From a virus, in IMG/VR virus record IMGVR_UViG_3300025806_000014, positions 19,617 through 83,616 of that record: DNA of 64,000 nucleotides; one strand, given 5' to 3'. Below the pieces are notes generated by a model. The model was not told the origin of the DNA. It was given only the letters and a program-made list of their open reading frames with translations, and ran no database searches. A program made the translations under genes and the position numbers. This document shows positions 1 through 64,000 of this stretch, piece by piece (the stretch's first letter is position 1; every line of letters begins with the position of its first letter).

Positions 1-334
1 CAACCTCAGAATCAGAATCAACAACTTCAGCGTCGCCTTCTTTATCTTCAGTACCTTCTAGTGATTTTGCTTTACCTTTGGCATTCATTTCATCTTCAAT
101 ATCTTCGGCTCTATCTTCTTCGATTTCATCCTCAGATATATCGTTACTTTTTGCAATTGTCTTAGACATTGCTTCGAGTTTTGAAAGAAGATCTTTCTCC
201 TTTTTTAACTCTTCTATACTGTCAAAACCAATCTTTTTGATCAATTCATCAACAGCTTCTTTTGTTACTTTTGCTGACTCAGTGATCGGTTGATCTTTTG
301 CAGTCATTGCAGAAAACTTTTTGATTGACTTCAT
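1..334 (-). CDS. Acidic hypothetical protein, 3' end outside window
   Basis: An open frame starts at the ATG at 334 and runs without a stop off the left edge, so only the first 111 residues are visible. It opens with MKSIKKFSAM, then a lysine-rich helical part, then a strongly acidic tail rich in Glu and Asp. No family is recognised. The short basic/aromatic N-terminus followed by a charged helical body resembles T4 prohead-core or internal-head proteins, but that is a guess. An AATATATAA-like box lies about 22 nt upstream. The codons read cleanly to the edge. Confidence 0.7.
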   Translation of the reverse strand, partial: MKSIKKFSAMTAKDQPITESAKVTKEAVDELIKKIGFDSIEELKKEKDLLSKLEAMSKTIAKSNDISEDEIEEDRAEDIEDEMNAKGKAKSLEGTEDKEGDAEVVDSDSEV

Positions 335-355
335 TTTAGTTATTTTTATTTTTTT

Positions 356-363
356 TATATATC
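356..363 (-). promoter_or_regulatory. Late-promoter-like box
   Basis: The minus strand reads GATATATAAA about 22 nt upstream of the ATG at 334. It is a variant of the AATATATAA box found before many virion genes here. It could drive the acidic ORF leaving the window. Confidence 0.4.
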
Positions 364-390
364 CATGTCTTAGTGAAAAGATATTCTATA

Positions 391-1896
391 TTAGAATCTT
401 ATGTTCTGAACTTCGAATGGAAACTTTTCTTCTTTATATATTGTTCGCCTAGCAATACCGTGGCGGTAGATATAATTAACCCAATCATGGTCTTCGGCTT
501 TATATCTAAAATCATCTATAAAATCATAGATTTTTACAACATCTTTCGATGCATGCTTTCTTAATCCTCTACCAATACTTTGTCTGATAATTACTTCAGA
601 TTTAAAACTTTCGGTAAAAAAGATATTATGTATATTTTTAATTGAAATACCAGTTGAAAAGGTACCATAAGATGCTACAATAATAACATCATCATTTTTT
701 TCCATTCTGCTTTTAAACTCTTCTCTTATATCTACGTTAACAGAGCCGTCTACATAGTAAACCTTCTTGTCTGTTATATGCCTTAATTTATTATATAGTT
801 TTTCACCGTATGCAATCTTATGAAATAGTACTAATGAATTAGATGTAGATTTTTTAATTACTTGACAAACAAAATCTAATCTCTTTTCACTTTGATTTAT
901 AAAATTTTGTTCTAATCCAAATAATCTTTGTCTATCTTGTGGATTTTTAGATAAAAATGAAAATGATTCCTTTTGTTCGTCTGTTGCATAATCCATATGA
1001 AGTTGCATAACTTTACAACTGGCAATAAAACCTTCTTGTTGTAATTGATTTGCTTTAACTTGAGTAACCAATGGGCCCATGGCAGACATTAAACTTAATC
1101 TATTAACAGTTCCTTTCTTAGGTATGGTTCCACTTAAACCAAATCTAAAATCACAATGCCAACACTTATCCATAATCTTTTGAATAGAATTTGCTTTTGC
1201 TTTATGAGTTTCATCTACAAATACAGCATCAAATTGGCTAAAGTATTCCTCGTCCTTTTTAACTAAAGATTGATAAGTACCAATAACTAGATTAGAACTT
1301 TTTCTTATTTTTACACCGGCATAAATTTGTTGAGTCTTTAAAGGAACTCCGCATTTATTATATTCATCAAAGTCACCAGTAGCCTGTAAGACTAGATTTA
1401 CATTAGGGACAATCATTAATATCTTTTTCTTATTTAGCTTGTCCATAAGATAAGCAACTACCATAAAAGATATTAGTGTTTTACCAGCAGATGTTGCTAA
1501 TTCCGCTAAACACCTTCTATACTTTAATATTTTAAAAGCTGCATCTATTTGGTATTCTCTAGGTTTAAATTCTGGTTGCTTTTTAAATATTTTAGTAACC
1601 CATTTCCTAAACTCGTCTTCTTTGATTTCAGTATCAAATATATTGGTTATATTATTTAAGGTAACAGGAAAGTCATAATCTTTACAGATATCTAATATTT
1701 CTTTCCATAGACCTGCAGGTATTTTATTTCTTTTTACAAATGATACATTACCATCCCATACTCTTTTTTTAACTAAAGGGTGAAAGCGCCAACCTTCAAT
1801 CTTTTTAGTTAAACTACTTTTTAGTTGTTCATACTCTAATTCAGTACAAGCATCAATAACTAAAAACTTTTTATTTTCCGAGAGGGATAATTCCAT
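391..1896 (-). CDS. uvsW: UvsW-like superfamily 2 DNA helicase
   Basis: This is a DEAD/DEAH-type SF2 helicase of 501 residues, the usual length for T4 UvsW. Visible motifs are Walker A ATSAGKT at about residues 134-140, Walker B DETH at about 228-231, motif III SGT, and motif VI QSIGRGLRKH near the C-terminus. In T4, UvsW unwinds branched DNA and R-loops and drives the switch from origin- to recombination-dependent replication. Its ATG shares the last base of the upstream gene's TAA, so the two are translationally coupled. That upstream gene looks like UvsY, so the recombination pair is adjacent, near the arrangement in T4. Confidence 0.93.
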   Translation of the reverse strand: MELSLSENKKFLVIDACTELEYEQLKSSLTKKIEGWRFHPLVKKRVWDGNVSFVKRNKIPAGLWKEILDICKDYDFPVTLNNITNIFDTEIKEDEFRKWVTKIFKKQPEFKPREYQIDAAFKILKYRRCLAELATSAGKTLISFMVVAYLMDKLNKKKILMIVPNVNLVLQATGDFDEYNKCGVPLKTQQIYAGVKIRKSSNLVIGTYQSLVKKDEEYFSQFDAVFVDETHKAKANSIQKIMDKCWHCDFRFGLSGTIPKKGTVNRLSLMSAMGPLVTQVKANQLQQEGFIASCKVMQLHMDYATDEQKESFSFLSKNPQDRQRLFGLEQNFINQSEKRLDFVCQVIKKSTSNSLVLFHKIAYGEKLYNKLRHITDKKVYYVDGSVNVDIREEFKSRMEKNDDVIIVASYGTFSTGISIKNIHNIFFTESFKSEVIIRQSIGRGLRKHASKDVVKIYDFIDDFRYKAEDHDWVNYIYRHGIARRTIYKEEKFPFEVQNIRF

Positions 1897-2345
1897 TAGT
1901 ATTCTTTATCGTCTAAACTTATTCTATTACGAATAGCAAATGCTAAGTTATCACATGTCTTTATGCATTCTTGGTAATAGTCCATATGAGATTGTAGCAT
2001 TTCCATTTGTGTTCTTAAATGAGATAAGTCAGCTTTAATAAAAGCAACCTTTTCACCACTTGTTAATTTAACATCATAATCAATTGAATATTCTCTATAC
2101 TTGATTTTATAGTATCTGTCATATGCACCTTGTCTTTTTTGTTTTGTAGTTTTAAAATCAGTAATTTTATCCAATAGGATTTGTCTATAAGATAACATAT
2201 TTACTTGGCACTCGGATAAATTGCGAACTTCTTTTAGTAAACCAACCAAGTGGCTTATCTTTTCTTTCCAATCATCTCTATCTTTAGCTAATCTTTTTGC
2301 TAATTCTTCATTAGCCTCACCTGTTGCCATGTCATTATACTCCAT
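1896..2345 (-). CDS. uvsY: UvsY-like recombination mediator
   Basis: A 149-residue, highly charged, almost wholly helical protein. Length and layout resemble T4 UvsY (137 residues), which loads UvsX recombinase on gp32-coated single-stranded DNA. Shared features by eye are an N-terminal helix with an N-M-L-x-Y segment, a basic middle ending in a Tyr-rich stretch, and a C-terminal helix ending FAIRNRI, compared with FAIKHI in UvsY. Its stop overlaps the uvsW start, and gp32 and primase lie just upstream, which supports the call. The assignment rests on weak similarity plus context. Confidence 0.6.
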   Translation of the reverse strand: MEYNDMATGEANEELAKRLAKDRDDWKEKISHLVGLLKEVRNLSECQVNMLSYRQILLDKITDFKTTKQKRQGAYDRYYKIKYREYSIDYDVKLTSGEKVAFIKADLSHLRTQMEMLQSHMDYYQECIKTCDNLAFAIRNRISLDDKEY

Positions 2346-2567
2346 TTAAAATATACCTTTATCTTTATTAATCTTTTTAAAACCCTTTACTTTAGGCTGA
2401 AACTTCTTTTTAGGTGCTGGTATAGAAAAATTAGTTTTAACTTCATCTAATTCAGATTTACCAAATGTAGAAAAAAGTTTTAGTCTTTTACTATTACTTT
2501 CTAAATCTTTATAAAAGTCATCTATTTCTTCATTCACAAAATTATTATAATTTTTTAAACTCATCAT
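2346..2567 (-). CDS. Small basic protein with NEE-type N-terminus
   Basis: 73 residues with no recognised domain. It begins MMSLKNYNNFVNEE, reminiscent of the capsid-targeting leader of T4 internal proteins (MKTYQEFIAEA in IPI). The C-terminal half is Lys/Phe-rich with a basic PKKKFQPKVKGFKK segment that could bind nucleic acid. It overlaps the upstream primase gene by 4 nt and abuts the UvsY-like gene, so it is co-translated with replication proteins. Confidence 0.65.
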   Translation of the reverse strand: MMSLKNYNNFVNEEIDDFYKDLESNSKRLKLFSTFGKSELDEVKTNFSIPAPKKKFQPKVKGFKKINKDKGIF

Positions 2568-3637
2568 ATAAAAATAATATCTAATGAATCCTTTGTAAAA
2601 TATTTATCCAGGTCACCTAAGCACCCAGATCTATTACTGTATTCCCATTTAACTAAATCATTTAAATCTTTAACCTTTCTTGATGGAATGTCAAAATCCT
2701 TTAAAAACTTATCCCACATAAATACAGTTTGACCACCCTTAAGTTTTTCAATCATTCTTGTTTTACCTTCTAAATCATTATCAAAGAAATATCTTGCTGT
2801 AGGTATTTCATTAAATTCAATAATTTGTTTTTTAACTCCAGTTAAACCAATAGAGTTATTCATAAACATTGCATCAATAGGACCTTCAAATATTGAAAAA
2901 TCTCGAGACATATCAACAGTTAAGATTCCAAATAACATTGATATCTTATTTAGGTTATCTAATTCTTCTTCGGTAACTTTTAATGGTAATTTTAATCTGT
3001 CATAAATTCTTTCTATATTCCAAGTTTTATATTTAGGACCACCACTACCACCTAAGTCTCTAGTTTGGAATCCTAATATTTTACCTTCAGGTGTTAAATT
3101 AAAAACATATAGTTCTCTACGCCTTGGGTCAAAACCAAACCTTTCAGTTTTATGATGGAGAAGCCTACTCTTTAAATAAGGATATGCTTGGTATGTTAAA
3201 GTATTAATTGGATATACATTAAAACCTAAAGCTATTTCATCAAAAGTTAATGCTAATTCTTTTGCTTTATCAAAAAGATAAAAATCTAAATTTTCTCCTA
3301 ATGAAAAATGTTTACGATTTTCCTTAATATAATTAATAACATTAATTCTATCATCGCCTTCGAAGTTTTCATTATGTTCTGCTAAGAATACATCTAAGGA
3401 AGCATGAGCTGAACAATTATAACAATGAAAGTATAAATCATTCCAATAAATATTTCCTCTCTTTTTTCTTGGTGTATCATGAGAATCACCACAGTAAGGG
3501 CATGCAAAATTTAACCTACCTTTACTCTCCAATATTCTTCTCTTCTCTGGATGAGTATGATTAGTATGAAGAACTCGGACTACCTTATCGATAATCCGAG
3601 CTTTCATTTCAGAAGATATTATTACTTCCTCTGCCAT
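2564..3637 (-). CDS. DNA primase (T4 gp61-like)
   Basis: 357 residues, close to T4 gp61 in length. An N-terminal zinc finger is formed by Cys46, Cys49, Cys72 and Cys75 (CPYC and CYNC). A Toprim-like catalytic core follows, with a FSIFEGPIDAMF segment carrying the invariant Glu and a FFDNDLEGK segment carrying the Asp pair. It would make RNA primers for lagging-strand synthesis together with the replicative helicase, which is not in this window. It lies between gp32 and the recombination genes, with 5 nt separating it from gp32. Confidence 0.9.
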   Translation of the reverse strand: MAEEVIISSEMKARIIDKVVRVLHTNHTHPEKRRILESKGRLNFACPYCGDSHDTPRKKRGNIYWNDLYFHCYNCSAHASLDVFLAEHNENFEGDDRINVINYIKENRKHFSLGENLDFYLFDKAKELALTFDEIALGFNVYPINTLTYQAYPYLKSRLLHHKTERFGFDPRRRELYVFNLTPEGKILGFQTRDLGGSGGPKYKTWNIERIYDRLKLPLKVTEEELDNLNKISMLFGILTVDMSRDFSIFEGPIDAMFMNNSIGLTGVKKQIIEFNEIPTARYFFDNDLEGKTRMIEKLKGGQTVFMWDKFLKDFDIPSRKVKDLNDLVKWEYSNRSGCLGDLDKYFTKDSLDIIFI

Positions 3638-3642
3638 ACTTA

Positions 3643-4566
3643 TTAAAGATCTAAACCATTAATGAAATCATCAAAGTCATCTTTCTTTTCTTCACCTTTT
3701 ACAGGTTCAGCCTTAGGAGTTTCCTTTGTTTCAGTTGTTGCTTTAGTTGCAGCAGCTTCAGTAGCTTGTGTATTTACTGGTGCCGGTTTTGATCTTGTGA
3801 TGTTTTGAATTGAATCACCTGGTGATGTGAATTGAGATAATACATTCATTACCTTTCCTCTTACTATATCATCCCATGCTTTATAACCCCATGTTGATAA
3901 ATCTGGTGCAGTACCTAACAACTCTAAAATTGCCTTACGGCTTTCATCACTGTTTGTAACCGCTTCACCTTCAATTGTCATTGGAGATTTATTTCCGTGG
4001 AATTTACTAGAATCATAATTTGGAAAACCACCTTTCTTTGAAATTACTAATTCAAAATTCTTGCCTTCAAAAGGATCGAATACTTGAGTAGGTTCATCAA
4101 ATTGTGGATTCAGTTCTTCATCAATTTTAGTTTTGATTTTATAACCAAACTTCATGATTTTAACCTGCCCTTCAAGATCTCTGTTTTGTGGATCTTTTAT
4201 GATTTGTACCAATGCATAGAATACTTCTCTACGCTTTAAACCTTCTGACATCTTTTTGTCTACAGCAGATTCAGAGTTTCTTAGTTTAAAGAACATATCC
4301 TGTACAGGACATTTTTCTCCAACCGTTGATGGTGAATCAGCATAAAAGCCGTTTCCCTCTCTGTCTTCTAACCAGTAGACATACTTTCTTTCAAATGGTT
4401 TTCTTGGGTTTTTAGCATTAGGTAGAAACCTAATTAAAGAACGGTAAGTTCCGTCCTGTCCTTGATCTGGTTTAGGTGAATAAAGATCACTCCCTGCGGA
4501 AGATGGTCTTTCACCAGTGTCTAAATCTTTTACACTTACGTTAAAAATGTCGAATTCATTTGCCAT
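3643..4566 (-). CDS. Single-stranded DNA-binding protein (gp32-like)
   Basis: 307 residues, matching the usual gp32 size. It has a basic N-terminal region, an OB-like core rich in aromatic and basic residues (FERKYVYWLEDREGNGFY), a Thr/Ala/Lys-rich linker, and an acidic C-terminus ending DDFDDFINGLDL, the tail that in T4 contacts replication partners. Only one cysteine is present (about residue 85), so the His-Cys3 zinc site of T4 gp32 cannot form. Neighbours are primase and UvsY-like, the expected partners. A TATATAA-like box at about 4703-4714 is a possible distal promoter. Confidence 0.85.
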   Translation of the reverse strand: MANEFDIFNVSVKDLDTGERPSSAGSDLYSPKPDQGQDGTYRSLIRFLPNAKNPRKPFERKYVYWLEDREGNGFYADSPSTVGEKCPVQDMFFKLRNSESAVDKKMSEGLKRREVFYALVQIIKDPQNRDLEGQVKIMKFGYKIKTKIDEELNPQFDEPTQVFDPFEGKNFELVISKKGGFPNYDSSKFHGNKSPMTIEGEAVTNSDESRKAILELLGTAPDLSTWGYKAWDDIVRGKVMNVLSQFTSPGDSIQNITRSKPAPVNTQATEAAATKATTETKETPKAEPVKGEEKKDDFDDFINGLDL

Positions 4567-4732
4567 GTTAATTGCCTTTTTTTGTTATTATTAATTTATG
4601 ATAACAAACTCCGTATCTAAACGCCTTTTAATTTTTTATTGCCTATTTACTTCGCCTTGTTATCGCCTTTTAAAAAGTACCAATACTTTATTGATTCCTT
4701 TGTTTATTATATATCCCCTAAGTCAGTTTGTT

Positions 4733-5017
4733 TCAGACTATTTTAACATTTTTATCTATTATTGCAGTTACATCACGTTCTCTTATACTTAATACTGTTT
4801 CTCCTTTATATTTAAATTCACTACCAGCTAAATCATGAAAAAGTATTTTAATTCCTATTTTAAAATCTTTATCTTCTACCCCATCTCCTACTCCAGTGAT
4901 TGTACCTGAATACGGAGGTGCAAACATCCCTTCTTTTTTTAGTAAAATTATACTGCCTTGCTTCTCTGGTTGCTCATCTTTTTTTAAAAATATTCTATTT
5001 CCTAAAGGTTTTATCAT
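4733..5017 (-). CDS. GroES-like co-chaperonin (gp31 analogue)
   Basis: 94 residues with the GroES fold signature: MIKPLGNRIFLKKDE at the N-terminus, an IILLKKEG segment where the mobile loop lies, GTITGVGDG in the core, and a C-terminal RERDVTAIID strand. T4 gp31 and host GroES cap the GroEL chamber; the phage version lets the large capsid protein fold. It lies just upstream of gp32 in the same orientation. The mobile loop is shorter than in T4 gp31 and closer to bacterial GroES. Confidence 0.9.
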   Translation of the reverse strand: MIKPLGNRIFLKKDEQPEKQGSIILLKKEGMFAPPYSGTITGVGDGVEDKDFKIGIKILFHDLAGSEFKYKGETVLSIRERDVTAIIDKNVKIV

Positions 5018-5051
5018 TTTATTTTAATTTTTTTTATAGAAAGCTGAAACA

Positions 5052-5061
5052 ATGTTAACAT
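5052..5061. promoter_or_regulatory. Perfect 10-bp palindrome upstream of the groES-like gene
   Basis: ATGTTAACAT is a perfect inverted repeat in the 85-nt gap between the RuvC-like and GroES-like genes, about 35 nt upstream of the latter's ATG. It could be an operator. It is short and AT-rich, so chance is possible. Confidence 0.25.
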
Positions 5062-5102
5062 GTTGCAATATAATTTTTAACTATTCAGAGTAAGAAAAGT
5101 AT

Positions 5103-5762
5103 CTAATTGTTAGCCTTCAGGGCTTTAAGTATAAAGTAGGCATCAACGATGTCATCGATAGGTTTAGGTATTTTAATGCTGAAGTCTTTTCCTTGAGTCC
5201 ATTTCCAAAGTTTAGTGCTCCTTAAGTTCTTATCATTAAGGACATCATCTTGGAATGCTTTAGCCATATAATGTTTATTTGCATTTCCTTTCCCAGCAAG
5301 TTTCTTAACATGAGATGGTTGAAAGACAGATAAATTTTCTATAGAATACTTATCTATTAATTCTTTTCTTAAAAAAGTATTGTACTGAATAATGTCTATA
5401 AATGAATTACCCTTGGAGCCATAAGAAAATCCTTCTAATGCAACTGCTACCTTATCACCTTCAAATAAGGTTGAAAATATATTAACCATAAGTGAGCTAA
5501 TATTTCCTGCATCCTCTAACTTCTGTCTCTCTCTAGGTAAAAACTCTTTACTTGTAACTTCTCTATTATAAGGAAATCCTAATAAAGCATTATCATCCAT
5601 TAATTCTTTGTGTACACTGAATGCTTTAGGTATTTTTCTACCTTCTTCATCCCATATACGATTTCCGTAATTAAAAAAAGTTATAAAGTGATATTTGCCA
5701 TCGGCTGTTTCAACGCAGGCACCAGGACTATTTAATGAAAAGTCAATTCCTATGTGAATCAT
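5103..5762 (-). CDS. RuvC-like RNase H-fold nuclease
   Basis: 219 residues. The N-terminus MIHIGIDFSLNSPG supplies the first catalytic Asp in the G-x-D-x-S arrangement of RuvC-type resolvases. A second acid lies in VALEGFSYGSKGN, and a C-terminal IDDIVDAYFIL supplies further Asp residues. This pattern fits a Holliday-junction or branch-cleaving nuclease, which a T4-like phage needs before packaging; T4 uses the unrelated endonuclease VII. It ends about 85 nt before the GroES-like gene. The substrate is not provable from sequence. Confidence 0.75.
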   Translation of the reverse strand: MIHIGIDFSLNSPGACVETADGKYHFITFFNYGNRIWDEEGRKIPKAFSVHKELMDDNALLGFPYNREVTSKEFLPRERQKLEDAGNISSLMVNIFSTLFEGDKVAVALEGFSYGSKGNSFIDIIQYNTFLRKELIDKYSIENLSVFQPSHVKKLAGKGNANKHYMAKAFQDDVLNDKNLRSTKLWKWTQGKDFSIKIPKPIDDIVDAYFILKALKANN

Positions 5763-5767
5763 TCTAA

Positions 5768-6124
5768 TTATATTCTCTTGCCGATAACTGCACCTAGCGC
5801 AGCACCTACAAGACGTGAGGTTAATAAATCATACAGAACACCTTTAGTAACACCTAATACTTTAGCCACAGCTTTACCTATAGTTTTTCCTAATGCAAAA
5901 CCAGTTAAACCACCAAATATACTTCCTAATAAACCTTCATTGATTATCTCCTCAACACAGTCTTCTAAATTCTTACCTTCTTTTTGAGCTTCAAGAATTC
6001 GTTCTACTGCCATATCAATTGCAGCATCTTGTTCTTCTGTTAAATCATGAGATTCATTTAATAAATCTTCTATGTTTAAAGAATCTTCTTTATTTTCAAT
6101 TAGGTAATCTTTAAATGTTTTCAT
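5768..6124 (-). CDS. Putative internal head or membrane-active protein with glycine zipper
   Basis: 118 residues. It begins MKTFKDYLIEN, very like the capsid-targeting leader of T4 internal proteins (MKTYQEFIAEA). An acidic helical stretch follows, then a C-terminal glycine-zipper segment (FGGLTGFALGKTIGKAVAKVLG and LVGAALGAVIG) that could insert in or perforate a membrane. Several Glu-containing sites (LNES, INEG) fit the T4 prohead-protease pattern of a hydrophobic residue, any residue, Glu, then a small residue. One possibility is an ejected internal protein. An AATATATAA box lies 17 nt upstream. Confidence 0.65.
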   Translation of the reverse strand: MKTFKDYLIENKEDSLNIEDLLNESHDLTEEQDAAIDMAVERILEAQKEGKNLEDCVEEIINEGLLGSIFGGLTGFALGKTIGKAVAKVLGVTKGVLYDLLTSRLVGAALGAVIGKRI

Positions 6125-6140
6125 TGGTGTTCTTTATTTG

Positions 6141-6150
6141 TTTATATATT
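6141..6150 (-). promoter_or_regulatory. Late-promoter-like box AATATATAAA
   Basis: The minus strand reads AATATATAAAC, 17 nt upstream of the ATG at 6124 and overlapping the end of the preceding gene. Confidence 0.55.
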
Positions 6151-6703
6151 AGTCTATGTTAACTACGACATCTAATACATTATATCCAAATGTTATATCA
6201 AAGGTTTGAAATTCTATCGTGTTACTTGAAAAATTTAAATCTAATGCACCTACTTCAGAGATAAACATATCTTTTAATTGCACAGTAACAAATATAGTTC
6301 CATCAGCATCTAACATTTGAACGCCTACACCTTCTGGTAAATATGGATGTTTTCCACTTAACTTATAGTAATAGTCAAACATTTCAATTGCCATCCAATA
6401 ATTTACATAGCCATCAAATGCTTGCATAGTAACTGTCATTGTTTTATCAAATAATTGTTGCTTAGGTATACTTGATCTAAATGCACGTTGATTTCCTGGG
6501 TAATCTACTTGGGTAACTGCATCAAAAGAAGGTCCTGGTAAATTAAGAGATTGAATTCCATAATTCCAATAATCTATAGGTTCTTTGATTATTCCGCCAG
6601 GTATTCTTGTAAGAAAAGGTTTATACTTTTTAGCAATTGGCTCAGGTATAAAATTTCTAGGGAAATCAAATTTAAATTGATTATTTCTTGCGCTTAATAT
6701 CAT
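6149..6703 (-). CDS. Tail-tube-fold protein (gp19-like)
   Basis: 184 residues, slightly longer than T4 gp19 (163). The middle contains FDKTMTVTMQAFDGYVNYWMA and the end FQTFDITFGYNVLDV, matching the alternating strands and inter-ring hairpin of the contractile-tail tube fold. It lies at the end of the baseplate and fibre gene block rather than beside a sheath gene, which is not in the window. It could therefore be a tube-like baseplate component instead of the main tube. Confidence 0.55.
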   Translation of the reverse strand: MILSARNNQFKFDFPRNFIPEPIAKKYKPFLTRIPGGIIKEPIDYWNYGIQSLNLPGPSFDAVTQVDYPGNQRAFRSSIPKQQLFDKTMTVTMQAFDGYVNYWMAIEMFDYYYKLSGKHPYLPEGVGVQMLDADGTIFVTVQLKDMFISEVGALDLNFSSNTIEFQTFDITFGYNVLDVVVNID

Positions 6704-6712
6704 GATTAATTG

Positions 6713-7711
6713 TTAATATGTATTTCTATCTGGATCAAATCCATTTCCTGGTCTACCATCAAATAAGTCAGGCTTAATCATAGATCCAACTGAAGTTCTT
6801 CCAATAGTAAAATTCTGTAAATTCTTAGCTGCATTTCTAAAAAAGAATCTCTGTTTAGATTTAGTTTGTGCAACTATTGCTTTCTTCTTTGAAGCCATTA
6901 TTTGTTGCTTTCTTAGTTTTTGTCTATTAGCAGCTGCTTGTGCCTCTTTGGCTCTACGGTTGATTAATTCTATAGTAGTGGACTTTAAGTCTTTAGATAA
7001 TTCTGCTATTTCATTTGTTAATTCTTCATTACTATTTTGTAATCTTATTATAGTAGCATCATCTTCTTCACCTGAATTAATTAATTCAGCATTTTCTGCT
7101 TTTAATCTAGTGTTTTCATCTTGTAACTTTGCTAATAATATACTATATTCTACTCTCATTTCCTCAATCTGTCTAGTAAGAGATATTCTATTTGCATCAT
7201 CTACAGCTAGCCATATACCTTGATATAAAACTGATTCATCAGATGTAGATCCATCTTCACGATCAACCATTCTTGTAGATATGTAAAAATTATTGTTAGA
7301 TAATGCTAGTATTTTTTTACTATCTGACCTAGTAATTCTAAAAAGTACCTCGCCTTTTGATAAATCTATTTCATCAACTTGAGTATGGTTAAGTATATCA
7401 ATTTCATCCTCTTCACCAATAAAGTTTAAATATAAATCACCTACATTACTTAAATCAATAGGAGTGTCCTCGCCATCAACTTCATCAAACATTGTAAAAA
7501 GATAATAATCATCGAATAAAGATATTCTAATTGTACCATCACCTGAAGGTAAAGGCATTTCATTAACTGAAAGATTAACAAATTTTTGATAAAATTCCTT
7601 TTCAGTTTTAGTTAATGATATATTAGTTCTTACACCACCAACTACCTGTTTAGTTTTAGCTTTCTTTTGTATTTGTTCTGCTTGTGATAATTTACTCTGT
7701 CTCGCTGCCAT
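6713..7711 (-). CDS. Virion protein with central coiled coil
   Basis: 332 residues. The N-terminal domain (about 1-165) is predicted beta-rich and contains GDGTIRISLFDDYYLFTMFD and WLAVDDANR. Next is a long heptad coiled coil (about 170-250; ENTRLKAENAELINSG), then a basic C-terminus rich in Lys, Arg and Gln. It overlaps the upstream gene by 20 nt, implying co-translation. No family is recognised. The head-coil-tail architecture suggests a trimeric neck, whisker or fibre-connector protein. Confidence 0.6.
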   Translation of the reverse strand: MAARQSKLSQAEQIQKKAKTKQVVGGVRTNISLTKTEKEFYQKFVNLSVNEMPLPSGDGTIRISLFDDYYLFTMFDEVDGEDTPIDLSNVGDLYLNFIGEEDEIDILNHTQVDEIDLSKGEVLFRITRSDSKKILALSNNNFYISTRMVDREDGSTSDESVLYQGIWLAVDDANRISLTRQIEEMRVEYSILLAKLQDENTRLKAENAELINSGEEDDATIIRLQNSNEELTNEIAELSKDLKSTTIELINRRAKEAQAAANRQKLRKQQIMASKKKAIVAQTKSKQRFFFRNAAKNLQNFTIGRTSVGSMIKPDLFDGRPGNGFDPDRNTY

Positions 7712-9074
7712 TGGTTTGTGTTATTGTTTGAATTTTAACTGGAGAAATTGCAGCTTTAACTTTTATTCTATCCCTAAAGGTAGTTACATAACTAGTTTTT
7801 ACTACTAATTTCTCTACAATTTGCTCAGTGGTATCTACATTAAGTGTTTCTGCACCACTACCACCACCGACTACAATTTGTTTTCCCGTATCATTATTAA
7901 TTCTATTATATACATTAGCAACCGTTGGTACTACTCCTAAGTTAACTTGTATCATATTAGGTCCATAAATCTGTGGTTCAAATGATGTTAGCTTAGCATT
8001 TTTAATTATCTGTGTAGCATCAGCTTTATTGTATAATCTTAATACATAATTTATAGAAAATGAAACGGCTTTATTTGCATTCTTAATAATAGGCCTAAAT
8101 AATACAGGTTCATCAAATTCAGTATCTTGAGTTATAACTTGAAAACTAGTCTGTGTAAATACTTGCCCAACCTGTTCTGTAACACTTATTTCATGAAATA
8201 CTACATACTGTCCACCGGAAGAATTTAACTGTGCAATAAAATTACTAAAGGTAGATCCTGTTACTTGCCCTGATAATTCAAAGTAATCACCATTATCTGA
8301 TTGAATTACTTGTGCATATAAATTATCATAGATATCTCTACTTAATATGGAAACCGAATTGATTTCTTGCATTTCATAAAAGCTATACGCGTTTTCAACG
8401 ATAGTTTGATAAATACCGGTTGCTCTTAGTGTAATTGGTGGAGTACTTAAAAATCCTTGTCCTTCAGTTATTTTATAAGCTACTCCATTAGGTTGAGATG
8501 CACTAAATAAATTATTCATAAAATATAGTGAAGGTACTCGCCATTCAATATAAGTAGCATAAAGCTTATCAGCTAATAAGAGTGGTTCTGGGCTAAACGT
8601 TGGTGTATCGGTTTTAAGAAAATTAATCGATGCCAGGTTTAACATAACATTATCTCTCCTAGGAGCTAATGCTTCAAATACAATACCATCAAATCCTTCA
8701 AAATTAAATCCAGCTACAAAATGTATTTTTATTTTATCATAAGCTACATCTAATTCTGGACTAAATGTTTGTAAAAGATCTGCACTATCAGTTAATGCTG
8801 AACTAAAATCATTATAAGGAACACCAATGTCTGTGTCCAATGAAACATACTGAGTTTTAGTAGCATTGTTAGATGCAGCTGATATATCTCTATAATTACC
8901 CATCACAGCAGAAACACTATCTGTATTAAAGAAATAAGTTCCTTTAGTATTAGTATCTCTCATAAGCTCAATAGGGTACGATGCTGTATTAAACGTAGTA
9001 GGCGTTGCCTGACTAGTATACACATACTCTATAAGTATTTGCTCAGATATTTGTATAAACCTTGATGATTCCAT
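7692..9074 (-). CDS. Hypothetical virion structural protein
   Basis: 460 residues, beta-rich, with no signal peptide and no membrane segment. It begins MESSRFIQISEQILIEYVYT. A loop near residue 400 is Gly-rich (VVGGGSGAE). Repeated Thr/Asn-rich strands suggest a virion surface or baseplate-peripheral protein. It is not recognised, and its position in an unbroken row of structural genes is the only functional hint. It overlaps the following gene by 20 nt. Confidence 0.6.
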   Translation of the reverse strand: MESSRFIQISEQILIEYVYTSQATPTTFNTASYPIELMRDTNTKGTYFFNTDSVSAVMGNYRDISAASNNATKTQYVSLDTDIGVPYNDFSSALTDSADLLQTFSPELDVAYDKIKIHFVAGFNFEGFDGIVFEALAPRRDNVMLNLASINFLKTDTPTFSPEPLLLADKLYATYIEWRVPSLYFMNNLFSASQPNGVAYKITEGQGFLSTPPITLRATGIYQTIVENAYSFYEMQEINSVSILSRDIYDNLYAQVIQSDNGDYFELSGQVTGSTFSNFIAQLNSSGGQYVVFHEISVTEQVGQVFTQTSFQVITQDTEFDEPVLFRPIIKNANKAVSFSINYVLRLYNKADATQIIKNAKLTSFEPQIYGPNMIQVNLGVVPTVANVYNRINNDTGKQIVVGGGSGAETLNVDTTEQIVEKLVVKTSYVTTFRDRIKVKAAISPVKIQTITQTNGSETE

Positions 9075-9088
9075 TCTATTCTATTTAT

Positions 9089-9874
9089 TTACCATTGCAA
9101 AAGCTTTGGGTTCCAAGAAATTCCTATTCCGATGTATGGTCCAAAATTACCATCACCAGTAATTCCCATTCCCATATTAACACCTAATCCAAAAGGTTTT
9201 CTATTTTTCATTTGTATACTTTTAAACTCAGGACTATTTTGATCAATCATAATTCCCTGAGTATTATTAAATGTTGTACCAGGATAATCAGAAGTTAATT
9301 TAATAAAAACTTCCTTTGTATTTAAGTCCTGTGACAGCGTAGCATCTAACCATATATTTTGTTTCAATCCTATGGTAGCAGAACCGAACATTAAACTATC
9401 AGTAAATGTATAAGGTAAAGATACATCAATTAATCTTGAGCTTTTTTCCCAATCACTTTTAGAATTAAAACTTAATACCGATTTAAACTCCACACCATCT
9501 TGTTTAACAACAGTGTCTTTTGATTTGACTGGAACTTCTACTATTCTTTCTTCTACGATTGTTTTGTATTTTACAATTGTTATAGGAGGTCTATTCTTTT
9601 CAAATTCTAAACTATCTCTTAATTCTTCTAAGGATAAATTAAGACCTTTTATTTCACCAACTGATTCTCCATTTTCATTTACATAATTACGAATGGTATC
9701 ATTAGCTGCCTCAAGATTATTTTGAAACCTAGTAACTTCACCCTTTGCCTGTTCAGTTTCATTGCATTGCCTAACTAGTAAAAATAATAACACTATGATT
9801 CCTCCCAATAAAAACATCCTAGTGTTCTTTGGGTCTGTTAGAATACCAAGAATATTTTTAATAATTAAAATCAT
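9089..9874 (-). CDS. Membrane-anchored spanin-like protein
   Basis: 261 residues. One membrane segment near the N-terminus (about 18-36, MFLLGGIIVLLFLLV) is followed by a coiled coil (about 40-95), a Pro/Val/Lys linker (about 95-125, VEERIVEVPVKSK) and a beta-rich C-terminus ending GPYIGIGISWNPKLLQW. An inner-membrane anchor, periplasm-spanning coil and outer-membrane-like C-terminus is the layout of a unimolecular spanin. Similar proteins occur in Bacteroidota phages. It overlaps the next small gene by 4 nt. Holin and endolysin genes are not adjacent. Confidence 0.5.
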   Translation of the reverse strand: MILIIKNILGILTDPKNTRMFLLGGIIVLLFLLVRQCNETEQAKGEVTRFQNNLEAANDTIRNYVNENGESVGEIKGLNLSLEELRDSLEFEKNRPPITIVKYKTIVEERIVEVPVKSKDTVVKQDGVEFKSVLSFNSKSDWEKSSRLIDVSLPYTFTDSLMFGSATIGLKQNIWLDATLSQDLNTKEVFIKLTSDYPGTTFNNTQGIMIDQNSPEFKSIQMKNRKPFGLGVNMGMGITGDGNFGPYIGIGISWNPKLLQW

Positions 9875-10104
9875 TTTATATACTTCATTAACTTATTAGG
9901 TGTTACTTCAGTAGCTCCATATTTTTTTGCAATTTTATCAATAAACTTTTTTTCTTTAAGTTTCATTCCGTCTACTTCTTCAAATAGACCATCTCTTTTC
10001 TTTGCTAAACTCTCAATACTTTTTTGCATTAAGTCTAAGGAAAGTTGAATTTCCCTGTACCTACTTACATATCCATTAAGTTCTTTTATTTCTTTCTTTG
10101 TCAT
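9871..10104 (-). CDS. Small coiled-coil protein
   Basis: 77 residues, almost wholly helical and charged. It begins MTKKEIKELNGYVSRYREIQ and contains Lys/Glu heptads. It overlaps the spanin-like gene by 4 nt (ATGA), so the two are probably co-translated. It could be a partner of the spanin-like protein or a chaperone of the fibre encoded upstream. No family is recognised. Confidence 0.6.
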   Translation of the reverse strand: MTKKEIKELNGYVSRYREIQLSLDLMQKSIESLAKKRDGLFEEVDGMKLKEKKFIDKIAKKYGATEVTPNKLMKYIK

Positions 10105-10121
10105 TTTAAGTTAATTAATTA

Positions 10122-10550
10122 TTAATTTCCTCCTTTGTTATGTACCAATATTTCATTTGTATAATAGTTATGATTACCACTAACATTGGTTATATTGTAA
10201 ACAGTATATAAACCTTGCTCCTCTTTTGTAGATACTACTTTAGCCTTTTCTCCATTTAATTGATATACTTCAAAACCTTCTCTTAATTCAGCTGCATCTA
10301 TTAGACCTACATTTTCACCATCTATATGATAGAATGGGTGATGTTCAGTTACCTTAAGAGTAGATCCATTGTCAAAGTCTAATACAATTACCATACCTAC
10401 ATTTTCTATTACATCTAATCCACCTACGGTACCTACCTCAGTTGTTTGTTTTGATTCATTCCATGTTATTAACTCTTCACCTGAAATAATATCTTCAATA
10501 TTTTTTGTATCTCCATTCGCTAAAGCTATTTCAGTCCCGGCTACAAAACA
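10122..10550 (-). other. Hint (intein/hedgehog-type) domain within the fibre gene
   Basis: Residues 864-1005. It starts with Cys864 in SPGCFVAGTEIALANGD, the typical block A of a Hint domain. Block B contains TEHHPFYH. The end is ILVHNKGGN, giving the conserved His1000-Asn1001 pair followed by Lys rather than Cys, Ser or Thr. Only four residues follow the Asn. With no +1 nucleophile, normal intein splicing is not expected. Cleavage at Cys864 (thioester) or at Asn1001, as in bacterial intein-like or hedgehog proteins, is the plausible activity. Confidence 0.85.
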
Positions 10551-13139
10551 CCCTGGTGAATTATCATAACCACTAATTGTTATTCTATTATTGTTAGTAG
10601 AGCCAATAGAAGATGACAGTATAGACCAGCCATGTTGTACTAGTGTTGAGAATGCATTAGCATCAGCAAAATTTACCTCAGCACCCTGTTGTTGTACTTC
10701 TTTGCCATCCCAAAACATATCAATCATTTTATATCTACCGATCCCATCACCAGCATCAGTTGAATCTGTTGATACTGTTATTACTTGATAACCATCAATA
10801 ACCTGTGCAGAGCTACCACTACTGCTTGCTGCTGCCCACCAAGAGGTCCAGTTTCCTGTTGATGTAGGCGACTTAATTCTAAACATTGGTATCCTTAGAT
10901 CAACCGACCCATAATTGCTAACAGAAAGTGTACCTCCTTGTTTAGTAGCCGAGTTGTACGCTAATGCCTGTACGTATAGTTTAACTAATAACCTTTGCCC
11001 AGGGTATCCACCAATAGGAAAAGTAACTTTATAATCATAGCCCGGGTTCGATTGGCTAAATGCCGGCGACGGCTGAATAGATGGGTCAGCAGTAAAACCA
11101 TAACCCGGTCCAAAGTTAAGAGAAATATACGGAACTGTTAATTCTAGAGTTGTTGGCATTCCTAAAGAAGGATATTGACCACTAGGTGTTAGACTTTGTG
11201 GTGTTCCAATCTGTCGTGTATTCCACCCATAATTCATAGGAGCGGACTGAGTTGAGCCCGGTGAATAAATTACTGAAGGGGTGTTATTAATAGATGAGTT
11301 TCTACCAGTTGCTCTTTTTAATACCCACGGTGATGCAAATGCAATTTTATTTTTACTTGCAGTAAAGTATTCATTATTATTACCACTGTCTCTTACAGAA
11401 AATCCTAATGTATTATCCCACATAAAATTTATCGGAGCTACCGGACTCTGTGGTCCTTCGCTTCCCATTGCTATAGCTAATAAACCTGCATCTAAACCGG
11501 TAGCCGTTTGAGTTCCACCAGTCCATGCTTGTAACATTGCACCTGGGGCTAAATCAGTAACACCATTATTTCCAGTTAATTCAAATATATTAGTTGAACC
11601 GCTAGCATAACCAGTAGGATCTTTATATATAAGAGTCTGAAATGATTGTGGAGGGTATGATGCAATAAACCCTGCTATTGTTTGTGGTCCTACAAACCTT
11701 GTATGAGGTTGAGGAAGGTTCGTTGTAGGATTAACTCTTCCATAATCAATAACTATACTACAATTATTTAATGCAGTCTGAGTAGTTTTCTTTAAAATAA
11801 TTTGACTATTTCCTTGTATATAAATATCACCTCCTATTACAGTGTTAGGGGCCTGTGAAAGGTTTTCAATAACAATATCCCCAGTGTTTGAAGTACTAGA
11901 ATTAGATTGTTGAATATTAATATTTCCTGTACTGTTTGTATCTAATGAAATTCCACCACTTCCCGAGTTTAATGATATTGTACCTGCTGGATTTGAACCA
12001 GTTCTTGTATTTAATTTTAATTGACCACCTGAGTATAATTGTATATTTTGATTAGTTGAAGAAGTTAATTGAATTAAACCTGCTCTTATTTGTGCTACAC
12101 CTACTTGTGCTGTTTGTTGTAATACAACTGGAAAGCCTGCACCTAATTCCATAAGAGTTGAACCTGCAGTACCTGCTGTAGTTAAACTAAACTTATTTCC
12201 ACCTGGAGCGGAACCAACACCTACATTAATTGTAAAATCAGAATTCTCTCCGGAAAAATCCTGTGTAGTTCTTTGTCCTGTTTGAAATCCTATTGCTTTA
12301 CCTGCAGTAAAACTTTGAGACTTTGCAGGGGTATTAAGTTGAATTCCTATTAAATCATCTGAGGTAGTTGGTGTCGTAGCTACTTTAGGCACATCTAAAA
12401 TTAGACGGTCATCTTGTCCAATTTTAATATTGGATAAATTAGTCATTTCACTATTTACACCAGGCTGCCCTTGCCAATATTTTTCACCAGGAATTGCTCC
12501 TCCTCCTTGAAAAACAATAGCCTTACCACCAGAATCTTTTTGATGAATGAGTAAAGAAACATTATTACTCTGTGCACCAATTGCTATTTCATTAGGAATT
12601 ATATAAGCATTTGTTAAAGGAATACCAGTCAGAGCAGTAGTCGTCGTAACAGCACCACCAATCATAACAGTAGGAATTCCTTCATTAGTAGTGGTAGCAC
12701 CTTGCCCACTACCAATAGGACCATTATAAATTGCAGTTTCTTGGTTTATTGATATAGGTCCACCAAATAAATCTCCCATACCACCACCTGGTCCTTGTGG
12801 GCCCATTGGCCCTTCTAAATCAATAGTAGTCTGAGACCATGTTAATCCAGTATATTCCCAAACAACTCCATTAAATTGTAAATAATAATCACCTTCTAAT
12901 GGCGTACTAGTAGGTGGCACTGCAATTGGTGTGACCCCAGGTGCGGTTGTAGAAGTATCTTCATACCAGGTAGTTCCTTTAGGTCCTCTTCCACCAGCAG
13001 GCCCTACTGGTCCTATTGGCCCGGCTGGTCCTGCAGGCCCTCCACCATTAAGTAACAATTGGTCAAAATTAAAATTTGTTTTATCGACCAGTTGTGAAAT
13101 AGTATCTGATGCTATTATTTCTTGTATAGTGATTGGCAT
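10122..13139 (-). CDS. Collagen-stalk tail fibre ending in a Hint domain
   Basis: 1005 residues. N-terminal module (about 1-30, ITIQEIIASDTISQLVDKTN) resembles the start of the 214-residue protein at 24076. A short collagen-like Gly-x-y stretch follows (about 32-55), with a second short one near 110-118. Next come long beta-rich Thr/Asn/Ser-rich repeats typical of fibre shafts, and a beta domain around 640-860. Residues 864-1005 form a Hint autoprocessing domain (separate entry). The protein is probably a receptor-binding or decorating fibre that is proteolytically matured. The neighbour upstream is a 1584-residue structural protein. Confidence 0.8.
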   Translation of the reverse strand: MPITIQEIIASDTISQLVDKTNFNFDQLLLNGGGPAGPAGPIGPVGPAGGRGPKGTTWYEDTSTTAPGVTPIAVPPTSTPLEGDYYLQFNGVVWEYTGLTWSQTTIDLEGPMGPQGPGGGMGDLFGGPISINQETAIYNGPIGSGQGATTTNEGIPTVMIGGAVTTTTALTGIPLTNAYIIPNEIAIGAQSNNVSLLIHQKDSGGKAIVFQGGGAIPGEKYWQGQPGVNSEMTNLSNIKIGQDDRLILDVPKVATTPTTSDDLIGIQLNTPAKSQSFTAGKAIGFQTGQRTTQDFSGENSDFTINVGVGSAPGGNKFSLTTAGTAGSTLMELGAGFPVVLQQTAQVGVAQIRAGLIQLTSSTNQNIQLYSGGQLKLNTRTGSNPAGTISLNSGSGGISLDTNSTGNINIQQSNSSTSNTGDIVIENLSQAPNTVIGGDIYIQGNSQIILKKTTQTALNNCSIVIDYGRVNPTTNLPQPHTRFVGPQTIAGFIASYPPQSFQTLIYKDPTGYASGSTNIFELTGNNGVTDLAPGAMLQAWTGGTQTATGLDAGLLAIAMGSEGPQSPVAPINFMWDNTLGFSVRDSGNNNEYFTASKNKIAFASPWVLKRATGRNSSINNTPSVIYSPGSTQSAPMNYGWNTRQIGTPQSLTPSGQYPSLGMPTTLELTVPYISLNFGPGYGFTADPSIQPSPAFSQSNPGYDYKVTFPIGGYPGQRLLVKLYVQALAYNSATKQGGTLSVSNYGSVDLRIPMFRIKSPTSTGNWTSWWAAASSSGSSAQVIDGYQVITVSTDSTDAGDGIGRYKMIDMFWDGKEVQQQGAEVNFADANAFSTLVQHGWSILSSSIGSTNNNRITISGYDNSPGCFVAGTEIALANGDTKNIEDIISGEELITWNESKQTTEVGTVGGLDVIENVGMVIVLDFDNGSTLKVTEHHPFYHIDGENVGLIDAAELREGFEVYQLNGEKAKVVSTKEEQGLYTVYNITNVSGNHNYYTNEILVHNKGGN

Positions 13140-13149
13140 TTCTTTTTTA

Positions 13150-16100
13150 TTATTTTTTAACTATCGTGACACTGAACCCATATGATTCAGAGAAACCTGT
13201 TCTTTTATTATATATTAGCCTTAAATCAAATGGATTTGTATTTAAGGTTTTAGATGCTACATTATTATTAATAGTTAACCCTTTACTAATCTTTTCCTCA
13301 TTAGTTAATTCGGCTGTAGTATATGTAGATCCACCTTTAGTTCTACTTGCTAATGTATAAAAATCAACCTTTTCTATTTTATATAACTTTAAAATATTTT
13401 CTTTTATGTATTGATTTACATCATCATCTAATGTTTCTAAATCACCATAACCAAATTCATCTTTTATATAAAGTAAAAACTGCTCTTTTATTGGAGTAAA
13501 CAAATATTCCATTAATCTTTTTTGATTAAACAAATAAAATGTTTCTACTGGTGCAGATTGTTTTTTCTTAATAGCTCTAGTATTTAAAACGCCTTCTGAC
13601 TTAATAGACCTTTTACTGATTGACACTGCAGGTTGATCCTGGTACATAAATGTTCCACTTATTAAACTCGGTTGTCTAATAGCGGCTTTTATAAAAGGGT
13701 CAGGTTTAAATGTTTCTAATACAATCGTTTCTGGAACTTTAAGATATTTGGATCCAAAAAATGATTTTCTTTCAAACATTGATCTTGTACCTATAACTTT
13801 TTCTATTGCTGATTTATCAATACTCTTTATAAAATAAGAAGGTTCCCAGTTAGAAGAAAACATATAAAAATCTCTATAATCAATTCCTATTTCATTAATA
13901 AGAGGATATAAACTATTAAACGCGCTTTCTCTAGATAATTCTAAAACAGTAGATGGATCTTGTTCATTTACTTTATGATAAAAGAAATTTTGAATTTGTC
14001 CAAATTCTGGATCGGAACTATTAAACTGTGCATTCTTATATTTACATAACTCCATTACTTTTATTTTATATGCTGCATCTGGAATAAGTACACTACCTGT
14101 CCCACCTGTAACTTCTTCAAAATCTAAATTTTGATAAGGGTCTCTAAATGATAATAAAGGTAATGCGTAAGGTTCATAATAACCAGCATGCCTAGCTATA
14201 GGAGTTATTCTTGGTGTCTTTTGCAAAGATAAATCATATCCTATTACATCAGCCAAGTTAAAGGCTGTTGGTTTTGCAGGATCTGGTAATACACCAACAT
14301 AAATAGATTTTAAAATATCAGACTGTGCGCGTAATTCAATACCAAAGGTTTGCGCTAAACTTCCGTCTTTATTTTTAATTTGGCTACCATCGGCTGCAAT
14401 TGTTTCATATATAATGCTAGGATTACCTTGATTAACAGAATCAAAAATATTACCGAAAGCAGCAGCAGTTAACCTATTATCAAATTGTTGATAACCACCT
14501 TGGCTAATGTCATATTGAGCCGATCTTAACGCGTTGTTTGGTGGAGATCCAATAGGAAGGCTAACGTTAGTTGTAACACCACCTTCAGTTTTAGTAACGG
14601 TAGTAGCCGTAAGTGTGCTATTATCAATTACACCTTGGATTCCTTTAATTTCAAAACTTTGCTGCGCCGGTGTACCGATTCCAATCCTCCATTTAATACT
14701 TCCGTATGAACCATCTTCTAATATTCTAACATCATTAACTAATTCAGGTAATGTACCGTCAAGGGCTGGCTGAAACCTAATTGTAAAGATACCATTTGAA
14801 TCTTGTGTAGAAGTAGCAAATGAAACTGCCCCTCTTAGACTTGTTTTCTCATAATCATATTTACCATTACTTAATATTCTAGGGGAACAATCACTAAGAG
14901 TTACATATGAACTATTTAAAGAATATAAAGTTGTTCTATCTATAATAGAAGTACTATTAATATCTGGTTGCAAACATTTATCTATGTAAGCCATAGAAAT
15001 TAACATAACAACAGTTTTCCATTTTTCATTTTTTATAAATTTAACTTGAAATTCTGGTATGTTAGGATCTGGTGTTCTACCATCTGAGTTTAAATTAGGA
15101 ACTAACATTACCGAAAATCTATAATCATTAAATTCACCATCTCTGACATAAGATAATGATCTTGCATTAAAATCAGCTTTCTCTGTACCTATTGCTTTAT
15201 TTTTTGCTATAATTCTAACCCCTCTTAAAAATGTTTCTGAAAAATTCTTTTCATCACCACCATTTAATCTACCATACCTTAACTGCCTATCTATTTCAGT
15301 AATGCCTCTGGTTGTAAACTTTTGAACTACAAAGTAATCATTAAAATAATCTTTAATAACATTTTGAAATGTTCCTGGGACAAATGCTTGCCCTGTTGCG
15401 AAATTAGCTTGTGTGTTATCTCTAGGCGCCTTATCTATATAACTCCAGGATTTTTCAATAGCATCTTTTGTAAAATAATTTGGAAATTCTGATAAGTAAT
15501 ACCATTCATGAGTATAACCACTAGCTTCTTGGATCTTATCCCATTTAGATGGTGCAAAATTATTTAAGCCAAATGCCTCGTTTGCATTTAGTCTATATGG
15601 ATGGTTTCTAACATCTTTACCATTATTAACCCATGCCCATTTATTAATATATGGAGCAATTCTTGAAATAGCAGCTTGAGAAGTTAAAAAGTTTTCCTCT
15701 AATCTAACATATTCACTTTTAATATATTGTTCATCAGGGTTTTGTTTTTCGGCATCACCTACTAAACCGATAAGGTTATAAAAACCACCATTATCATAAA
15801 AGCTTCTAATTTCAGGATTACTACTTACACCTTCATATTTAAGTGGCACTGCTCCTGCGACTGTTTGATTATATTCATTATATTCAAAATCTAATTCGCC
15901 TTCTTGGCTATATAAAGTACTATAAAAATCAAAATCAAAATCTTTAACTTCAAAAAATGAAAATCTACCAAACGAAGGTTTGTAATCTGAGTATAAGGCC
16001 ACTTGCCCAGATCGCGTTACCATTATTTGATTATCATTACATGTAATAATTGCGTACTTATCAATATCAGTATATCCAATAATTTCTCGTAAGCCATTAT

Positions 16101-17904
16101 AAATAGGTTCATCAGTATAAGGAACCCAGTCACCTATAACCGCATAATTACCAGTAGTTTGTACATAATCACCTTTGGTAAATCTATCTTGGTCACCTAA
16201 TGTAACTTTTAATAAACTATTTTTTACATCATTTCCACCAACAAAGTGTCCATCCAATTTTACTTCAGATGTTAAAGGATATGTTTCTGTTTGATCAAAA
16301 AATTCAGGATATTGATTATCTAATTTAAAATTTAATCTATTAAACCTAGATCCACTAAACCTTGATTTAACATAAACTGTACTATCATTACAGGTAGCAA
16401 CAAAAAATCTATCATTTTCACTAATACCTTTATTAATTGCAGATGCTATAGATTGAGCTACTTCTTGTATGGTTCCGTTTGGATTAAAGAATCGTTCAAA
16501 GGATTTGCCAGGCGTTGGTGCTAATGTACTATTGGCAAAAATTTGACCAGTAAATTCGCTACCATCATAAAAAGCAATAGAGCTACCATCTTGTACATTG
16601 TCTAATATCTTAATATACATTTGCGCTACACCTGCACGACTAATAATACTTGCATTAGCAAAAGTATCAGGCTCCTTATATCCAGTAAATAAAGATATGT
16701 CTACTTCAGTATCAAATAATCTTATCTGATCTTTATCCCAAGTTGATCCTTTTTTAATAGTATGAAAATCATCTTCTTTATCTTTAACATAAAATATAGA
16801 CTCTACTTCATTAACTCTCTCCGGTGTTGGTAAGCCTGTTATAACTTCAGTTTTATCAGGATCTAAATAAAGTAATATACCATTTTCATTTGTTAACTTA
16901 AATGGAGTATTTAAAAATTGGGAAACTTCTGTTATAGAAGTTATAGTAGGCTGTTGTGATTTCTCAATATTTGTTCCTTTGTAAAAAGCCTCACCGGATA
17001 TATCAAACTTACCTTCTTCAATATCATTAACATACATACCAAAATATCTATTAATAGAATAATCTTTAGCAGTAGGATCGTCAAACAAAAATTCCATGTT
17101 TAAAAGATTTGCTAAAAGTATGCCATTATTCTGAAATCCTTGTGTAAATAAGTATTCATCTTGTATAATAGTTGAATCTTTTGTAACCATATCTTCATAT
17201 GCAAAATTACCTGAACTTGTAAAACCTCCATTACTATATGATATTCCATTCCACAACATAGGCTCATCCCTTCTCCAAGTCATATTTAATGGAACTTCTG
17301 GAAAGTTTTCTTGATTTCTATAATTTCTAATATAAGACCCTAATGCAGTACCTTGTGTTAAATCAAAAGTTTTAATTGCTGTGCAATTCTCCAAAACATT
17401 TTTATTAAAATTAACTGAGGTTTGCGCATTCGCCGTATCGGCATTTTCTGTTGCGGCTCTAAAGTTGTTGACAGCTGCTGGATTATCTAATCTAAAAATT
17501 ACAAAATAATTTGGTATTTGTTCATTTAACCAAAGTGGTGCAAAAGTACCTAGGCTTTGGGAATAGCTTTCTGATGCTACAGATCTGGTACCAGCACAAT
17601 AAAACATTTCATATTGATTACGATAATTGGAAAGTACAGCATCATCCTCATATTCTTGGAATATCTCATATGCGGCTTCTTTAGGAAACTTGCCATTATC
17701 AAAAAATTTAAAAACATCCTGGTCATAAGTACTAGTACCGTCGACTTTAAATGCTTTAAATTTCTGAGATGATAGTCGAGTATTAGCACTAAATGATTCT
17801 AGATAGATGTCTATACCATCAGACACAATCTTAACATTACCCGTTAACTTAGGGTTTGTTCTAATTAAACTATAGGATGCTTTATCGAGCAGGTTTTCAG
17901 CCAT
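13150..17904 (-). CDS. Very large virion structural protein
   Basis: 1584 residues. It opens MAENLLDKASYSLIRTNPKL and is rich in Asn, Asp, Tyr and Phe with predicted beta-sandwich stretches. No signal peptide, transmembrane segment or catalytic motif is seen. It lies in the row of very large proteins downstream of gp6, where T4 encodes wedge and fibre-attachment proteins (gp7-gp10), so a peripheral baseplate or fibre-network role is inferred. A TATATTAG-type box inside its 3' end (about 13206-13216) might serve the next gene. Confidence 0.65.
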   Translation of the reverse strand: MAENLLDKASYSLIRTNPKLTGNVKIVSDGIDIYLESFSANTRLSSQKFKAFKVDGTSTYDQDVFKFFDNGKFPKEAAYEIFQEYEDDAVLSNYRNQYEMFYCAGTRSVASESYSQSLGTFAPLWLNEQIPNYFVIFRLDNPAAVNNFRAATENADTANAQTSVNFNKNVLENCTAIKTFDLTQGTALGSYIRNYRNQENFPEVPLNMTWRRDEPMLWNGISYSNGGFTSSGNFAYEDMVTKDSTIIQDEYLFTQGFQNNGILLANLLNMEFLFDDPTAKDYSINRYFGMYVNDIEEGKFDISGEAFYKGTNIEKSQQPTITSITEVSQFLNTPFKLTNENGILLYLDPDKTEVITGLPTPERVNEVESIFYVKDKEDDFHTIKKGSTWDKDQIRLFDTEVDISLFTGYKEPDTFANASIISRAGVAQMYIKILDNVQDGSSIAFYDGSEFTGQIFANSTLAPTPGKSFERFFNPNGTIQEVAQSIASAINKGISENDRFFVATCNDSTVYVKSRFSGSRFNRLNFKLDNQYPEFFDQTETYPLTSEVKLDGHFVGGNDVKNSLLKVTLGDQDRFTKGDYVQTTGNYAVIGDWVPYTDEPIYNGLREIIGYTDIDKYAIITCNDNQIMVTRSGQVALYSDYKPSFGRFSFFEVKDFDFDFYSTLYSQEGELDFEYNEYNQTVAGAVPLKYEGVSSNPEIRSFYDNGGFYNLIGLVGDAEKQNPDEQYIKSEYVRLEENFLTSQAAISRIAPYINKWAWVNNGKDVRNHPYRLNANEAFGLNNFAPSKWDKIQEASGYTHEWYYLSEFPNYFTKDAIEKSWSYIDKAPRDNTQANFATGQAFVPGTFQNVIKDYFNDYFVVQKFTTRGITEIDRQLRYGRLNGGDEKNFSETFLRGVRIIAKNKAIGTEKADFNARSLSYVRDGEFNDYRFSVMLVPNLNSDGRTPDPNIPEFQVKFIKNEKWKTVVMLISMAYIDKCLQPDINSTSIIDRTTLYSLNSSYVTLSDCSPRILSNGKYDYEKTSLRGAVSFATSTQDSNGIFTIRFQPALDGTLPELVNDVRILEDGSYGSIKWRIGIGTPAQQSFEIKGIQGVIDNSTLTATTVTKTEGGVTTNVSLPIGSPPNNALRSAQYDISQGGYQQFDNRLTAAAFGNIFDSVNQGNPSIIYETIAADGSQIKNKDGSLAQTFGIELRAQSDILKSIYVGVLPDPAKPTAFNLADVIGYDLSLQKTPRITPIARHAGYYEPYALPLLSFRDPYQNLDFEEVTGGTGSVLIPDAAYKIKVMELCKYKNAQFNSSDPEFGQIQNFFYHKVNEQDPSTVLELSRESAFNSLYPLINEIGIDYRDFYMFSSNWEPSYFIKSIDKSAIEKVIGTRSMFERKSFFGSKYLKVPETIVLETFKPDPFIKAAIRQPSLISGTFMYQDQPAVSISKRSIKSEGVLNTRAIKKKQSAPVETFYLFNQKRLMEYLFTPIKEQFLLYIKDEFGYGDLETLDDDVNQYIKENILKLYKIEKVDFYTLASRTKGGSTYTTAELTNEEKISKGLTINNNVASKTLNTNPFDLRLIYNKRTGFSESYGFSVTIVKK

Positions 17905-17920
17905 GTATCTTTCACTTTTT

Positions 17921-17930
17921 TTATATATTC
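17921..17930 (-). promoter_or_regulatory. Late-promoter-like box AATATATAAA
   Basis: The minus strand reads GAATATATAAAAAA, 17 nt upstream of the ATG at 17904. Confidence 0.55.
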
Positions 17931-17955
17931 ACCAAAAGATATAGCAATGGTTAAA

Positions 17956-20900
17956 TTACAGGTCTGCTTCCCCAATGAAAGTATTAGCTCCACTTCTTCC
18001 TCCTCCGCCGCCACCTGACCTAGTACTTACGGCAGTTTGTGTTAATGAAGGTCTTAATGCTGATACAACTTTTTCTAAATCACTTAAGCCTTTAGTTACT
18101 GTTGCTTTAGGGAATACATCTATACTTAATCTATCAGATCTATAATTAGCAGAAACTTCAATATCAAATTGAACTACATCTGAATTATTTGGATATAAAT
18201 CAAACCCAATTCTTTTAGTATATGTTAAGTTAACAGTAGAACCTGTTTCATCACCACCAATATTACCTAAACCTGTACCTGATGTAGTTCCAAAATAATC
18301 AGTCATTCTATATTGGAATACCAAAGGAACACTAACAGCATTCTGTTGGCCAAACTGTATTACTTCTCTAGATTGTATAGAATCTCCATCTACTTGAATA
18401 TTCAAATGATTATCAGAAGATATAAACAGATAAGATCCACAAGACTGCCTTCCTAAAGTATATTGGTCAAAACCTTCAAATGAATTTTTAGCATTTCTAG
18501 AATAACCACCAGTAATATAACCAGCAGCAGTAGTATCCCACAGATTTACTAAAGCAGCCGACGATAATGATGGGCTAGGCTGAAGTACTTGTCCAGTATC
18601 AAAAGTAAGCCCTGCGTATGGCGCGCCTGTTGCGGTTGACAAATTATACAAGTCGGTAACATTTTCATTTAAATAAATTCCTTGTTGTTTTCCGTAAGGA
18701 GAATCAGAAGTTAACGGTGAAAACTTAGACTGTCTAAATAATACAGCAGCTGTACCATTACCGGCAACAGTACAATCTATTCCTCCACCTGGAATAATTA
18801 CTGGCAATGTATTAATATCACCAGTTAAAGATTCATAAGCAGCTTTATATGCAGTGTAATTAGTTAAAAACGGGTGTGCAATTGAAACTGATACTAAATT
18901 ATCAGCAGGTGTTTGCGAACCTGGATAAGAAGCTGTTGTAGTAGGAAGCCCAGTATCTAAAAATCCACCACCCCAAATAAATTGTGTTGTCGGATCAGAA
19001 ACTGTAGTTGCAGCTGGTGCATTATAAAAATTTTCTAATGTATCTAAATTAAAAGTATAACCATTTGTTGGTAAATCTGCATTAAGATAACTATAAAAAT
19101 TACCTTCGGCAGATACATCAGCAAATCTACTATAAATAAACTGATTCTTATTTTGTGTAGACTGAAATGGTGGTTGAGAAACCATTTGCCCATACTTTGT
19201 GCTGGCAGTAACATCAGGATTTGTTAAAAGAATTGGTGATAGATCATATTTTCTAATCGTATTATAATCAGCATCATCACCCCTGTATGTAGCCCTATCA
19301 TTTGACTGATTATCTTTACTATTATCTAGCCATGAATATGTTGCTGGTAAAATAACCGAACCATTTATTATACTTCCAGTGTTAGTTGGCGAATATAAGC
19401 CAGGGTTTTCAGATTGTTTTACCATCCTACTTCTATTACCAGTAATTCTAGCTATTAACTGTAAAGCAGTTTGTGATCTATTTGCAATGTTAATAAAATA
19501 AGTCTTTGAAACAATAGCACCTCTAGGATCATCCAATCCATCAACTTCTTGTGAATAGAATCCAGCAAATACTTTTGTAGTTGCATTTCTTCTTAAATTA
19601 AATGTATTACCAGTATCATCAACTAAAGTAGTTACTAGTTCACCTTGTGCACTGCTTAGTATTTCTGAAAACAGATCCAATTGATTTTGCATATCTTGTA
19701 ATTTTGTAAACAAATCAATTGGTGTTTGATTCTCGGATAGAAAACCAGAAGCAATTACTGGAGATGAATGAGCAAAATATGTTTCATTAGCAGTAAAAGA
19801 ACTGCTTAAGTGAGTAGGTAACCCAATAGATTCTAAATTTTCATTTAATGAAACTAGCGCTAAGTCTTCTTGGTTTTGAGTCAATATAGATTCAAGAGCA
19901 CTATCAGAACTTAAATCAGCTGGAAATTCTACTCTTATAGCTGTACTCCATTCACTTTCTAATGGATTAGCTGGCCACCCTGCTTCAGAAATAGATTTAA
20001 CTTGTATTTCTACTTGTTCACCTTTTCTAATTGGAATGTCTAATTGATTAATATTTACTGCATCTGCATTATCATCATTAATAGCAACCCATTCATATAA
20101 ACCAGTTATAGTATTTTTAACCCTAGGTCTTAATACACTATCCACTATTACATAATTAGAAAATGCACCTTGGCTAGTACCAGACCCGTCAGTATAAGTA
20201 AATTGATCTACTGCATTAGCAGCACCGTCCGACGAAAGATACCTGTAACGATATTTAAATTTTATTATATCCTGTACACCTGTTTCAGGAGCTGATTTTT
20301 CTTGTGGCATTGCCCAGAATCCTCTTACTCTATATTTAGGAGTTATACTACTTACAGAATTATCAGATGCAAAAGAATCAATTTCGGTAACTACAGATGA
20401 ATATAATTTAGCCTGTGATGCTCTTTCAGTAATTAAACCTTGTAACGCATTTTTATCTGAATCCCTTTCAACTTCAGTAGTATAATTAGTTGTTTGTATT
20501 TTTGCTCTACTTTGAGAAATAGCAACATCTAATTCACTAAGTGTTGCTTGTATTGTACTCTTTTGATTATTTAAGTCTTTAAGCTGAACAATAGAATCTG
20601 AATTACTAACCTGGCCATTTATTAAAGCCACACTAAAATCCTCAGAAGTTAAAACTGGAGCATTAGGTGTTAAACCTTCCCTACTTGTTGGCATCTTGTC
20701 TTGTGCAAACGATAAAAGATATCTACCAAAATCAACAGCATTCTGTTGATAATAATCTGCTAAAGTCTGCTGAGTACCAGCAGCATTAATAGTTGTTAAA
20801 TTATTTGTATAAAATCCACTACCCGGTGACCAATTAACAGCAGGTATTTTTGAATCTGGATCAATAGGTTTAATAAAGGTTACACATCTTTCATTAAATC

Positions 20901-21867
20901 CAACAGTAACGTCTACCTCTAAAGTATCACTTAATGAAGATCCTATTTTTAAAACATCAGCACCTATACTTATAGTCCTAGAACCTTCCTGTAATCTTAC
21001 TGTAACGGAATTAGTACTAGCATCAATCTGTGTTACTGTGTATCGAGTATCAATTGGTGTAGATACTACTTCTAAACTATCTCCTACTTTAAGTTGTACA
21101 GTATCAGCAAAATCAGCCTCCGAATCTGTATAAAATATTTTATTTAACTTATATAATTTTTGAACAGTTGTTTGCTCTACACCATTTACAGTTTCAGTAA
21201 CACTTTCCTCTCCAATTCTAATTACACTAAAGTTACCAGAGTATCTCTTATCTCTTGGTGGTAAATCTACTACAGCCTCGTCTAATACATAAGCTATATT
21301 CTTTTCTACAATTTGTTGTAAAAAAGTATCATAATCTATTACTGCATTCCCATTATAATTTGATTCAAAGTAATTAATTTTACTTTGTGAGTTTGTATCT
21401 AAAATGTATCTTTGTACAATAGCCCTTTCAGTATCAATAGGAGCCTGCCCTGTAATATCAAATGCTACAAATAATAATGGATTTATTAATTCCTCAAAAA
21501 ACCAATTAGGTTTAATATCAAATTCATTAATGGAATTTAATGAAGTAAGATCTTGTGCCTCGGTTGGTAATTTAGCTAAAACTAATTTTCTAAATGTACC
21601 ATCAGCTAATCTTATAGAACTATTACCGTCATTAAAGTTAGTAATAGTATTAATGTTTGTATTTAATCTGTCTACCGAATTTTTAAGAAAACCAAAACTT
21701 GGAATAGTAATCCTAGAATTTGTACCATCATTATTCTGAATGTTAACAGTTACAGAATCTCTACTTGATGTAATCGCTTGATTTACTTTCTCAAAGCTCT
21801 CCAGTGAATTGTTAAAAAGTCTTAACAGTTCCGGAAGCATTGTTTGTATTGAATTATTTTCAGCCAT
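17956..21867 (-). CDS. Very large virion protein with FN3-like region
   Basis: 1303 residues. The N-terminus is helical (MAENNSIQTMLPELLRLFNN). Residues about 430-500 form a coiled coil. Residues about 515-660 look like fibronectin-III or Ig-like sandwiches (KYRVRGFWAM, IKFKYRYRYLSSDG, VEIQVKSISEAGWP). The C-terminus has a flexible Gly-rich linker (SGGGGGGRSG) before the last ten residues. No family is recognised. Its place among baseplate-proximal genes suggests a fibre or wedge-peripheral component. Confidence 0.6.
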   Translation of the reverse strand: MAENNSIQTMLPELLRLFNNSLESFEKVNQAITSSRDSVTVNIQNNDGTNSRITIPSFGFLKNSVDRLNTNINTITNFNDGNSSIRLADGTFRKLVLAKLPTEAQDLTSLNSINEFDIKPNWFFEELINPLLFVAFDITGQAPIDTERAIVQRYILDTNSQSKINYFESNYNGNAVIDYDTFLQQIVEKNIAYVLDEAVVDLPPRDKRYSGNFSVIRIGEESVTETVNGVEQTTVQKLYKLNKIFYTDSEADFADTVQLKVGDSLEVVSTPIDTRYTVTQIDASTNSVTVRLQEGSRTISIGADVLKIGSSLSDTLEVDVTVGFNERCVTFIKPIDPDSKIPAVNWSPGSGFYTNNLTTINAAGTQQTLADYYQQNAVDFGRYLLSFAQDKMPTSREGLTPNAPVLTSEDFSVALINGQVSNSDSIVQLKDLNNQKSTIQATLSELDVAISQSRAKIQTTNYTTEVERDSDKNALQGLITERASQAKLYSSVVTEIDSFASDNSVSSITPKYRVRGFWAMPQEKSAPETGVQDIIKFKYRYRYLSSDGAANAVDQFTYTDGSGTSQGAFSNYVIVDSVLRPRVKNTITGLYEWVAINDDNADAVNINQLDIPIRKGEQVEIQVKSISEAGWPANPLESEWSTAIRVEFPADLSSDSALESILTQNQEDLALVSLNENLESIGLPTHLSSSFTANETYFAHSSPVIASGFLSENQTPIDLFTKLQDMQNQLDLFSEILSSAQGELVTTLVDDTGNTFNLRRNATTKVFAGFYSQEVDGLDDPRGAIVSKTYFINIANRSQTALQLIARITGNRSRMVKQSENPGLYSPTNTGSIINGSVILPATYSWLDNSKDNQSNDRATYRGDDADYNTIRKYDLSPILLTNPDVTASTKYGQMVSQPPFQSTQNKNQFIYSRFADVSAEGNFYSYLNADLPTNGYTFNLDTLENFYNAPAATTVSDPTTQFIWGGGFLDTGLPTTTASYPGSQTPADNLVSVSIAHPFLTNYTAYKAAYESLTGDINTLPVIIPGGGIDCTVAGNGTAAVLFRQSKFSPLTSDSPYGKQQGIYLNENVTDLYNLSTATGAPYAGLTFDTGQVLQPSPSLSSAALVNLWDTTAAGYITGGYSRNAKNSFEGFDQYTLGRQSCGSYLFISSDNHLNIQVDGDSIQSREVIQFGQQNAVSVPLVFQYRMTDYFGTTSGTGLGNIGGDETGSTVNLTYTKRIGFDLYPNNSDVVQFDIEVSANYRSDRLSIDVFPKATVTKGLSDLEKVVSALRPSLTQTAVSTRSGGGGGGRSGANTFIGEADL

Positions 21868-21890
21868 TATCTAGGTTTCAATTTTATTAT

Positions 21891-24053
21891 TTATTTGATG
21901 CAATCATATACAAAACTTAACACTCCTTGCTCTGTACAAATTAGATCAATTATTGGAATGTTAGTATTGCTTAATTTAGCATTAGGTATAGTTGCAGCCA
22001 ATTTTCCAAATGAACCAGTATTAAGTCTACTTGGAGAATCGGTATATATTTTTATATCACGAGATCCCATAAGAGGAATGTTGTTAAATGTTAGTCTTAC
22101 TGTTTGTCCAGTTCTCCACTGAATATCAGTATCATCAATATAAATAGCTAAATCACCAGCAGCTGTATTTATAGTATCTAGTCTTAACATATTTGTATAT
22201 GTTCCTAAATCTACAAATACCCTAGGATCAACTACATTTAAGTTTAATGGTGCAACTGTAGTAATTGGAACATTACCAGCATCTACTGGTACCATTAAAT
22301 TATATGCTTGCACATTATTAGATATTTGAATTTGATTAGGTGTGTTAGTGTTAACTGTTATACCTGTTCCTTGTCTAACAACTTCAGTGTTATATTGTAA
22401 AGTAGTAGCAACCTCACCGTTAGCTAATGCTTGAATTTCATCAGAGTTTTTAGCAATTAAATCTAACAATGTAGTACTACTTGCAAAAGCCAATGAAGCA
22501 TTATCAATTTGTGTTTGTAAACTATTAATTTGCGACTGTAAGAATGCAGATGTACTAACTGAATTAAGAGTATTCTCAACAGCAGCTAATCTTAATTCCA
22601 TGTCAGCTATCTCTAATTGCTGTCTTTGGAATATTTGAGCCGATGCTTGTAACTGCGCAGATGCATCTGAAAATAATCCCATTGAAAAAGTATTATAATC
22701 ATTTACAATTGTATCAATACCTGCAGTACCAGGAGAAGCATCAAATCTTAAATTAATTTTAAATCCATAACTATTACCATTTTGGCCAGTTGTAAGATTA
22801 GGTTTATATTTCGGGTATCTTTGAATATATCCTCCATCAGTTGTAGGAGTTATATTGTCTAAAATTAAAATACCGTATAAGTTTGTTTTAGTTTTGCTAG
22901 AATCACTTAAGTCTACCATATCATAGTAAACCGCAACTGCATTAAATTCAAATGATTCAGCTAAGTCAGTTCCATTAAATTGTGGAATAGTACTTATTGT
23001 AGCATCTTGTACAATTTGTTGATAATCATTAGGATTAAAATCTACAGATATGCCATCAAGCTCAGATCTTACATATGCAGATCCGGTAAACCCAGTAGGA
23101 TTATTATAATCTGCTGGATATTTTCTAATGTTAGCATTAAGAACACTTTCAAATGTAGTTGGTTCTGTGAAGTAAGCATCTACAGTATTAGGAGGTGTTG
23201 TTTCATCCATCCAGTTACCACCAGAAATTGGTAGTGCTGGGTCTGTTATTGAAGCCGTAGCATAAGGTAAAGTATACCCAGCAGGTCCTGCACCTTGTAA
23301 AGGTTGGTCATAATCATAATAAGCAAATATGTCTAATCCTTGTGGGTGGACTGTTGCTGAATTCCTTCCCATTATATACTCGCTTGTACCTTGGATTTTT
23401 AATGATGGTTGATAGTTATTATCAGATACTGAATCAAAGAGGATTGTAGGTGTTCTACCCACCTCTGTCGGTACATTAATATATAATTCCGTATAAGCTT
23501 CTCCGGCTTTATCTACATTATTTACAATATCAATTTCACCAATATATCTAACTACTCTTCTATACTGTCGAGTCCCAGATAAAACTTCATCTTCTTCAAC
23601 AAATCTTTTATCTGTAATACTACTTGCTTTCTCTAATGCAGTAGCTTCTCTAAATCGCATAGCACCAGTTTCCTTTAACCATTTAAAGAATACTCTTTCT
23701 GTAACTGTTAGGTTAGTTGTGTTATCATATGTTGCATCACTGATAATAAGTTCTTCTAAATTCAGCGCGTAGTTTTGAAGACTTTCAGTAAAATTAACAT
23801 TAGGATCACCTTTTAAGCCACCACTCCATATTGCACCATCTATTGTATCAAACTGCATATAGTTCTGAAAATTACTAAATGTGGTTGGATCTAATCTATC
23901 CATATCAGGTAGATTAAGAAGCACAAACTTAGAAAAGACTAACTTTAACTCATCATTATTGAGAGTTCTAGATAAGTCTTTAGCAGAGGAAGAGAACGTG
24001 TAAAATGTTCCCCCGTCTGCTTGCGGAGTTCTGATTAAGGGCGTTGTTGCCAT
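21891..24053 (-). CDS. Large virion structural protein
   Basis: 720 residues. The N-terminal part (about 1-230) is mixed alpha/beta with SSSAKDLSRTLNNDELKLVF near the start. A coiled coil at about 475-545 contains QLEIADMELRLAAVENTLNS. A beta-rich C-terminal domain follows. The organisation suits a trimeric baseplate-to-fibre protein. It occupies roughly the gp8/gp9 position relative to gp6, but sequence similarity is not evident. The ATG follows an A-rich leader without a Shine-Dalgarno sequence. Confidence 0.6.
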   Translation of the reverse strand: MATTPLIRTPQADGGTFYTFSSSAKDLSRTLNNDELKLVFSKFVLLNLPDMDRLDPTTFSNFQNYMQFDTIDGAIWSGGLKGDPNVNFTESLQNYALNLEELIISDATYDNTTNLTVTERVFFKWLKETGAMRFREATALEKASSITDKRFVEEDEVLSGTRQYRRVVRYIGEIDIVNNVDKAGEAYTELYINVPTEVGRTPTILFDSVSDNNYQPSLKIQGTSEYIMGRNSATVHPQGLDIFAYYDYDQPLQGAGPAGYTLPYATASITDPALPISGGNWMDETTPPNTVDAYFTEPTTFESVLNANIRKYPADYNNPTGFTGSAYVRSELDGISVDFNPNDYQQIVQDATISTIPQFNGTDLAESFEFNAVAVYYDMVDLSDSSKTKTNLYGILILDNITPTTDGGYIQRYPKYKPNLTTGQNGNSYGFKINLRFDASPGTAGIDTIVNDYNTFSMGLFSDASAQLQASAQIFQRQQLEIADMELRLAAVENTLNSVSTSAFLQSQINSLQTQIDNASLAFASSTTLLDLIAKNSDEIQALANGEVATTLQYNTEVVRQGTGITVNTNTPNQIQISNNVQAYNLMVPVDAGNVPITTVAPLNLNVVDPRVFVDLGTYTNMLRLDTINTAAGDLAIYIDDTDIQWRTGQTVRLTFNNIPLMGSRDIKIYTDSPSRLNTGSFGKLAATIPNAKLSNTNIPIIDLICTEQGVLSFVYDCIK

Positions 24054-24075
24054 GTATTTTTTCTTTCTTTAATTA

Positions 24076-24720
24076 TTATGATAGTACATATCCTTGTCCA
24101 CCAACTATGTACCAAACTGGAACGCCTGATCCATTGTCAATTGCCAAAAGATGTACACTTTCTCCTACTGCATTTAAAGTAATGTAATCATTAGTACCTG
24201 TTGTAACTAAGTTACTTGAGATACCTTGGATTTGTACACTACCGCTACCTTCGGTGCAAATAAAGAAAATTTCTTGTCCTATACTTCCACTATATAAAGT
24301 AAGTGCTAATGTATTTGTAATATCTGTATTACCACACCTATTAATTGAATAAGGTGGAATTGCAGTACTATTACCAACATTAATTGCCATACCTGCTCCA
24401 GCTGTGGTATCATTAAGAGGTGTAGGGTTTGTATCATTTCTGAATATAGCACCACCATTTAAATTTAAATTACCAGTCATTTTGACATTTGTTAAAATAT
24501 CAAAAGTACTAGCATTAATATCAAGTAGTATTGTACTAAGCCCAACTCTCAATGCCTCAGTTGAAAGATTGTTTAAATTAGTGATTGTACCTGCGGTTGG
24601 AGCAAAGTATGTCTCCATCGCATTAATTTCACTAGCAAGAACATTAAAGTTATCATTAATTACTAACCTCGATCCTGATAAAGAATCGGTTCCTAAAATT
24701 TCTGTTACGCTGATTGCCAT
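24076..24720 (-). CDS. Short fibre-like protein sharing an N-terminal module
   Basis: 214 residues. The first 30 residues (MAISVTEILGTDSLSGSRLV) match in pattern the start of the Hint-bearing fibre at 10122: hydrophobic-x-E-I, D-S/T-x-S, then N-x-NF. This suggests a common virion-docking module. The rest is Gly/Thr/Asn-rich beta structure. It abuts the 1376-residue gene upstream. It is probably a short tail fibre or fibre adaptor. Confidence 0.6.
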   Translation of the reverse strand: MAISVTEILGTDSLSGSRLVINDNFNVLASEINAMETYFAPTAGTITNLNNLSTEALRVGLSTILLDINASTFDILTNVKMTGNLNLNGGAIFRNDTNPTPLNDTTAGAGMAINVGNSTAIPPYSINRCGNTDITNTLALTLYSGSIGQEIFFICTEGSGSVQIQGISSNLVTTGTNDYITLNAVGESVHLLAIDNGSGVPVWYIVGGQGYVLS

Positions 24721-24721
24721 T

Positions 24722-27700
24722 TTATTTTGTTTGTTTTATATTTAAGATATTTCTACCTTTTTTATATTTATTCCCATTCGTATCTGTAAGTTCTAATGTT
24801 ATCATATACTTTCCTGGGTCTTTAAAAAGATATGTTAGATACTTGCTTTCAAAATATATATCAGCCACTGATGAGTTAGTAGTATTGGAGATGGTCCATC
24901 TAGGAGCATCCTTTCCAACTATTCTACATTTATCATAGACAAACATGGCCCATGACATCGGTGGTAATACTTTTCCATCATTAATAAACTTAGCAGTTCC
25001 CCATGTAGGATTGCTAGTTATACTTTGGCTTGATTTATAAATTCTACTTAAACAATCTACATTTCCACCCGATGGTAATCTTTCAAATGGTACATAACCA
25101 GATGGATTACTCGGTAGTGCAAATATTGAATTTAATGTAGTAGTGTTAGGCTTTACTAATAGCTTACTTATATAATTTGTATATAGAGCATGACCTAACG
25201 GATTGTTTGATTCAACTAATATAGGAGTATCGGCAGTCCATTCAGGTGCTAAAGTTCCACCACTTACATAAGTAGTAATAAAATCCCACTCTGCATAAAT
25301 TAACAAGTATAAATACTCTCTCATTAATAATGCATTAAATTCATCTAGCGACTGCCCAGGCTGCTGTGTGTAGCCTGATGTATCAAATACACCGTTTGAA
25401 ATTGCTTCGGCCATTGCTGTATAGGTTGGCCCATATGCTGATGTTTGATTAAATACATTAGGATATGCACCAGGCAAACCAAATGTTGTTATAGTATGAA
25501 GCAAATGTTCTAATACTTCTGTAATTTGGGCCTGCGGTGTAAGACCGTCATTTTGCCAAATAAAATCAACGTTTGCATTATTATCATTAGTTTGATCCCA
25601 CCCTGCTAAATCCTCTAAAGCTGGTGTATATGAACCCATCCCAATATAACCTATTCTTTGAATTGTTTTTAGTGATTGCATTTTTGCCAATACTGCTGCT
25701 TGTTTATTATAAATTATTCCAGCACTATCAGGATTTAATATCATTTCAGCACACCTTGCAATTTTTTCTACAAAAGCATCCTTAACAGCCGGTGCTCCAC
25801 TTATTGCACCTACTGAAAGTAAAGTCATTCCATTTATTGGTAATGCTTTAGCAAAAGGTGGGTATACTGTTGTTGCTGCTATTGGCCCACCAACATAATC
25901 TGTAGAATTACCAGTACCACTTGCACAAACTCTAAGTCCATTTGAATCTACAATATCTACTGATTTAAAATCTCCATGTTTGCCATAATATCTAGAAACT
26001 GCTTGAACAAACATTTCACTATTAATAGAATTTAAAACTAAGTTATAAACATATTTATTAATAATAGGATTAGTGCTAACATTAAGCTGACTAACAGCAT
26101 CTCCTAATGTAAGAGTTGATGCATCAAAGAAATGAGTACCTACTGTATTATCAAGCTCTGTAATTTGCAAATAAGTATTAGGCTTCATTTCACTAAACTG
26201 AAAAAATGCAGGAGTGTCACCAGTTGTAGCAGTCATTTCCCACCATAAGTGATAAGCATTATTCCAAGTACATAATGGACGATTTAAATTTTTCCATTGA
26301 TAAGGGCCACTAAAACTAGCCTTACCATCATCTTGATAATTTAATAATTGAAAGTCTGTTGATGTTCCGATACCAAAAGTATTTAATATAGCATTAACTC
26401 TATCAAGAGAATCATATAAGCTTGGTGTTTCTTCATCCCATGTTACTGTAGGTGATTGTGGTAAATTCCATAAAGATCCATAATTTTTCCATGTATATTT
26501 TCCTTCACTACTCCATGTATATCTTTCCTTTCTTCCTTGATACCATCCTGAATATTCTACTTCTCTAGCATCTACACAAATTGCATCATGTTTTACTGAT
26601 GATGAAATATTATTATATAAATCAAATAATTTCATTTCAACATTATAACTACCAACATAAGGTAAGGTTAAAGGGAGAGTTCCGTATTGTCCTATAGTTC
26701 CTCTTATTTGAAAAAAGTATGCAGGTGAAACATCAGATGCATCTTTATAAATTGTCCATTCTATTTCTGCAAAATTACCTGATTCTAAACCATCCCACGT
26801 AAATAAAGTTTCACCAGGTAATTGAATATCAGTAAACTGCCCACCGCTCGCAGGGTTTGCTAAAGTAGCGCTTGCAACAAATCGATTAACATCGTTTCCA
26901 TAACCTCTAATACATGGACCTATTTCATTAGTAACCTGTGACCAATCAAACCATAACCACGGATCAACTTGTGCCGTTTTAAACGCAGCTACTTGATTAA
27001 ATATCGAAGTTGTAATTGTCTGTATAGTATCTCCTGCAACTACTGTATGTGTTGCAGAGGTTCCTGTCGCAGGATCGCTTAATTTATAAACATCACCAAC
27101 AGCTGCACCTTGAACATTAAAATCAAAAGTAAAAAAATCATTAGCATTTGTTAACTGTTCCCAAGTGCTATCAATATTATCCCATGTTAAATTATTAAAG
27201 CTATCATTAGTTAAAGTAATTAATGCACCGGCTTTAGCACCAGGTTGATCTGGTAAATATTCAGAAGAATACCCTTGCTTATAATCTAAACCTGCCACTT
27301 TATTTAAGTTAGGTGCATATCTTGCAAAATAAGCAGCATAGACACCAGCAACGTCTTTTAGCTGTACATTACCACCATTCTGTAAAGCACCTAGTACACT
27401 ATTAGGATCAGGCCCAATTGGTGGTGGTGGTAAAATTTGACCAGGAGTATAATTCATTAACATATTTTGCCCTACTGAAGCGGCACCTGCAGATAGTGGC
27501 GCAATATAAGCATTACAATAATTAATTATAGCCTGCCCCACAACAGCGGCTTCATCTAAACAAAATGAATCAAAAGTTCTTAAGTCTTCTATATAAGTAC
27601 ATGCAGCTGGAAAAACTTTAAAATCAGTATTAATACCAGCTTTTATAGTATTTGTATCATTTCTACTTATAGTGTTGGTAACCTCTAATAATCCAAAGAA

Positions 27701-28852
27701 ATCAGCTTCTGCCGTAATACCTTTAATACGAGCATTAAGAGGAAGGTATTCATTTTCTAATTTTCTTTTTAAACCAAATAGTTTAATTAAGATTTCCTCA
27801 ATAGTAAAATCTTGCAATTCTTCTGTTACTGGTAAATCCTCATCTGTAAATTTCCCAGGGACTATTTTATTAATTCTATAAATAAGACTAAATAAACTAG
27901 TCTTTCTAAAGTTTTTGTTTGGTAATGTTATTTGCTTATCATCAAACTGAGCAGTAGGAGAAAATAAATCTATTGAATTGCTTTGTATGTATTTTCCAAA
28001 TTGTGGAGAATTAGCATTTACATTTCTCCAAAATTCTTTAAGCTTTAAATTATCATAACCAAAAAACTTAATAGCATTTATTAAACCTTTATAAGAACCG
28101 ATAAAAGGATATATGTTATTTCCTTCCATCATAATTTCTTTACGCTTAAGATTAATCTCTACATAATCAGGTAATGCTTCTTTTATATTAGTTTCTCTAA
28201 AAACAGTACTATCAGATGCAATAACATTATAACCCATGTTTTGAGTCATAACTCTTAATCTCTCATCTTCTTCAATACTTTCAGCATACACCATAAATTC
28301 ACCTACAATAGTGTTAGAACATTTATCAGTTATGATTAGTTTTCTCCTATAAGTATTTTCAAATTCAGATGAAAATGTTATATCAACCTGTAATGCTTCA
28401 GATTTAATTTGATCTGTTATAATAAAACCTGCAGCATTTGTAGTTTGATCAGGATCGTATTGCAAAGGTGCAACTAATTTATCAACCTTTATTAATGGCG
28501 GGCCATCAGGTTCTTGTACTAATGCTGATTGTGTACCTGTATTAAAATCTTTGTTAAATTGAAATAAAAATATTTGATTAGGCTTTGTGGTTTTCCAACT
28601 TACTTCCCAATCACAAGTACTGCCTGTAGGATCAGGCTGGTTGTAACCATGTGGATAACCAAATTTAAAAGTACCACTATCCTTGTCTATCATTTTTTGC
28701 AAAATGAATATTTGGTTTACTTCAAATAAATCAATAGAAACTTGTGGCAAGAAAATGTCACCAGTCCACTTGTCAGTAGAACTGTCATATGCCATATTGT
28801 AATTCTTCCCATACTTATCGAAGAAATATAAATGTTGCCAATTTTTGGTCAC
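24722..28852 (-). CDS. Very large baseplate-associated protein (gp7 position)
   Basis: 1376 residues, encoded right after gp6 and a small protein, where T4 has gene 7. The N-terminus (MTKNWQHLYFFDKYGKNYNM) is followed by mixed beta domains. One segment near residue 750 and the C-terminal 70 residues (YLFKDPGKYMITLELTDTNG) look like PKD/Ig-like folds. The middle includes a Trp-rich stretch (WYQGRKERYTWSSEGKYTW). The wedge role is inferred from order. No catalytic motif is seen. Confidence 0.6.
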   Translation of the reverse strand: MTKNWQHLYFFDKYGKNYNMAYDSSTDKWTGDIFLPQVSIDLFEVNQIFILQKMIDKDSGTFKFGYPHGYNQPDPTGSTCDWEVSWKTTKPNQIFLFQFNKDFNTGTQSALVQEPDGPPLIKVDKLVAPLQYDPDQTTNAAGFIITDQIKSEALQVDITFSSEFENTYRRKLIITDKCSNTIVGEFMVYAESIEEDERLRVMTQNMGYNVIASDSTVFRETNIKEALPDYVEINLKRKEIMMEGNNIYPFIGSYKGLINAIKFFGYDNLKLKEFWRNVNANSPQFGKYIQSNSIDLFSPTAQFDDKQITLPNKNFRKTSLFSLIYRINKIVPGKFTDEDLPVTEELQDFTIEEILIKLFGLKRKLENEYLPLNARIKGITAEADFFGLLEVTNTISRNDTNTIKAGINTDFKVFPAACTYIEDLRTFDSFCLDEAAVVGQAIINYCNAYIAPLSAGAASVGQNMLMNYTPGQILPPPPIGPDPNSVLGALQNGGNVQLKDVAGVYAAYFARYAPNLNKVAGLDYKQGYSSEYLPDQPGAKAGALITLTNDSFNNLTWDNIDSTWEQLTNANDFFTFDFNVQGAAVGDVYKLSDPATGTSATHTVVAGDTIQTITTSIFNQVAAFKTAQVDPWLWFDWSQVTNEIGPCIRGYGNDVNRFVASATLANPASGGQFTDIQLPGETLFTWDGLESGNFAEIEWTIYKDASDVSPAYFFQIRGTIGQYGTLPLTLPYVGSYNVEMKLFDLYNNISSSVKHDAICVDAREVEYSGWYQGRKERYTWSSEGKYTWKNYGSLWNLPQSPTVTWDEETPSLYDSLDRVNAILNTFGIGTSTDFQLLNYQDDGKASFSGPYQWKNLNRPLCTWNNAYHLWWEMTATTGDTPAFFQFSEMKPNTYLQITELDNTVGTHFFDASTLTLGDAVSQLNVSTNPIINKYVYNLVLNSINSEMFVQAVSRYYGKHGDFKSVDIVDSNGLRVCASGTGNSTDYVGGPIAATTVYPPFAKALPINGMTLLSVGAISGAPAVKDAFVEKIARCAEMILNPDSAGIIYNKQAAVLAKMQSLKTIQRIGYIGMGSYTPALEDLAGWDQTNDNNANVDFIWQNDGLTPQAQITEVLEHLLHTITTFGLPGAYPNVFNQTSAYGPTYTAMAEAISNGVFDTSGYTQQPGQSLDEFNALLMREYLYLLIYAEWDFITTYVSGGTLAPEWTADTPILVESNNPLGHALYTNYISKLLVKPNTTTLNSIFALPSNPSGYVPFERLPSGGNVDCLSRIYKSSQSITSNPTWGTAKFINDGKVLPPMSWAMFVYDKCRIVGKDAPRWTISNTTNSSVADIYFESKYLTYLFKDPGKYMITLELTDTNGNKYKKGRNILNIKQTK

Positions 28853-28858
28853 TATCTT

Positions 28859-29128
28859 TTAATTTATTTTTTGATACCACTTAGGAACTGCAAAATTAAA
28901 ATAAATTCTCAAGTATTTAACCCTGTTAATATAAAAGACCATAATAGGATTTAAGTAATCGGTTAAGAACTTACTAAGATGCCTATTTCTAAACATATAA
29001 GAAGACATAGAATTTTTTAATAAATCAGGAGCATAATTATATCCTGTGTTTTTTAAATCCCATCCATTTTCATATGTAGCTCTATATAAGCTAGGGAATC
29101 CTGTACTATCGTTTTTAACTGTTGCCAT
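28859..29128 (-). CDS. Small virion or assembly protein
   Basis: 89 residues. It is rich in Tyr, Phe, Asn and Arg, basic, with a hydrophobic aromatic C-terminal half (NPIMVFYINRVKYLRIYFNF). It lies between gp6 and the 1376-residue protein with 1-6 nt gaps, so it is certainly in the same operon. No family is recognised; a baseplate wedge accessory is the likely role. Confidence 0.6.
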   Translation of the reverse strand: MATVKNDSTGFPSLYRATYENGWDLKNTGYNYAPDLLKNSMSSYMFRNRHLSKFLTDYLNPIMVFYINRVKYLRIYFNFAVPKWYQKIN

Positions 29129-29129
29129 A

Positions 29130-30986
29130 TTATTCTCCTTTTAATGCTTTTAGTGTTGGTGTATTTTGCAACCTACCTGTATTTAATCCTGCTGCATTTG
29201 TACCAGTTGCTATTGTTGTACCTCTATTTCTTTTAGTGCTATTATATTTTTCTTGCTGTATTTTATTATAAAGATTATTTGCAATTGCTTCTTTATAGAA
29301 TACATTAAGAGAACTAATTTTATTAGCTTCTGGTGTAGGCTCATAAAAAGTACCATTTCTATCTTTCCATCCACCTCTAATAATAGCTATGTCATTATTT
29401 TCAATAATGATATCTCCAAAACTATCTAAACCTAATTGTGGATCTTCACCTTTCTTTAATACAATTTTTTTATTTTCTATTAGAACTCTTTGATCAGTTA
29501 CAGGATCTGTCCCATAAACTGGAATAAAGTAAAAACCATCTCTTATTGCTTTTTCATTCAACTCAGATATAAAGAATACATTTACAGAATCAATACCTTC
29601 TACATTTTCAATTATAGAAATAATATCAGATCTTGGAATCCTATCTCTTCTATTTACATTTAAGAAATATTCATCTAAATTTTTTCTAATTTCAATTCTT
29701 ATAGAATCTTTATCATAATTATCAAACCATCTTACTACAATATTAAGAGCATATTTTTTAACAACTGGATCTACTATTCTAGTTTCAGCAGTAACAACCT
29801 GTCTTCCGCTCTTATTTAAAATTTCATAAGTCATTTCCTTTTCTTGTGTAGTCATAGTAAACTCTACTTCAGGTACACTAAAATAATCTAAATCACTTGT
29901 TAACTTTTTCTTTACATCTGGAATTAAGAATAGGTAAATAATATTGTCATCATCTAAGTATTCATCATTCTTAGTATTATAAGCATCTATAAAAGACCAA
30001 AAATCATACTTACTTAAATAGTAAATATAATTATTAGGATTTGCTAATACAAATGAATTACTTGCATAAGGTGCAATCAACCTAGTAAATTGTGGATCTT
30101 CAGAATCAGATCCAAACATTGGATTTCTTGTAATGTTTATAGAAAGAATTTCATTTAAATCAGCCTGTTCTCCAGATGAATCTGTTCCTGGGTCTATAAA
30201 TTTAATATCTAATTGTTTACCTCCAATATTTCCAGCCACACCCCTAGTCTTAACATATGTAACTCTAATTCTAGAACCTAATGCAGGCGGTTCTCCAAAT
30301 TGATTATTTCCAAAAAATACACTTAATCCACCATTAACACTAGTTTTAACCATCGCGCATTTCTCTCCGTTATTCATGTCATATATTGAATCAACTAATT
30401 TCCATAATTTTCCGTCAACAAAAACCTCAACTAAATATTGATCAGTAGGGTCCTTAGTAGTTAAGTTATAACTTTGTAATGGATTACCTGTACCAGTAAA
30501 GGCTTGATCTTCTTTTTCACCTTGAACAATTTCAACATTAACAAATGATTTGGTAGTTTTATCTAGTCTAATAAAATCGCTATTAAACTTTAAAAAGTAA
30601 GTTAAACTATTTTGCCCTACTTGAAAACTTGCACCATTCATAATTTGTACATAGTCACCATTAAGGAGGGTAGATGCACTTGTGTTTAAACGTAATCCAA
30701 TAATACCTCTTGCAGATATACCTCTTGTAGGGTCATGACCGGTTAATCTAGATAAACCGTAGATAGATTCAATGTTTCGTGCGCGAGATATATTCAGCTC
30801 TGTGGCAATTGCTTCTATATAGAAAAATATCAACTCCCCTAAGTTAGACACAACAGTTAATATCTGGCCAAATGGTGAAGCCGGGGTAAATGTTTCTATG
30901 GCTTGATCGTAGGTACGCTGTAGGTATTCAAATGAATCTTCAAATAACTCAGTGGCTTTTAATCTTGTTTTACTAAAAAATGACAT
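29130..30986 (-). CDS. Baseplate wedge protein gp6-like
   Basis: 618 residues, close to T4 gp6 (660). The N-terminal helices (about 1-75) precede a RGISARGIIGLRLNTSAST segment, the gpJ/gp6 core. A later SIRIEIRKNLDEYFLNVNRRDRIPRSDII stretch resembles the dimerisation region of the gpJ-type fold. Together with gp25 and gp53 it forms the conserved inner wedge of contractile tails. gp25 is encoded immediately upstream with a 13-nt gap. The last 60 residues are Asn/Thr-rich and probably flexible. Confidence 0.85.
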   Translation of the reverse strand: MSFFSKTRLKATELFEDSFEYLQRTYDQAIETFTPASPFGQILTVVSNLGELIFFYIEAIATELNISRARNIESIYGLSRLTGHDPTRGISARGIIGLRLNTSASTLLNGDYVQIMNGASFQVGQNSLTYFLKFNSDFIRLDKTTKSFVNVEIVQGEKEDQAFTGTGNPLQSYNLTTKDPTDQYLVEVFVDGKLWKLVDSIYDMNNGEKCAMVKTSVNGGLSVFFGNNQFGEPPALGSRIRVTYVKTRGVAGNIGGKQLDIKFIDPGTDSSGEQADLNEILSINITRNPMFGSDSEDPQFTRLIAPYASNSFVLANPNNYIYYLSKYDFWSFIDAYNTKNDEYLDDDNIIYLFLIPDVKKKLTSDLDYFSVPEVEFTMTTQEKEMTYEILNKSGRQVVTAETRIVDPVVKKYALNIVVRWFDNYDKDSIRIEIRKNLDEYFLNVNRRDRIPRSDIISIIENVEGIDSVNVFFISELNEKAIRDGFYFIPVYGTDPVTDQRVLIENKKIVLKKGEDPQLGLDSFGDIIIENNDIAIIRGGWKDRNGTFYEPTPEANKISSLNVFYKEAIANNLYNKIQQEKYNSTKRNRGTTIATGTNAAGLNTGRLQNTPTLKALKGE

Positions 30987-30999
30987 TCATTCTATTATT

Positions 31000-31362
31000 T
31001 TAAAAAAGAGCTCCTAAAACTCTTTCTTCATTTACAAAAATATCTACTAAACAACCATCTCTCTCCAATGTTGAAAAGAAACTTACTTTAGTATCTACAC
31101 TAAAGCCAGCAATATCTGGTAAACAGTATGCAGTTATCTGGCTATTAATATTGTTCTGTATAGTATTCTCACTTAATACCAATGAAAATATTAATTCATC
31201 TAGATTAGCTCCCATACCAGGTGAACCTAAAACATCACCCTTTGTTGTAAATAGGCAGTTTTCTATCTTAATAATTAATTGAGATAAAGTATCACTAACC
31301 TCTAAAGTATTATCATTAAACTTTGGGGCTAATGCATCTCTGCTATAAATATCTCTAATCAT
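31000..31362 (-). CDS. Baseplate wedge protein gp25-like
   Basis: 120 residues, typical for gp25 (132 in T4). The pattern includes SQLIIKIENCLFTTKGDVLGSPGMGANLDELIF, the conserved helix and Gly-rich turn of the gp25/GpW family. It forms part of the inner wedge with gp6 and gp53 in contractile injection systems. It is followed directly by gp6, giving the 25-6 order common in such tails. An AATATATAA box lies 20 nt upstream. Confidence 0.88.
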   Translation of the reverse strand: MIRDIYSRDALAPKFNDNTLEVSDTLSQLIIKIENCLFTTKGDVLGSPGMGANLDELIFSLVLSENTIQNNINSQITAYCLPDIAGFSVDTKVSFFSTLERDGCLVDIFVNEERVLGALF

Positions 31363-31381
31363 AAAAGAATACTAATTTTTT

Positions 31382-31392
31382 ATTATATATTC
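31382..31392 (-). promoter_or_regulatory. Late-promoter-like box AATATATAA
   Basis: The minus strand reads GAATATATAATA, 20 nt upstream of the gp25-like ATG at 31362. Confidence 0.55.
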
Positions 31393-31422
31393 TCTTTTAA
31401 TTTAATAGCTTTCAGATTATAA

Positions 31423-32286
31423 TTATCCTGTGAAAAAATAATCAACACCTTCATCGCCTTTTATTTCTTCAACTACTCGATCTACTTCTTCTCTTCCTTC
31501 AGATGAAATCATATCATAATTAATTGTAATGTTACCTGGAAGATTAAATGAGAAGGTTCCTAAGATTCTAGATAATTGAATTTTAGCTTGCCCTATAACA
31601 TATCTTTGGAATGCCTCATCTTCAAATAAAGCACAATCAGAAATGGTAGAAAATATTTCAAATATAACAGCACCTTTAGGAAGTTCTCCTTGAAATCTAA
31701 ATTTCTTTGTTAATCTATTAAACGTATATGATATTTGTGGTAAAAGAACTTGTCTTGCATTATCCATGAATAATGAATTAACAACATAGTACATTAAATT
31801 CTCACTACCAATACCTGCGCCATAAACATCATCATAAATAAATTTATCAATAGAGAAATCTACATCGTCTGCATTAAAGCTCATACTACCGAATCCACCA
31901 TCTTCTCCACTGAATCCACCAATTTCAAATACATCATTAACTGAATAAACTCTTGAAGGCATTTTAACTATACCCCTAGGATTATCAATATTAGCTTTAT
32001 TAGTTATAACTTGTTTATCTTGCCCAGTTCCATAAGGTACACCTTGTTTAAATGCTGGTACTTGTAGAGCCCCTGCCGGTAAAGCAATATACATTTGCTC
32101 TACACTATCTTCATAAATTTTATAAAAATATTTTTTTGCTCTTTGTATAATATTATTTAATTCCTTCTTAGGAACTGTGAATGGGATTTGACAAGCGATA
32201 GTAAGATCATCATTAATTAATTTAATTAATTCATCTAAACACGCTGCATCCTCCGGATCATTACAATAAGTATTCTTATTAGCCAT
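31423..32286 (-). CDS. Hypothetical virion protein upstream of gp25
   Basis: 287 residues. The N-terminus is helical and acidic (CNDPEDAACLDELIKLINDD). The centre is Gly/Asp-rich (VFEIGGFSGEDGGFGSMSF), and the C-terminal third is helical and ends in an acidic stretch. No signal peptide or catalytic motif is seen. It lies between the amidoligase-like gene and gp25. A neck or baseplate component is plausible but not shown. Confidence 0.55.
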   Translation of the reverse strand: MANKNTYCNDPEDAACLDELIKLINDDLTIACQIPFTVPKKELNNIIQRAKKYFYKIYEDSVEQMYIALPAGALQVPAFKQGVPYGTGQDKQVITNKANIDNPRGIVKMPSRVYSVNDVFEIGGFSGEDGGFGSMSFNADDVDFSIDKFIYDDVYGAGIGSENLMYYVVNSLFMDNARQVLLPQISYTFNRLTKKFRFQGELPKGAVIFEIFSTISDCALFEDEAFQRYVIGQAKIQLSRILGTFSFNLPGNITINYDMISSEGREEVDRVVEEIKGDEGVDYFFTG

Positions 32287-32293
32287 ACTTTGT

Positions 32294-33586
32294 TTATATT
32301 TTTTCTATTTCAATTATTTCAGTATTTTCAAACTTAGCCATTTTAGTTGCTCTACCTTTTCTAAAAATACCACCTTCCATTTCTCCACTGAATACACCTC
32401 TCACTCCAAATACATATGAATCTTTACACATTACATTTTTACTAACATAAGAATCTTCTATTTTAGAATCAGCAACATCACTAGCCCCAAAAAGATTACT
32501 TTCAAATAATGAAGAATTTATTATTTCAGAACTAAATATATCACAATTTAAAATATTACCTTGAACTTTGCAATCTACAATATCGATTCCTTTTATTTCA
32601 AAGCATCTCATTAATTCAGCATTCTTTAATTGTATTCTTCCAGTATCAGCATCATAATTAACCAAACCTTCGTTAAGCCCTGCTTTAGTTAAAAGATTAA
32701 ATAACTCTTCTCTCATCTTAGGATAAAATGTTTCTACTATTTGGTCATAAGTTTTGAGATCAACCATTAATTGAATTTTAGGAAATTTCTTTTTAAATGT
32801 TTGATAATCTTTATAAGATTCTACAATACCACTATGCTTTTCTAAAATGCGATCTAATTTTTCAATGTCTTGTTGATTATAAATAGGATCAGTTAAAGTT
32901 TCATATAATGATAAAACAAAATGTTCTGTTAAATCCATTATGGTATTATACTTCTTTTCATAATCCTTTCCACCAAGATATCTAAATTCAATATAATTCT
33001 TAGGTAACTTAGAAAAGTTTACACCGTAATACTTTTCGGATACAAACATGTAGTTCTTCCATGAAATTCTTTCAGGTGAAGGTTGAGTCATTCCACTTAA
33101 AGGAACAATAAATTTTATTGACTTAGCATAAACAGAATCTTTTCTGTTAGGAAATGCTTCATAAATTTTATCCTCATTAAAATTTAATACAAATTTTCCA
33201 ATATCTAATGATGATACATTTGTAGGTGTTCCTAATTTTTTTCCATCAAAGGCTACATTAACATGAATAGAGCATCGTTCATTAGTAGACCCATTTTCAC
33301 GGATCCATTTTAAAGTTTTTGCAATAATAAGTTTTGATTCAACAAACGGCATTGGTCCAGTGACCAATTCAATCATTCCAGTTCCACCAGAATTATCGGG
33401 CTCTAATTTAAAAATCTCATCAGAAGGAGTAAAATCACTATGGGCCTTTTCCTCTATTCTTATTTGTTTATTTAAAACATTAGAAAGGCTTCTTTTAACC
33501 TCATCTAATCCTTCATTAGCAAAGAATTCAAATTCTAATCCAATCTTGGATGCATATATAGCATTTAGTTGTTCGTTAGTGTACAT
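32294..33586 (-). CDS. Amidoligase-like enzyme fused to pentapeptide-like repeats
   Basis: 430 residues. Residues about 10-290 carry hallmarks of the amidoligase group (glutamine-synthetase-like ATP-dependent carboxylate-amine ligases): IGLEFEFFAN with two acids, ERCSIHVNVAFDGK with the conserved His, and KNYIEFRYLGGKD with the E-F-R motif. Residues about 316-420 form short repeats (CDIFSSEIINSSLFESNLFG) that look like pentapeptide or other beta-helix repeats. Such enzymes form amide bonds on peptides or proteins. Its place between structural genes suggests it modifies a virion or host-envelope peptide. The substrate is unknown. Confidence 0.65.
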   Translation of the reverse strand: MYTNEQLNAIYASKIGLEFEFFANEGLDEVKRSLSNVLNKQIRIEEKAHSDFTPSDEIFKLEPDNSGGTGMIELVTGPMPFVESKLIIAKTLKWIRENGSTNERCSIHVNVAFDGKKLGTPTNVSSLDIGKFVLNFNEDKIYEAFPNRKDSVYAKSIKFIVPLSGMTQPSPERISWKNYMFVSEKYYGVNFSKLPKNYIEFRYLGGKDYEKKYNTIMDLTEHFVLSLYETLTDPIYNQQDIEKLDRILEKHSGIVESYKDYQTFKKKFPKIQLMVDLKTYDQIVETFYPKMREELFNLLTKAGLNEGLVNYDADTGRIQLKNAELMRCFEIKGIDIVDCKVQGNILNCDIFSSEIINSSLFESNLFGASDVADSKIEDSYVSKNVMCKDSYVFGVRGVFSGEMEGGIFRKGRATKMAKFENTEIIEIEKI

Positions 33587-33601
33587 GTAGTTCCTGATTT
33601 G

Positions 33602-33612
33602 TTTATATATTC
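33602..33612 (-). promoter_or_regulatory. Late-promoter-like box AATATATAAAC
   Basis: The minus strand reads TTTGAATATATAAACAAA, 16 nt upstream of the ATG at 33586. Confidence 0.55.
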
Positions 33613-33626
33613 AAACCAGGAATAGG

Positions 33627-34769
33627 TTATGCTATGTTCATTGTAATCTTACGATCGCTAACATTCACACTACCAATTTTTACATTTATAGTATCACCTT
33701 TAGATAAATCAGCACCTTTTAATTTTGATTTATGAATTAATCCACTGATTCCTTTTTCCAATTCAACAAATGCACCGTATGAAGTTATTTTAGTTACCTT
33801 ACCTTCAGTGATCATCATAGGTTTATATTTCTCATCAACACCATCCCATAAATCAATCTTAGGTCCTAATTGGCTAAGTATAATTTTTCTATCTGATATA
33901 ACTTCTTTAGCCCAGAATTTTATTTCATCACCAGGTTTAATATTTCTATCATCTAAAGCTTTTTGGAATTCCTCACTCAATTCAGCCTTAGGAATTAATC
34001 CTGTTAGGCATTCATCAAATTCTGCAAATACACCAAACTTAGTAGTACCTGTTACAAAACCAGTTCTAGGTTCTTTTATAGTTTCATTTAATTTTTCAAT
34101 TGTGCTTGGAATCATTGTTCTTAAATATTCTCTATGAGATACTACAATAGTATCCTTATCTTTAGAAAATGTAATTGGCATAACAACAATTTCTTTACCA
34201 ACAATAGCATTAAAATCATGTAATTTATTTAGCCCTCCTAAAGAACCTGGCATAAAACATTTAATGCCTGCAACATCTACCCAATAACCTCCATGAATTA
34301 ATTCTTTAACTCTAGCAGTAAAGCCAACAGTAGCATTTCCAATTGCCTCTTTAATTTCTTTTAGTTTAACTTCTTTTATTGCGTCAGATATAGAAGCAAT
34401 AACATCTCCAGTTTTTGGATTAGTTTTTATCTTAACATCAATCTCCATACCAACCTCTAGTTGTTCTACAATATAGTCAGGTTCTTTATCTAAAATACAG
34501 TAAGCAGTATATTTAGATTCAATATCAATAAGAGCTCTTTCTCCATCTTTAGACATAAATGAAATTTCGCCTCTTGTTATATAGCCTACACCATCTTCTA
34601 TGAGTTGAGTTTTCTTTGCCTGGTGATCTGTAATTCCATATAAAGATAACGCATCAGCAGCATATGCTTCATTACACATTAATTTTGTACCTTCAGGAAC
34701 TTGGACTTTTACTTTTTTTGTATCAAATGGATCATCACTTAATTGAATTGTGATTTCTTGTTCTGTCAT
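33627..34769 (-). CDS. Ribosomal protein S1-like protein (four S1 repeats)
   Basis: 380 residues. After about 60 N-terminal residues come four S1-type OB repeats at roughly 63-130, 147-215, 232-305 and 318-380. The last two are clearest: TGFVTGTTKFGVFAEFDECL and EGKVTKITSYGAFVELEKGI, with conserved G-x-V and G-A/V-F-V/A. S1 helps mRNA bind the 30S subunit, notably for messages with weak Shine-Dalgarno sequences. Bacterial S1 usually has six repeats, so this is shorter. It lies alone between virion genes behind its own late-type box. Binding phage mRNA or protecting RNA are alternatives. Confidence 0.85.
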   Translation of the reverse strand: MTEQEITIQLSDDPFDTKKVKVQVPEGTKLMCNEAYAADALSLYGITDHQAKKTQLIEDGVGYITRGEISFMSKDGERALIDIESKYTAYCILDKEPDYIVEQLEVGMEIDVKIKTNPKTGDVIASISDAIKEVKLKEIKEAIGNATVGFTARVKELIHGGYWVDVAGIKCFMPGSLGGLNKLHDFNAIVGKEIVVMPITFSKDKDTIVVSHREYLRTMIPSTIEKLNETIKEPRTGFVTGTTKFGVFAEFDECLTGLIPKAELSEEFQKALDDRNIKPGDEIKFWAKEVISDRKIILSQLGPKIDLWDGVDEKYKPMMITEGKVTKITSYGAFVELEKGISGLIHKSKLKGADLSKGDTINVKIGSVNVSDRKITMNIA

Positions 34770-34797
34770 TATTTATTTTTTATGAGGTTATTATAGA

Positions 34798-34808
34798 TTA
34801 TATATTAC
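34798..34808 (-). promoter_or_regulatory. Late-promoter-like box AATATATAA
   Basis: The minus strand reads GTAATATATAATC, 29 nt upstream of the S1-like ATG at 34769. Confidence 0.5.
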
Positions 34809-34864
34809 TCTTTATGTATCTGATATTAGTTATACATATAGGTTAGCAAATTGTTTAAGATTGT

Positions 34865-35143
34865 TTAAGTTATAACCCCCGGCCCAGTAGTTGCGCCAGT
34901 TTGAGCAGCAGGAGAACCTGCAGTTGCAACGGTGATTCCAGGTAGTACTGTTGCAGATTTTATATATGCAGTTATAGCTGGACCAGCTACACCAGCAAAT
35001 GCGGCAGCGCCTGCAGCAATTACAGCATCTTTACTATTATCTTGAGTTCCTTCTGCACCAGTTGAATATGCAGCCATAGCTTCCATTCCTGCTACAAAAG
35101 CAGCATCCATTGCAGAGTTAATTACGGGTGGTACTAAAGGCAT
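34865..35143 (-). CDS. Small Ala/Gly-rich baseplate-associated protein
   Basis: 92 residues, very rich in Ala, Gly and Thr. It begins MPLVPPVINSAMDAAFVAG and ends TAGSPAAQTGATTGPGVIT. It follows the gp5-like spike gene, where T4-like phages may encode a spike tip or small hub protein such as the 97-residue PAAR protein gp5.4. No PAAR motif or His/Cys metal site is visible, so that role is not supported beyond position and size. It has its own AATATATAA box. Confidence 0.55.
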   Translation of the reverse strand: MPLVPPVINSAMDAAFVAGMEAMAAYSTGAEGTQDNSKDAVIAAGAAAFAGVAGPAITAYIKSATVLPGITVATAGSPAAQTGATTGPGVIT

Positions 35144-35165
35144 AATTTATTGTTTTAATTTATAG

Positions 35166-35176
35166 TTTATATATTA
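35166..35176 (-). promoter_or_regulatory. Late-promoter-like box AATATATAAAC
   Basis: The minus strand reads CTAATATATAAAC, 23 nt upstream of the ATG at 35143. It lies in the 3' edge of the spike gene. Confidence 0.5.
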
Positions 35177-36091
35177 GTCAGTTGTATTCTTTGTACTTAA
35201 TGCAGGATTTCCCGGTGACAACGGTGGGCTCACGGGAGCTCCTAAATTTCCAATATGAGTATGATTATTATAAAGATCATTAATAAACTGAGTACCTTTA
35301 AGTACAGCATCAGTACCAGTCTCTCCTAAAATAATCTTAGGAGAATTGACGTGAGTTTTACCAGTAGCAGTTATAACAGCATCAACACAATTAATAAGAC
35401 AATTAGTATCGGCATTAATTACAGTATCAGCTCCACTATTAATTGTAAATTGAGCAGAGTGAGTAAATGTTATATTTCCATCATTAAGCATTACTATAGA
35501 ATCTCCGTTTGCATTTATTATTTCAACAGAGTTATCTGGCTTTACATTTACTGTAGTTGGACCTTCAGTAGTTGTATAATCCATCATTAGCCCTTTTTCT
35601 TCTGTAAAGAAAACTTTAATATGCTCACCTTCTCTTTCATTAGTTGCTTCAGATACACCATCCTCTAATGTACCGGTTAAACCAAATGCAGTATCATAAA
35701 TTAATACGTGAGAATTTTGATATGAAGGCTCTACTTCAGCTTTAGTTTCATCTGAAGGATAAATATTTTCATGATAAACTGGTTGATAAAAATTTCCATT
35801 ATCAAATGTTATTCTAACAATAGATCCTAATTTAGGAATTTCAAATTTACCACTACCAGTATTACTTCCACCATACATTAACTGATGCGGTCTAGACCAA
35901 GGTAAAGAAACGGTAGGAATCTTATATGCGCTCTCAGGATCTTCAGGATCTACGCGATCATCCATTTTTCCATATACTCTTATCTTACATCTCCCTTCAA
36001 AGATATCATCATTGCTATCCTCAACGATACCTACCCACTGTGTAGTTCTTAAATCGTCCGCATTAAAATTTGTTGGATTTGGTTTTCCCAT
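35174..36091 (-). CDS. Baseplate spike protein gp5-like (no lysozyme domain)
   Basis: 305 residues. The N-terminal OB domain (about 15-110) shows WVGIVEDSNDDIFEGRCKIRVYGKMDD and LGSIVRITFDNGNFYQPVYH, typical of gp5/VgrG. It leads directly into beta-helix-like repeats (about 165-275, rich in Ile/Val/Asn/Thr). T4 gp5 carries a lysozyme domain between these parts; none is present here. The C-terminus has THIGNLGAPVSPPLSPGNP, a His and Pro-rich tip often seen in spikes. It overlaps the upstream gene by 1 nt. Confidence 0.85.
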   Translation of the reverse strand: MGKPNPTNFNADDLRTTQWVGIVEDSNDDIFEGRCKIRVYGKMDDRVDPEDPESAYKIPTVSLPWSRPHQLMYGGSNTGSGKFEIPKLGSIVRITFDNGNFYQPVYHENIYPSDETKAEVEPSYQNSHVLIYDTAFGLTGTLEDGVSEATNEREGEHIKVFFTEEKGLMMDYTTTEGPTTVNVKPDNSVEIINANGDSIVMLNDGNITFTHSAQFTINSGADTVINADTNCLINCVDAVITATGKTHVNSPKIILGETGTDAVLKGTQFINDLYNNHTHIGNLGAPVSPPLSPGNPALSTKNTTD

Positions 36092-37575
36092 TAGTCAAAT
36101 ATATTATCGTTACTTATAGTAGAATTGCTTGGTGGACCTGAAGGACCAAATGCATTGATTGAACTTAATCCCTCTCCTACTGGCGCAGCAGGATCAAATA
36201 CTTGGTTGGCATCTAAGCTACCACCAGCTGGTCCAGCTGGATCAAATGCTTTAGTTGGATTAAATGGTGCAGGATCATTTGGTACACCTAATGGATTATC
36301 ACCAATATTTCTAACGGCGCTGTCATTTCCAAATGTTTGCAAGCCACCATCATTTCCTTGTATAGCAGCACCTGCAGCAGCATTAATTAAAGCTTGTGGA
36401 TTTGATATTGCACCAAGTAAACTATTTCTTAATCCAAATACATTTCCTAAAGTAATACCTTGTATTGCGCTTGACACAGTTCTCCCTACAGCATTAACAG
36501 CACCAGCAGCTGCATTGGCTAATTGATCTTTTCCAAATTGTTTTAGCTTATCTTTAAATCCAGGATTAGTATTGGCAGGAATTTTACTTTCGTCTAGCTT
36601 ATCATTATATCCAGAGAATTGTGAAACATTCTCCATTCCACCATAATTAAATTTCATTTGTGTAGTAGCAATTTCCCCACCCGTATTAGTTACGCCTTCA
36701 AATACATTTCCACTGGCAGCAGGATCAAACATACACTCAGTAAATTTAAAACCAACCTGTGAAGTATTTTGATTTATAAGTTTTAATGCCTCATCATCGT
36801 CTTTTTCTTTTCTAAAGACATTAAGCCAATTTCTTACTGTTTTAAATTTTCTAATTTCTTGTACGTAAATGTACACATCAAATCTTAATAAGTTTTTAGG
36901 AACAATAAATCTTTTATATCTTACATCATAAACAGCCATTTTATATAAACTAAACAATGCCGTAAGTTTTAAATCTAATGCTTCTAAACAACCTATAGTT
37001 ATTCCTTCTTCTCCAGTAGTTCCAGTATAAGGATCAATCTCAAATTTTGTAGATTTATTCCAAGCTTCAATTAATCCATCAATTGTTTGCCAATAATATG
37101 GTCGTGTTTTATTAATTTCCTGCAATCCTTGTATAAATGCTTTTAAGTATTCAACTCTATTACTTTCTCCAATTTTTGCTAAGTAAGCTACTGCTGAAGG
37201 TATTGAAGGATAATTATCATTTGATCTACCATCTCTCTGTGTAGGGCCTTGTGCTAGGCTAACTTGTAAATTTCCGGCAATATCAGCAGCAGGATTTACT
37301 TCCGGTGCAGGAATGCCTTGATTACCTTCTACAGCACCTGCAAATAAAGGTGAAGTAATATCAAACATTAAACTAAAACCAAGAAAGGTAGGGTCATCTA
37401 GTGATGTTACTCCATTAGTACCTGAACCATAAGCAGTGGTAGCATTAGACACAAACCTTTTTGCAAAAGAGTAACTTTGTGGAAAACTCCCACTTCCTAA
37501 ATATGAACCAAATGGTCCAGCTAATTGAGCTAGTGCATCACTACCTGCGGGGTTTGCTAAATCTACTAAAGGCAT
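36091..37575 (-). CDS. Baseplate or tube-initiator-like protein
   Basis: 494 residues. The central part (about 200-330) contains NLLRFDVYIYVQEIRKFKTV and QVGFKFTECMFDPAASGN, then TQMKFNYGGMENVSQFSG, an arrangement like tail-tube-fold proteins such as T4 gp48 and gp54, which start tube assembly on the hub. The C-terminal third is low-complexity Ala/Gly/Pro/Asn-rich with repeated FDPAGPAG-type segments. Its neighbours are the gp27-like hub and gp5-like spike. The exact counterpart is uncertain. Confidence 0.55.
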   Translation of the reverse strand: MPLVDLANPAGSDALAQLAGPFGSYLGSGSFPQSYSFAKRFVSNATTAYGSGTNGVTSLDDPTFLGFSLMFDITSPLFAGAVEGNQGIPAPEVNPAADIAGNLQVSLAQGPTQRDGRSNDNYPSIPSAVAYLAKIGESNRVEYLKAFIQGLQEINKTRPYYWQTIDGLIEAWNKSTKFEIDPYTGTTGEEGITIGCLEALDLKLTALFSLYKMAVYDVRYKRFIVPKNLLRFDVYIYVQEIRKFKTVRNWLNVFRKEKDDDEALKLINQNTSQVGFKFTECMFDPAASGNVFEGVTNTGGEIATTQMKFNYGGMENVSQFSGYNDKLDESKIPANTNPGFKDKLKQFGKDQLANAAAGAVNAVGRTVSSAIQGITLGNVFGLRNSLLGAISNPQALINAAAGAAIQGNDGGLQTFGNDSAVRNIGDNPLGVPNDPAPFNPTKAFDPAGPAGGSLDANQVFDPAAPVGEGLSSINAFGPSGPPSNSTISNDNIFD

Positions 37576-37597
37576 ATCTTTCTTCTTTTTATATTTA

Positions 37598-39082
37598 TTA
37601 GGTCGTAGGAGTGAACTCTCGACGCACTAATTCTAATTTCATTCTAATAGGACCTGGTTTAGTTAATAACCATTCAACTCCTTTAATAACATAAAATCCT
37701 GTTAAGTATTCATTTACAATACCCTGTTGAGACTTAGGATCATTTTCATCTGTACCTCCACTTCTTTGTTGAGGCTCTTCTTCTCCTTCTATTTCATCTT
37801 GTTGTGTGGCTAATAAAGTATTTGGTATTGCGCTTCCAAATTCTAAAATTTGACAATAAATTCTACTATATCTTACAAGAGCAGGATTTACAGTATCTAA
37901 TTCAATTGTCATTCCCATTTTATTAATCTCTGTAAGATTCTGATAATTCTGAACCGTTGCATATGTAAATTCAGGATGCACATTATCACCTTGGGTACCT
38001 AAAAATTTATATTTAACTTGATCATTTCTAGGACCTTCTACTTCACCGTCTACTATTCTACCTTTTGTTGCAGGAATCATTCCTGGTGTATCATTGGTAA
38101 GAGGGTCTACAAATTCACTAACCCATTCTTTTGCATTAAGATCCCAATATTGAGTATATCTTTTATAACCGTTTGCCTTACTAATTTCGCCACTCTTGTT
38201 AACCATTTGGTGTTTAGAAATATATCTAGCACCTCCTTGAAGATTTAACATATTACTTAAATAATTAGGAATTCCATCAACTTGACCTTCTGTACCTTCT
38301 GCACCCATAGTATCACCAGCATTTGTAGTAAAACTTTCACTAGCTTCAATTGCACCTTCTTGACTAAATAATCTATTAACATCAACCATAGTTAAGTAAT
38401 AATATGGATCAATGTAACTAGTGAAAAATGTTTCATCACTTAAATAACTATTTGCTACAATATCCTGAATCCATGTTTCATAAGTATCATTAGGATTAGT
38501 CCAAGTCATAGTATCACTAGTTTCTTCTACATTAGATGCATAACCTAGTCCTAGTTTTTCTGAAATATTTAATAAAGCATCCCAGCTTGTAACTTCTTCC
38601 TCATATTCAACATTCTCTGTAAATAAATTTGGAACAAACATTCTACCTATTACTAAAAATTCACTTGCAGATTTTCCACCTCCACCACCAATAGGCTTAC
38701 AATCAACAACAGTAAAATCTATTCTTATCGGTTTAAATGTAGTCTCATCACCTTGTGATCTAATGTTAACTTGAATTAAGTCACCATCTTTAGGATAAAA
38801 CCTAGCACTAAACATTCCATCTACATCAGCAAATTGAATTCGACAAGTAGGGTAAAATGCATTATTTTTTAAACAAAAATAATTTAGCCTATCCATTTGG
38901 ACATCATATCCATTAATTCTGATAACAGGAACAACAGAGGAAAACTTAGAAGGTTTTTCTTTTAAAGTTGAATCATCAGAATTATCAGATCCACTTTCAA
39001 CATCTAAGATTTCTAAAGGATCTAATAATATGGCAGGTTCTATGACTGTTAATATATTTCTTTCAACAATACTTTCTGACAT
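37598..39082 (-). CDS. Baseplate hub protein gp27-like
   Basis: 494 residues. Residues about 50-170 contain VIRINGYDVQMDRLNYFCLK and RIQFADVDGMFSARFYPKDGDLIQVNIR, matching the first tube-like domain of gp27/gpD-type hubs. The C-terminus (EYLTGFYVIKGVEWLLTKPG) resembles the matching second domain. It is longer than T4 gp27 (391). The gp53-like gene is upstream, and the tube-like and spike genes are downstream, which gives a complete hub cassette. Confidence 0.75.
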   Translation of the reverse strand: MSESIVERNILTVIEPAILLDPLEILDVESGSDNSDDSTLKEKPSKFSSVVPVIRINGYDVQMDRLNYFCLKNNAFYPTCRIQFADVDGMFSARFYPKDGDLIQVNIRSQGDETTFKPIRIDFTVVDCKPIGGGGGKSASEFLVIGRMFVPNLFTENVEYEEEVTSWDALLNISEKLGLGYASNVEETSDTMTWTNPNDTYETWIQDIVANSYLSDETFFTSYIDPYYYLTMVDVNRLFSQEGAIEASESFTTNAGDTMGAEGTEGQVDGIPNYLSNMLNLQGGARYISKHQMVNKSGEISKANGYKRYTQYWDLNAKEWVSEFVDPLTNDTPGMIPATKGRIVDGEVEGPRNDQVKYKFLGTQGDNVHPEFTYATVQNYQNLTEINKMGMTIELDTVNPALVRYSRIYCQILEFGSAIPNTLLATQQDEIEGEEEPQQRSGGTDENDPKSQQGIVNEYLTGFYVIKGVEWLLTKPGPIRMKLELVRREFTPTT

Positions 39083-39084
39083 AT

Positions 39085-39630
39085 CTATTGATTTATATTT
39101 GTACTATTTCTTGATGGTAAGTTTGCTCCTAGTTTAATTTTACCACCTTCGAATACTTTAGCAGCTTGTCCTTGCTGCAACATATTTGGTGGAATTGGTG
39201 CCTTAACACCAGTCTTTTTTGTTTTAGCCTTTTGAATTAATCTCTGTATTCTGGATTGATCAATTTCACTCTGCCTTCCAGTATCTACATACTGAGCTAA
39301 ACTTGCACTTGGTCTTGTTGCAGTCTTTGGTCTTGCATATACTAAGTTTTCATCTTTTAATTGCGGTATAGCTAATATGTCTCCTTCTTGGATAACAAAC
39401 GGATTAAAAATATTATTAATTACACATATAGCATCAACAAATTGTGTAGACCCAAAATATGTAGTTGATATTTTATCAATTCTACCAACCTGATCTTGTG
39501 TAACATAATGTAATGCTTTAACACCTAACTCTCTTTTATATTTAAATGATGCAGCAGTTAAGTCATAATACTGTTCACCAGTTTTATCATCAGTTAATTT
39601 ATTCTTTAATGTAAGAGATCTAATATTCAT
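39085..39630 (-). CDS. Baseplate wedge protein gp53-like (LysM-like)
   Basis: 181 residues, similar to T4 gp53 (196). The central RIDKISTTYFGSTQFVDAICVINNIFNPF followed by EGDILAIPQL matches the LysM-like core of gp53, which clamps gp6/gp25 wedges around the hub. The C-terminus is a basic tail rich in Gln, Arg and Lys. It is encoded directly before the gp27-like hub with a 2-nt gap. Confidence 0.8.
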   Translation of the reverse strand: MNIRSLTLKNKLTDDKTGEQYYDLTAASFKYKRELGVKALHYVTQDQVGRIDKISTTYFGSTQFVDAICVINNIFNPFVIQEGDILAIPQLKDENLVYARPKTATRPSASLAQYVDTGRQSEIDQSRIQRLIQKAKTKKTGVKAPIPPNMLQQGQAAKVFEGGKIKLGANLPSRNSTNINQ

Positions 39631-39644
39631 ATTTAATTATTCTT

Positions 39645-41462
39645 TTATGAGTCTATTAACATAGCAGTTAAGTTAGAAACATATTCACTGTTTGTAGTCT
39701 GTGCTATTGAATTTTCAGCAGCTGGTCTATTTTTAAGATTAGATATTTGTTCATTTGTAAATCCACTAGGTGCAGCGGCTACATTAGCAGACGTTTGTAA
39801 ATTACTAGTTCCAGCATCTGGTATTGAACCATAAGTTGCAACTTCTTTTCCTGCTAAATTTAAAACATCTTCAACATTTGCGGCAGATGCATATATTCTA
39901 CCTTGGCCAGCATTAAACATATTTTCTATATCACCTTTATCTCTTGGCTTACCGTGTTTTAGATCTACCTCAAATTTAACCTCCATTGGAAAATCATCAT
40001 AACCTAAACCTTGCCCTAATGTCATTTTAGTATTATCACATATCATATTACCCATCATAACAATTGGATTTAATGGATTACCAACAGTAACATGCCAATC
40101 TCCAGTAGGTTCACCACTAATAAATGTTTTGGTAGCCTGAGTACCACTCGGTCCACCAACCTGGCTACCTAAAAATCCACCAAGCATATTACCTAGTAAA
40201 TTTTTACCTACTTTCTTTAAACCATCTACAACACTATTTGCATCAAAGTTTCCATTTGAATCTCCAAATAAACCTTTAAATCCTGTCTCCACATCATTAA
40301 CCACACTTCCCATATAACCTGAAAAGTTACCATTTCTTAACATACTAATATCACCGAATTGACTAGCAACATAACCACTACTTCCGTAATACCTATGACC
40401 GCCCCCAAAGAACTGAGCATTATTAGTAGTCATAGTTAACATATTACTAATAACATCAATCATTGCTATTTTAGGATTAACATAGCTTAAAGATCTAAGT
40501 TCATATTCAAATGTTAATGTCATATCATTTGCATATTTTAATCCTCTATCTCTAATCATTGTTTTATTCACAACATTTACTGGACCTAATACAAAGTTTG
40601 CATAAGTAGTACCTAATCTGTCAGCCGTAGAACTTCCTGCTCCATTTTGTGCTCTAAATTTGGAACCTGCAGTTTGGCCCTTTGCAGCATCTGTAATTGC
40701 TCTACCTATTCCACCAAGCTTATTATAAAATGGTTGCTGTGTATAACCACCGCCAGCACTTCCTGTATCAACGGCTTCCATATCAGCAGTTAGTTCTTTA
40801 TAATTTAATCCAAATGACATGCTCAATAAATCCTCTAACTTATTACCTGCAGTCTCACCTAAATAAGTTATTGCAGTTACACCTGCAACCTGTGTAGCAT
40901 CTTGTCCTCCACCATCACCAGATTCTTTACCTTTCATCTTAACATTATAATGATAAACGTTATCAGGAACAGCTGTTGGAAATCTTCTTAAAGTTACCAA
41001 ATGATTAACTGGAATTCTTTTGTAATATTTAGAATATAAAAAATCCGATGGCTTATAACCTATTTTAGGATAATTTTTTTCAAAGTAATTTATGATTCTA
41101 GGTAATGAAACATTAGTAGCACCAACCCCACCCATTAAAGGATTTTCTGCAGAATCTATATAATTTTCTTTTGAATTTTTAGTAAGAGAACCGTGAAATC
41201 CTTGAAAATTAAATAAAGCATATTTATTTGCTATTGAAGATGCAATAGGTTTACCTGACATACCAGCAGAGACTGTTGCTGCATCAGCGGCTGTTCCGGA
41301 ACCACCATAAAAGTTTTTGCTATATAATTCAGCAACACCTTTAGCAAAACCAGAAGCTTCTCCACCAAATGCACTAACTCTGTTTGAATTTGTTTTGGCC
41401 TCCATATCAGGAGTCATTGCATCATTAAGTGATTGAATTTTATCAGATAAGTTAAAGCCCAT
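39645..41462 (-). CDS. Tube-cap-like baseplate protein
   Basis: 605 residues. The C-terminal half has two strand-rich segments: LTFEYELRSLSYVNPKIAMIDVISNML, and WHVTVGNPLNPIVMMGNMICDNT followed by PMEVKFEVDLKHGKPRD. These resemble duplicated tail-tube-like folds of tube-baseplate adaptors (gp48/gp54 class). Gly/Ser/Ala-rich linkers occupy the middle. It precedes the gp53-like gene. The class is inferred from strand pattern and context. Confidence 0.5.
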   Translation of the reverse strand: MGFNLSDKIQSLNDAMTPDMEAKTNSNRVSAFGGEASGFAKGVAELYSKNFYGGSGTAADAATVSAGMSGKPIASSIANKYALFNFQGFHGSLTKNSKENYIDSAENPLMGGVGATNVSLPRIINYFEKNYPKIGYKPSDFLYSKYYKRIPVNHLVTLRRFPTAVPDNVYHYNVKMKGKESGDGGGQDATQVAGVTAITYLGETAGNKLEDLLSMSFGLNYKELTADMEAVDTGSAGGGYTQQPFYNKLGGIGRAITDAAKGQTAGSKFRAQNGAGSSTADRLGTTYANFVLGPVNVVNKTMIRDRGLKYANDMTLTFEYELRSLSYVNPKIAMIDVISNMLTMTTNNAQFFGGGHRYYGSSGYVASQFGDISMLRNGNFSGYMGSVVNDVETGFKGLFGDSNGNFDANSVVDGLKKVGKNLLGNMLGGFLGSQVGGPSGTQATKTFISGEPTGDWHVTVGNPLNPIVMMGNMICDNTKMTLGQGLGYDDFPMEVKFEVDLKHGKPRDKGDIENMFNAGQGRIYASAANVEDVLNLAGKEVATYGSIPDAGTSNLQTSANVAAAPSGFTNEQISNLKNRPAAENSIAQTTNSEYVSNLTAMLIDS

Positions 41463-41480
41463 ATAAGAAAGGTATTTTTA

Positions 41481-41490
41481 TTATATATTT
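41481..41490 (-). promoter_or_regulatory. Late-promoter-like box AAATATATAA
   Basis: The minus strand reads TTAAATATATAATAAA, 19 nt upstream of the ATG at 41462. Confidence 0.55.
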
Positions 41491-42052
41491 AACCTAAGCT
41501 GTTAAGATACTTATCAATGCTTAAGCTACTTTTTTCAAATTTATCTGCCCATCCTTTTTTATATCTAGCATCAAATTCTCTTACACTATCTATGGAGAGT
41601 GGTCCTTTAAAAAATGGCCTAGATGATATATCTCTAATCTCTTTTAAGTTTTTGGAAATCATATATAGTTGAACCTTTTCAAATAGTTCTGATAATCCAA
41701 CTTTTGTTTTGGTACACATAACCGATTCTATAACTACATAAAATCTTTCTCTATCTTTTTCATTTAATCTATCTTCTAAAGCTTTAGCAGTTTTAAAGTC
41801 TTCAGCCTTAAGAATCATTTTCCTTGCTCTATTTTCAAACATATGTCTAAAATTCATATCAAAGAAATGCTGTTTAAGAAATCTCATATTATCATAAAAC
41901 TTAATAATACGAATTTGATAAAGAGGATTTACCGGATCCCATTTGGAATCTAAGATTTTACCTTTAACTGGTAAAAGTATGTTAGGATTAGTATGAGATG
42001 CTAAAAGGCAGTATACATTTTGTCCTTTGTTAAATATCCTATGTGTTTTCAT
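41489..42052 (-). CDS. Hypothetical protein near hub genes
   Basis: 187 residues, basic. Its N-terminal 60 residues are strand-rich (FNKGQNVYCLLASHTNPNIL) and the remainder helical with Lys/Arg/Phe. It overlaps the upstream gene by 4 nt. T4 encodes hub-assembly chaperones (gp26, gp28, gp51) near its hub genes, so a similar role is conceivable, but no similarity is seen. Confidence 0.6.
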   Translation of the reverse strand: MKTHRIFNKGQNVYCLLASHTNPNILLPVKGKILDSKWDPVNPLYQIRIIKFYDNMRFLKQHFFDMNFRHMFENRARKMILKAEDFKTAKALEDRLNEKDRERFYVVIESVMCTKTKVGLSELFEKVQLYMISKNLKEIRDISSRPFFKGPLSIDSVREFDARYKKGWADKFEKSSLSIDKYLNSLG

Positions 42053-42438
42053 TCAAATTCTATTATGTCATCGAATAGCTCAGCAGTGCCGTTGACAGTA
42101 ATATCAGGTGAATGATAAATTTTATAAGTAATAGGTTTATCAGATAATGATTCTACGTATGTTTGTATTCCGCCAACCGTTTCTTTATTAAGATTTCCTA
42201 AAACATAAAATATTGTTGTAGAAATATTACGACCTATTGCATTTTGTAACTGTCTCATTAAATAAGATGATACTACTGCATCTGAAGGTTCGTATTGATA
42301 AAAATCATTTTTTGTAAGTTTGTTAAATATATCCATATAATTTATACACTCAATACTTCTAGGAACATTACCTAAAAAAGTTTTGACGCGTAATGCATCA
42401 TTAGAGTATATGAAATTAAATTCTATATGTTCTTCCAT
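42049..42438 (-). CDS. Hypothetical protein
   Basis: 129 residues, acidic, mixed alpha/beta. It begins MEEHIEFNFIYSNDALRVKT and ends DDIIEFE. It overlaps both neighbours (4 nt downstream, 16 nt upstream), so it is part of a tight four-gene set of small proteins between fibre and baseplate genes. It is not recognised. Confidence 0.6.
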   Translation of the reverse strand: MEEHIEFNFIYSNDALRVKTFLGNVPRSIECINYMDIFNKLTKNDFYQYEPSDAVVSSYLMRQLQNAIGRNISTTIFYVLGNLNKETVGGIQTYVESLSDKPITYKIYHSPDITVNGTAELFDDIIEFE

Positions 42439-42752
42439 TCTTCTAATTCCTTAAGCTCACTCTTAAGTTTCTTTATTTTAAATTCAATATCTTTAGGAGT
42501 AGGTTCAAAGTGAGTACCCCATTTTGTATTAATATCTAATACAGTTTTATCAAATTTACTACCAACCTCTAAACCGAGATCATCGCATAAATCAAAAAAG
42601 AATCTTTTTACATAACTGTATTGATTCTTATCATTTTCATTTGATTCATAAACATCAGTTGAGGTAAAATGTTCTCGCCCTCCACCATGATTATCATCAA
42701 TTACTTTTTTGATTACACCATTTCTGGCAGGTTCTAAAATTATCTTAATCAT
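42423..42752 (-). CDS. Hypothetical protein with C-terminal coiled coil
   Basis: 109 residues. A GGGREHFTSTDVYESN segment follows a beta-hairpin start, and the end (DIEFKIKKLKSELKELEEWK) is a clear coiled coil. It overlaps the next gene by 16 nt. No family is recognised; a chaperone or adaptor is possible. Confidence 0.6.
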   Translation of the reverse strand: MIKIILEPARNGVIKKVIDDNHGGGREHFTSTDVYESNENDKNQYSYVKRFFFDLCDDLGLEVGSKFDKTVLDINTKWGTHFEPTPKDIEFKIKKLKSELKELEEWKNI

Positions 42753-43139
42753 TTACGATTTTCTTTTGTATAAGTTTTCTCTTAGTTCTTTGAAGACTTT
42801 TCTTGCCTCTTTCTTATCTTTATGCCAAGTAGACTTATCTTTAATTGTAATAAGAGCTAATGCATCTCTTAACTTTTCTATTTCTTTATCTGTATAACCT
42901 TGTTCTTTCCAATATGCTATCTTATTATTTTCAACTTGTTCTAATTTGGCATATATAGATTTTTCAGCAGCTTCAACATTAGCTTCATGTATCTCTTTGC
43001 CTTTTTCTCTAGTTTGTTTACAGATTTCTAACCAGTCTTTAAATGATAATTTATTTTTCATTTTTAGAATTCCTTGGTGTTTCATAGCCGCTCTTCTTTG
43101 GCGACGGTTAGGTATAGTTTGATTTGCAGTCTCGCTCAT
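42753..43139 (-). CDS. Basic helical hypothetical protein
   Basis: 128 residues, strongly basic and helical. It begins MSETANQTIPNRRQRRAAMK and has many Lys/Glu heptads. A W-H-K-D-K-K-E-A-R motif lies near the C-terminus. It directly abuts the following gene. It could be a nucleic-acid-binding or assembly protein; neither is shown. An AATATATAA box lies 12 nt upstream. Confidence 0.6.
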   Translation of the reverse strand: MSETANQTIPNRRQRRAAMKHQGILKMKNKLSFKDWLEICKQTREKGKEIHEANVEAAEKSIYAKLEQVENNKIAYWKEQGYTDKEIEKLRDALALITIKDKSTWHKDKKEARKVFKELRENLYKRKS

Positions 43140-43150
43140 ATGATTAATTT

Positions 43151-43161
43151 TATTATATATT
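43151..43161 (-). promoter_or_regulatory. Late-promoter-like box AATATATAA
   Basis: The minus strand reads GTAATATATAATAAA, 12 nt upstream of the ATG at 43139. Confidence 0.5.
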
Positions 43162-43178
43162 ACTAGCTATTAAGTGTG

Positions 43179-43736
43179 CTATTCGCCTTTGTACTTGCTC
43201 TCGATTAATGATTGTACACTGTTGTGTAAACAGTCTAATATTTCATCTTCAGATAATTGATCTAAAATAAATGATTGTAATTGTTCATTAACTTCTTCTT
43301 TATCAAATGATGTACTCATTAATTCATAAACACCTTTAGTAGGAATGTTTACAGGAAATTCTAAAAGAAGCTTTACTTTATTATTTTTCTTTTGTTTATC
43401 AAATAAAACTCTAATAGGTGATGGTGTAGTATCTAAAGCAGGAATAATAGGATCGCTCTTGGTAATTGGATCTACTGGTGTAGCACTTTGGTTTAAAGGA
43501 TCAACAGTTGAATTTGGGGTGTTTATAAATTCACCAGCTATATCCGCATCTAATTCTTGTATAAATTCAGATCTCAATTCTGTTGATAATCTACCACCTT
43601 CATTAAATGTTATCCAATCAGGACCTTCTTCTTTGATAGTAACTACTGAACCAGATTGGTCTCCCTTAATCCACTGGTAATATTTAAGCTCCTGCACTTC
43701 TTCTTGTGGAGTTTCCTCAATGTTATCTTTTTGCAT
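43179..43736 (-). CDS. Acidic hypothetical protein
   Basis: 185 residues, acidic. The N-terminal half holds a small beta domain (YYQWIKGDQSGSVVTIKEEG), a Pro/Asp/Thr-rich linker lies at 100-125, and the last 65 residues are an acidic helical domain (EEVNEQLQSFILDQLSEDEI). It precedes the small-protein set next to hub genes. An assembly chaperone is conceivable; no family is seen. Confidence 0.6.
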   Translation of the reverse strand: MQKDNIEETPQEEVQELKYYQWIKGDQSGSVVTIKEEGPDWITFNEGGRLSTELRSEFIQELDADIAGEFINTPNSTVDPLNQSATPVDPITKSDPIIPALDTTPSPIRVLFDKQKKNNKVKLLLEFPVNIPTKGVYELMSTSFDKEEVNEQLQSFILDQLSEDEILDCLHNSVQSLIESKYKGE

Positions 43737-43787
43737 TTGTTGTCTATTTATTATTATACTTTAAATATAATAATTGTTTAAGATATG

Positions 43788-46700
43788 TTAAGATTTGTAA
43801 ACTTGGTAAGTCATAGAACATGGTTGGTTAAAGTAACTTGCTTCACCACTTAAATTTTCAACAGACCATCCAAAGTAAATTAAATCACCAACAGTCATTT
43901 GTAAAGCTGCATCACATACCATTTCATGTGCAAATATACATGTACTACCATTTGCTCCTGTTTGAACCTGGTGAGATGCTGTATTAGTTGTTCCTGGGAA
44001 AGGTATTAATGTTTGTGTTGCATTTGCAGGATCCCATGTACCATTTACATTAATATAAGATGCCGTTGTTCGTAAAGCAGATAAGTTGGTAACTGTTCCA
44101 ACTGCTGTTCTATTAAACCATAATACTCCACGAATGGTAATTGTATCACCAATTCCAAAGTTTTGATTTACTCTATAACCTGCATTCATATTATAAGTAT
44201 TTAGAGCACCTGAACCAGATAAAACTATAGCTGTTTGGTTTTGACTAAATCCTGGGCTTGATGGTAAAGATGCACCGGTGCTTTGACCGAAGCTATAAAG
44301 ACCTGCACCATATTCAGGAATAAATGCCCTATATTGTCTATTTCCTGCCCAGAGTAATGTTTCACCACTACCACTACCACCAGAACCTGTTGCTCCAGTA
44401 AGCCCAGTTGGTCCTTGTGATCCACTTGCTCCAGTAAATCCAGAAGATCCTGCCGAACCAGCAAAACTCCATCCTATAATTGGTTTATCAAAAGATGTAA
44501 TACCAGCTCCACCTATGTAAATAAATTTAGATAATACTATACCACCATTAATACCATTTGTAACTGTAACATTTGTTAATGTCGTATGATAATAATTAAC
44601 ATTTTCAGGTGCCTCATATTCATGAATTTGGAAATATACCTTTCCAGTTGCACCAACACCAGACTGTGAAGTCTTCCACGAAGAATAGACTGTATTGGAA
44701 ACTTCATAATCTATTGTAGTACCACCACTAGAAGGATCTGTACCTTGCGCAGATAAGCTAATGTCACCACCGCTAGTTATCCAACTACCAGTACTTACAA
44801 CTGCTTTACCTTGTTGTGGTGTTGCAGTAGAAACGCTTGCACTATTATAAGCAGTAACATATCCTCCATAATCTCCACCAGCACCAGTAGCTCCTATAAA
44901 TCCAGTACCCGATCCACCTTGAGGACCAGCAGCTCCGCTTGCTCCTTGATTACCTATTGCACCACCAACTCCCGTTGCACCTTGATTACCTATTGCACCA
45001 CCAACTCCGCTTGCACCTTGTATACCTAAAGCTCCTTGAGCTCCGCTTGCACCTTGTAATCCAATTGCTCCTTGATTACCTATTGCACCGGTTGATCCAA
45101 CAAAACCATTTTCGCCTTTTTCTCCAGTTGCACCTTGTAATCCAATTGCACCTGTAGCTCCATTAGATCCAGTTGATCCAACAAAACCATTTTCGCCTTT
45201 TTCTCCAGTCGCACCTTGTAATCCAATTGCACCTGTAGCTCCATTAGATCCAGTTGCACCAACAAAACCATTTTCGCCTTTTTCTCCAGTTGCACCTTGT
45301 AATCCAATTGCACCTTGGTTACCTATTGCACCAGTTGATCCAACAAAACCATTTTCGCCTTTTTCTCCAGTTGCACCTTGTAATCCAATTGCACCTTGGT
45401 TACCTATTGCACCAGTTGATCCAACAAAACCATTTTCACCTTTCTCTCCTTGTGTTCCTGTTGCTCCTTGTGTTCCTGTTGCTCCTGCACTACCAGATTG
45501 TCCTGTTGCACCAGTAGCTCCAGTGGCCCCATTAAATCCAGTTGCTCCAATAAAACCAGTTGCTCCATTAAATCCAGTTGCACCAGTGGCTCCTTGGAAT
45601 GAAGTACCATAAGCAGTAAATTCTAAAACAAAATCTATACCTTGACCCCAGTTAGCAGTATAAGTTAATGGAGTAATTGTAAAGTCATATACATTACCTA
45701 CTAAAGCTACAGCAGTTATTACACCATGTACAATTTGTTGATTATTATTGGCAGATAGTATAACAGCACCAAATCCAGTTGATGCTTGTCCTGTATCATC
45801 AAAAGTATTAAGGAATGTAGTTTGATCTAATCCTAATGAATCTGTTTTATTAATATACAGACTTGTGGTTGCAGCATCATAATAGAATTTACCAGAAGGT
45901 GGGGTAGTTACACCAACTACTCCTGATTGCCAAGGTAAACCATTTTTTGGACCGATTGCTCCAGTTGCTCCCGTTGCACCAAGTCCACCAGCGGCACCTT
46001 GAGCACCACTTGCACCAGCAGCACCTTGAGCTCCAGTTGCACCAATTCCTCCACCTCCACCAGAAACAGTAGTCCATTTTAACGTGGCTGTACTTCCAGC
46101 TACAGATCCTATTTCTAAAACTTGATTTTGAGTACCTATTGCTAAAGGCCAAACATAATTAATATTATTAGCTAAAGTAGTAGGTGCTTTAAAAGAAGTA
46201 TAATTAGTTCCATCATCATCATTAAAAATCAATATACCAGTTCGACCGCTACCATTACCTGCTAAAACAATTTGACCTTCTGAATCAGTAGCACCACCAC
46301 CAACTGTAAATTGTGGTGTAAGGCCTACACCAATTTGTTCAAACTTAAATAAATTTTTAGTACCACCATTAGTGTTTATAAATGTAAGAGGGTTATTTGT
46401 ACCACTACCATAAAAATCTAAAGTCCTAGGTTCTTCTACAGTTAAATCTGTATTTCCAATGTTAACACTAGCTGGTGGGTTTGCAGCATTAATTGTTATT
46501 TCATCTGTTGCTTCATTTACACTGAATGTAATATTTGTACCAGGTAATAAATCAACATCACTACTTGCAACACCGTCACTTAATGCAATACTTACACCTC
46601 CACTGGTTAAACTAATAGCATTTAAATTGTATGCAGCAAGAGCAGCATTTTCCCATTGGCCTGTTGATGTATTATATACTAAGAGTTGATCATTTTGAAC

Positions 46701-48707
46701 ATCAGTAATAGTTACATCAGTAAGATCATTTAATGAAGTAGCACCACCGCCTCCTCCACCACCTGCTTCAACATCTACAGTTCCTCTATATAAATGTCCG
46801 TTAGCAGAATTAATCCATAATGTTCTATCAGAAATAGTTCCACCACTCACATCATTACAAAGCGGTCTGTTTGCAAAAGTTGTAGATGGAAGAACTAATC
46901 CTCCTTTATCAATATTAACACAACCTACAAAATAACCAGCCCATGTACCACTATCAGCAACCAAGCCTGTTAAAATAGTAGACGATGTAGCGTCAGTTTG
47001 TGTATCTATAACATTAGAATATAATCCTACTCTCTGAGGATTTGTTCCAGTACCTGTAAATCCAATTATTTGACCAACATTAAGTGCTAGAGTTCCACCA
47101 ACTTTATTATCAAGTGAAATATTATTTCCAATATATTTAGAAGCAAAACCACCTGTTGTACTTTCTGTTTGTAATTGTTGAGCATAATAAATTTCAGCTC
47201 CTCTATCCATCCATTGATATATGTTAACACCTTCAGGTATAGTAGGTGTATTATAAGTCATACGTAAACCGTACCCATCCGTTAATGAAGTGTTGGCAGC
47301 AAAATCATGTTGAGAATTTATAATTGATGATGTTGCTAATACTGTATTTTGTTCACTTACACCAGTTAAAAGGTGTTCACCTCTAAGTCTAACCCTTACA
47401 CTTAAATCACCACTTTGCTCTGTGTAAGATGTGAGAGTATATCTGCTACTAGATTCAAATCTTCCAGTTGTACTTGAGGCTGCTGCATTCACTAAAGGTA
47501 TTCTATAACCAACAGCTGTTGTCTGTAAAGAACTAGTTGCAACATTAGGTACATATAGTTCATTGTTTAGAGATATGCTTAATGCATCTACTGTTAAACC
47601 GCCTAATCCAGTACTTCCTATATTAATACCAAAAGATTTATCAGTTCCGTAAATACCAGATGTTGCTTGGATAACACTATTTAATGCATATGTCTGAGAA
47701 GCATTTCCAGTAGGAGATGAATTTCTTAATTGTAATTGATGAGTAGTTGCAGCATTATCAAAATGAATACCTGTTCCAGTATCACCTACTCTATTAAATT
47801 GTAATTGTCCTGCACTATTATTAAGACTAACAGTTCGATTAGCAGCACCAATACTTCCGTCATTAGTATAAAGATTAACTTGTCCTAAAGAACCTATTGC
47901 TATCGGTGTCCATAAACCTGCACCATTATTCCATTGTAAAATATCATTAGGGTTAGGTGCATTTGTTGATACATCAGATAACATACTAATCAATGGTGCT
48001 CCACTATTTAATTGAGCCAAGTCAACTAAACCTTCATTAAAATTATACTCAATATTTTTTTGTCCAGAATTTGTACTTATAGATAATGCAGCACCGGTTC
48101 CAGTATTCGTTGACTGAAATCCGTAAAATTGTAAATTAACACCAACCTTACCAGAATAAACATCCTGATGGCCAGCTCCTAATCCAATATTTTCACCAAC
48201 ATTTACCTCACCTGGATTTGATGCTAGTGTGTTTATTACTTTTATTGTTTTAGAAGATAGATTATATTGCAGCTGCATCCCTTGCCCGGCAATAAAATTA
48301 AAAGTATCATTAGGAGTAGTTGATTGTATTAATGCATCATTACCAGATTGTAGTGCCCCAGATGCGGATGTAGAATTAACATTGATTTTACCAAAGCCAT
48401 TAGCTCCTTGTATATTAATGTTACCTGAACCTATACCTCCAATCATATCCCACTGTGCAGTATTAAATACACCTTGGGTAGTTCTAACATTTGCTCTCCA
48501 CCATGCTAATACTTGATCTTCACCTGTAGTCGCAGGATCATCTACAATAACTGGGTGGTATACAATGTTTCCTATTTCATATGTCCTATCATTCTCCCAA
48601 GGGTTAGCCACCATTTTAAAATTAGTATCTACCTCAGCATTAGTTAGCTCTCTTTTTATCTCTGTTCTAAAAAGAATATATTCTTGTAGGTTAAATGACG
48701 TTGCCAT
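43788..48707 (-). CDS. Giant collagen-repeat tail fibre
   Basis: 1639 residues. The N-terminal about 90 residues contain WENDRTYEIGNIVYHP and WWRANVRTTQG, the aromatic pattern of CBM5/12-like carbohydrate-binding modules. A long beta-rich shaft follows (about 100-900), then collagen-like Gly-x-y runs (a short one at about 885-915; a long one at about 1030-1280 with tandem 27-residue units), a globular region, another short Gly-x-y run, and a C-terminal beta domain of about 150 residues, probably the receptor-binding tip. It is likely a trimeric long tail fibre. Confidence 0.8.
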   Translation of the reverse strand: MATSFNLQEYILFRTEIKRELTNAEVDTNFKMVANPWENDRTYEIGNIVYHPVIVDDPATTGEDQVLAWWRANVRTTQGVFNTAQWDMIGGIGSGNINIQGANGFGKINVNSTSASGALQSGNDALIQSTTPNDTFNFIAGQGMQLQYNLSSKTIKVINTLASNPGEVNVGENIGLGAGHQDVYSGKVGVNLQFYGFQSTNTGTGAALSISTNSGQKNIEYNFNEGLVDLAQLNSGAPLISMLSDVSTNAPNPNDILQWNNGAGLWTPIAIGSLGQVNLYTNDGSIGAANRTVSLNNSAGQLQFNRVGDTGTGIHFDNAATTHQLQLRNSSPTGNASQTYALNSVIQATSGIYGTDKSFGINIGSTGLGGLTVDALSISLNNELYVPNVATSSLQTTAVGYRIPLVNAAASSTTGRFESSSRYTLTSYTEQSGDLSVRVRLRGEHLLTGVSEQNTVLATSSIINSQHDFAANTSLTDGYGLRMTYNTPTIPEGVNIYQWMDRGAEIYYAQQLQTESTTGGFASKYIGNNISLDNKVGGTLALNVGQIIGFTGTGTNPQRVGLYSNVIDTQTDATSSTILTGLVADSGTWAGYFVGCVNIDKGGLVLPSTTFANRPLCNDVSGGTISDRTLWINSANGHLYRGTVDVEAGGGGGGGATSLNDLTDVTITDVQNDQLLVYNTSTGQWENAALAAYNLNAISLTSGGVSIALSDGVASSDVDLLPGTNITFSVNEATDEITINAANPPASVNIGNTDLTVEEPRTLDFYGSGTNNPLTFINTNGGTKNLFKFEQIGVGLTPQFTVGGGATDSEGQIVLAGNGSGRTGILIFNDDDGTNYTSFKAPTTLANNINYVWPLAIGTQNQVLEIGSVAGSTATLKWTTVSGGGGGIGATGAQGAAGASGAQGAAGGLGATGATGAIGPKNGLPWQSGVVGVTTPPSGKFYYDAATTSLYINKTDSLGLDQTTFLNTFDDTGQASTGFGAVILSANNNQQIVHGVITAVALVGNVYDFTITPLTYTANWGQGIDFVLEFTAYGTSFQGATGATGFNGATGFIGATGFNGATGATGATGQSGSAGATGTQGATGTQGEKGENGFVGSTGAIGNQGAIGLQGATGEKGENGFVGSTGAIGNQGAIGLQGATGEKGENGFVGATGSNGATGAIGLQGATGEKGENGFVGSTGSNGATGAIGLQGATGEKGENGFVGSTGAIGNQGAIGLQGASGAQGALGIQGASGVGGAIGNQGATGVGGAIGNQGASGAAGPQGGSGTGFIGATGAGGDYGGYVTAYNSASVSTATPQQGKAVVSTGSWITSGGDISLSAQGTDPSSGGTTIDYEVSNTVYSSWKTSQSGVGATGKVYFQIHEYEAPENVNYYHTTLTNVTVTNGINGGIVLSKFIYIGGAGITSFDKPIIGWSFAGSAGSSGFTGASGSQGPTGLTGATGSGGSGSGETLLWAGNRQYRAFIPEYGAGLYSFGQSTGASLPSSPGFSQNQTAIVLSGSGALNTYNMNAGYRVNQNFGIGDTITIRGVLWFNRTAVGTVTNLSALRTTASYINVNGTWDPANATQTLIPFPGTTNTASHQVQTGANGSTCIFAHEMVCDAALQMTVGDLIYFGWSVENLSGEASYFNQPCSMTYQVYKS
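45091..45495 (-). repeat. Five tandem 81-bp repeats encoding collagen units
   Basis: The block beginning GTTGATCCAACAAAACCATT on the plus strand recurs at about 45091, 45172, 45253, 45334 and 45415, exactly 81 nt apart. Each unit encodes 27 residues (nine Gly-x-y triplets, including GEKGENGFV). Copies are nearly identical, with swapped internal triplets (STGSNGATG versus STGAIGNQG). They sit in a wider Gly-x-y region at about 44880-45600. This is a substrate for slippage or recombination that would change stalk length. Confidence 0.9.
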
Positions 48708-48740
48708 TGATTTAAATATTTTTTTATTTATTCTTCTTCT

Positions 48741-48750
48741 TTATATATTT
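48741..48750 (-). promoter_or_regulatory. Late-promoter-like box AAATATATAA
   Basis: The minus strand reads CTAAATATATAAAGAAG, 34 nt upstream of the fibre ATG at 48707. Confidence 0.5.
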
Positions 48751-49324
48751 AGTTTGGGGGATATTCCTCAATCTTAACATCATTATATGGAAACTCCGAA
48801 GTATCTCTTACAGAAGTAAATGCCTCTCTAAATGATTTAAGATACCAAGTGTTTTCTGACCAACCTGGTACTGCATAACATGGTGAATAAATTCCAGTTA
48901 CATAAATATATTTTAGCTCTGAATAATACTTTACATAATCAGTAACTGCATTCTTTATTAATTGAATTTGTCTGTCTATAAATACCTGTCTACCGGAGTT
49001 TCGTTGCCTATCATATGCAGAGCCTGTTTCAAGTTTTAAATTATTAGTAACATCTATTGCTTTAAATTCAGTACTAAAATCATAAAGATCACTCGCGGCT
49101 AAGAAAAATGAAATAGAAACCAAATCTCCTAGATTACAATTATCAAGAGGCTTATAATTTTTGTTATAATACTTTTCCATTGCAGCAACATCTGCAAAAT
49201 CAATGTACTCATGTTTTACCCTATTAAAAAAATCAACCTTAATACTTGTAGAGGTTATTTTATTTTTTTTCAAAAAGGTAAAGAAGTCTAATGCTAGTTT
49301 AAATGTTATTCCTTCTAAAATCAA
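48749..49324 (-). CDS. Hypothetical protein upstream of the giant fibre
   Basis: 191 residues, mixed helical. It begins MILEGITFKLALDFFTFLKK and is rich in Tyr and Phe, with an aromatic Pro-containing end (YSPCYAVPGWSENTWYLKSF). No signal peptide or catalytic motif is seen. It is co-oriented with the fibre gene, so a fibre chaperone or adaptor is one reading. Not recognised. Confidence 0.55.
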   Translation of the reverse strand: MILEGITFKLALDFFTFLKKNKITSTSIKVDFFNRVKHEYIDFADVAAMEKYYNKNYKPLDNCNLGDLVSISFFLAASDLYDFSTEFKAIDVTNNLKLETGSAYDRQRNSGRQVFIDRQIQLIKNAVTDYVKYYSELKYIYVTGIYSPCYAVPGWSENTWYLKSFREAFTSVRDTSEFPYNDVKIEEYPPN

Positions 49325-49340
49325 TGGAGTCTACTTTTTT

Positions 49341-49350
49341 GTTATATATT
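49341..49350 (-). promoter_or_regulatory. Late-promoter-like box AATATATAAC
   Basis: The minus strand reads CTGAATATATAACAAA, 17 nt upstream of the ATG at 49324. It overlaps the 3' end of the deaminase gene. Confidence 0.55.
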
Positions 49351-49823
49351 CAGTCTTTGATTAGATGGTAGTCATCTATAAGATAGGATATAGGTCCATA
49401 AGTGATTTTACATTGTTTAAAAATTTGTAAATGATCTAAGTTACGATAATCATCAATCCAATATACATGTTTAAATCCTGCATTAACTAAAATCTTGGTA
49501 CACATTTTGCAAGGAGATAGAGTTAAAAGAACTATGTAATTTTCCGGATCATGCTCTTTAAATTTAGCAATCATATTTACCTCAGCATGAATAAAGCCAC
49601 TTTCGCCTGGTTCCAAACTTTCTTCTTCAGTTCCAGTTTCTATATTATTATGAGCCCCACTATATGATCCGTTATAACCAAAACTGGCAATTTTACTAAA
49701 ATCTTTTCTTAATGCAATACAACCTACTTTAGTTGTAGAAGAATTAGAAAGATCTTTAATATTATTTAAAATATTTTTAAAGGTTTCAATTTTTATCTGA
49801 AGTCGCTGAATTTTGGTATCCAT
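49350..49823 (-). CDS. dCMP deaminase (cytidine deaminase family)
   Basis: 157 residues. The zinc site is visible as HAEVN (His plus catalytic Glu) and SPCKMC (two Cys), the standard deoxycytidylate deaminase pattern. Substrate loop FGYNGSYSGAHNN precedes it. It would convert dCMP to dUMP for thymidylate supply, common in T4-like phages. Its start overlaps the end of the HAD gene by 31 nt, so the two are translationally coupled. Confidence 0.92.
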   Translation of the reverse strand: MDTKIQRLQIKIETFKNILNNIKDLSNSSTTKVGCIALRKDFSKIASFGYNGSYSGAHNNIETGTEEESLEPGESGFIHAEVNMIAKFKEHDPENYIVLLTLSPCKMCTKILVNAGFKHVYWIDDYRNLDHLQIFKQCKITYGPISYLIDDYHLIKD

Positions 49824-50374
49824 TTGCTCTTAATTAATTTGGCTCTCATTTTTATACCAGGTTCTTTACTTAATGATTTTGCTAATTTAATGTTATCCTC
49901 ATCATCATCAAAAAAGGTGAAGTCATTAAATCCCATTTCTATAAATTTTCTAAATGCTTCCTTTTTTCTTTCTGCCGTTGATCCTTTAAATCCTAATGAG
50001 GTATCATTAATAGCAAATATGTATTGTGGATTTATGTTAATTCCATTATGAGCTAAAAATTGCTGAATAAGCTTAGAATCATCTCTTGCTGTTATAATAC
50101 CAACAGCCTTGCCTTTTTGTATAGTTCTTTTTAAAATAGAAAATACCCATTCAATAATTTTACCACCTTTAAGAATATCTAAACTTTGAAAATCTGAAAA
50201 GTCCATCTTATCATTTGGTCTTTTCCTAAATGTATTAAATTCTTGTGGAGTAAGTTCAGTAGAAAAACCTGTTTTAGGATTATGAACTTTAATTTTACTG
50301 CGAGTAACTACAAGAGTATCATCCACATCAAATATGGTAATTGCATTTCTTTTATTTGCTTCAAATAGCCTCAC
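49793..50374 (-). CDS. HAD-superfamily phosphatase (polynucleotide 3'-phosphatase-like)
   Basis: 193 residues. HAD motifs: FDVDDTLVV near residue 20 (nucleophile and general acid Asp), IITARD (motif II) and FFDDDEDN (motif IV). The layout resembles the 3'-phosphatase half of T4 polynucleotide kinase; no kinase P-loop is present. It lies between dCMP deaminase and DNA ligase. Repair of nucleic-acid ends or a nucleotidase role are both possible. A second, different HAD gene lies at 58990. Confidence 0.8.
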   Translation of the reverse strand: MRLFEANKRNAITIFDVDDTLVVTRSKIKVHNPKTGFSTELTPQEFNTFRKRPNDKMDFSDFQSLDILKGGKIIEWVFSILKRTIQKGKAVGIITARDDSKLIQQFLAHNGININPQYIFAINDTSLGFKGSTAERKKEAFRKFIEMGFNDFTFFDDDEDNIKLAKSLSKEPGIKMRAKLIKSKWIPKFSDFR

Positions 50375-50447
50375 TTTAAATTTTCCTTTTATTATTTATC
50401 AATTAAATATGTAGAACACATTAGATGTACTTAAAAGGTGTCTGCGA

Positions 50448-51749
50448 TTAGCAATCCCTTCCGTTAGCATAAACATGTTTTAATACAGGAAATCTTAGAC
50501 TATATCCTCCGTTTTGATTTTTGCTTTCCTCAAAATACTGAATAGTTACAGTCTTACCAATAATATCTTGTGGAGATTCATAATACATTTCTCTTTGTTC
50601 TTTAGAAAATCCTGATCCTACACTAACTCTACATCCTTTATGTTCAATTATAATACTGCTTAAACATTCTCTTTCTACTTGTTTACCATTTTCTGTCCAT
50701 CGGATATTTCCATTGATTGTTTCTAAGACAGTATATTCTGCATCATGGAATTTTTTAACCTTTAAAAGATTATGGCTTCTTTTACCTTCATAGCCTACAT
50801 TCTTTCTAACCATAATTCCTTCAAATCCTGCCTCTTCAGCATCCTTTGCCATTTCAGTAAATTGTTCCTCTGTGGTTAGTTGATCCTGTGGAAGAAATTC
50901 TAAACGAGTAGAATCAATATTTTCTGGAAGTAAATCATATCCATTTCTAAGTCTTTCAGTTAATGGTGTAGTTCCAATCTGATTATCAAATTCTTCTAAA
51001 GTTAAATAATCAAATACAAAGAATTTAGGATTATCTATTTTATGATTCTTTTTTCGGATCTGTTTCATAATGCCTTGGAAATCTTCATTACCATTTTCAT
51101 CTACCATACAGATTTCTCCATCTAAAATAAAGTTACCTTTAATCTTTAGAATTTCATTTTCTAAATTACTTAATGTTAAAAATTCTTTACCGCTTCTGGA
51201 AAGGAATGTTACAATATCATTTTCTTTTCGGCAAATACAACGAACTCCATCTAATTTTCTAGAACCGTACCAATCTCCACTTTGGAAATCTACTCTTTTT
51301 ACATTATAAGGATTTGCTAATGCAACCTTGAATGTTGGTATACATCCTGGAATTACTTTGTTAATAGAACTGGTAGATGCACCCATTTTAAGGTCTCTAT
51401 CAATAATGTTAAAAATCAGATCCTCATATTGTATATTCTCTAGGATAAATCTGTTTACATTTGCAATTGCATTATGCCCTGTACAAACTCGGTTTGCTAA
51501 ATCATCTAATAGAGTAAAAATACTACCATAAGTATTTACATGACCAAGTAGTTCAGAATTCTTTTTACAATTTTTACTTGTTACATTATACTTCTTATAA
51601 GGATTATAAGTGTAATTAAAAATCTTTTGTAAAAATTCACTATCAGAATGTTTCTTGATAGTTTCAATTTTGTAATTACCTGAGGATGATTCCTTCATTT
51701 CATCAATAAAGGATTGTAGATAATCAAAGTTGTTTGTTAGTTCAGTCAT
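50448..51749 (-). CDS. ATP-dependent DNA ligase (T4 gp30-like)
   Basis: 433 residues, slightly shorter than T4 ligase (487). The adenylation motif is SRKLDGVRC with Lys as nucleotidyl acceptor. Later motifs include LDGEICM, FEGIMVRKN and LLKVKKFHD. It seals nicks in replication and recombination. A TTCAGA-N27-TATAAT promoter lies 20 nt upstream, and tRNA-Gln lies beyond it. The start at 51749 is the only one placed suitably after that promoter. Confidence 0.93.
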   Translation of the reverse strand: MTELTNNFDYLQSFIDEMKESSSGNYKIETIKKHSDSEFLQKIFNYTYNPYKKYNVTSKNCKKNSELLGHVNTYGSIFTLLDDLANRVCTGHNAIANVNRFILENIQYEDLIFNIIDRDLKMGASTSSINKVIPGCIPTFKVALANPYNVKRVDFQSGDWYGSRKLDGVRCICRKENDIVTFLSRSGKEFLTLSNLENEILKIKGNFILDGEICMVDENGNEDFQGIMKQIRKKNHKIDNPKFFVFDYLTLEEFDNQIGTTPLTERLRNGYDLLPENIDSTRLEFLPQDQLTTEEQFTEMAKDAEEAGFEGIMVRKNVGYEGKRSHNLLKVKKFHDAEYTVLETINGNIRWTENGKQVERECLSSIIIEHKGCRVSVGSGFSKEQREMYYESPQDIIGKTVTIQYFEESKNQNGGYSLRFPVLKHVYANGRDC

Positions 51750-51768
51750 ATTCCGTTTTGTTTAATTT

Positions 51769-51807
51769 ATTATAATATAAATATAATACATTTTCTTGGG
51801 ATCTGAA
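51769..51807 (-). promoter_or_regulatory. TTCAGA-N27-TATAAT promoter (ligase)
   Basis: The minus strand carries TTCAGA, 27 nt, then TATAAT, 20 nt before the ligase ATG. The spacer ends with TTATATTTATAT. A further upstream GTTAATAACTTTTT block lies at about 51829-51846. This is one of six copies with identical spacing. Confidence 0.75.
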
Positions 51808-51858
51808 CTATAAATTCTTGTTATTTTAAAAAAGTTATTAACAATTATGAAACAATGT

Positions 51859-51930
51859 TGTCCGACTAGGGATCGAACCTAGACTCTTCTGGACCAAAAC
51901 CAGACGTGTTGCCAGTTACACCATCGGACA
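51859..51930 (-). tRNA. tRNA-Gln (anticodon TTG)
   Basis: 72 nt with a clean cloverleaf. Acceptor TGTCCGA pairs with TCGGACA, the anticodon stem TCTGG/CCAGA encloses loop TTTTGGT (anticodon TTG at 34-36), and the T-arm CTAGG/CCTAG has loop TTCGATC. It would read CAA. CCA is not encoded. Confidence 0.93.
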
Positions 51931-51940
51931 ATTAAGTCCT

Positions 51941-52522
51941 TTAATATTCTGTATCAAAAAAGAATGTTTGAAATAACCTACCATCATATTTGTCTTTACC
52001 AAAATATTCTAACGAAGTATGAAACATATCTCCTCTATATAAAACCAATCTATTATAAATAGGTGCTGTCATTGCAGTCATTTCCCACGCATCATAATTT
52101 CTTGCATCAGCGTTTACCTTATCAAGTCCCTTTTGATCATAATTACCATTTTTTAATCTTGGTGCAGTTTCCCAGCCTGTTTCCTTATGCCTAAATAAAC
52201 CAGTACCACCATTAGCCGGTGCATCAGGTGTTAAGTATAAAACACCTGCCCAGTTTGTGGTTTGGTCTGCATGAATCCAACTAGAATCTTTTTCTGTTGT
52301 ATATTGAAATGCTGTAGTGTAAGCATCACCAAAATATGTTATCTCTCCACCGTGACTTTGTATAATTCTTTGTATTACTTCTTTACAATCCCAGTGATGA
52401 ACTGGCTTAGTTCTTTGGCCAGGAAAATTACCCCTAGTTCCAAATTCTTGAGCTAAGGCATATTTTCTAATCTCATCTGGTTCATTATAAAAATTGTCTG
52501 TTATGATTAGGCTTGTTTGCAT
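51941..52522 (-). CDS. 2-oxoglutarate/Fe(II) oxygenase-like protein
   Basis: 193 residues. The iron-binding facial triad is visible as WIHADQ (H-x-D) and FHTSLEYFG (distal His), followed by GRLFQTFFF with the 2-oxoglutarate-binding Arg. This is the layout of small phage oxygenases common in marine phages. It could hydroxylate a protein or nucleotide; the substrate is unknown. It lies beside tRNA-Gln with a 10-nt gap. Its leader is A-rich with no Shine-Dalgarno sequence. Confidence 0.8.
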   Translation of the reverse strand: MQTSLIITDNFYNEPDEIRKYALAQEFGTRGNFPGQRTKPVHHWDCKEVIQRIIQSHGGEITYFGDAYTTAFQYTTEKDSSWIHADQTTNWAGVLYLTPDAPANGGTGLFRHKETGWETAPRLKNGNYDQKGLDKVNADARNYDAWEMTAMTAPIYNRLVLYRGDMFHTSLEYFGKDKYDGRLFQTFFFDTEY

Positions 52523-52557
52523 AGTTAATTATTTGTTTATTTATTTGTGCTTTTATT

Positions 52558-52842
52558 TTATACTTCTTCATCATTTGGAGTATCTAAGAATAATAACTGT
52601 TTAAGCTTCTGTAAGTTAGTACATTTTTCGTATGCTTCTATTTCCTCAAAATATTTTATCATTCCATTAATAGCTTTAAGTTTCAGTTCTACAGAATCTT
52701 TTCTTTTTAAAACTTGACTAGGGCTTTGCATCATTACAGCATATGATAGATTCATAAACTCATCAAAGTTTGTTTGCTCTAGTGTTAACAATAAGCTTTT
52801 AATAAAATCATCCCCAAAACCCATTCCGTGATTACTTTCCAT
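52558..52842 (-). CDS. Small helical hypothetical protein
   Basis: 94 residues, mostly helical (DDFIKSLLLTLEQTNFDEFM) with an acidic end. Its start overlaps the end of the dnaJ-like gene by 11 nt, so the two are coupled. It might be a DnaJ partner; not recognised. Confidence 0.6.
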   Translation of the reverse strand: MESNHGMGFGDDFIKSLLLTLEQTNFDEFMNLSYAVMMQSPSQVLKRKDSVELKLKAINGMIKYFEEIEAYEKCTNLQKLKQLLFLDTPNDEEV

Positions 52843-53656
52843 TATGTTTATCTTTTATTTTTTGTATTGCTTTTTTATCTTCTTCATCTAAATCAGTAGG
52901 TATGTCTACTATAATACTTATAAGTAAATCTGAAAACTTACCTTCTTGTTTATAAATAGGAAACCCTTTACCTTTAACTCTTAATACTTTTCCATTAGCC
53001 GTCCCAGGAGGAATATTAAATGTTATGGTTTTGTCAAAACAATCAATAGTTTCCTTACCTCCTAATATTGCATCAAACAAATTTATGTTTTTAATTGTAT
53101 GCAAACCTTGATTATCTATAAAAAAGTTATTATCATTTATAACCTCTATTGTCATTATAAGATCACCACTCAATTCTTCAGTCTGTCCTCTTTGCCCTAA
53201 ACCTTTTAATCTTAACTTTTGCCCACTTCTTATACCTGGTGGAATATCAACCTTTATAGTTTTCATACCTAGGCTAACATCTCTGCTAGTACCATAATAA
53301 GAATCAGCAAGTGTTATACGTAAAACTCCACTGGTATTTCTACCTCTTTGATTATAACCATATCTTGCATTAAAGGCTCCACTAAAATTTTGATTTCTAA
53401 GTAAATCCTCGAACATGCTTTCAGAAAAATCTCCGCCAAACCCTCCACCAAATGGATTAGATTGTCTTTGGTCATATTCAGTTTTCTTTTGGGGATTTCC
53501 TAGTGTTTCATATGCATCAGCAATTTCTTTAAATCTTTCTTCATTACCCTCGGCCTTATCAGGGTGATATTCTTTAGCTAACTTTCTATAAGCTTTTTTA
53601 ATATCACTTGCTGATGAAGATTTATTTACTCCTAATATGCTATATGGATCTTTCAT
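52832..53656 (-). CDS. DnaJ-like co-chaperone (CbpA type)
   Basis: 274 residues. J-domain at about 3-65 with HPD at residues 31-33. It is followed by a Gly/Phe/Asn-rich linker (about 70-100) and two C-terminal beta domains (VDIPPGIRSGQKLRLKG and FNIPPGTANGKVLRVKG). There is no Cys-rich zinc finger, so it is type II/CbpA-like. It would recruit host DnaK to phage substrates. It overlaps the membrane-protein gene upstream by 1 nt. With the GroES-like gene at 4733, the phage brings two chaperone cofactors. Confidence 0.92.
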   Translation of the reverse strand: MKDPYSILGVNKSSSASDIKKAYRKLAKEYHPDKAEGNEERFKEIADAYETLGNPQKKTEYDQRQSNPFGGGFGGDFSESMFEDLLRNQNFSGAFNARYGYNQRGRNTSGVLRITLADSYYGTSRDVSLGMKTIKVDIPPGIRSGQKLRLKGLGQRGQTEELSGDLIMTIEVINDNNFFIDNQGLHTIKNINLFDAILGGKETIDCFDKTITFNIPPGTANGKVLRVKGKGFPIYKQEGKFSDLLISIIVDIPTDLDEEDKKAIQKIKDKHNGK

Positions 53657-54000
53657 TATTTCCAGAAAAGTTGTATTCCTATTAAGCTACATGCTAAGAA
53701 TAAAGATACTATTGTTTTTGTAGTAATACCTTCACCTAAAAGATACCAAGTTAAAAATGTAAAAGAAATAATACCAGAACCAAATGCTATAAATCTACCA
53801 GGCCATAAAAGACCATCATAATGTTCTACAATAAACCTAGTACCATAAATTAATATGTAACTAATAGTTGTACCAAATATAATTGATACCGCAAAAGGAT
53901 TCTTTTTAAACCAAGGCCATACAAATTGACCATTAGTTTGTACCCATATCATTGTTTGCCCTAGAAAGAACAAACAAAACGCTGCTATTAATTTATTCAT
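53656..54000 (-). CDS. Four-helix membrane protein
   Basis: 114 residues with four hydrophobic segments (about 3-20, 37-55, 68-88 and 94-112). The last resembles IVSLFLACSLIGIQLFW. No family is recognised. It is coupled to dnaJ (shared base) and to the small gene upstream (8-nt overlap). Possible roles are a holin or a membrane remodeller; no lysis gene is adjacent. Confidence 0.65.
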   Translation of the reverse strand: MNKLIAAFCLFFLGQTMIWVQTNGQFVWPWFKKNPFAVSIIFGTTISYILIYGTRFIVEHYDGLLWPGRFIAFGSGIISFTFLTWYLLGEGITTKTIVSLFLACSLIGIQLFWK

Positions 54001-54259
54001 CTATATGATATTTATAACCTTGTCTAGTCATATGATCCATGTGGCTTTCCATTTGCTTTGCGGTTATCCATACTGAAGGTTCAGGCTCTACTCTTCCATC
54101 TTCTCTTTTATCAAATGCTTTATTTAAAAACCATTTCTCTTTTTTGCTTTCCCACCAAAACCATACCTTTTGCCATGATCTAGGTTTTTTCATATAAACT
54201 TTATTACCCTTATCCATGTGAGCAATAAATTGTTTATATGTGATATCCTTTTTAGGCAT
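53993..54259 (-). CDS. Trp/Lys-rich hypothetical protein
   Basis: 88 residues, basic, with a Trp-rich centre (SWQKVWFWWESKKEKWF) and a helical MESHMDHMTRQGYKYH end. It overlaps both neighbours by 8 nt. Not recognised. Confidence 0.6.
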   Translation of the reverse strand: MPKKDITYKQFIAHMDKGNKVYMKKPRSWQKVWFWWESKKEKWFLNKAFDKREDGRVEPEPSVWITAKQMESHMDHMTRQGYKYHIDE

Positions 54260-54461
54260 TTTTATTTGATTCTTTTATTGTAAGCTTTTGTATTCTTTCT
54301 TCTAAAACAAATTTCTTTTCTTCTAATTTGTTTTTTCTTTCTAACTGGATTGCAATTCTCTCTAAGACATTTACCAATTTAGGTATATCACCGTCTATTA
54401 ATTTACGACCCATTTGTGTTCTAAAAAATTCTGACATAATTATGTTTATTTTTATATGCAC
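54252..54461 (-). CDS. Small coiled-coil protein
   Basis: 69 residues. M9 (start at 54437, giving MSEFFRTQMGRKLIDGD) is a plausible alternative start, because the first eight residues (MHIKINII) are encoded by AT-rich leader. The rest is a heptad coiled coil (LVNVLERIAIQLERKNKLEE). It is divergent from the plus-strand island, with the promoter region between. Confidence 0.55.
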   Translation of the reverse strand: MHIKINIIMSEFFRTQMGRKLIDGDIPKLVNVLERIAIQLERKNKLEEKKFVLEERIQKLTIKESNKNA

Positions 54462-54480
54462 AAACTCAAAGTTTGTTTAC

Positions 54481-54492
54481 AAATATATAAAC
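54481..54492 (+). promoter_or_regulatory. Late-promoter-like box on the plus strand
   Basis: AAATATATAAAC lies about 16 nt upstream of the ATG at 54508. It matches the box seen on the minus strand for virion genes, and it is the only plus-strand copy noted before a gene. Confidence 0.6.
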
Positions 54493-54507
54493 AAAATAAA
54501 ACTAATT

Positions 54508-54975
54508 ATGAGTAAGATACCAGAGTTCGATAAATTTAATGAAACTATCGTAGCAGCAGGTTTTGGTCAAATGGGAATCAATAATTTTGCACTAGGTGGA
54601 GCAACACCACAAACAGGTTATAGTATGACTCCGATAGCCGGTGTAGTAGAATCATGTTCAAATCATGTGGCTGAACAAGCAAACATGTATGAAACAAATG
54701 ATAACGATGATCATACAGCTGAATCATACATGAAAGAAGCTAAGAAGCATGTCAATGAAGCTATGGATCAAGCATATGAAAAATATGCAGCTACTAATGA
54801 AGGTGAAGTGAATGAAGCAATGGTTCAAATAAAAGGAAAAGATAAACCTTCTGGAGCTAAAGTATTAGCAAAGCTTATTGTAGCTGAATTTTACGATCAA
54901 AAAGCGATTAGTAGTAAATCAGTAAAAGCATGGGAACAGGAGATTGCTGAACTAATCATGAATTCAACATTTTAA
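54508..54975 (+). CDS. Putative internal head protein with VNEA sites
   Basis: 155 residues from the ATG at 54508. The longer reading frame from 54328 would run through the opposite-strand gene and the promoter, so it is rejected. The protein starts MSKIPEFDKFNETIVAAGFG. It contains HVNEAMDQ and GEVNEAMVQ, matching the hydrophobic-x-Glu|Ala pattern cut by the T4 prohead protease. The C-terminal 50 residues form a helical domain. It is first in a four-gene plus-strand operon. Internal-protein function is inferred. Confidence 0.65.
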   Translation: MSKIPEFDKFNETIVAAGFGQMGINNFALGGATPQTGYSMTPIAGVVESCSNHVAEQANMYETNDNDDHTAESYMKEAKKHVNEAMDQAYEKYAATNEGEVNEAMVQIKGKDKPSGAKVLAKLIVAEFYDQKAISSKSVKAWEQEIAELIMNSTF

Positions 54976-54976
54976 T

Positions 54977-55804
54977 ATGGCAAGTATAGATTTAATACCA
55001 GGATTTGAATCCTTTAATGTAAATGAAGCAAAATTATCTACAGTTCATAGAGCTGCAAAGAAAGGAAGTTATCCTGCAGTAATTGTAGTTGTACAGGATG
55101 GTAAGGTAATACACCAGGAACCAGTATCTACACCAGACGTTGCTCCTGCAACGTTTAATGTAATGCAAGAAAAGTATCCTAAAGCTCTATTGCATTTAGA
55201 AGATAAAACAGGTAAGAGATTATTTAGTGAATCAGTTGATGAAGCTGAAGATACTATAGGCAGTTTAAATAAAATGGCAAATACCGATCTTGAAAGAATA
55301 GCTGACTATGCTGATATGATTAAAGATAGAATGTCACAAGGTCAACCATTAGATGCTTGGATGTATTCCAAAATTTCAGATTCAGTTAAAAACCTAAATT
55401 CAGTTCATGATACAATGGATGGTAATGATGGAGTTAATGAAGCTAAAATGTCTAAAGAAAAAATAGAGAATTTAATTTATAGTTTAGAAAACGAAAAAGA
55501 CTCATGGCATCCTTCTAGCGACAGAAAAAAGAAAGCAATGTTAGATAAATTAAAGAAAGACTTATCTAAATTCGAATCAGTAGTTGCTGAAGCTGAGAAA
55601 CATGAATTTAATCCAAATGAAACTGCTGAAAGATTAAAGAGAAGAGAACAACAAAATATTGAAAGGTTCAGAGCTGCACAAGATAGAGAAGATCCTTTTG
55701 CTGTTCAATATTATCAATTAAGAATATCTTTAGATAAGATGGATTTACAAAGATTAAAAGTCCAAACACAAATTCATCAGCTTAAACAAAAATACAAAAA
55801 GTAA
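54977..55804 (+). CDS. Putative prohead core or internal protein with VNEA sites
   Basis: 275 residues, 1 nt after the previous gene. The N-terminus is FESFNVNEAKLSTVHRAAKK, a short leader then VNEA|. Further candidate sites are SVDEAED and DGVNEAKMS. A small beta domain (about 25-75; YPAVIVVVQDGKVIHQEPVS) precedes long Lys/Glu helices to the end. The architecture of leader, cleavage site and charged helical body resembles T4 internal and scaffold-core proteins. No homologue is recognised. Confidence 0.65.
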   Translation: MASIDLIPGFESFNVNEAKLSTVHRAAKKGSYPAVIVVVQDGKVIHQEPVSTPDVAPATFNVMQEKYPKALLHLEDKTGKRLFSESVDEAEDTIGSLNKMANTDLERIADYADMIKDRMSQGQPLDAWMYSKISDSVKNLNSVHDTMDGNDGVNEAKMSKEKIENLIYSLENEKDSWHPSSDRKKKAMLDKLKKDLSKFESVVAEAEKHEFNPNETAERLKRREQQNIERFRAAQDREDPFAVQYYQLRISLDKMDLQRLKVQTQIHQLKQKYKK

Positions 55805-56139
55805 TGATAAGTAATTTTGATAGCTTTTTAAATGAAAAGAATTTCCAGGTTGTAATTCCTCATAAAGAAAAAGGTTCTGTTGTAGCCAACTTTAAAGCTA
55901 TGCCTGGATCTACAAGAGATACTGCAGGTAAACTTATTCTAATGGCTAGAGATTCTAAAGCTTTAGATCAATTGGAAGGATTACCTAATTTTCATATACA
56001 GCAAAATTTAGAAGATGCTCTTAATAAAGAATTTAAAAGAGAAGGAATAATTGAATTTAGAACTGATGCCGGATATCCTGGTGCAGGTTATGCATTTGAT
56101 TTAATTCTTGATAAAATAGTAAAAAGATTAAACAGATAA
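55804..56139 (+). CDS. Small protein with NEK-type leader
   Basis: 111 residues. It overlaps the upstream stop (TAATG). It starts MISNFDSFLNEKNFQVV, again a short aromatic leader ending in NE. The body is alpha/beta (VVANFKAMPGSTRDTAGKLI, FRTDAGYPGAGYAFDL). It overlaps the next gene's start by 1 nt. Not recognised; probably functions with its operon neighbours. Confidence 0.65.
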   Translation: MISNFDSFLNEKNFQVVIPHKEKGSVVANFKAMPGSTRDTAGKLILMARDSKALDQLEGLPNFHIQQNLEDALNKEFKREGIIEFRTDAGYPGAGYAFDLILDKIVKRLNR

Positions 56140-56369
56140 TGGACCCACAAGAAACTAAAGATGAAAATGCAATAAGACATTACAAAGGGAGCGTTGCTCA
56201 GTTTAAACAAATGTTTGATGATTTAGCGGATGGCAAAAATACCAACGCTTATGATACTCCAGAATACCAAGGATATGATGGTGTACATCCAGTAAGAGGT
56301 GAAAGAAAAAGTCCACACTGGGAAGAGACTAATGAAAACCACATCCCATTATTTAAGAATTTTAAATAA
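56139..56369 (+). CDS. Small hydrophilic protein
   Basis: 76 residues, Asp/Glu/His-rich, ending HIPLFKNFK. It shares a base with the upstream stop. It is the last gene of the plus-strand operon, directly before a terminator hairpin. No family is recognised. Confidence 0.6.
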   Translation: MDPQETKDENAIRHYKGSVAQFKQMFDDLADGKNTNAYDTPEYQGYDGVHPVRGERKSPHWEETNENHIPLFKNFK

Positions 56370-56373
56370 ACTA

Positions 56374-56403
56374 AAAAAGACCACTCAATGAGTGGCCTTT
56401 TAG
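56374..56403. terminator. Bidirectional intrinsic terminator
   Basis: The hairpin CCACTC-AAT-GAGTGG (56381-56395) is preceded by an A-run and followed by CCTTTTAG. A-tract and T-tract on both sides suit termination of both the plus-strand operon and the converging minus-strand gene. Confidence 0.8.
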
Positions 56404-56418
56404 TCTTATAGCTTTTTA

Positions 56419-56946
56419 TTATTTAAGCTTAATATATTTCTTTCTATTTTGAATATACATTTCTCCTATTGGAGCTTCTATTAATTGTCTACCTAATACA
56501 TTAAATATTCTGTAGTCTTGTTTTTCTGTATTGTACAACTCTTCTATACCAACAGTACCACCCATAGACATTCTCATCCAAGCCTGACCATCCCATACTT
56601 GATTAAAACAACAATTTAGTGTATCAACATAACCTAATGAATCTGTTAATGTGTAACTAATACAAGTTGTAATTGTATCATAAGGCATTCCTGTAAGTGG
56701 ATTGTAATTAAATGCAATATGTGAACAAGCATTACTGAAACAACTATCTTCACCCAACATTGTTTGACCACCATAAGTGACAGCATATATAGGAGCCATC
56801 ATCGGTAAACTATTTCCAGTTACTGGAATTGCAATTTCAAATTGGTATTGCGAACCAGTTGTGTAAGTCATGTTTGAATCACATAACGTTTGTGCTTGTA
56901 ATTGTAGGCCAAGCGAAACCATTACCATCATTAAAATCTTCTTCAT
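56419..56946 (-). CDS. Secreted protein with a T9SS-type C-terminal sorting signal
   Basis: 175 residues. The N-terminal signal peptide is MKKILMMVMVSLGLQLQAQ with likely cleavage after AQ. The mature part has six or more Cys (LCDSNM, EDSCFSNACSH, NCCFNQ) suggesting disulphides, hence export. The last 45 residues (DYRIFNVLGRQLIEAP, then GEMYIQNRKKYIKLK) match the Bacteroidota type IX secretion type A sorting domain pattern: Y-x-I-x-x-x-L-G-R, then G-x-Y-I, then a Lys-rich end. It would be displayed or released at the host surface. Function unknown; surface-masking or superinfection exclusion are possibilities. Confidence 0.7.
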   Translation of the reverse strand: MKKILMMVMVSLGLQLQAQTLCDSNMTYTTGSQYQFEIAIPVTGNSLPMMAPIYAVTYGGQTMLGEDSCFSNACSHIAFNYNPLTGMPYDTITTCISYTLTDSLGYVDTLNCCFNQVWDGQAWMRMSMGGTVGIEELYNTEKQDYRIFNVLGRQLIEAPIGEMYIQNRKKYIKLK

Positions 56947-57016
56947 CTTCTTTTTTGTTTAATTATATAGAGAGCTTAATTTTTGTTTAGGTTCAACCCT
57001 CGAGAACCTTATAACT

Positions 57017-57418
57017 TTAAGAATAAGTTATTTCTATATTTCCACCAGTATGATCCATTACCCATATGTTTTCTCTTATCATTTTTTGGGCATGTAAGAT
57101 TTCTGCTTGATATTCATTCCAATCTTCTTCAGCTTTAATCTGATCTTTTAAATCTTTAGCTATTTTAAGAGCTTCATCAACTGCATATTGTCCAACATCA
57201 CAACCTGCGGTCTTTTTAGATTTAGGCTCTACTAGTCTTAATTCAGATCCTATAAATTCTGCAATAAGTTTTGAGCTAGCATAAATTTCTTTTACTGCTT
57301 TTCTGTCTGGCATTAAGTCATTTTCACTTTCCATAATTTTTGCTATGTATGCCTTTGGGTAATCAACATCGTATTCAGTTTCTTTCCCATTCATATATAC
57401 TACTTTTACTATTACCAT
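57017..57418 (-). CDS. Hypothetical cytoplasmic protein
   Basis: 133 residues. It begins MVIVKVVYMNGKETEYDVDY and has mixed alpha/beta content with a helical centre (ALKIAKDLKDQIKAEEDWNE). It lies 3 nt after the muramidase-like gene in the same direction. Not recognised. Confidence 0.6.
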   Translation of the reverse strand: MVIVKVVYMNGKETEYDVDYPKAYIAKIMESENDLMPDRKAVKEIYASSKLIAEFIGSELRLVEPKSKKTAGCDVGQYAVDEALKIAKDLKDQIKAEEDWNEYQAEILHAQKMIRENIWVMDHTGGNIEITYS

Positions 57419-57421
57419 ATC

Positions 57422-57937
57422 TTATAAATTTAATGTTACATAATTTTGAACTTTCTTCCAATAATGAGCAGTTGCAGATTTCTTGTATCCTTTAGGCCCA
57501 CCGTTCCAATTCCTAGCCATCTTTTCATAGGAACTTTTTAAGTGATAAGCATCAGCCCAGATATTAAACATCTCAATTGATAAATCACCACTCTTTCTAT
57601 CACTATTTTTAAATCTTTTATCTAATCCTTGTTTTCTTAGTATCCTATTTACTTCTCTAACCATAATAGGTCTGATTTGTAAAAGTCCTACTGAAGGTGT
57701 ACCTAAATTAATATCTCCAATTGTTGCAGGATTACCACCGCTTTCTACAAAAGCCATAGCTTCTATTAACTCTTCTCGGTTATCTATCTTTCCGTTGATG
57801 AGGTTAACTTCTTCCTCCATAATTTCATTAAACATTTCAACCTCCTCCTTTAAAACATCTTGTACATGACTTTGTGCAATCTCCTGTGAACCTGTCATAG
57901 TTACTAAAAACGTTGATACTAATAAAACATTTTTCAT
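57422..57937 (-). CDS. Secreted lysozyme-like muramidase (SLT fold)
   Basis: I choose the ATG at 57937 (MKNVLLVSTFLVTMTGSQEI), giving 171 residues. It starts with a signal peptide and overlaps the upstream stop as TAATG. Upstream in-frame Met codons would lie inside the previous gene. The core shows LIEAMAFVESGGNPATIGD with the catalytic Glu of the lytic transglycosylase fold, then SVGLLQIRP and a NWNGGPKGYKKS segment. It would cut peptidoglycan in the periplasm and may be the endolysin. The spike protein lacks a lysozyme domain. Confidence 0.8.
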   Translation of the reverse strand: MKNVLLVSTFLVTMTGSQEIAQSHVQDVLKEEVEMFNEIMEEEVNLINGKIDNREELIEAMAFVESGGNPATIGDINLGTPSVGLLQIRPIMVREVNRILRKQGLDKRFKNSDRKSGDLSIEMFNIWADAYHLKSSYEKMARNWNGGPKGYKKSATAHYWKKVQNYVTLNL

Positions 57938-58479
57938 TATCTGTATATTTTTGAGTTTTTCCAATTTCTAAATGCATGAGTTACTTCTTCATCTAAAGTT
58001 TCATCTCTAACAACCTCTTTCTTTTTTGGTAAGGGTAATAATGTATCTATTATTGTTTTAAGATTATAAAGATGCTTAGAATTAATTAACTTACTATCAT
58101 ATTGCTGTTGTGCATATTTTAAACACTTTTCGCGATTTTCTAAATCAATTAATTCTCCTACTCTTTTTAATGCTCTTTGGTAATCTTCTTCAGTTGGTAC
58201 TCTCCATACTGCAACATTACCAAGTGATGTAATTTTAGTTGCACCGCCGCTTCCACCTTTCATACCTGCCATGATTCCAAAACCGCTTCTCTTAGCAAGT
58301 TTGTTTATCTTATCAGCAGATTCTTTATCCATGATTTGAATTGTATTTCCTGTTTTATGATAGATAACATCAACACAACTAACTGCCTCAGCAGTTGAGC
58401 AGTTAACACAAACTTTAGTTTTAGGTAAAACTTTTAGTCTTGCAGCATGAATCTCTTCTTTACATTTAATACAATTCAT
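57937..58479 (-). CDS. DksA/TraR-type zinc-finger protein
   Basis: 180 residues. The N-terminus has CIKCKEEIHAARLKV followed by KVCVNC, the C-x2-C, 17-residue spacer, C-x2-C finger of DksA/TraR proteins. A Gly-rich IMAGMKGGSGGATK stretch follows, and the C-terminal half is helical. DksA proteins bind the RNA polymerase secondary channel. Here the finger is N-terminal and no long coiled coil with the acidic tip precedes it, so RNAP action is uncertain. The stop overlaps the muramidase start, and it shares a base with the upstream gene. Confidence 0.65.
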   Translation of the reverse strand: MNCIKCKEEIHAARLKVLPKTKVCVNCSTAEAVSCVDVIYHKTGNTIQIMDKESADKINKLAKRSGFGIMAGMKGGSGGATKITSLGNVAVWRVPTEEDYQRALKRVGELIDLENREKCLKYAQQQYDSKLINSKHLYNLKTIIDTLLPLPKKKEVVRDETLDEEVTHAFRNWKNSKIYR

Positions 58480-58784
58480 TATCTACACTTAACAGTTGAT
58501 ATCTTTGAAGTTCCACTATTAATCATATTTACAACTGCGCCCCAATTTTGATCATCAGCTTCCCATTCAATATCATGAGGAGCATGTTTCATAGACCAAT
58601 TGCTAAGTGCATGGCCACTTCCGTTCATTTTAAAATCACCATCAGAATTCTTTTTGAATTTTAGGAAGTGCCTGTTATCACACATACAGCTAATAGTTTC
58701 AAAAATAACTTCTCTCAGATTTTCACTGTCATAAAGTTCTGTAAATATTGGTGGGTTTTGTAATAGTTCTTGATATTTGCTCAT
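58479..58784 (-). CDS. Hypothetical protein
   Basis: 101 residues. The N-terminus is helical (LLQNPPIFTELYDSENLREV), followed by a Gly/His/Trp-containing segment (GHALSNWSMKHAPHDIEWEA) and a short C-terminal strand. A TTCAGA-type promoter variant lies 16 nt upstream. Not recognised. Confidence 0.6.
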   Translation of the reverse strand: MSKYQELLQNPPIFTELYDSENLREVIFETISCMCDNRHFLKFKKNSDGDFKMNGSGHALSNWSMKHAPHDIEWEADDQNWGAVVNMINSGTSKISTVKCR

Positions 58785-58799
58785 TGTTTAATTTTTAAT

Positions 58800-58838
58800 A
58801 TTATAGTATAAATATAATCAATCTTTTTGGGATTCGTA
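58800..58838 (-). promoter_or_regulatory. TTCAGA-N27-TATAAT promoter (variant)
   Basis: The minus strand has TACGAA (variant of TTCAGA), 27 nt, then TATAAT, 16 nt before the ATG at 58784. It shares the TCCCAA block and TTATATTTATA spacer with the ligase promoter. A GTTAATAACTTTTTT block lies further upstream, inside the coding sequence of the small membrane gene. Confidence 0.65.
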
Positions 58839-58988
58839 CCAAGCTTTCTTGTTTTTTTCAAAAAAGTTATTAACAATTTTAAATTTATAAATAAGATAAG
58901 TAGCAACAGGTGTTCCCATTAAAAGAGTTATTAAGCTTGGATGCGGTTCTCCACATAGACCTATTGCATGTTTAAAAAATTCTATCAT
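58818..58988 (-). CDS. Small membrane protein
   Basis: 56 residues from the ATG at 58988 (MIEFFKHAIGLCGEPHP), just after the upstream stop. A start at 59009 would overlap the HAD gene by 20 nt and is less likely. One transmembrane segment (SLITLLMGTPVATYLIYKF) and a basic C-terminus (FFEKNKKAW). Its last third doubles as promoter DNA for the next gene. A GGAG lies about 13 nt upstream of the start. Confidence 0.6.
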   Translation of the reverse strand: MIEFFKHAIGLCGEPHPSLITLLMGTPVATYLIYKFKIVNNFFEKNKKAWYESQKD

Positions 58989-58989
58989 C

Positions 58990-59571
58990 TTAAAAATCTC
59001 CTGGAGCAACTTGGAAACAGCTTAAGCCATTATCTCTCCACATATTTACTACTTTAGTTCTATCATCAAATACACAAAGTATTCTATCCTTTTTATCACC
59101 AGGAAATATATCATCCAACCAGCCTTGCTTTAACTTATCATCTGGCATAAATGCCCAAGGGTGGCCAGTAGGTCTCATCTTCATTATATTAAATGGAACA
59201 TTATGTTTATCCAACCATGCAGCCGTTGCATCTTTAGTAGCTTTACTCCTTCCTGAGAATATAACAATAGTAAACCCTTGTGCATCTAAAGTTTTTGCCA
59301 TTTCAATAACTGAGTGGTTAGGTAAATCTAATTTAATATTATCAGGATCAAAAAATGTATCCCAATCCATTTTGCCATTTGGTTTAGTAGAGAGTTTTCT
59401 CCTATCATCAATAAGAGCAAGAGTACCGTCTAGGTCAAATATTACTACGTCTTTTTTCATATCTTTTGTTTTAATTGGTTGTGCATACCATAAAGGGTTT
59501 GGAAGTTCGGAATAATGATCCCATAACTTTTCCTCCAAAACATTAATGGTTATGTCGTTATCTAAATCCAT
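58990..59571 (-). CDS. Polynucleotide 3'-phosphatase-like HAD protein
   Basis: 193 residues. The first about 36 residues are an extra acidic segment. HAD motifs are VIFDLDGTLALID, IVIFSGRSKAT and CVFDDRTKVVNMW, with a MDWDTFFDPDNIKLD cap segment as in the phosphatase domain of T4 Pnkp. There is no kinase domain. M37 (MKKDVVIFDLDG) is a possible alternative start. It could repair 3' ends of cut RNA or DNA. Confidence 0.82.
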   Translation of the reverse strand: MDLDNDITINVLEEKLWDHYSELPNPLWYAQPIKTKDMKKDVVIFDLDGTLALIDDRRKLSTKPNGKMDWDTFFDPDNIKLDLPNHSVIEMAKTLDAQGFTIVIFSGRSKATKDATAAWLDKHNVPFNIMKMRPTGHPWAFMPDDKLKQGWLDDIFPGDKKDRILCVFDDRTKVVNMWRDNGLSCFQVAPGDF

Positions 59572-59675
59572 TTTATTATTGTGAACAATAAAATTGTTGT
59601 ATATAGACAGATTGCAAAAATCATTACAATATCTATAGATTCAATATTCTTTAAGTATTTTTTCATTGCTTTCAT
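59562..59675 (-). CDS. Mini membrane protein
   Basis: 37 residues: MKAMKKYLKNIESIDIVM, then a hydrophobic segment FAICLYTTILLFTII. It starts 1 nt after the stop of the upstream gene and overlaps the HAD start (TGG ATT TAG contains ATGGATTTAG) by 10 nt. Tight packing supports a real gene; function unknown. Confidence 0.5.
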   Translation of the reverse strand: MKAMKKYLKNIESIDIVMIFAICLYTTILLFTIIKWI

Positions 59676-59676
59676 A

Positions 59677-60117
59677 TTACTCTGATTCATTAGCCCATTC
59701 ATTATCTAAATCAGCAGAGCATTCAATTACAGTACCTGAACGGTTTGCATGACTAATCATATCATCACAGAGTTTATTTAGGTTTTCTAATGTACCTTCA
59801 AATCCAGGTATATCATTAGTTGCATATTTCCCTTCATTGTTAAACTGATCCCTTATTTCTTTAGTAAGTTCTGCTACAGAGATTTCCTCGTCGCCGATAA
59901 AGTCAACTTCATGTTCTCTATATTCATATTTAGCATGTTCATTGCTTTTTGCAGATACAAGGTTTGAACAAACCTCTTTTAGATTGTCACAGTACGTAAT
60001 CATATCACCTTCAATATCCTTGATGATAAATGTTTGCCCACCTTTTGGTTTCCAATGTGGAGTTTGAGTGTCTGAGTAATTTTCGTAGTACTGAGTAAAA
60101 ATTCTTAATGTTGCCAT
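59677..60117 (-). CDS. Acidic hypothetical protein
   Basis: 146 residues. It starts MATLRIFTQYYENYSDTQTP, and the C-terminal half is acidic and helical. Proteins opening R-I-F-T-Q-Y-x-E-N-Y occur in several large phages by memory, with no function known to me. A TTCAGA-N27-TATAAT promoter lies 22 nt upstream. Confidence 0.65.
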   Translation of the reverse strand: MATLRIFTQYYENYSDTQTPHWKPKGGQTFIIKDIEGDMITYCDNLKEVCSNLVSAKSNEHAKYEYREHEVDFIGDEEISVAELTKEIRDQFNNEGKYATNDIPGFEGTLENLNKLCDDMISHANRSGTVIECSADLDNEWANESE

Positions 60118-60138
60118 AGTTCCGTTTTTGTTTTAATT

Positions 60139-60177
60139 ATTATAATATAAATATAAACAATTTATTCGGATTCTGAA
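60139..60177 (-). promoter_or_regulatory. TTCAGA-N27-TATAAT promoter
   Basis: The minus strand has TTCAGA, 27 nt, TATAAT, 22 nt before the ATG at 60117. The GTTAATAACTTTTTGAAAA block is present further upstream (about 60193-60212). It is very similar over about 80 nt to the ligase promoter. Confidence 0.75.
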
Positions 60178-60207
60178 CCATAAATTCACGTTATTTTCAA
60201 AAAGTTA

Positions 60208-60555
60208 TTAACAATTTTTAAACCTTTTGATTAGAGTTTCATCGTTAGGATTATTTTTAAGATCTTTAATTAGCAATTCTGCATATGCAAAGGAAATATT
60301 GTTTGTTTTAACTTCACCTAAGACACCGCATTCATATTCTTTACATTTAGATGGGCGATTTTTATAAATCTTGCATAAATTACAGTTGTCTAACTGTTCA
60401 CAGCCACCTGGGAGTTGCCAGGAAAAACCAAAGTTAGTTTTTTCCTTTACAACATTTTTAAATAAATGATGTTTTGATTCTTCGACATATACACCTGGCC
60501 ATAATGTACCATTACAGCATAAGCCACAATCTAAACATAAATCAGTTGCTTTCAT
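60208..60555 (-). CDS. YkgJ-like Cys-cluster protein
   Basis: 115 residues. Eight or more cysteines in the pattern CLDCGLCCNG, then CEQLDNCNLCKIYKNRPSKC and KEYEC match the YkgJ family of putative zinc- or iron-sulphur-cluster proteins. Biochemical role unknown. It overlaps the bS21 gene upstream by 4 nt, so they are co-translated. Confidence 0.8.
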   Translation of the reverse strand: MKATDLCLDCGLCCNGTLWPGVYVEESKHHLFKNVVKEKTNFGFSWQLPGGCEQLDNCNLCKIYKNRPSKCKEYECGVLGEVKTNNISFAYAELLIKDLKNNPNDETLIKRFKNC

Positions 60556-60737
60556 TTATTATTTTGCTTCTGCTGGTATATTGCTTTTTGTTTTTGCTTT
60601 CTTTTAGTTTCGGAAGGTTTAACAAATTCTTTTCTTGCTCTAATATCTTTAAGGAGTCTAGTCTCTCTACATTTTCTTTTGTACTTTTTTAATACTTTGT
60701 CGATTGATTCTTTTTCTCCTTTTTTGATTATTAGCAT
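60552..60737 (-). CDS. rpsU: Ribosomal protein bS21 homologue
   Basis: 61 residues, the normal bS21 length. The sequence MLIIKKGEKESIDKVLKKYK then KCRETRLLKDIRARKEFVKP and a basic Lys/Gln-rich end match bS21 along its whole length (G-E-S-I-D-x-A/V-L-x-x-Y-K-R, L-R-A-R-K-x-F-x-K-P-S). bS21 sits beside the 16S rRNA 3' end on the 30S platform and affects initiation. In Bacteroidota it helps sequester the anti-Shine-Dalgarno. A T4-late-like TATAAATA box lies 20 nt upstream. Confidence 0.92.
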   Translation of the reverse strand: MLIIKKGEKESIDKVLKKYKRKCRETRLLKDIRARKEFVKPSETKRKQKQKAIYQQKQNNK

Positions 60738-60756
60738 ATTTAAGTTTTTGTTTTTA

Positions 60757-60764
60757 TATTTATA
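60757..60764 (-). promoter_or_regulatory. TATAAATA late-promoter-like box before bS21
   Basis: The minus strand reads CTTATAAATATAAAAAC, an exact T4-style TATAAATA, 20 nt before the bS21 ATG at 60737. Confidence 0.55.
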
Positions 60765-60772
60765 AGGTTAAG

Positions 60773-60851
60773 GTCGGGAAGATGAGACTTGAACTCATAT
60801 GTAACCAATTACTCTTTCTACAAGGTATAAGCTTGAGGAGATACATCCCGA
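60773..60851 (-). tRNA. Aberrant or degenerate tRNA-like gene
   Basis: The minus strand has a good T-arm (ATGAG/CTCAT with loop TTCAAGT) and an acceptor-like pairing of CGGGA with TCCCG, adjacent to a true tRNA-Arg. No standard D-arm can be drawn. Two partial anticodon arms compete: CAAG/CTTG with loop CTTATAC (anticodon TAT) and a weak one around GTA. An extra hairpin GTAA/TTAC could be a variable arm. Identity is unresolved; it may be a decaying tRNA. Confidence 0.5.
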
Positions 60852-60858
60852 TTCGCGG

Positions 60859-60932
<74 letters not shown>

Positions 60933-60938
60933 AGATCT

Positions 60939-61106
60939 TTATCTAAATATCAAAAGACAGATTGCTATTACTGCTAATCCTATTATTGAAATAAATGCTC
61001 CAATATAAGAAGCTTTCATTTGTTCTTTAGATCTTCCTTGCCTATACTTATTATTTTCTTTCATTCTTTTTAGGTATTCTTTACCGTTGTTTGCAAAATG
61101 ATTCAT
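60939..61106 (-). CDS. Mini membrane protein
   Basis: 55 residues: a basic N-terminal half (MNHFANNGKEYLKRMKENNK) and one C-terminal membrane helix (YIGAFISIIGLAVIAICLLI). The start lies 1 nt before the end of the upstream gene region, and the stop is 6 nt from tRNA-Arg. The tight fit supports coding. No family. Confidence 0.55.
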   Translation of the reverse strand: MNHFANNGKEYLKRMKENNKYRQGRSKEQMKASYIGAFISIIGLAVIAICLLIFR

Positions 61107-61107
61107 A

Positions 61108-61332
61108 TTATCCTAATTCTCCGTTTGACCATGCTTCATAAACATGCTTCATTAAACCATCATCAATATCAGCTTCTTCCCAACCTGAAATTTCATTCCA
61201 TTCAAAGAATTCTGTATTCTTTGGATTTTCAGCAATTCTTACAGATATAATTTCACCGTCTATATCCAATTCATGTTCGTTGGTAACTGCTGACCAAACT
61301 TCTTTACTTTCTAAAACTTTAATCTCAGCCAT
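61108..61332 (-). CDS. Acidic hypothetical protein
   Basis: 74 residues, strongly acidic: MAEIKVLESKEVWSAVTNEH, then FEWNEISGWEEADIDDG. It lies 1 nt after the next gene upstream. A nucleic-acid mimic or inhibitor is conceivable from charge; nothing more can be said. Confidence 0.6.
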   Translation of the reverse strand: MAEIKVLESKEVWSAVTNEHELDIDGEIISVRIAENPKNTEFFEWNEISGWEEADIDDGLMKHVYEAWSNGELG

Positions 61333-61333
61333 T

Positions 61334-61591
61334 TTAAATTTTTGTTAATCTTTCTTTTTCTATGTTTTGGTCAAAGTAAGAAGGTATTCCTTTTGGTAAT
61401 TCACATGTTAAACCTTCAGGCCTAACTTGTATTTTATTATTTCCACATAATGAAATTATTTCTCCAATGTATTCTTTATCTCTAAATACTGGAAGTACTT
61501 CGCCCTTTCTACAAGTTTTTCCTTCAGGATGAGGTACTGCTGTCATTGGTCTAATCCATTTTACTTTGTCTCCTCTTTTAAATTCTGCCAT
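61334..61591 (-). CDS. Small beta-rich hypothetical protein
   Basis: 85 residues. MAEFKRGDKVKWIRPMTAVP followed by YIGEIISLCGNNKIQVRPEG looks like a small SH3/KOW-like barrel. It has a TTCAGA-N27-TATAAC promoter 19 nt upstream and is followed by two or three co-oriented small genes. Confidence 0.6.
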   Translation of the reverse strand: MAEFKRGDKVKWIRPMTAVPHPEGKTCRKGEVLPVFRDKEYIGEIISLCGNNKIQVRPEGLTCELPKGIPSYFDQNIEKERLTKI

Positions 61592-61609
61592 GTTATTTAT
61601 AGTTTAATT

Positions 61610-61648
61610 GTTATAATATAATTATAATCTATTTGCATTAATTCTGAA
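61610..61648 (-). promoter_or_regulatory. TTCAGA-N27-TATAAC promoter
   Basis: The minus strand has TTCAGA, 27 nt ending TTATAATTATAT, then TATAAC, 19 nt before the ATG at 61591. TTCAGA overlaps the last codons of the PspC-like gene. Confidence 0.75.
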
Positions 61649-61814
61649 AGTTCTTTTTAAGAAAGATCCATAAAACTAAATAAATGCATAAAGCTGCAGG
61701 TATAACAAATAGAAAGGCTACTCTCCATAAGATTGAAGGTATTCCTGACCATTCTCCTAAACCTTGGCATACACCACCAATGTATCCGTTTCCTCTATAT
61801 AGTTTTGTATTCAT
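61638..61814 (-). CDS. PspC-domain mini membrane protein
   Basis: 58 residues. MNTKLYRGNGYIGGVCQGLG followed by EWSGIPSILWRVAFLF and a long hydrophobic helix is the PspC domain pattern (L-x-R-s-x-x-x-x-I-x-G-V-C-x-G-L-a-x-y-x-x-x-d-x-x-x-x-R-x). PspC proteins sit in the inner membrane and take part in envelope-stress (phage shock) regulation. This is a single-domain version, 17 nt from tRNA-Leu. Confidence 0.82.
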   Translation of the reverse strand: MNTKLYRGNGYIGGVCQGLGEWSGIPSILWRVAFLFVIPAALCIYLVLWIFLKKNFQN

Positions 61815-61830
61815 ATCTTTTTATCTTGGG

Positions 61831-61916
61831 TACCGCTGGAGGGACTCGAACCCTCACTCACCATTCGGCAAAACAGATTTTAAGTCTGTCGTGTCTACCA
61901 ATTCCACCACAGCGGC
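61831..61916 (-). tRNA. tRNA-Leu (anticodon TAA)
   Basis: 86 nt with a class II long variable arm. Acceptor GCCGCTG/CAGCGGT with discriminator A, anticodon stem ACAGA/TCTGT with loop CTTAAAA (anticodon TAA), and T-arm GAGGG/CCCTC with loop TTCGAGT. It reads TTA, an abundant Leu codon here. Confidence 0.94.
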
Positions 61917-61923
61917 ATTCGTT

Positions 61924-62172
61924 TTAGAATTGCATATCTAAACCAACCATACTACGGTGTTCTTCTGGTAAGTTATACTTTATCAAAAATTCTAACATCT
62001 TACTTCTACTTCCTCCCATTGTTGAGCTCCATTCTTCAACAACAGTTTCATTACCATTGCGAGTTTCTATAATGTCATACCAATAACCTAGAATATGATC
62101 AAATCCCCAATTGAGGTCGACATAAAGATTGTCTTCAGCTATTCCGTGCATTCTTGAATTGTACCTACTCAT
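61924..62172 (-). CDS. Hypothetical protein
   Basis: 82 residues. MSRYNSRMHGIAEDNLYVDL then WGFDHILGYWYDIIE and a helical end. It has a TTCAGA-N27-TATAAC promoter 14 nt upstream and ends 7 nt before tRNA-Leu. Not recognised. Confidence 0.6.
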   Translation of the reverse strand: MSRYNSRMHGIAEDNLYVDLNWGFDHILGYWYDIIETRNGNETVVEEWSSTMGGSRSKMLEFLIKYNLPEEHRSMVGLDMQF

Positions 62173-62185
62173 TTTTAATTTGTTT

Positions 62186-62224
62186 GTTATACTATAATTA
62201 TAATCTATAAAGGTTTATTCTGAA
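62186..62224 (-). promoter_or_regulatory. TTCAGA-N27-TATAAC promoter
   Basis: The minus strand has TTCAGA, 27 nt ending TTATAATTATAG, then TATAAC, 14 nt before the ATG at 62172. Confidence 0.75.
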
Positions 62225-62226
62225 AG

Positions 62227-62418
62227 TTAATCTTTACTATTATATCCTATTATAAATTTAATCATACAATATGGCCATGCGGTGATCCAAAAGAATCTTT
62301 GCCAATTGTTAGTATCTTCTCTACCTGGAGTATCAAACTTTTTCATCAAGTATTCAAACCCAGCTGAAAAGATAATACCACAAAGCATGTAAATTGCTAT
62401 ATAATTAATTGTTGTCAT
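62227..62418 (-). CDS. Small membrane protein with two helices
   Basis: 63 residues. Hydrophobic segments lie near residues 5-20 (YIAIYMLCGIIFSAGF) and 42-58 (FFWITAWPYCMIKFII), separated by a polar loop with FDTPGREDTNNWQ. Not recognised. It is one of a run of mini membrane proteins in this region. Confidence 0.6.
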   Translation of the reverse strand: MTTINYIAIYMLCGIIFSAGFEYLMKKFDTPGREDTNNWQRFFWITAWPYCMIKFIIGYNSKD

Positions 62419-62425
62419 TTTTATT

Positions 62426-62614
62426 TTATTTTACCCATTCCATATAAGCCATATTATAAGCAGATACTTTATCTAACTCTGGATCATCCTTCATAAATAT
62501 TGCAGCTGTCGTCATAACTTCTTGTTTTAAATTATACGCATTGGCTTCTGTTAGTATTTCTTCTATTTGAATGTTCTCTTCTATGAAGTCCCATTCTCTT
62601 CCACTATTAATCAT
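62426..62614 (-). CDS. Small helical acidic protein
   Basis: 62 residues, acidic N-terminal half (EWDFIEENIQIEEILTEANA) and a helical second half. It overlaps the SET-domain gene upstream by 8 nt, so it is co-translated with it. Not recognised. Confidence 0.6.
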   Translation of the reverse strand: MINSGREWDFIEENIQIEEILTEANAYNLKQEVMTTAAIFMKDDPELDKVSAYNMAYMEWVK

Positions 62615-63008
62615 TTGTTATCTTTTTTAAATAAGGTTTTCGGTCAGCCATTTGTAACCAGTAGTTTTCACCGTAATGAGTACAAATTTCTTCGTCTTTT
62701 TTAATGTCTCTTTTTGCTATGTAATCAAAATGCATATTCTCTTCACTATCAATCCAATAAGCATTATGATTATCATCATGATTGTAAACACAACCTCCAC
62801 CAGTAGGAAGTACTAAAGTTATAAACTTACCTTCTTGTGGATAATTAAAAACATAGTCATATATCATACCTAGCTCGGATACTTTAGTATCAACAGGTAT
62901 AAGATAACATTTTTCAATTAGTTCTCCTTCTTTAATATCTTCTGCTGCATAAACTCCCATACCCTTGCCTTGCGTTTCTTTAAGATATATTTTAGTTGTT
63001 CTATTCAT
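62607..63008 (-). CDS. SET-domain protein (lysine methyltransferase-like)
   Basis: 133 residues, a minimal SET domain. Visible motifs: GKGMGVYAAEDIKEGELIE (motif I, S-adenosylmethionine binding), VYNHDDNHNAYW (the N-H-x-x-x-x-N motif) and AKRDIKKDEEICTHYGENYW (T-x-Y with the catalytic Tyr). SET enzymes methylate lysines; a 119-residue viral SET is known from chlorovirus. The target here is unknown; a ribosomal or host regulatory protein is possible. It is coupled to the small acidic gene downstream. Confidence 0.85.
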   Translation of the reverse strand: MNRTTKIYLKETQGKGMGVYAAEDIKEGELIEKCYLIPVDTKVSELGMIYDYVFNYPQEGKFITLVLPTGGGCVYNHDDNHNAYWIDSEENMHFDYIAKRDIKKDEEICTHYGENYWLQMADRKPYLKKITND

Positions 63009-63010
63009 AA

Positions 63011-63181
63011 TTACTTTTTACAGCTAGCCTCTGCGCTAACTCCAATAACAAGGAGTATGCAAGCCAGTGGGATATGGCCTACAAAACCTTCGCCTTGCGC
63101 AACTGCCCAAGTTAGTAGAGAGATGCCCACTAACATACAAGCTAACCAGCTCTGTTCTTTTATTTTATTCCATCTTTTCAT
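63011..63181 (-). CDS. Mini membrane protein
   Basis: 56 residues: MKRWNKIKEQSWLACMLVGI then a hydrophobic stretch, and a second segment IPLACILLVIGVSAEASCKK. Two membrane helices are likely. It lies 2 nt before the SET gene start. Not recognised. Confidence 0.55.
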   Translation of the reverse strand: MKRWNKIKEQSWLACMLVGISLLTWAVAQGEGFVGHIPLACILLVIGVSAEASCKK

Positions 63182-63263
63182 TTCTTATTATTTATTATTA
63201 GTACTTGCATTCTTTATAGGGCGGTCGCACATCCGTCGCACATTTTATACTGAAAGCACATAG

Positions 63264-63401
63264 TTAACCAATCAAGTCCGTAATCAGATGCCAAAAAGCA
63301 AATGATATACCGTAGACTATTAGACCACATAAACATGCCATAAAACTCCATCCACAAAACCAGATACAGCTCTCACAAATTCGTAGTACTTTATTCCTCA
63401 T
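63264..63401 (-). CDS. Mini Cys-rich membrane protein
   Basis: 45 residues: MRNKVLRICESCIWFCGWSF then MACLCGLIVYGISFAFW. It overlaps the stop of the upstream gene (GATGAGGAATAA). Five cysteines lie near or in a single membrane segment. Not recognised. Confidence 0.5.
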   Translation of the reverse strand: MRNKVLRICESCIWFCGWSFMACLCGLIVYGISFAFWHLITDLIG

Positions 63402-63783
63402 CTTTAAATACATTTTTTAGTTTAACCTTTTTCTTAGCTAACTCAGCTTCTTCCATCATATCATCGTACATCTCATCAACAACAAATTTATCTGTATAAT
63501 CATATACTGCAATATAATCAACAATATCTATATGGACCATAGTAGGACAGACCTTTGGAATAACAAATGCGTTGTAGTTAATACCCATACCATATTCAGG
63601 TTGACTATCAATAGCCTCGTAGAAACTAGAGTTAGCGAAACCTAATGGAATAGCTGGACCGTAATAGACCGCGTTAAGTCCGTCTTCTCGGTAGTGTCCA
63701 CCAGTCGAGCCGCATTGGCAGGTCCTGGTAGTTCTACTTAGTTTTACGATATCCCTGCAGGTGTTACAGAATAGTAGTTTCAT
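63391..63783 (-). CDS. Zinc-ribbon hypothetical protein
   Basis: 130 residues. The N-terminus has FCNTCRDIVKLSRTTRTCQCGSTG, a C-x2-C and C-x-C ribbon. Middle region GLNAVYYGPAIPLGFANSSF is beta, and the C-terminus is helical and acidic (DEMYDDMMEEAELAKKKVKL). No function known to me. Confidence 0.65.
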   Translation of the reverse strand: MKLLFCNTCRDIVKLSRTTRTCQCGSTGGHYREDGLNAVYYGPAIPLGFANSSFYEAIDSQPEYGMGINYNAFVIPKVCPTMVHIDIVDYIAVYDYTDKFVVDEMYDDMMEEAELAKKKVKLKNVFKDEE

Positions 63784-63789
63784 GTTTTC

Positions 63790-63942
63790 TTATTTCTTCC
63801 AGGAGTTAATAGTATTACCACAGTACAACACGGATACTACCAGACCAATGTATACAACGAATCGCAGAGATAGGGCGATGTTGTCTAGGGCTAGTTTGAT
63901 TGATGTCACATCTGTTGAGTTTTGTGTAAGGGCTTCTAACAT
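63790..63942 (-). CDS. Mini membrane protein
   Basis: 50 residues: MLEALTQNSTDVTSIKLALD, then one membrane helix (FVVYIGLVVSVLYCG) and a short basic tail. It has a TTCAGA-N27 promoter 20 nt upstream, which supports the start. Confidence 0.55.
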   Translation of the reverse strand: MLEALTQNSTDVTSIKLALDNIALSLRFVVYIGLVVSVLYCGNTINSWKK

Positions 63943-63961
63943 ATTTTCTTTTTTAAGTTGT

Positions 63962-64000
63962 TATTTAATTTAAATATAACAAGTGTACCTCAACTCTGAA
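63962..64000 (-). promoter_or_regulatory. TTCAGA-N27 promoter (AT-rich variant)
   Basis: The minus strand has TTCAGA, 27 nt ending TTATATTTAAAT, then TAAATA in place of TATAAT, 20 nt before the ATG at 63942. It lies at the window edge. Confidence 0.6.

Follow-up and report, generated by a model that had tools for sequence, protein, structure and literature searches.

The window analysed here, a stretch of 64,000 nucleotides (positions 19,617 to 83,616 of IMG/VR virus record IMGVR_UViG_3300025806_000014), carries at 56419..56946 on the minus strand a gene for a protein of 175 residues, which we refer to as the cargo gene. The virus record is incomplete and covers 83.6 kb of phage sequence; baseplate, primase and tail genes lie in the window, and the baseplate-wedge protein is closest to those of uncultured huge phages and of phages of Prevotella, Tenacibaculum and other hosts, mostly Bacteroidota. 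We find relatives of the 175-residue protein encoded in 27 IMG/VR viral loci, and the gene is syntenic across related phage contigs. When the window gene is compared with seven relatives that share its type of central domain (core type A), dN/dS in the core is 0.11-0.25. Given the 27 related loci and this constraint, the open reading frame did not arise by chance; it is a real, working phage gene under purifying selection. GenBank phages gave no homologue of the family by tblastn, and GTDB genomes gave no relative when queried with the whole protein; searching with the C-terminal tail instead recovered eight MAG loci. The absence of a lysis-like or enzymatic motif, claimed in an earlier note made from the letters of this DNA, is borne out, as searches of Pfam, NCBIfam, PHROGs and PADLOC turned up neither an enzyme nor a lysis family. 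Among the other genes of the phage, we observed several putative fibre proteins of great length that contain collagen-like GXX repeats (window 43788-48707, minus strand, and G000 1-19616), and a probable tail-fibre protein of 1,005 residues (window 10122-13139, minus strand) that carries at its end an autoprocessing domain of the Hint (intein/Hedgehog) type (PF07591), which is unusual for a tail fibre.

An accessory cassette with exchangeable parts

The cargo gene occupies a slot between a convergent right-hand neighbour (56139..56369, plus strand), which is conserved beside the slot whether or not the cargo gene is present, and a conserved left-hand neighbour (57017..57418, minus strand). Related phages carry the gene in this one slot, adjoining homologues of 56139-56369 and, in closer relatives, homologues of 57017-57418 as well. 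Many relatives have no cargo gene at the slot, and there the two neighbours directly adjoin; in several of them they lie a few bases apart or overlap slightly. The cargo gene is thus an accessory cassette, and it is accompanied by a conserved leader and a hairpin terminator. The 5' leader (56947..57011, minus strand) contains an inverted repeat, AGGTTC...GAACCT, and an AT-rich stretch, TATATAAT, as a possible promoter. It is near-invariant in nine phages while the sequence further upstream varies, and it could be a promoter, an operator or an RNA element; no compensatory changes were found in its fold. On the other side, between the convergent genes, a hairpin at 56375..56404 with T-runs on both sides is a probable bidirectional terminator, and six relatives with the cargo gene in this slot have the hairpin next to it as well.

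Comparison of alleles shows that the gene is itself a composite. Relative to the window, locus L027 has flanking genes that are 38-95% identical, and its DNA is 92% identical in the signal and 84% in the tail but only 58% in the core, which is of a second type (core type B). Conversely, L003, L007 and L022 have core DNA that is 84-89% identical to the window and a tail of another type (67-69%). These patterns indicate that signal, core and tail are exchanged separately. Two further observations concern the edges of the gene. In L018 (576-1001; the same contig as L241), the cargo allele stops exactly at GIEEL, the tail and terminator are missing and the convergent neighbour begins 7 bases away, which may reflect a real deletion or an assembly join. 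Directly before the cargo gene in L016, L017, L019, L020, L050, L060 and L073 lies a sequence resembling the 3' half of a tRNA (GTTGGTTCGAATCCAACC). We rejected a tRNA reading of this T-arm-like end, as ARAGORN calls none in these seven loci and Rfam calls none in L016, L019, L050 and L073.

Anatomy of the protein

In an AlphaFold2 model built from 28 family sequences, a signal helix (residues 3-13) precedes a beta sandwich that forms the core (27-126); the linker (128-143) is disordered and leads to an end of three short strands (147-173). With a mean pLDDT of 67 and core strands mostly at 55-83, the core model is of moderate quality; the model of core type B (L027) has the same four-part plan with a better pLDDT (80). 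The N-terminus, residues 1-19 (MKKILMMVMVSLGLQLQAQ; 56890..56946, minus strand), is conserved in the family and resembles a signal peptide. The maximum hydropathy over 11 residues is 2.6 within residues 1-30 versus 1.3 in the remainder, and this simple hydropathy criterion together with the AlphaFold2 helix, rather than SignalP, is the basis of our call, which agrees with the signal peptide put forward earlier. The cysteines that the earlier note had described as paired number six (C22, C69, C74, C95, C112 and C113), five of them invariant or almost so across the family. We dropped a lipoprotein or spanin reading, given that a leucine precedes C22, so that there is no lipobox, and that a second transmembrane segment is absent.

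The Cys-rich core (residues 20-127; 56566..56889, minus strand) is modelled as an Ig/FN3-like beta sandwich. Its top structural matches are FN3 and GH2 Ig-like domains, the best with Z of 8.3 and an rmsd of 2.8 over 88 residues, and in VIA-align searches with both core types common Ig/FN3-like arrangements dominate, with Z at most 8.3. In Foldseek neither core matches the PDB below E 1e-3. With matches only to such common arrangements, the fold gives no function. The core is followed by a flexible linker (residues 128-143; 56518..56565, minus strand) with pLDDT of about 35, below 50, which contains TVGI, the counterpart of a PT/GI cleavage motif (PMC11969387).

A predicted short C-terminal signal of the T9SS type

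The extreme C-terminus, 43 residues counted from G133 (residues 133-175; 56422..56550, minus strand), resembles a sorting signal of the type IX secretion system (T9SS), as judged from alignments A2 and A3, the AlphaFold2 model and an association with SprA described below. It contains motif B (YRIFNVLGRQL, with FNVLGR at its centre), motif D (IGEMYI) and a basic motif E (NRKKYIKLK), and after the linker the model places three strands at 147-149, 163-166 and 169-173. The earlier note had assigned a C-terminal segment of 45 residues to the type A class and proposed searching it against the TIGR04183 HMM. The T9SS-like tail of about 43 residues stands, whereas the class does not: in NCBIfam the window protein and 14 relatives have no match to TIGR04183, even at E 10, and TIGR04183 is absent from the whole 83.6-kb contig. 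Pfam is likewise silent, PF18962 matching neither the window protein nor its relatives at E 10, and no other library model matches the tail. The note had counted a missing HMM match together with a missing signal peptide against its reading; the TIGR04183 match is indeed missing, and the signal-like N-terminus is present.

TIGR04183 fails on this tail because it models long C-terminal domains (CTDs). In Prevotella intermedia, 48 short CTDs have been predicted, five of them with mapped cleavage sites; such a CTD is 40-51 residues long and combines a PT/GI cleavage motif with motifs B, D and E, a flexible linker leading into a three-stranded sheet (PMC11969387). TVGI, FNVLGR, GEMYI and NRKKYIKLK in the window protein correspond to the linker and the three motifs. 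Motif D has one residue more, GxxYI in place of the usual GxYI, and the longer form is also seen in several of the bacterial tails found here. Aligned by hhalign to TIGR04183 tails from host genomes, the A3 profile gives 88.7% probability, anchored on motif B; against long CTDs motif B aligns well and motifs D and E poorly. By its sequence features, then, the tail is a predicted short T9SS signal, different from the TIGR04183 class.

It could be argued that such a tail is a non-working relic or mimic and that the protein remains periplasmic, where it might, for instance, aid lysis beside the product of the nearby lytic-transglycosylase-like gene at 57422-57964. The weak SLT similarity of that neighbour and the lack of a curated HMM match for the tail would fit this, but tail dN/dS is 0.05-0.32 where computable and motifs B, D and E are retained across very different cores. 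Furthermore, L016 and L017 have no transglycosylase homologue within the locus, the cargo gene there having other neighbours, and the protein has neither a transmembrane segment besides the signal nor a usable lipobox. We therefore consider a periplasmic relic improbable.

The tail is tied to T9SS genomes

To follow the tail beyond the family we used the A3 profile, which has 28 rows (25 phage tails and 3 MAG tails, the latter from none of the Bacteroidales genomes examined here). We searched 41 genomes from a single Bacteroidales family with A3 at a threshold of E 1e-3; 18 of them have matches, at most 26 in any one genome. Of the 41, 23 encode SprA, the translocon of the T9SS. Tail matches occur in 17 of these 23 versus one of the 18 genomes without SprA (Fisher p 1.7e-5, a guide only as the genomes are related). 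Six SprA-bearing genomes have no match, and the single genome with matches but no SprA (G182, possibly incomplete) has 26. Every bacterial match that was inspected reaches the C-terminal end of its reading frame. Of the eight MAGs that carry a homologue or the tail, seven have SprA, and these seven have 5-84 TIGR04183 matches each. The tie to SprA was measured in bacterial genomes. In a phylum sample of 148 genomes, tail matches at E 1e-4 were confined to one MAG (G025), which indicates a clade-limited distribution for the close form of the tail. The profile can also be used to find short-CTD cargo in bacteria.

Among 1,059 non-redundant viral reading frames of at least 90 residues, 59 bear the tail at E 1e-4; since the loci were partly chosen by the tail, these 59 are not a random sample. 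In every case the tail lies at the C-terminus, within 6 residues of the protein end, and the combined B/D/E pattern (GxYI or GxxYI allowed) fits 57 of them. A signal-like N-terminus is found in 58 of the 59, compared with 25% of all reading frames. This last figure bears on another reading, in which the protein is a structural component of the virion, an Ig-like decoration domain whose N-terminus is incidental. Ig-like folds are common on phage virions and the modelled core is Ig/FN3-like; nevertheless, the near-universal signal, the absence of the gene from many close relatives and the existence of bacterial chromosomal homologues make a virion role very improbable.

In Flavobacteriales MAGs, those homologues belong to the ordinary cargo encoded on the chromosome. 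G025 (SprA and 33 TIGR04183 matches) carries a homologue with core type B among chromosomal genes with T9SS tails, including one for a PAD_porph protein, and a nearby protein of 381 residues repeats a domain like core type A. In G023 (SprA and 46 TIGR04183 matches), the homologue lies among housekeeping genes. From these two MAGs, the family looks like host surface cargo that was acquired by phages or exchanged with them.

Other T9SS cargo in related phages

Related phages also encode proteins with T9SS signals of the standard kind. TIGR04183 scores over its cut-off in 6 of the 18 phage records examined. One of these is a close relative, G001, with a copy 90% identical to the window protein; it encodes a 245-residue cohesin + Por_Secre_tail protein, and a relative of the latter with 50.6% identity occurs in the isolated Flavobacterium phage immuto (MW353176). 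The other five records encode secreted proteins of 1,127-1,321 residues ending in a long CTD (L370 319-3708, L372 422-4210, L373 256-4221, L374 421-3804 and L375 255-3710), and PF18962 was confirmed for the two that were scanned. The L370 protein, the sole one searched, is partially similar to a virion structural protein of a cyanophage.

The short tail, for its part, is fused to small Ig-like, thioredoxin-like (L354-L356, L358, L062, L079 and L359) and Omp28-like (L046) proteins. The secreted thioredoxin- and Omp28-like genes include L062 3026-4330, L046 321-2093, L355 3482-4156 and the one in L358, and some lie beside, or share a contig with, a small Ig-like cargo gene.

Export model and proposed role

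Based on these data, we propose that the gene probably encodes a phage-borne cargo protein exported by the T9SS of the host. What the model draws on directly is sequence, anatomy, synteny, selection and the statistical association between the tail and genomes with a T9SS. Both the Bacteroidota host and the T9SS export suggested by the earlier note gain support from computation, through the co-occurrence with SprA, the short-CTD anatomy, the TIGR04183 cargo of sister phages and the homologues in SprA-bearing Flavobacteriales MAGs. During infection the protein would cross the inner membrane by Sec, and its Cys-rich Ig-like domain would fold in the periplasm, probably with disulfides. The 43-residue signal would then be recognised by the host shuttle and translocon (PorV/SprA), and the protein would pass the outer membrane, probably being cut in the TVGI linker, to end on the surface of the infected cell or be released.

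The benefit to the phage is the least certain part of this explanation and is inferred more weakly than export. Our first choice, offered tentatively, is that the surface of the infected cell is changed so that competing phages do not adsorb, or that a receptor is masked; an Ig-like core that is exchanged between phages, with signal and tail retained, fits a binding surface that varies. In the main rival, the protein is likewise exported by the T9SS but serves provisioning or the community, with released Ig-like or redox-active proteins altering adhesion, aggregation or nutrient capture of infected cells. The tail-bearing thioredoxin-fold and Omp28-like proteins of sister phages, some in tandem or on the same contig with the small cargo, speak for it, as does the finding that the homologues are ordinary chromosomal cargo. 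However, no thioredoxin-like cargo was found within the 83.6 kb of the window phage (an incomplete record), and core exchange at one slot fits a binding role better, which leaves provisioning a somewhat unlikely reading.

Beyond the single gene, it is conceivable that many marine phages whose Bacteroidota hosts bear a T9SS use a kit of T9SS cargo to coat or arm the outside of infected cells. Such a kit would comprise exchangeable Ig-like domains, thioredoxin- and Omp28-like proteins and proteins of 1,100-1,300 residues, and would rely on a minimal signal that current models miss, with signal and tail as fixed ends between which cores are swapped. Phages have rarely been shown to use an outer-membrane secretion machine of the host for their own proteins, and here a whole family appears, from its sequences, to do so. 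As the signal is missed by standard HMMs, counts of phage-driven changes of Bacteroidota surfaces are probably too low.

Comparison with known systems

The window protein is built like the short-CTD cargo of P. intermedia (PMC11969387): a signal peptide and a folded domain are followed by a flexible linker of the PT/GI type and by an end with three strands and motifs B, D and E. It differs in being phage-borne, in the GxxYI form of motif D and in coming from marine phage contigs. We found little literature on phage sorting domains beyond Cryophage and the crAss-like phages. The crAss-like gut phages also are Bacteroidota phages whose proteins carry T9SS sorting domains, there with BACON repeats (PMC6949934); unlike the window protein, that case concerns gut phages and BACON domains and was not reported as a short signal. 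Flavobacterium phage immuto has the cohesin + Por_Secre_tail protein related to that of G001, a domain different from that of the window protein, and tblastn found no homologue of the short-CTD family in it. A phage precedent is Cryophage, in which phage genes with T9SS signals (an endoglucanase, a GH39 protein and a PA14-domain protein with 'type A' domains) vary among otherwise similar phages and superinfection exclusion was proposed (PMC7468147). The present family shares with Cryophage a phage-encoded T9SS cargo that varies between similar phages; in contrast, its protein is small, non-enzymatic and Ig-like, the signal is short and missed by standard HMMs, and the family is found in many phages. 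Phage-encoded T9SS cargo is already known from Cryophage, and it is the short-signal form that is new.
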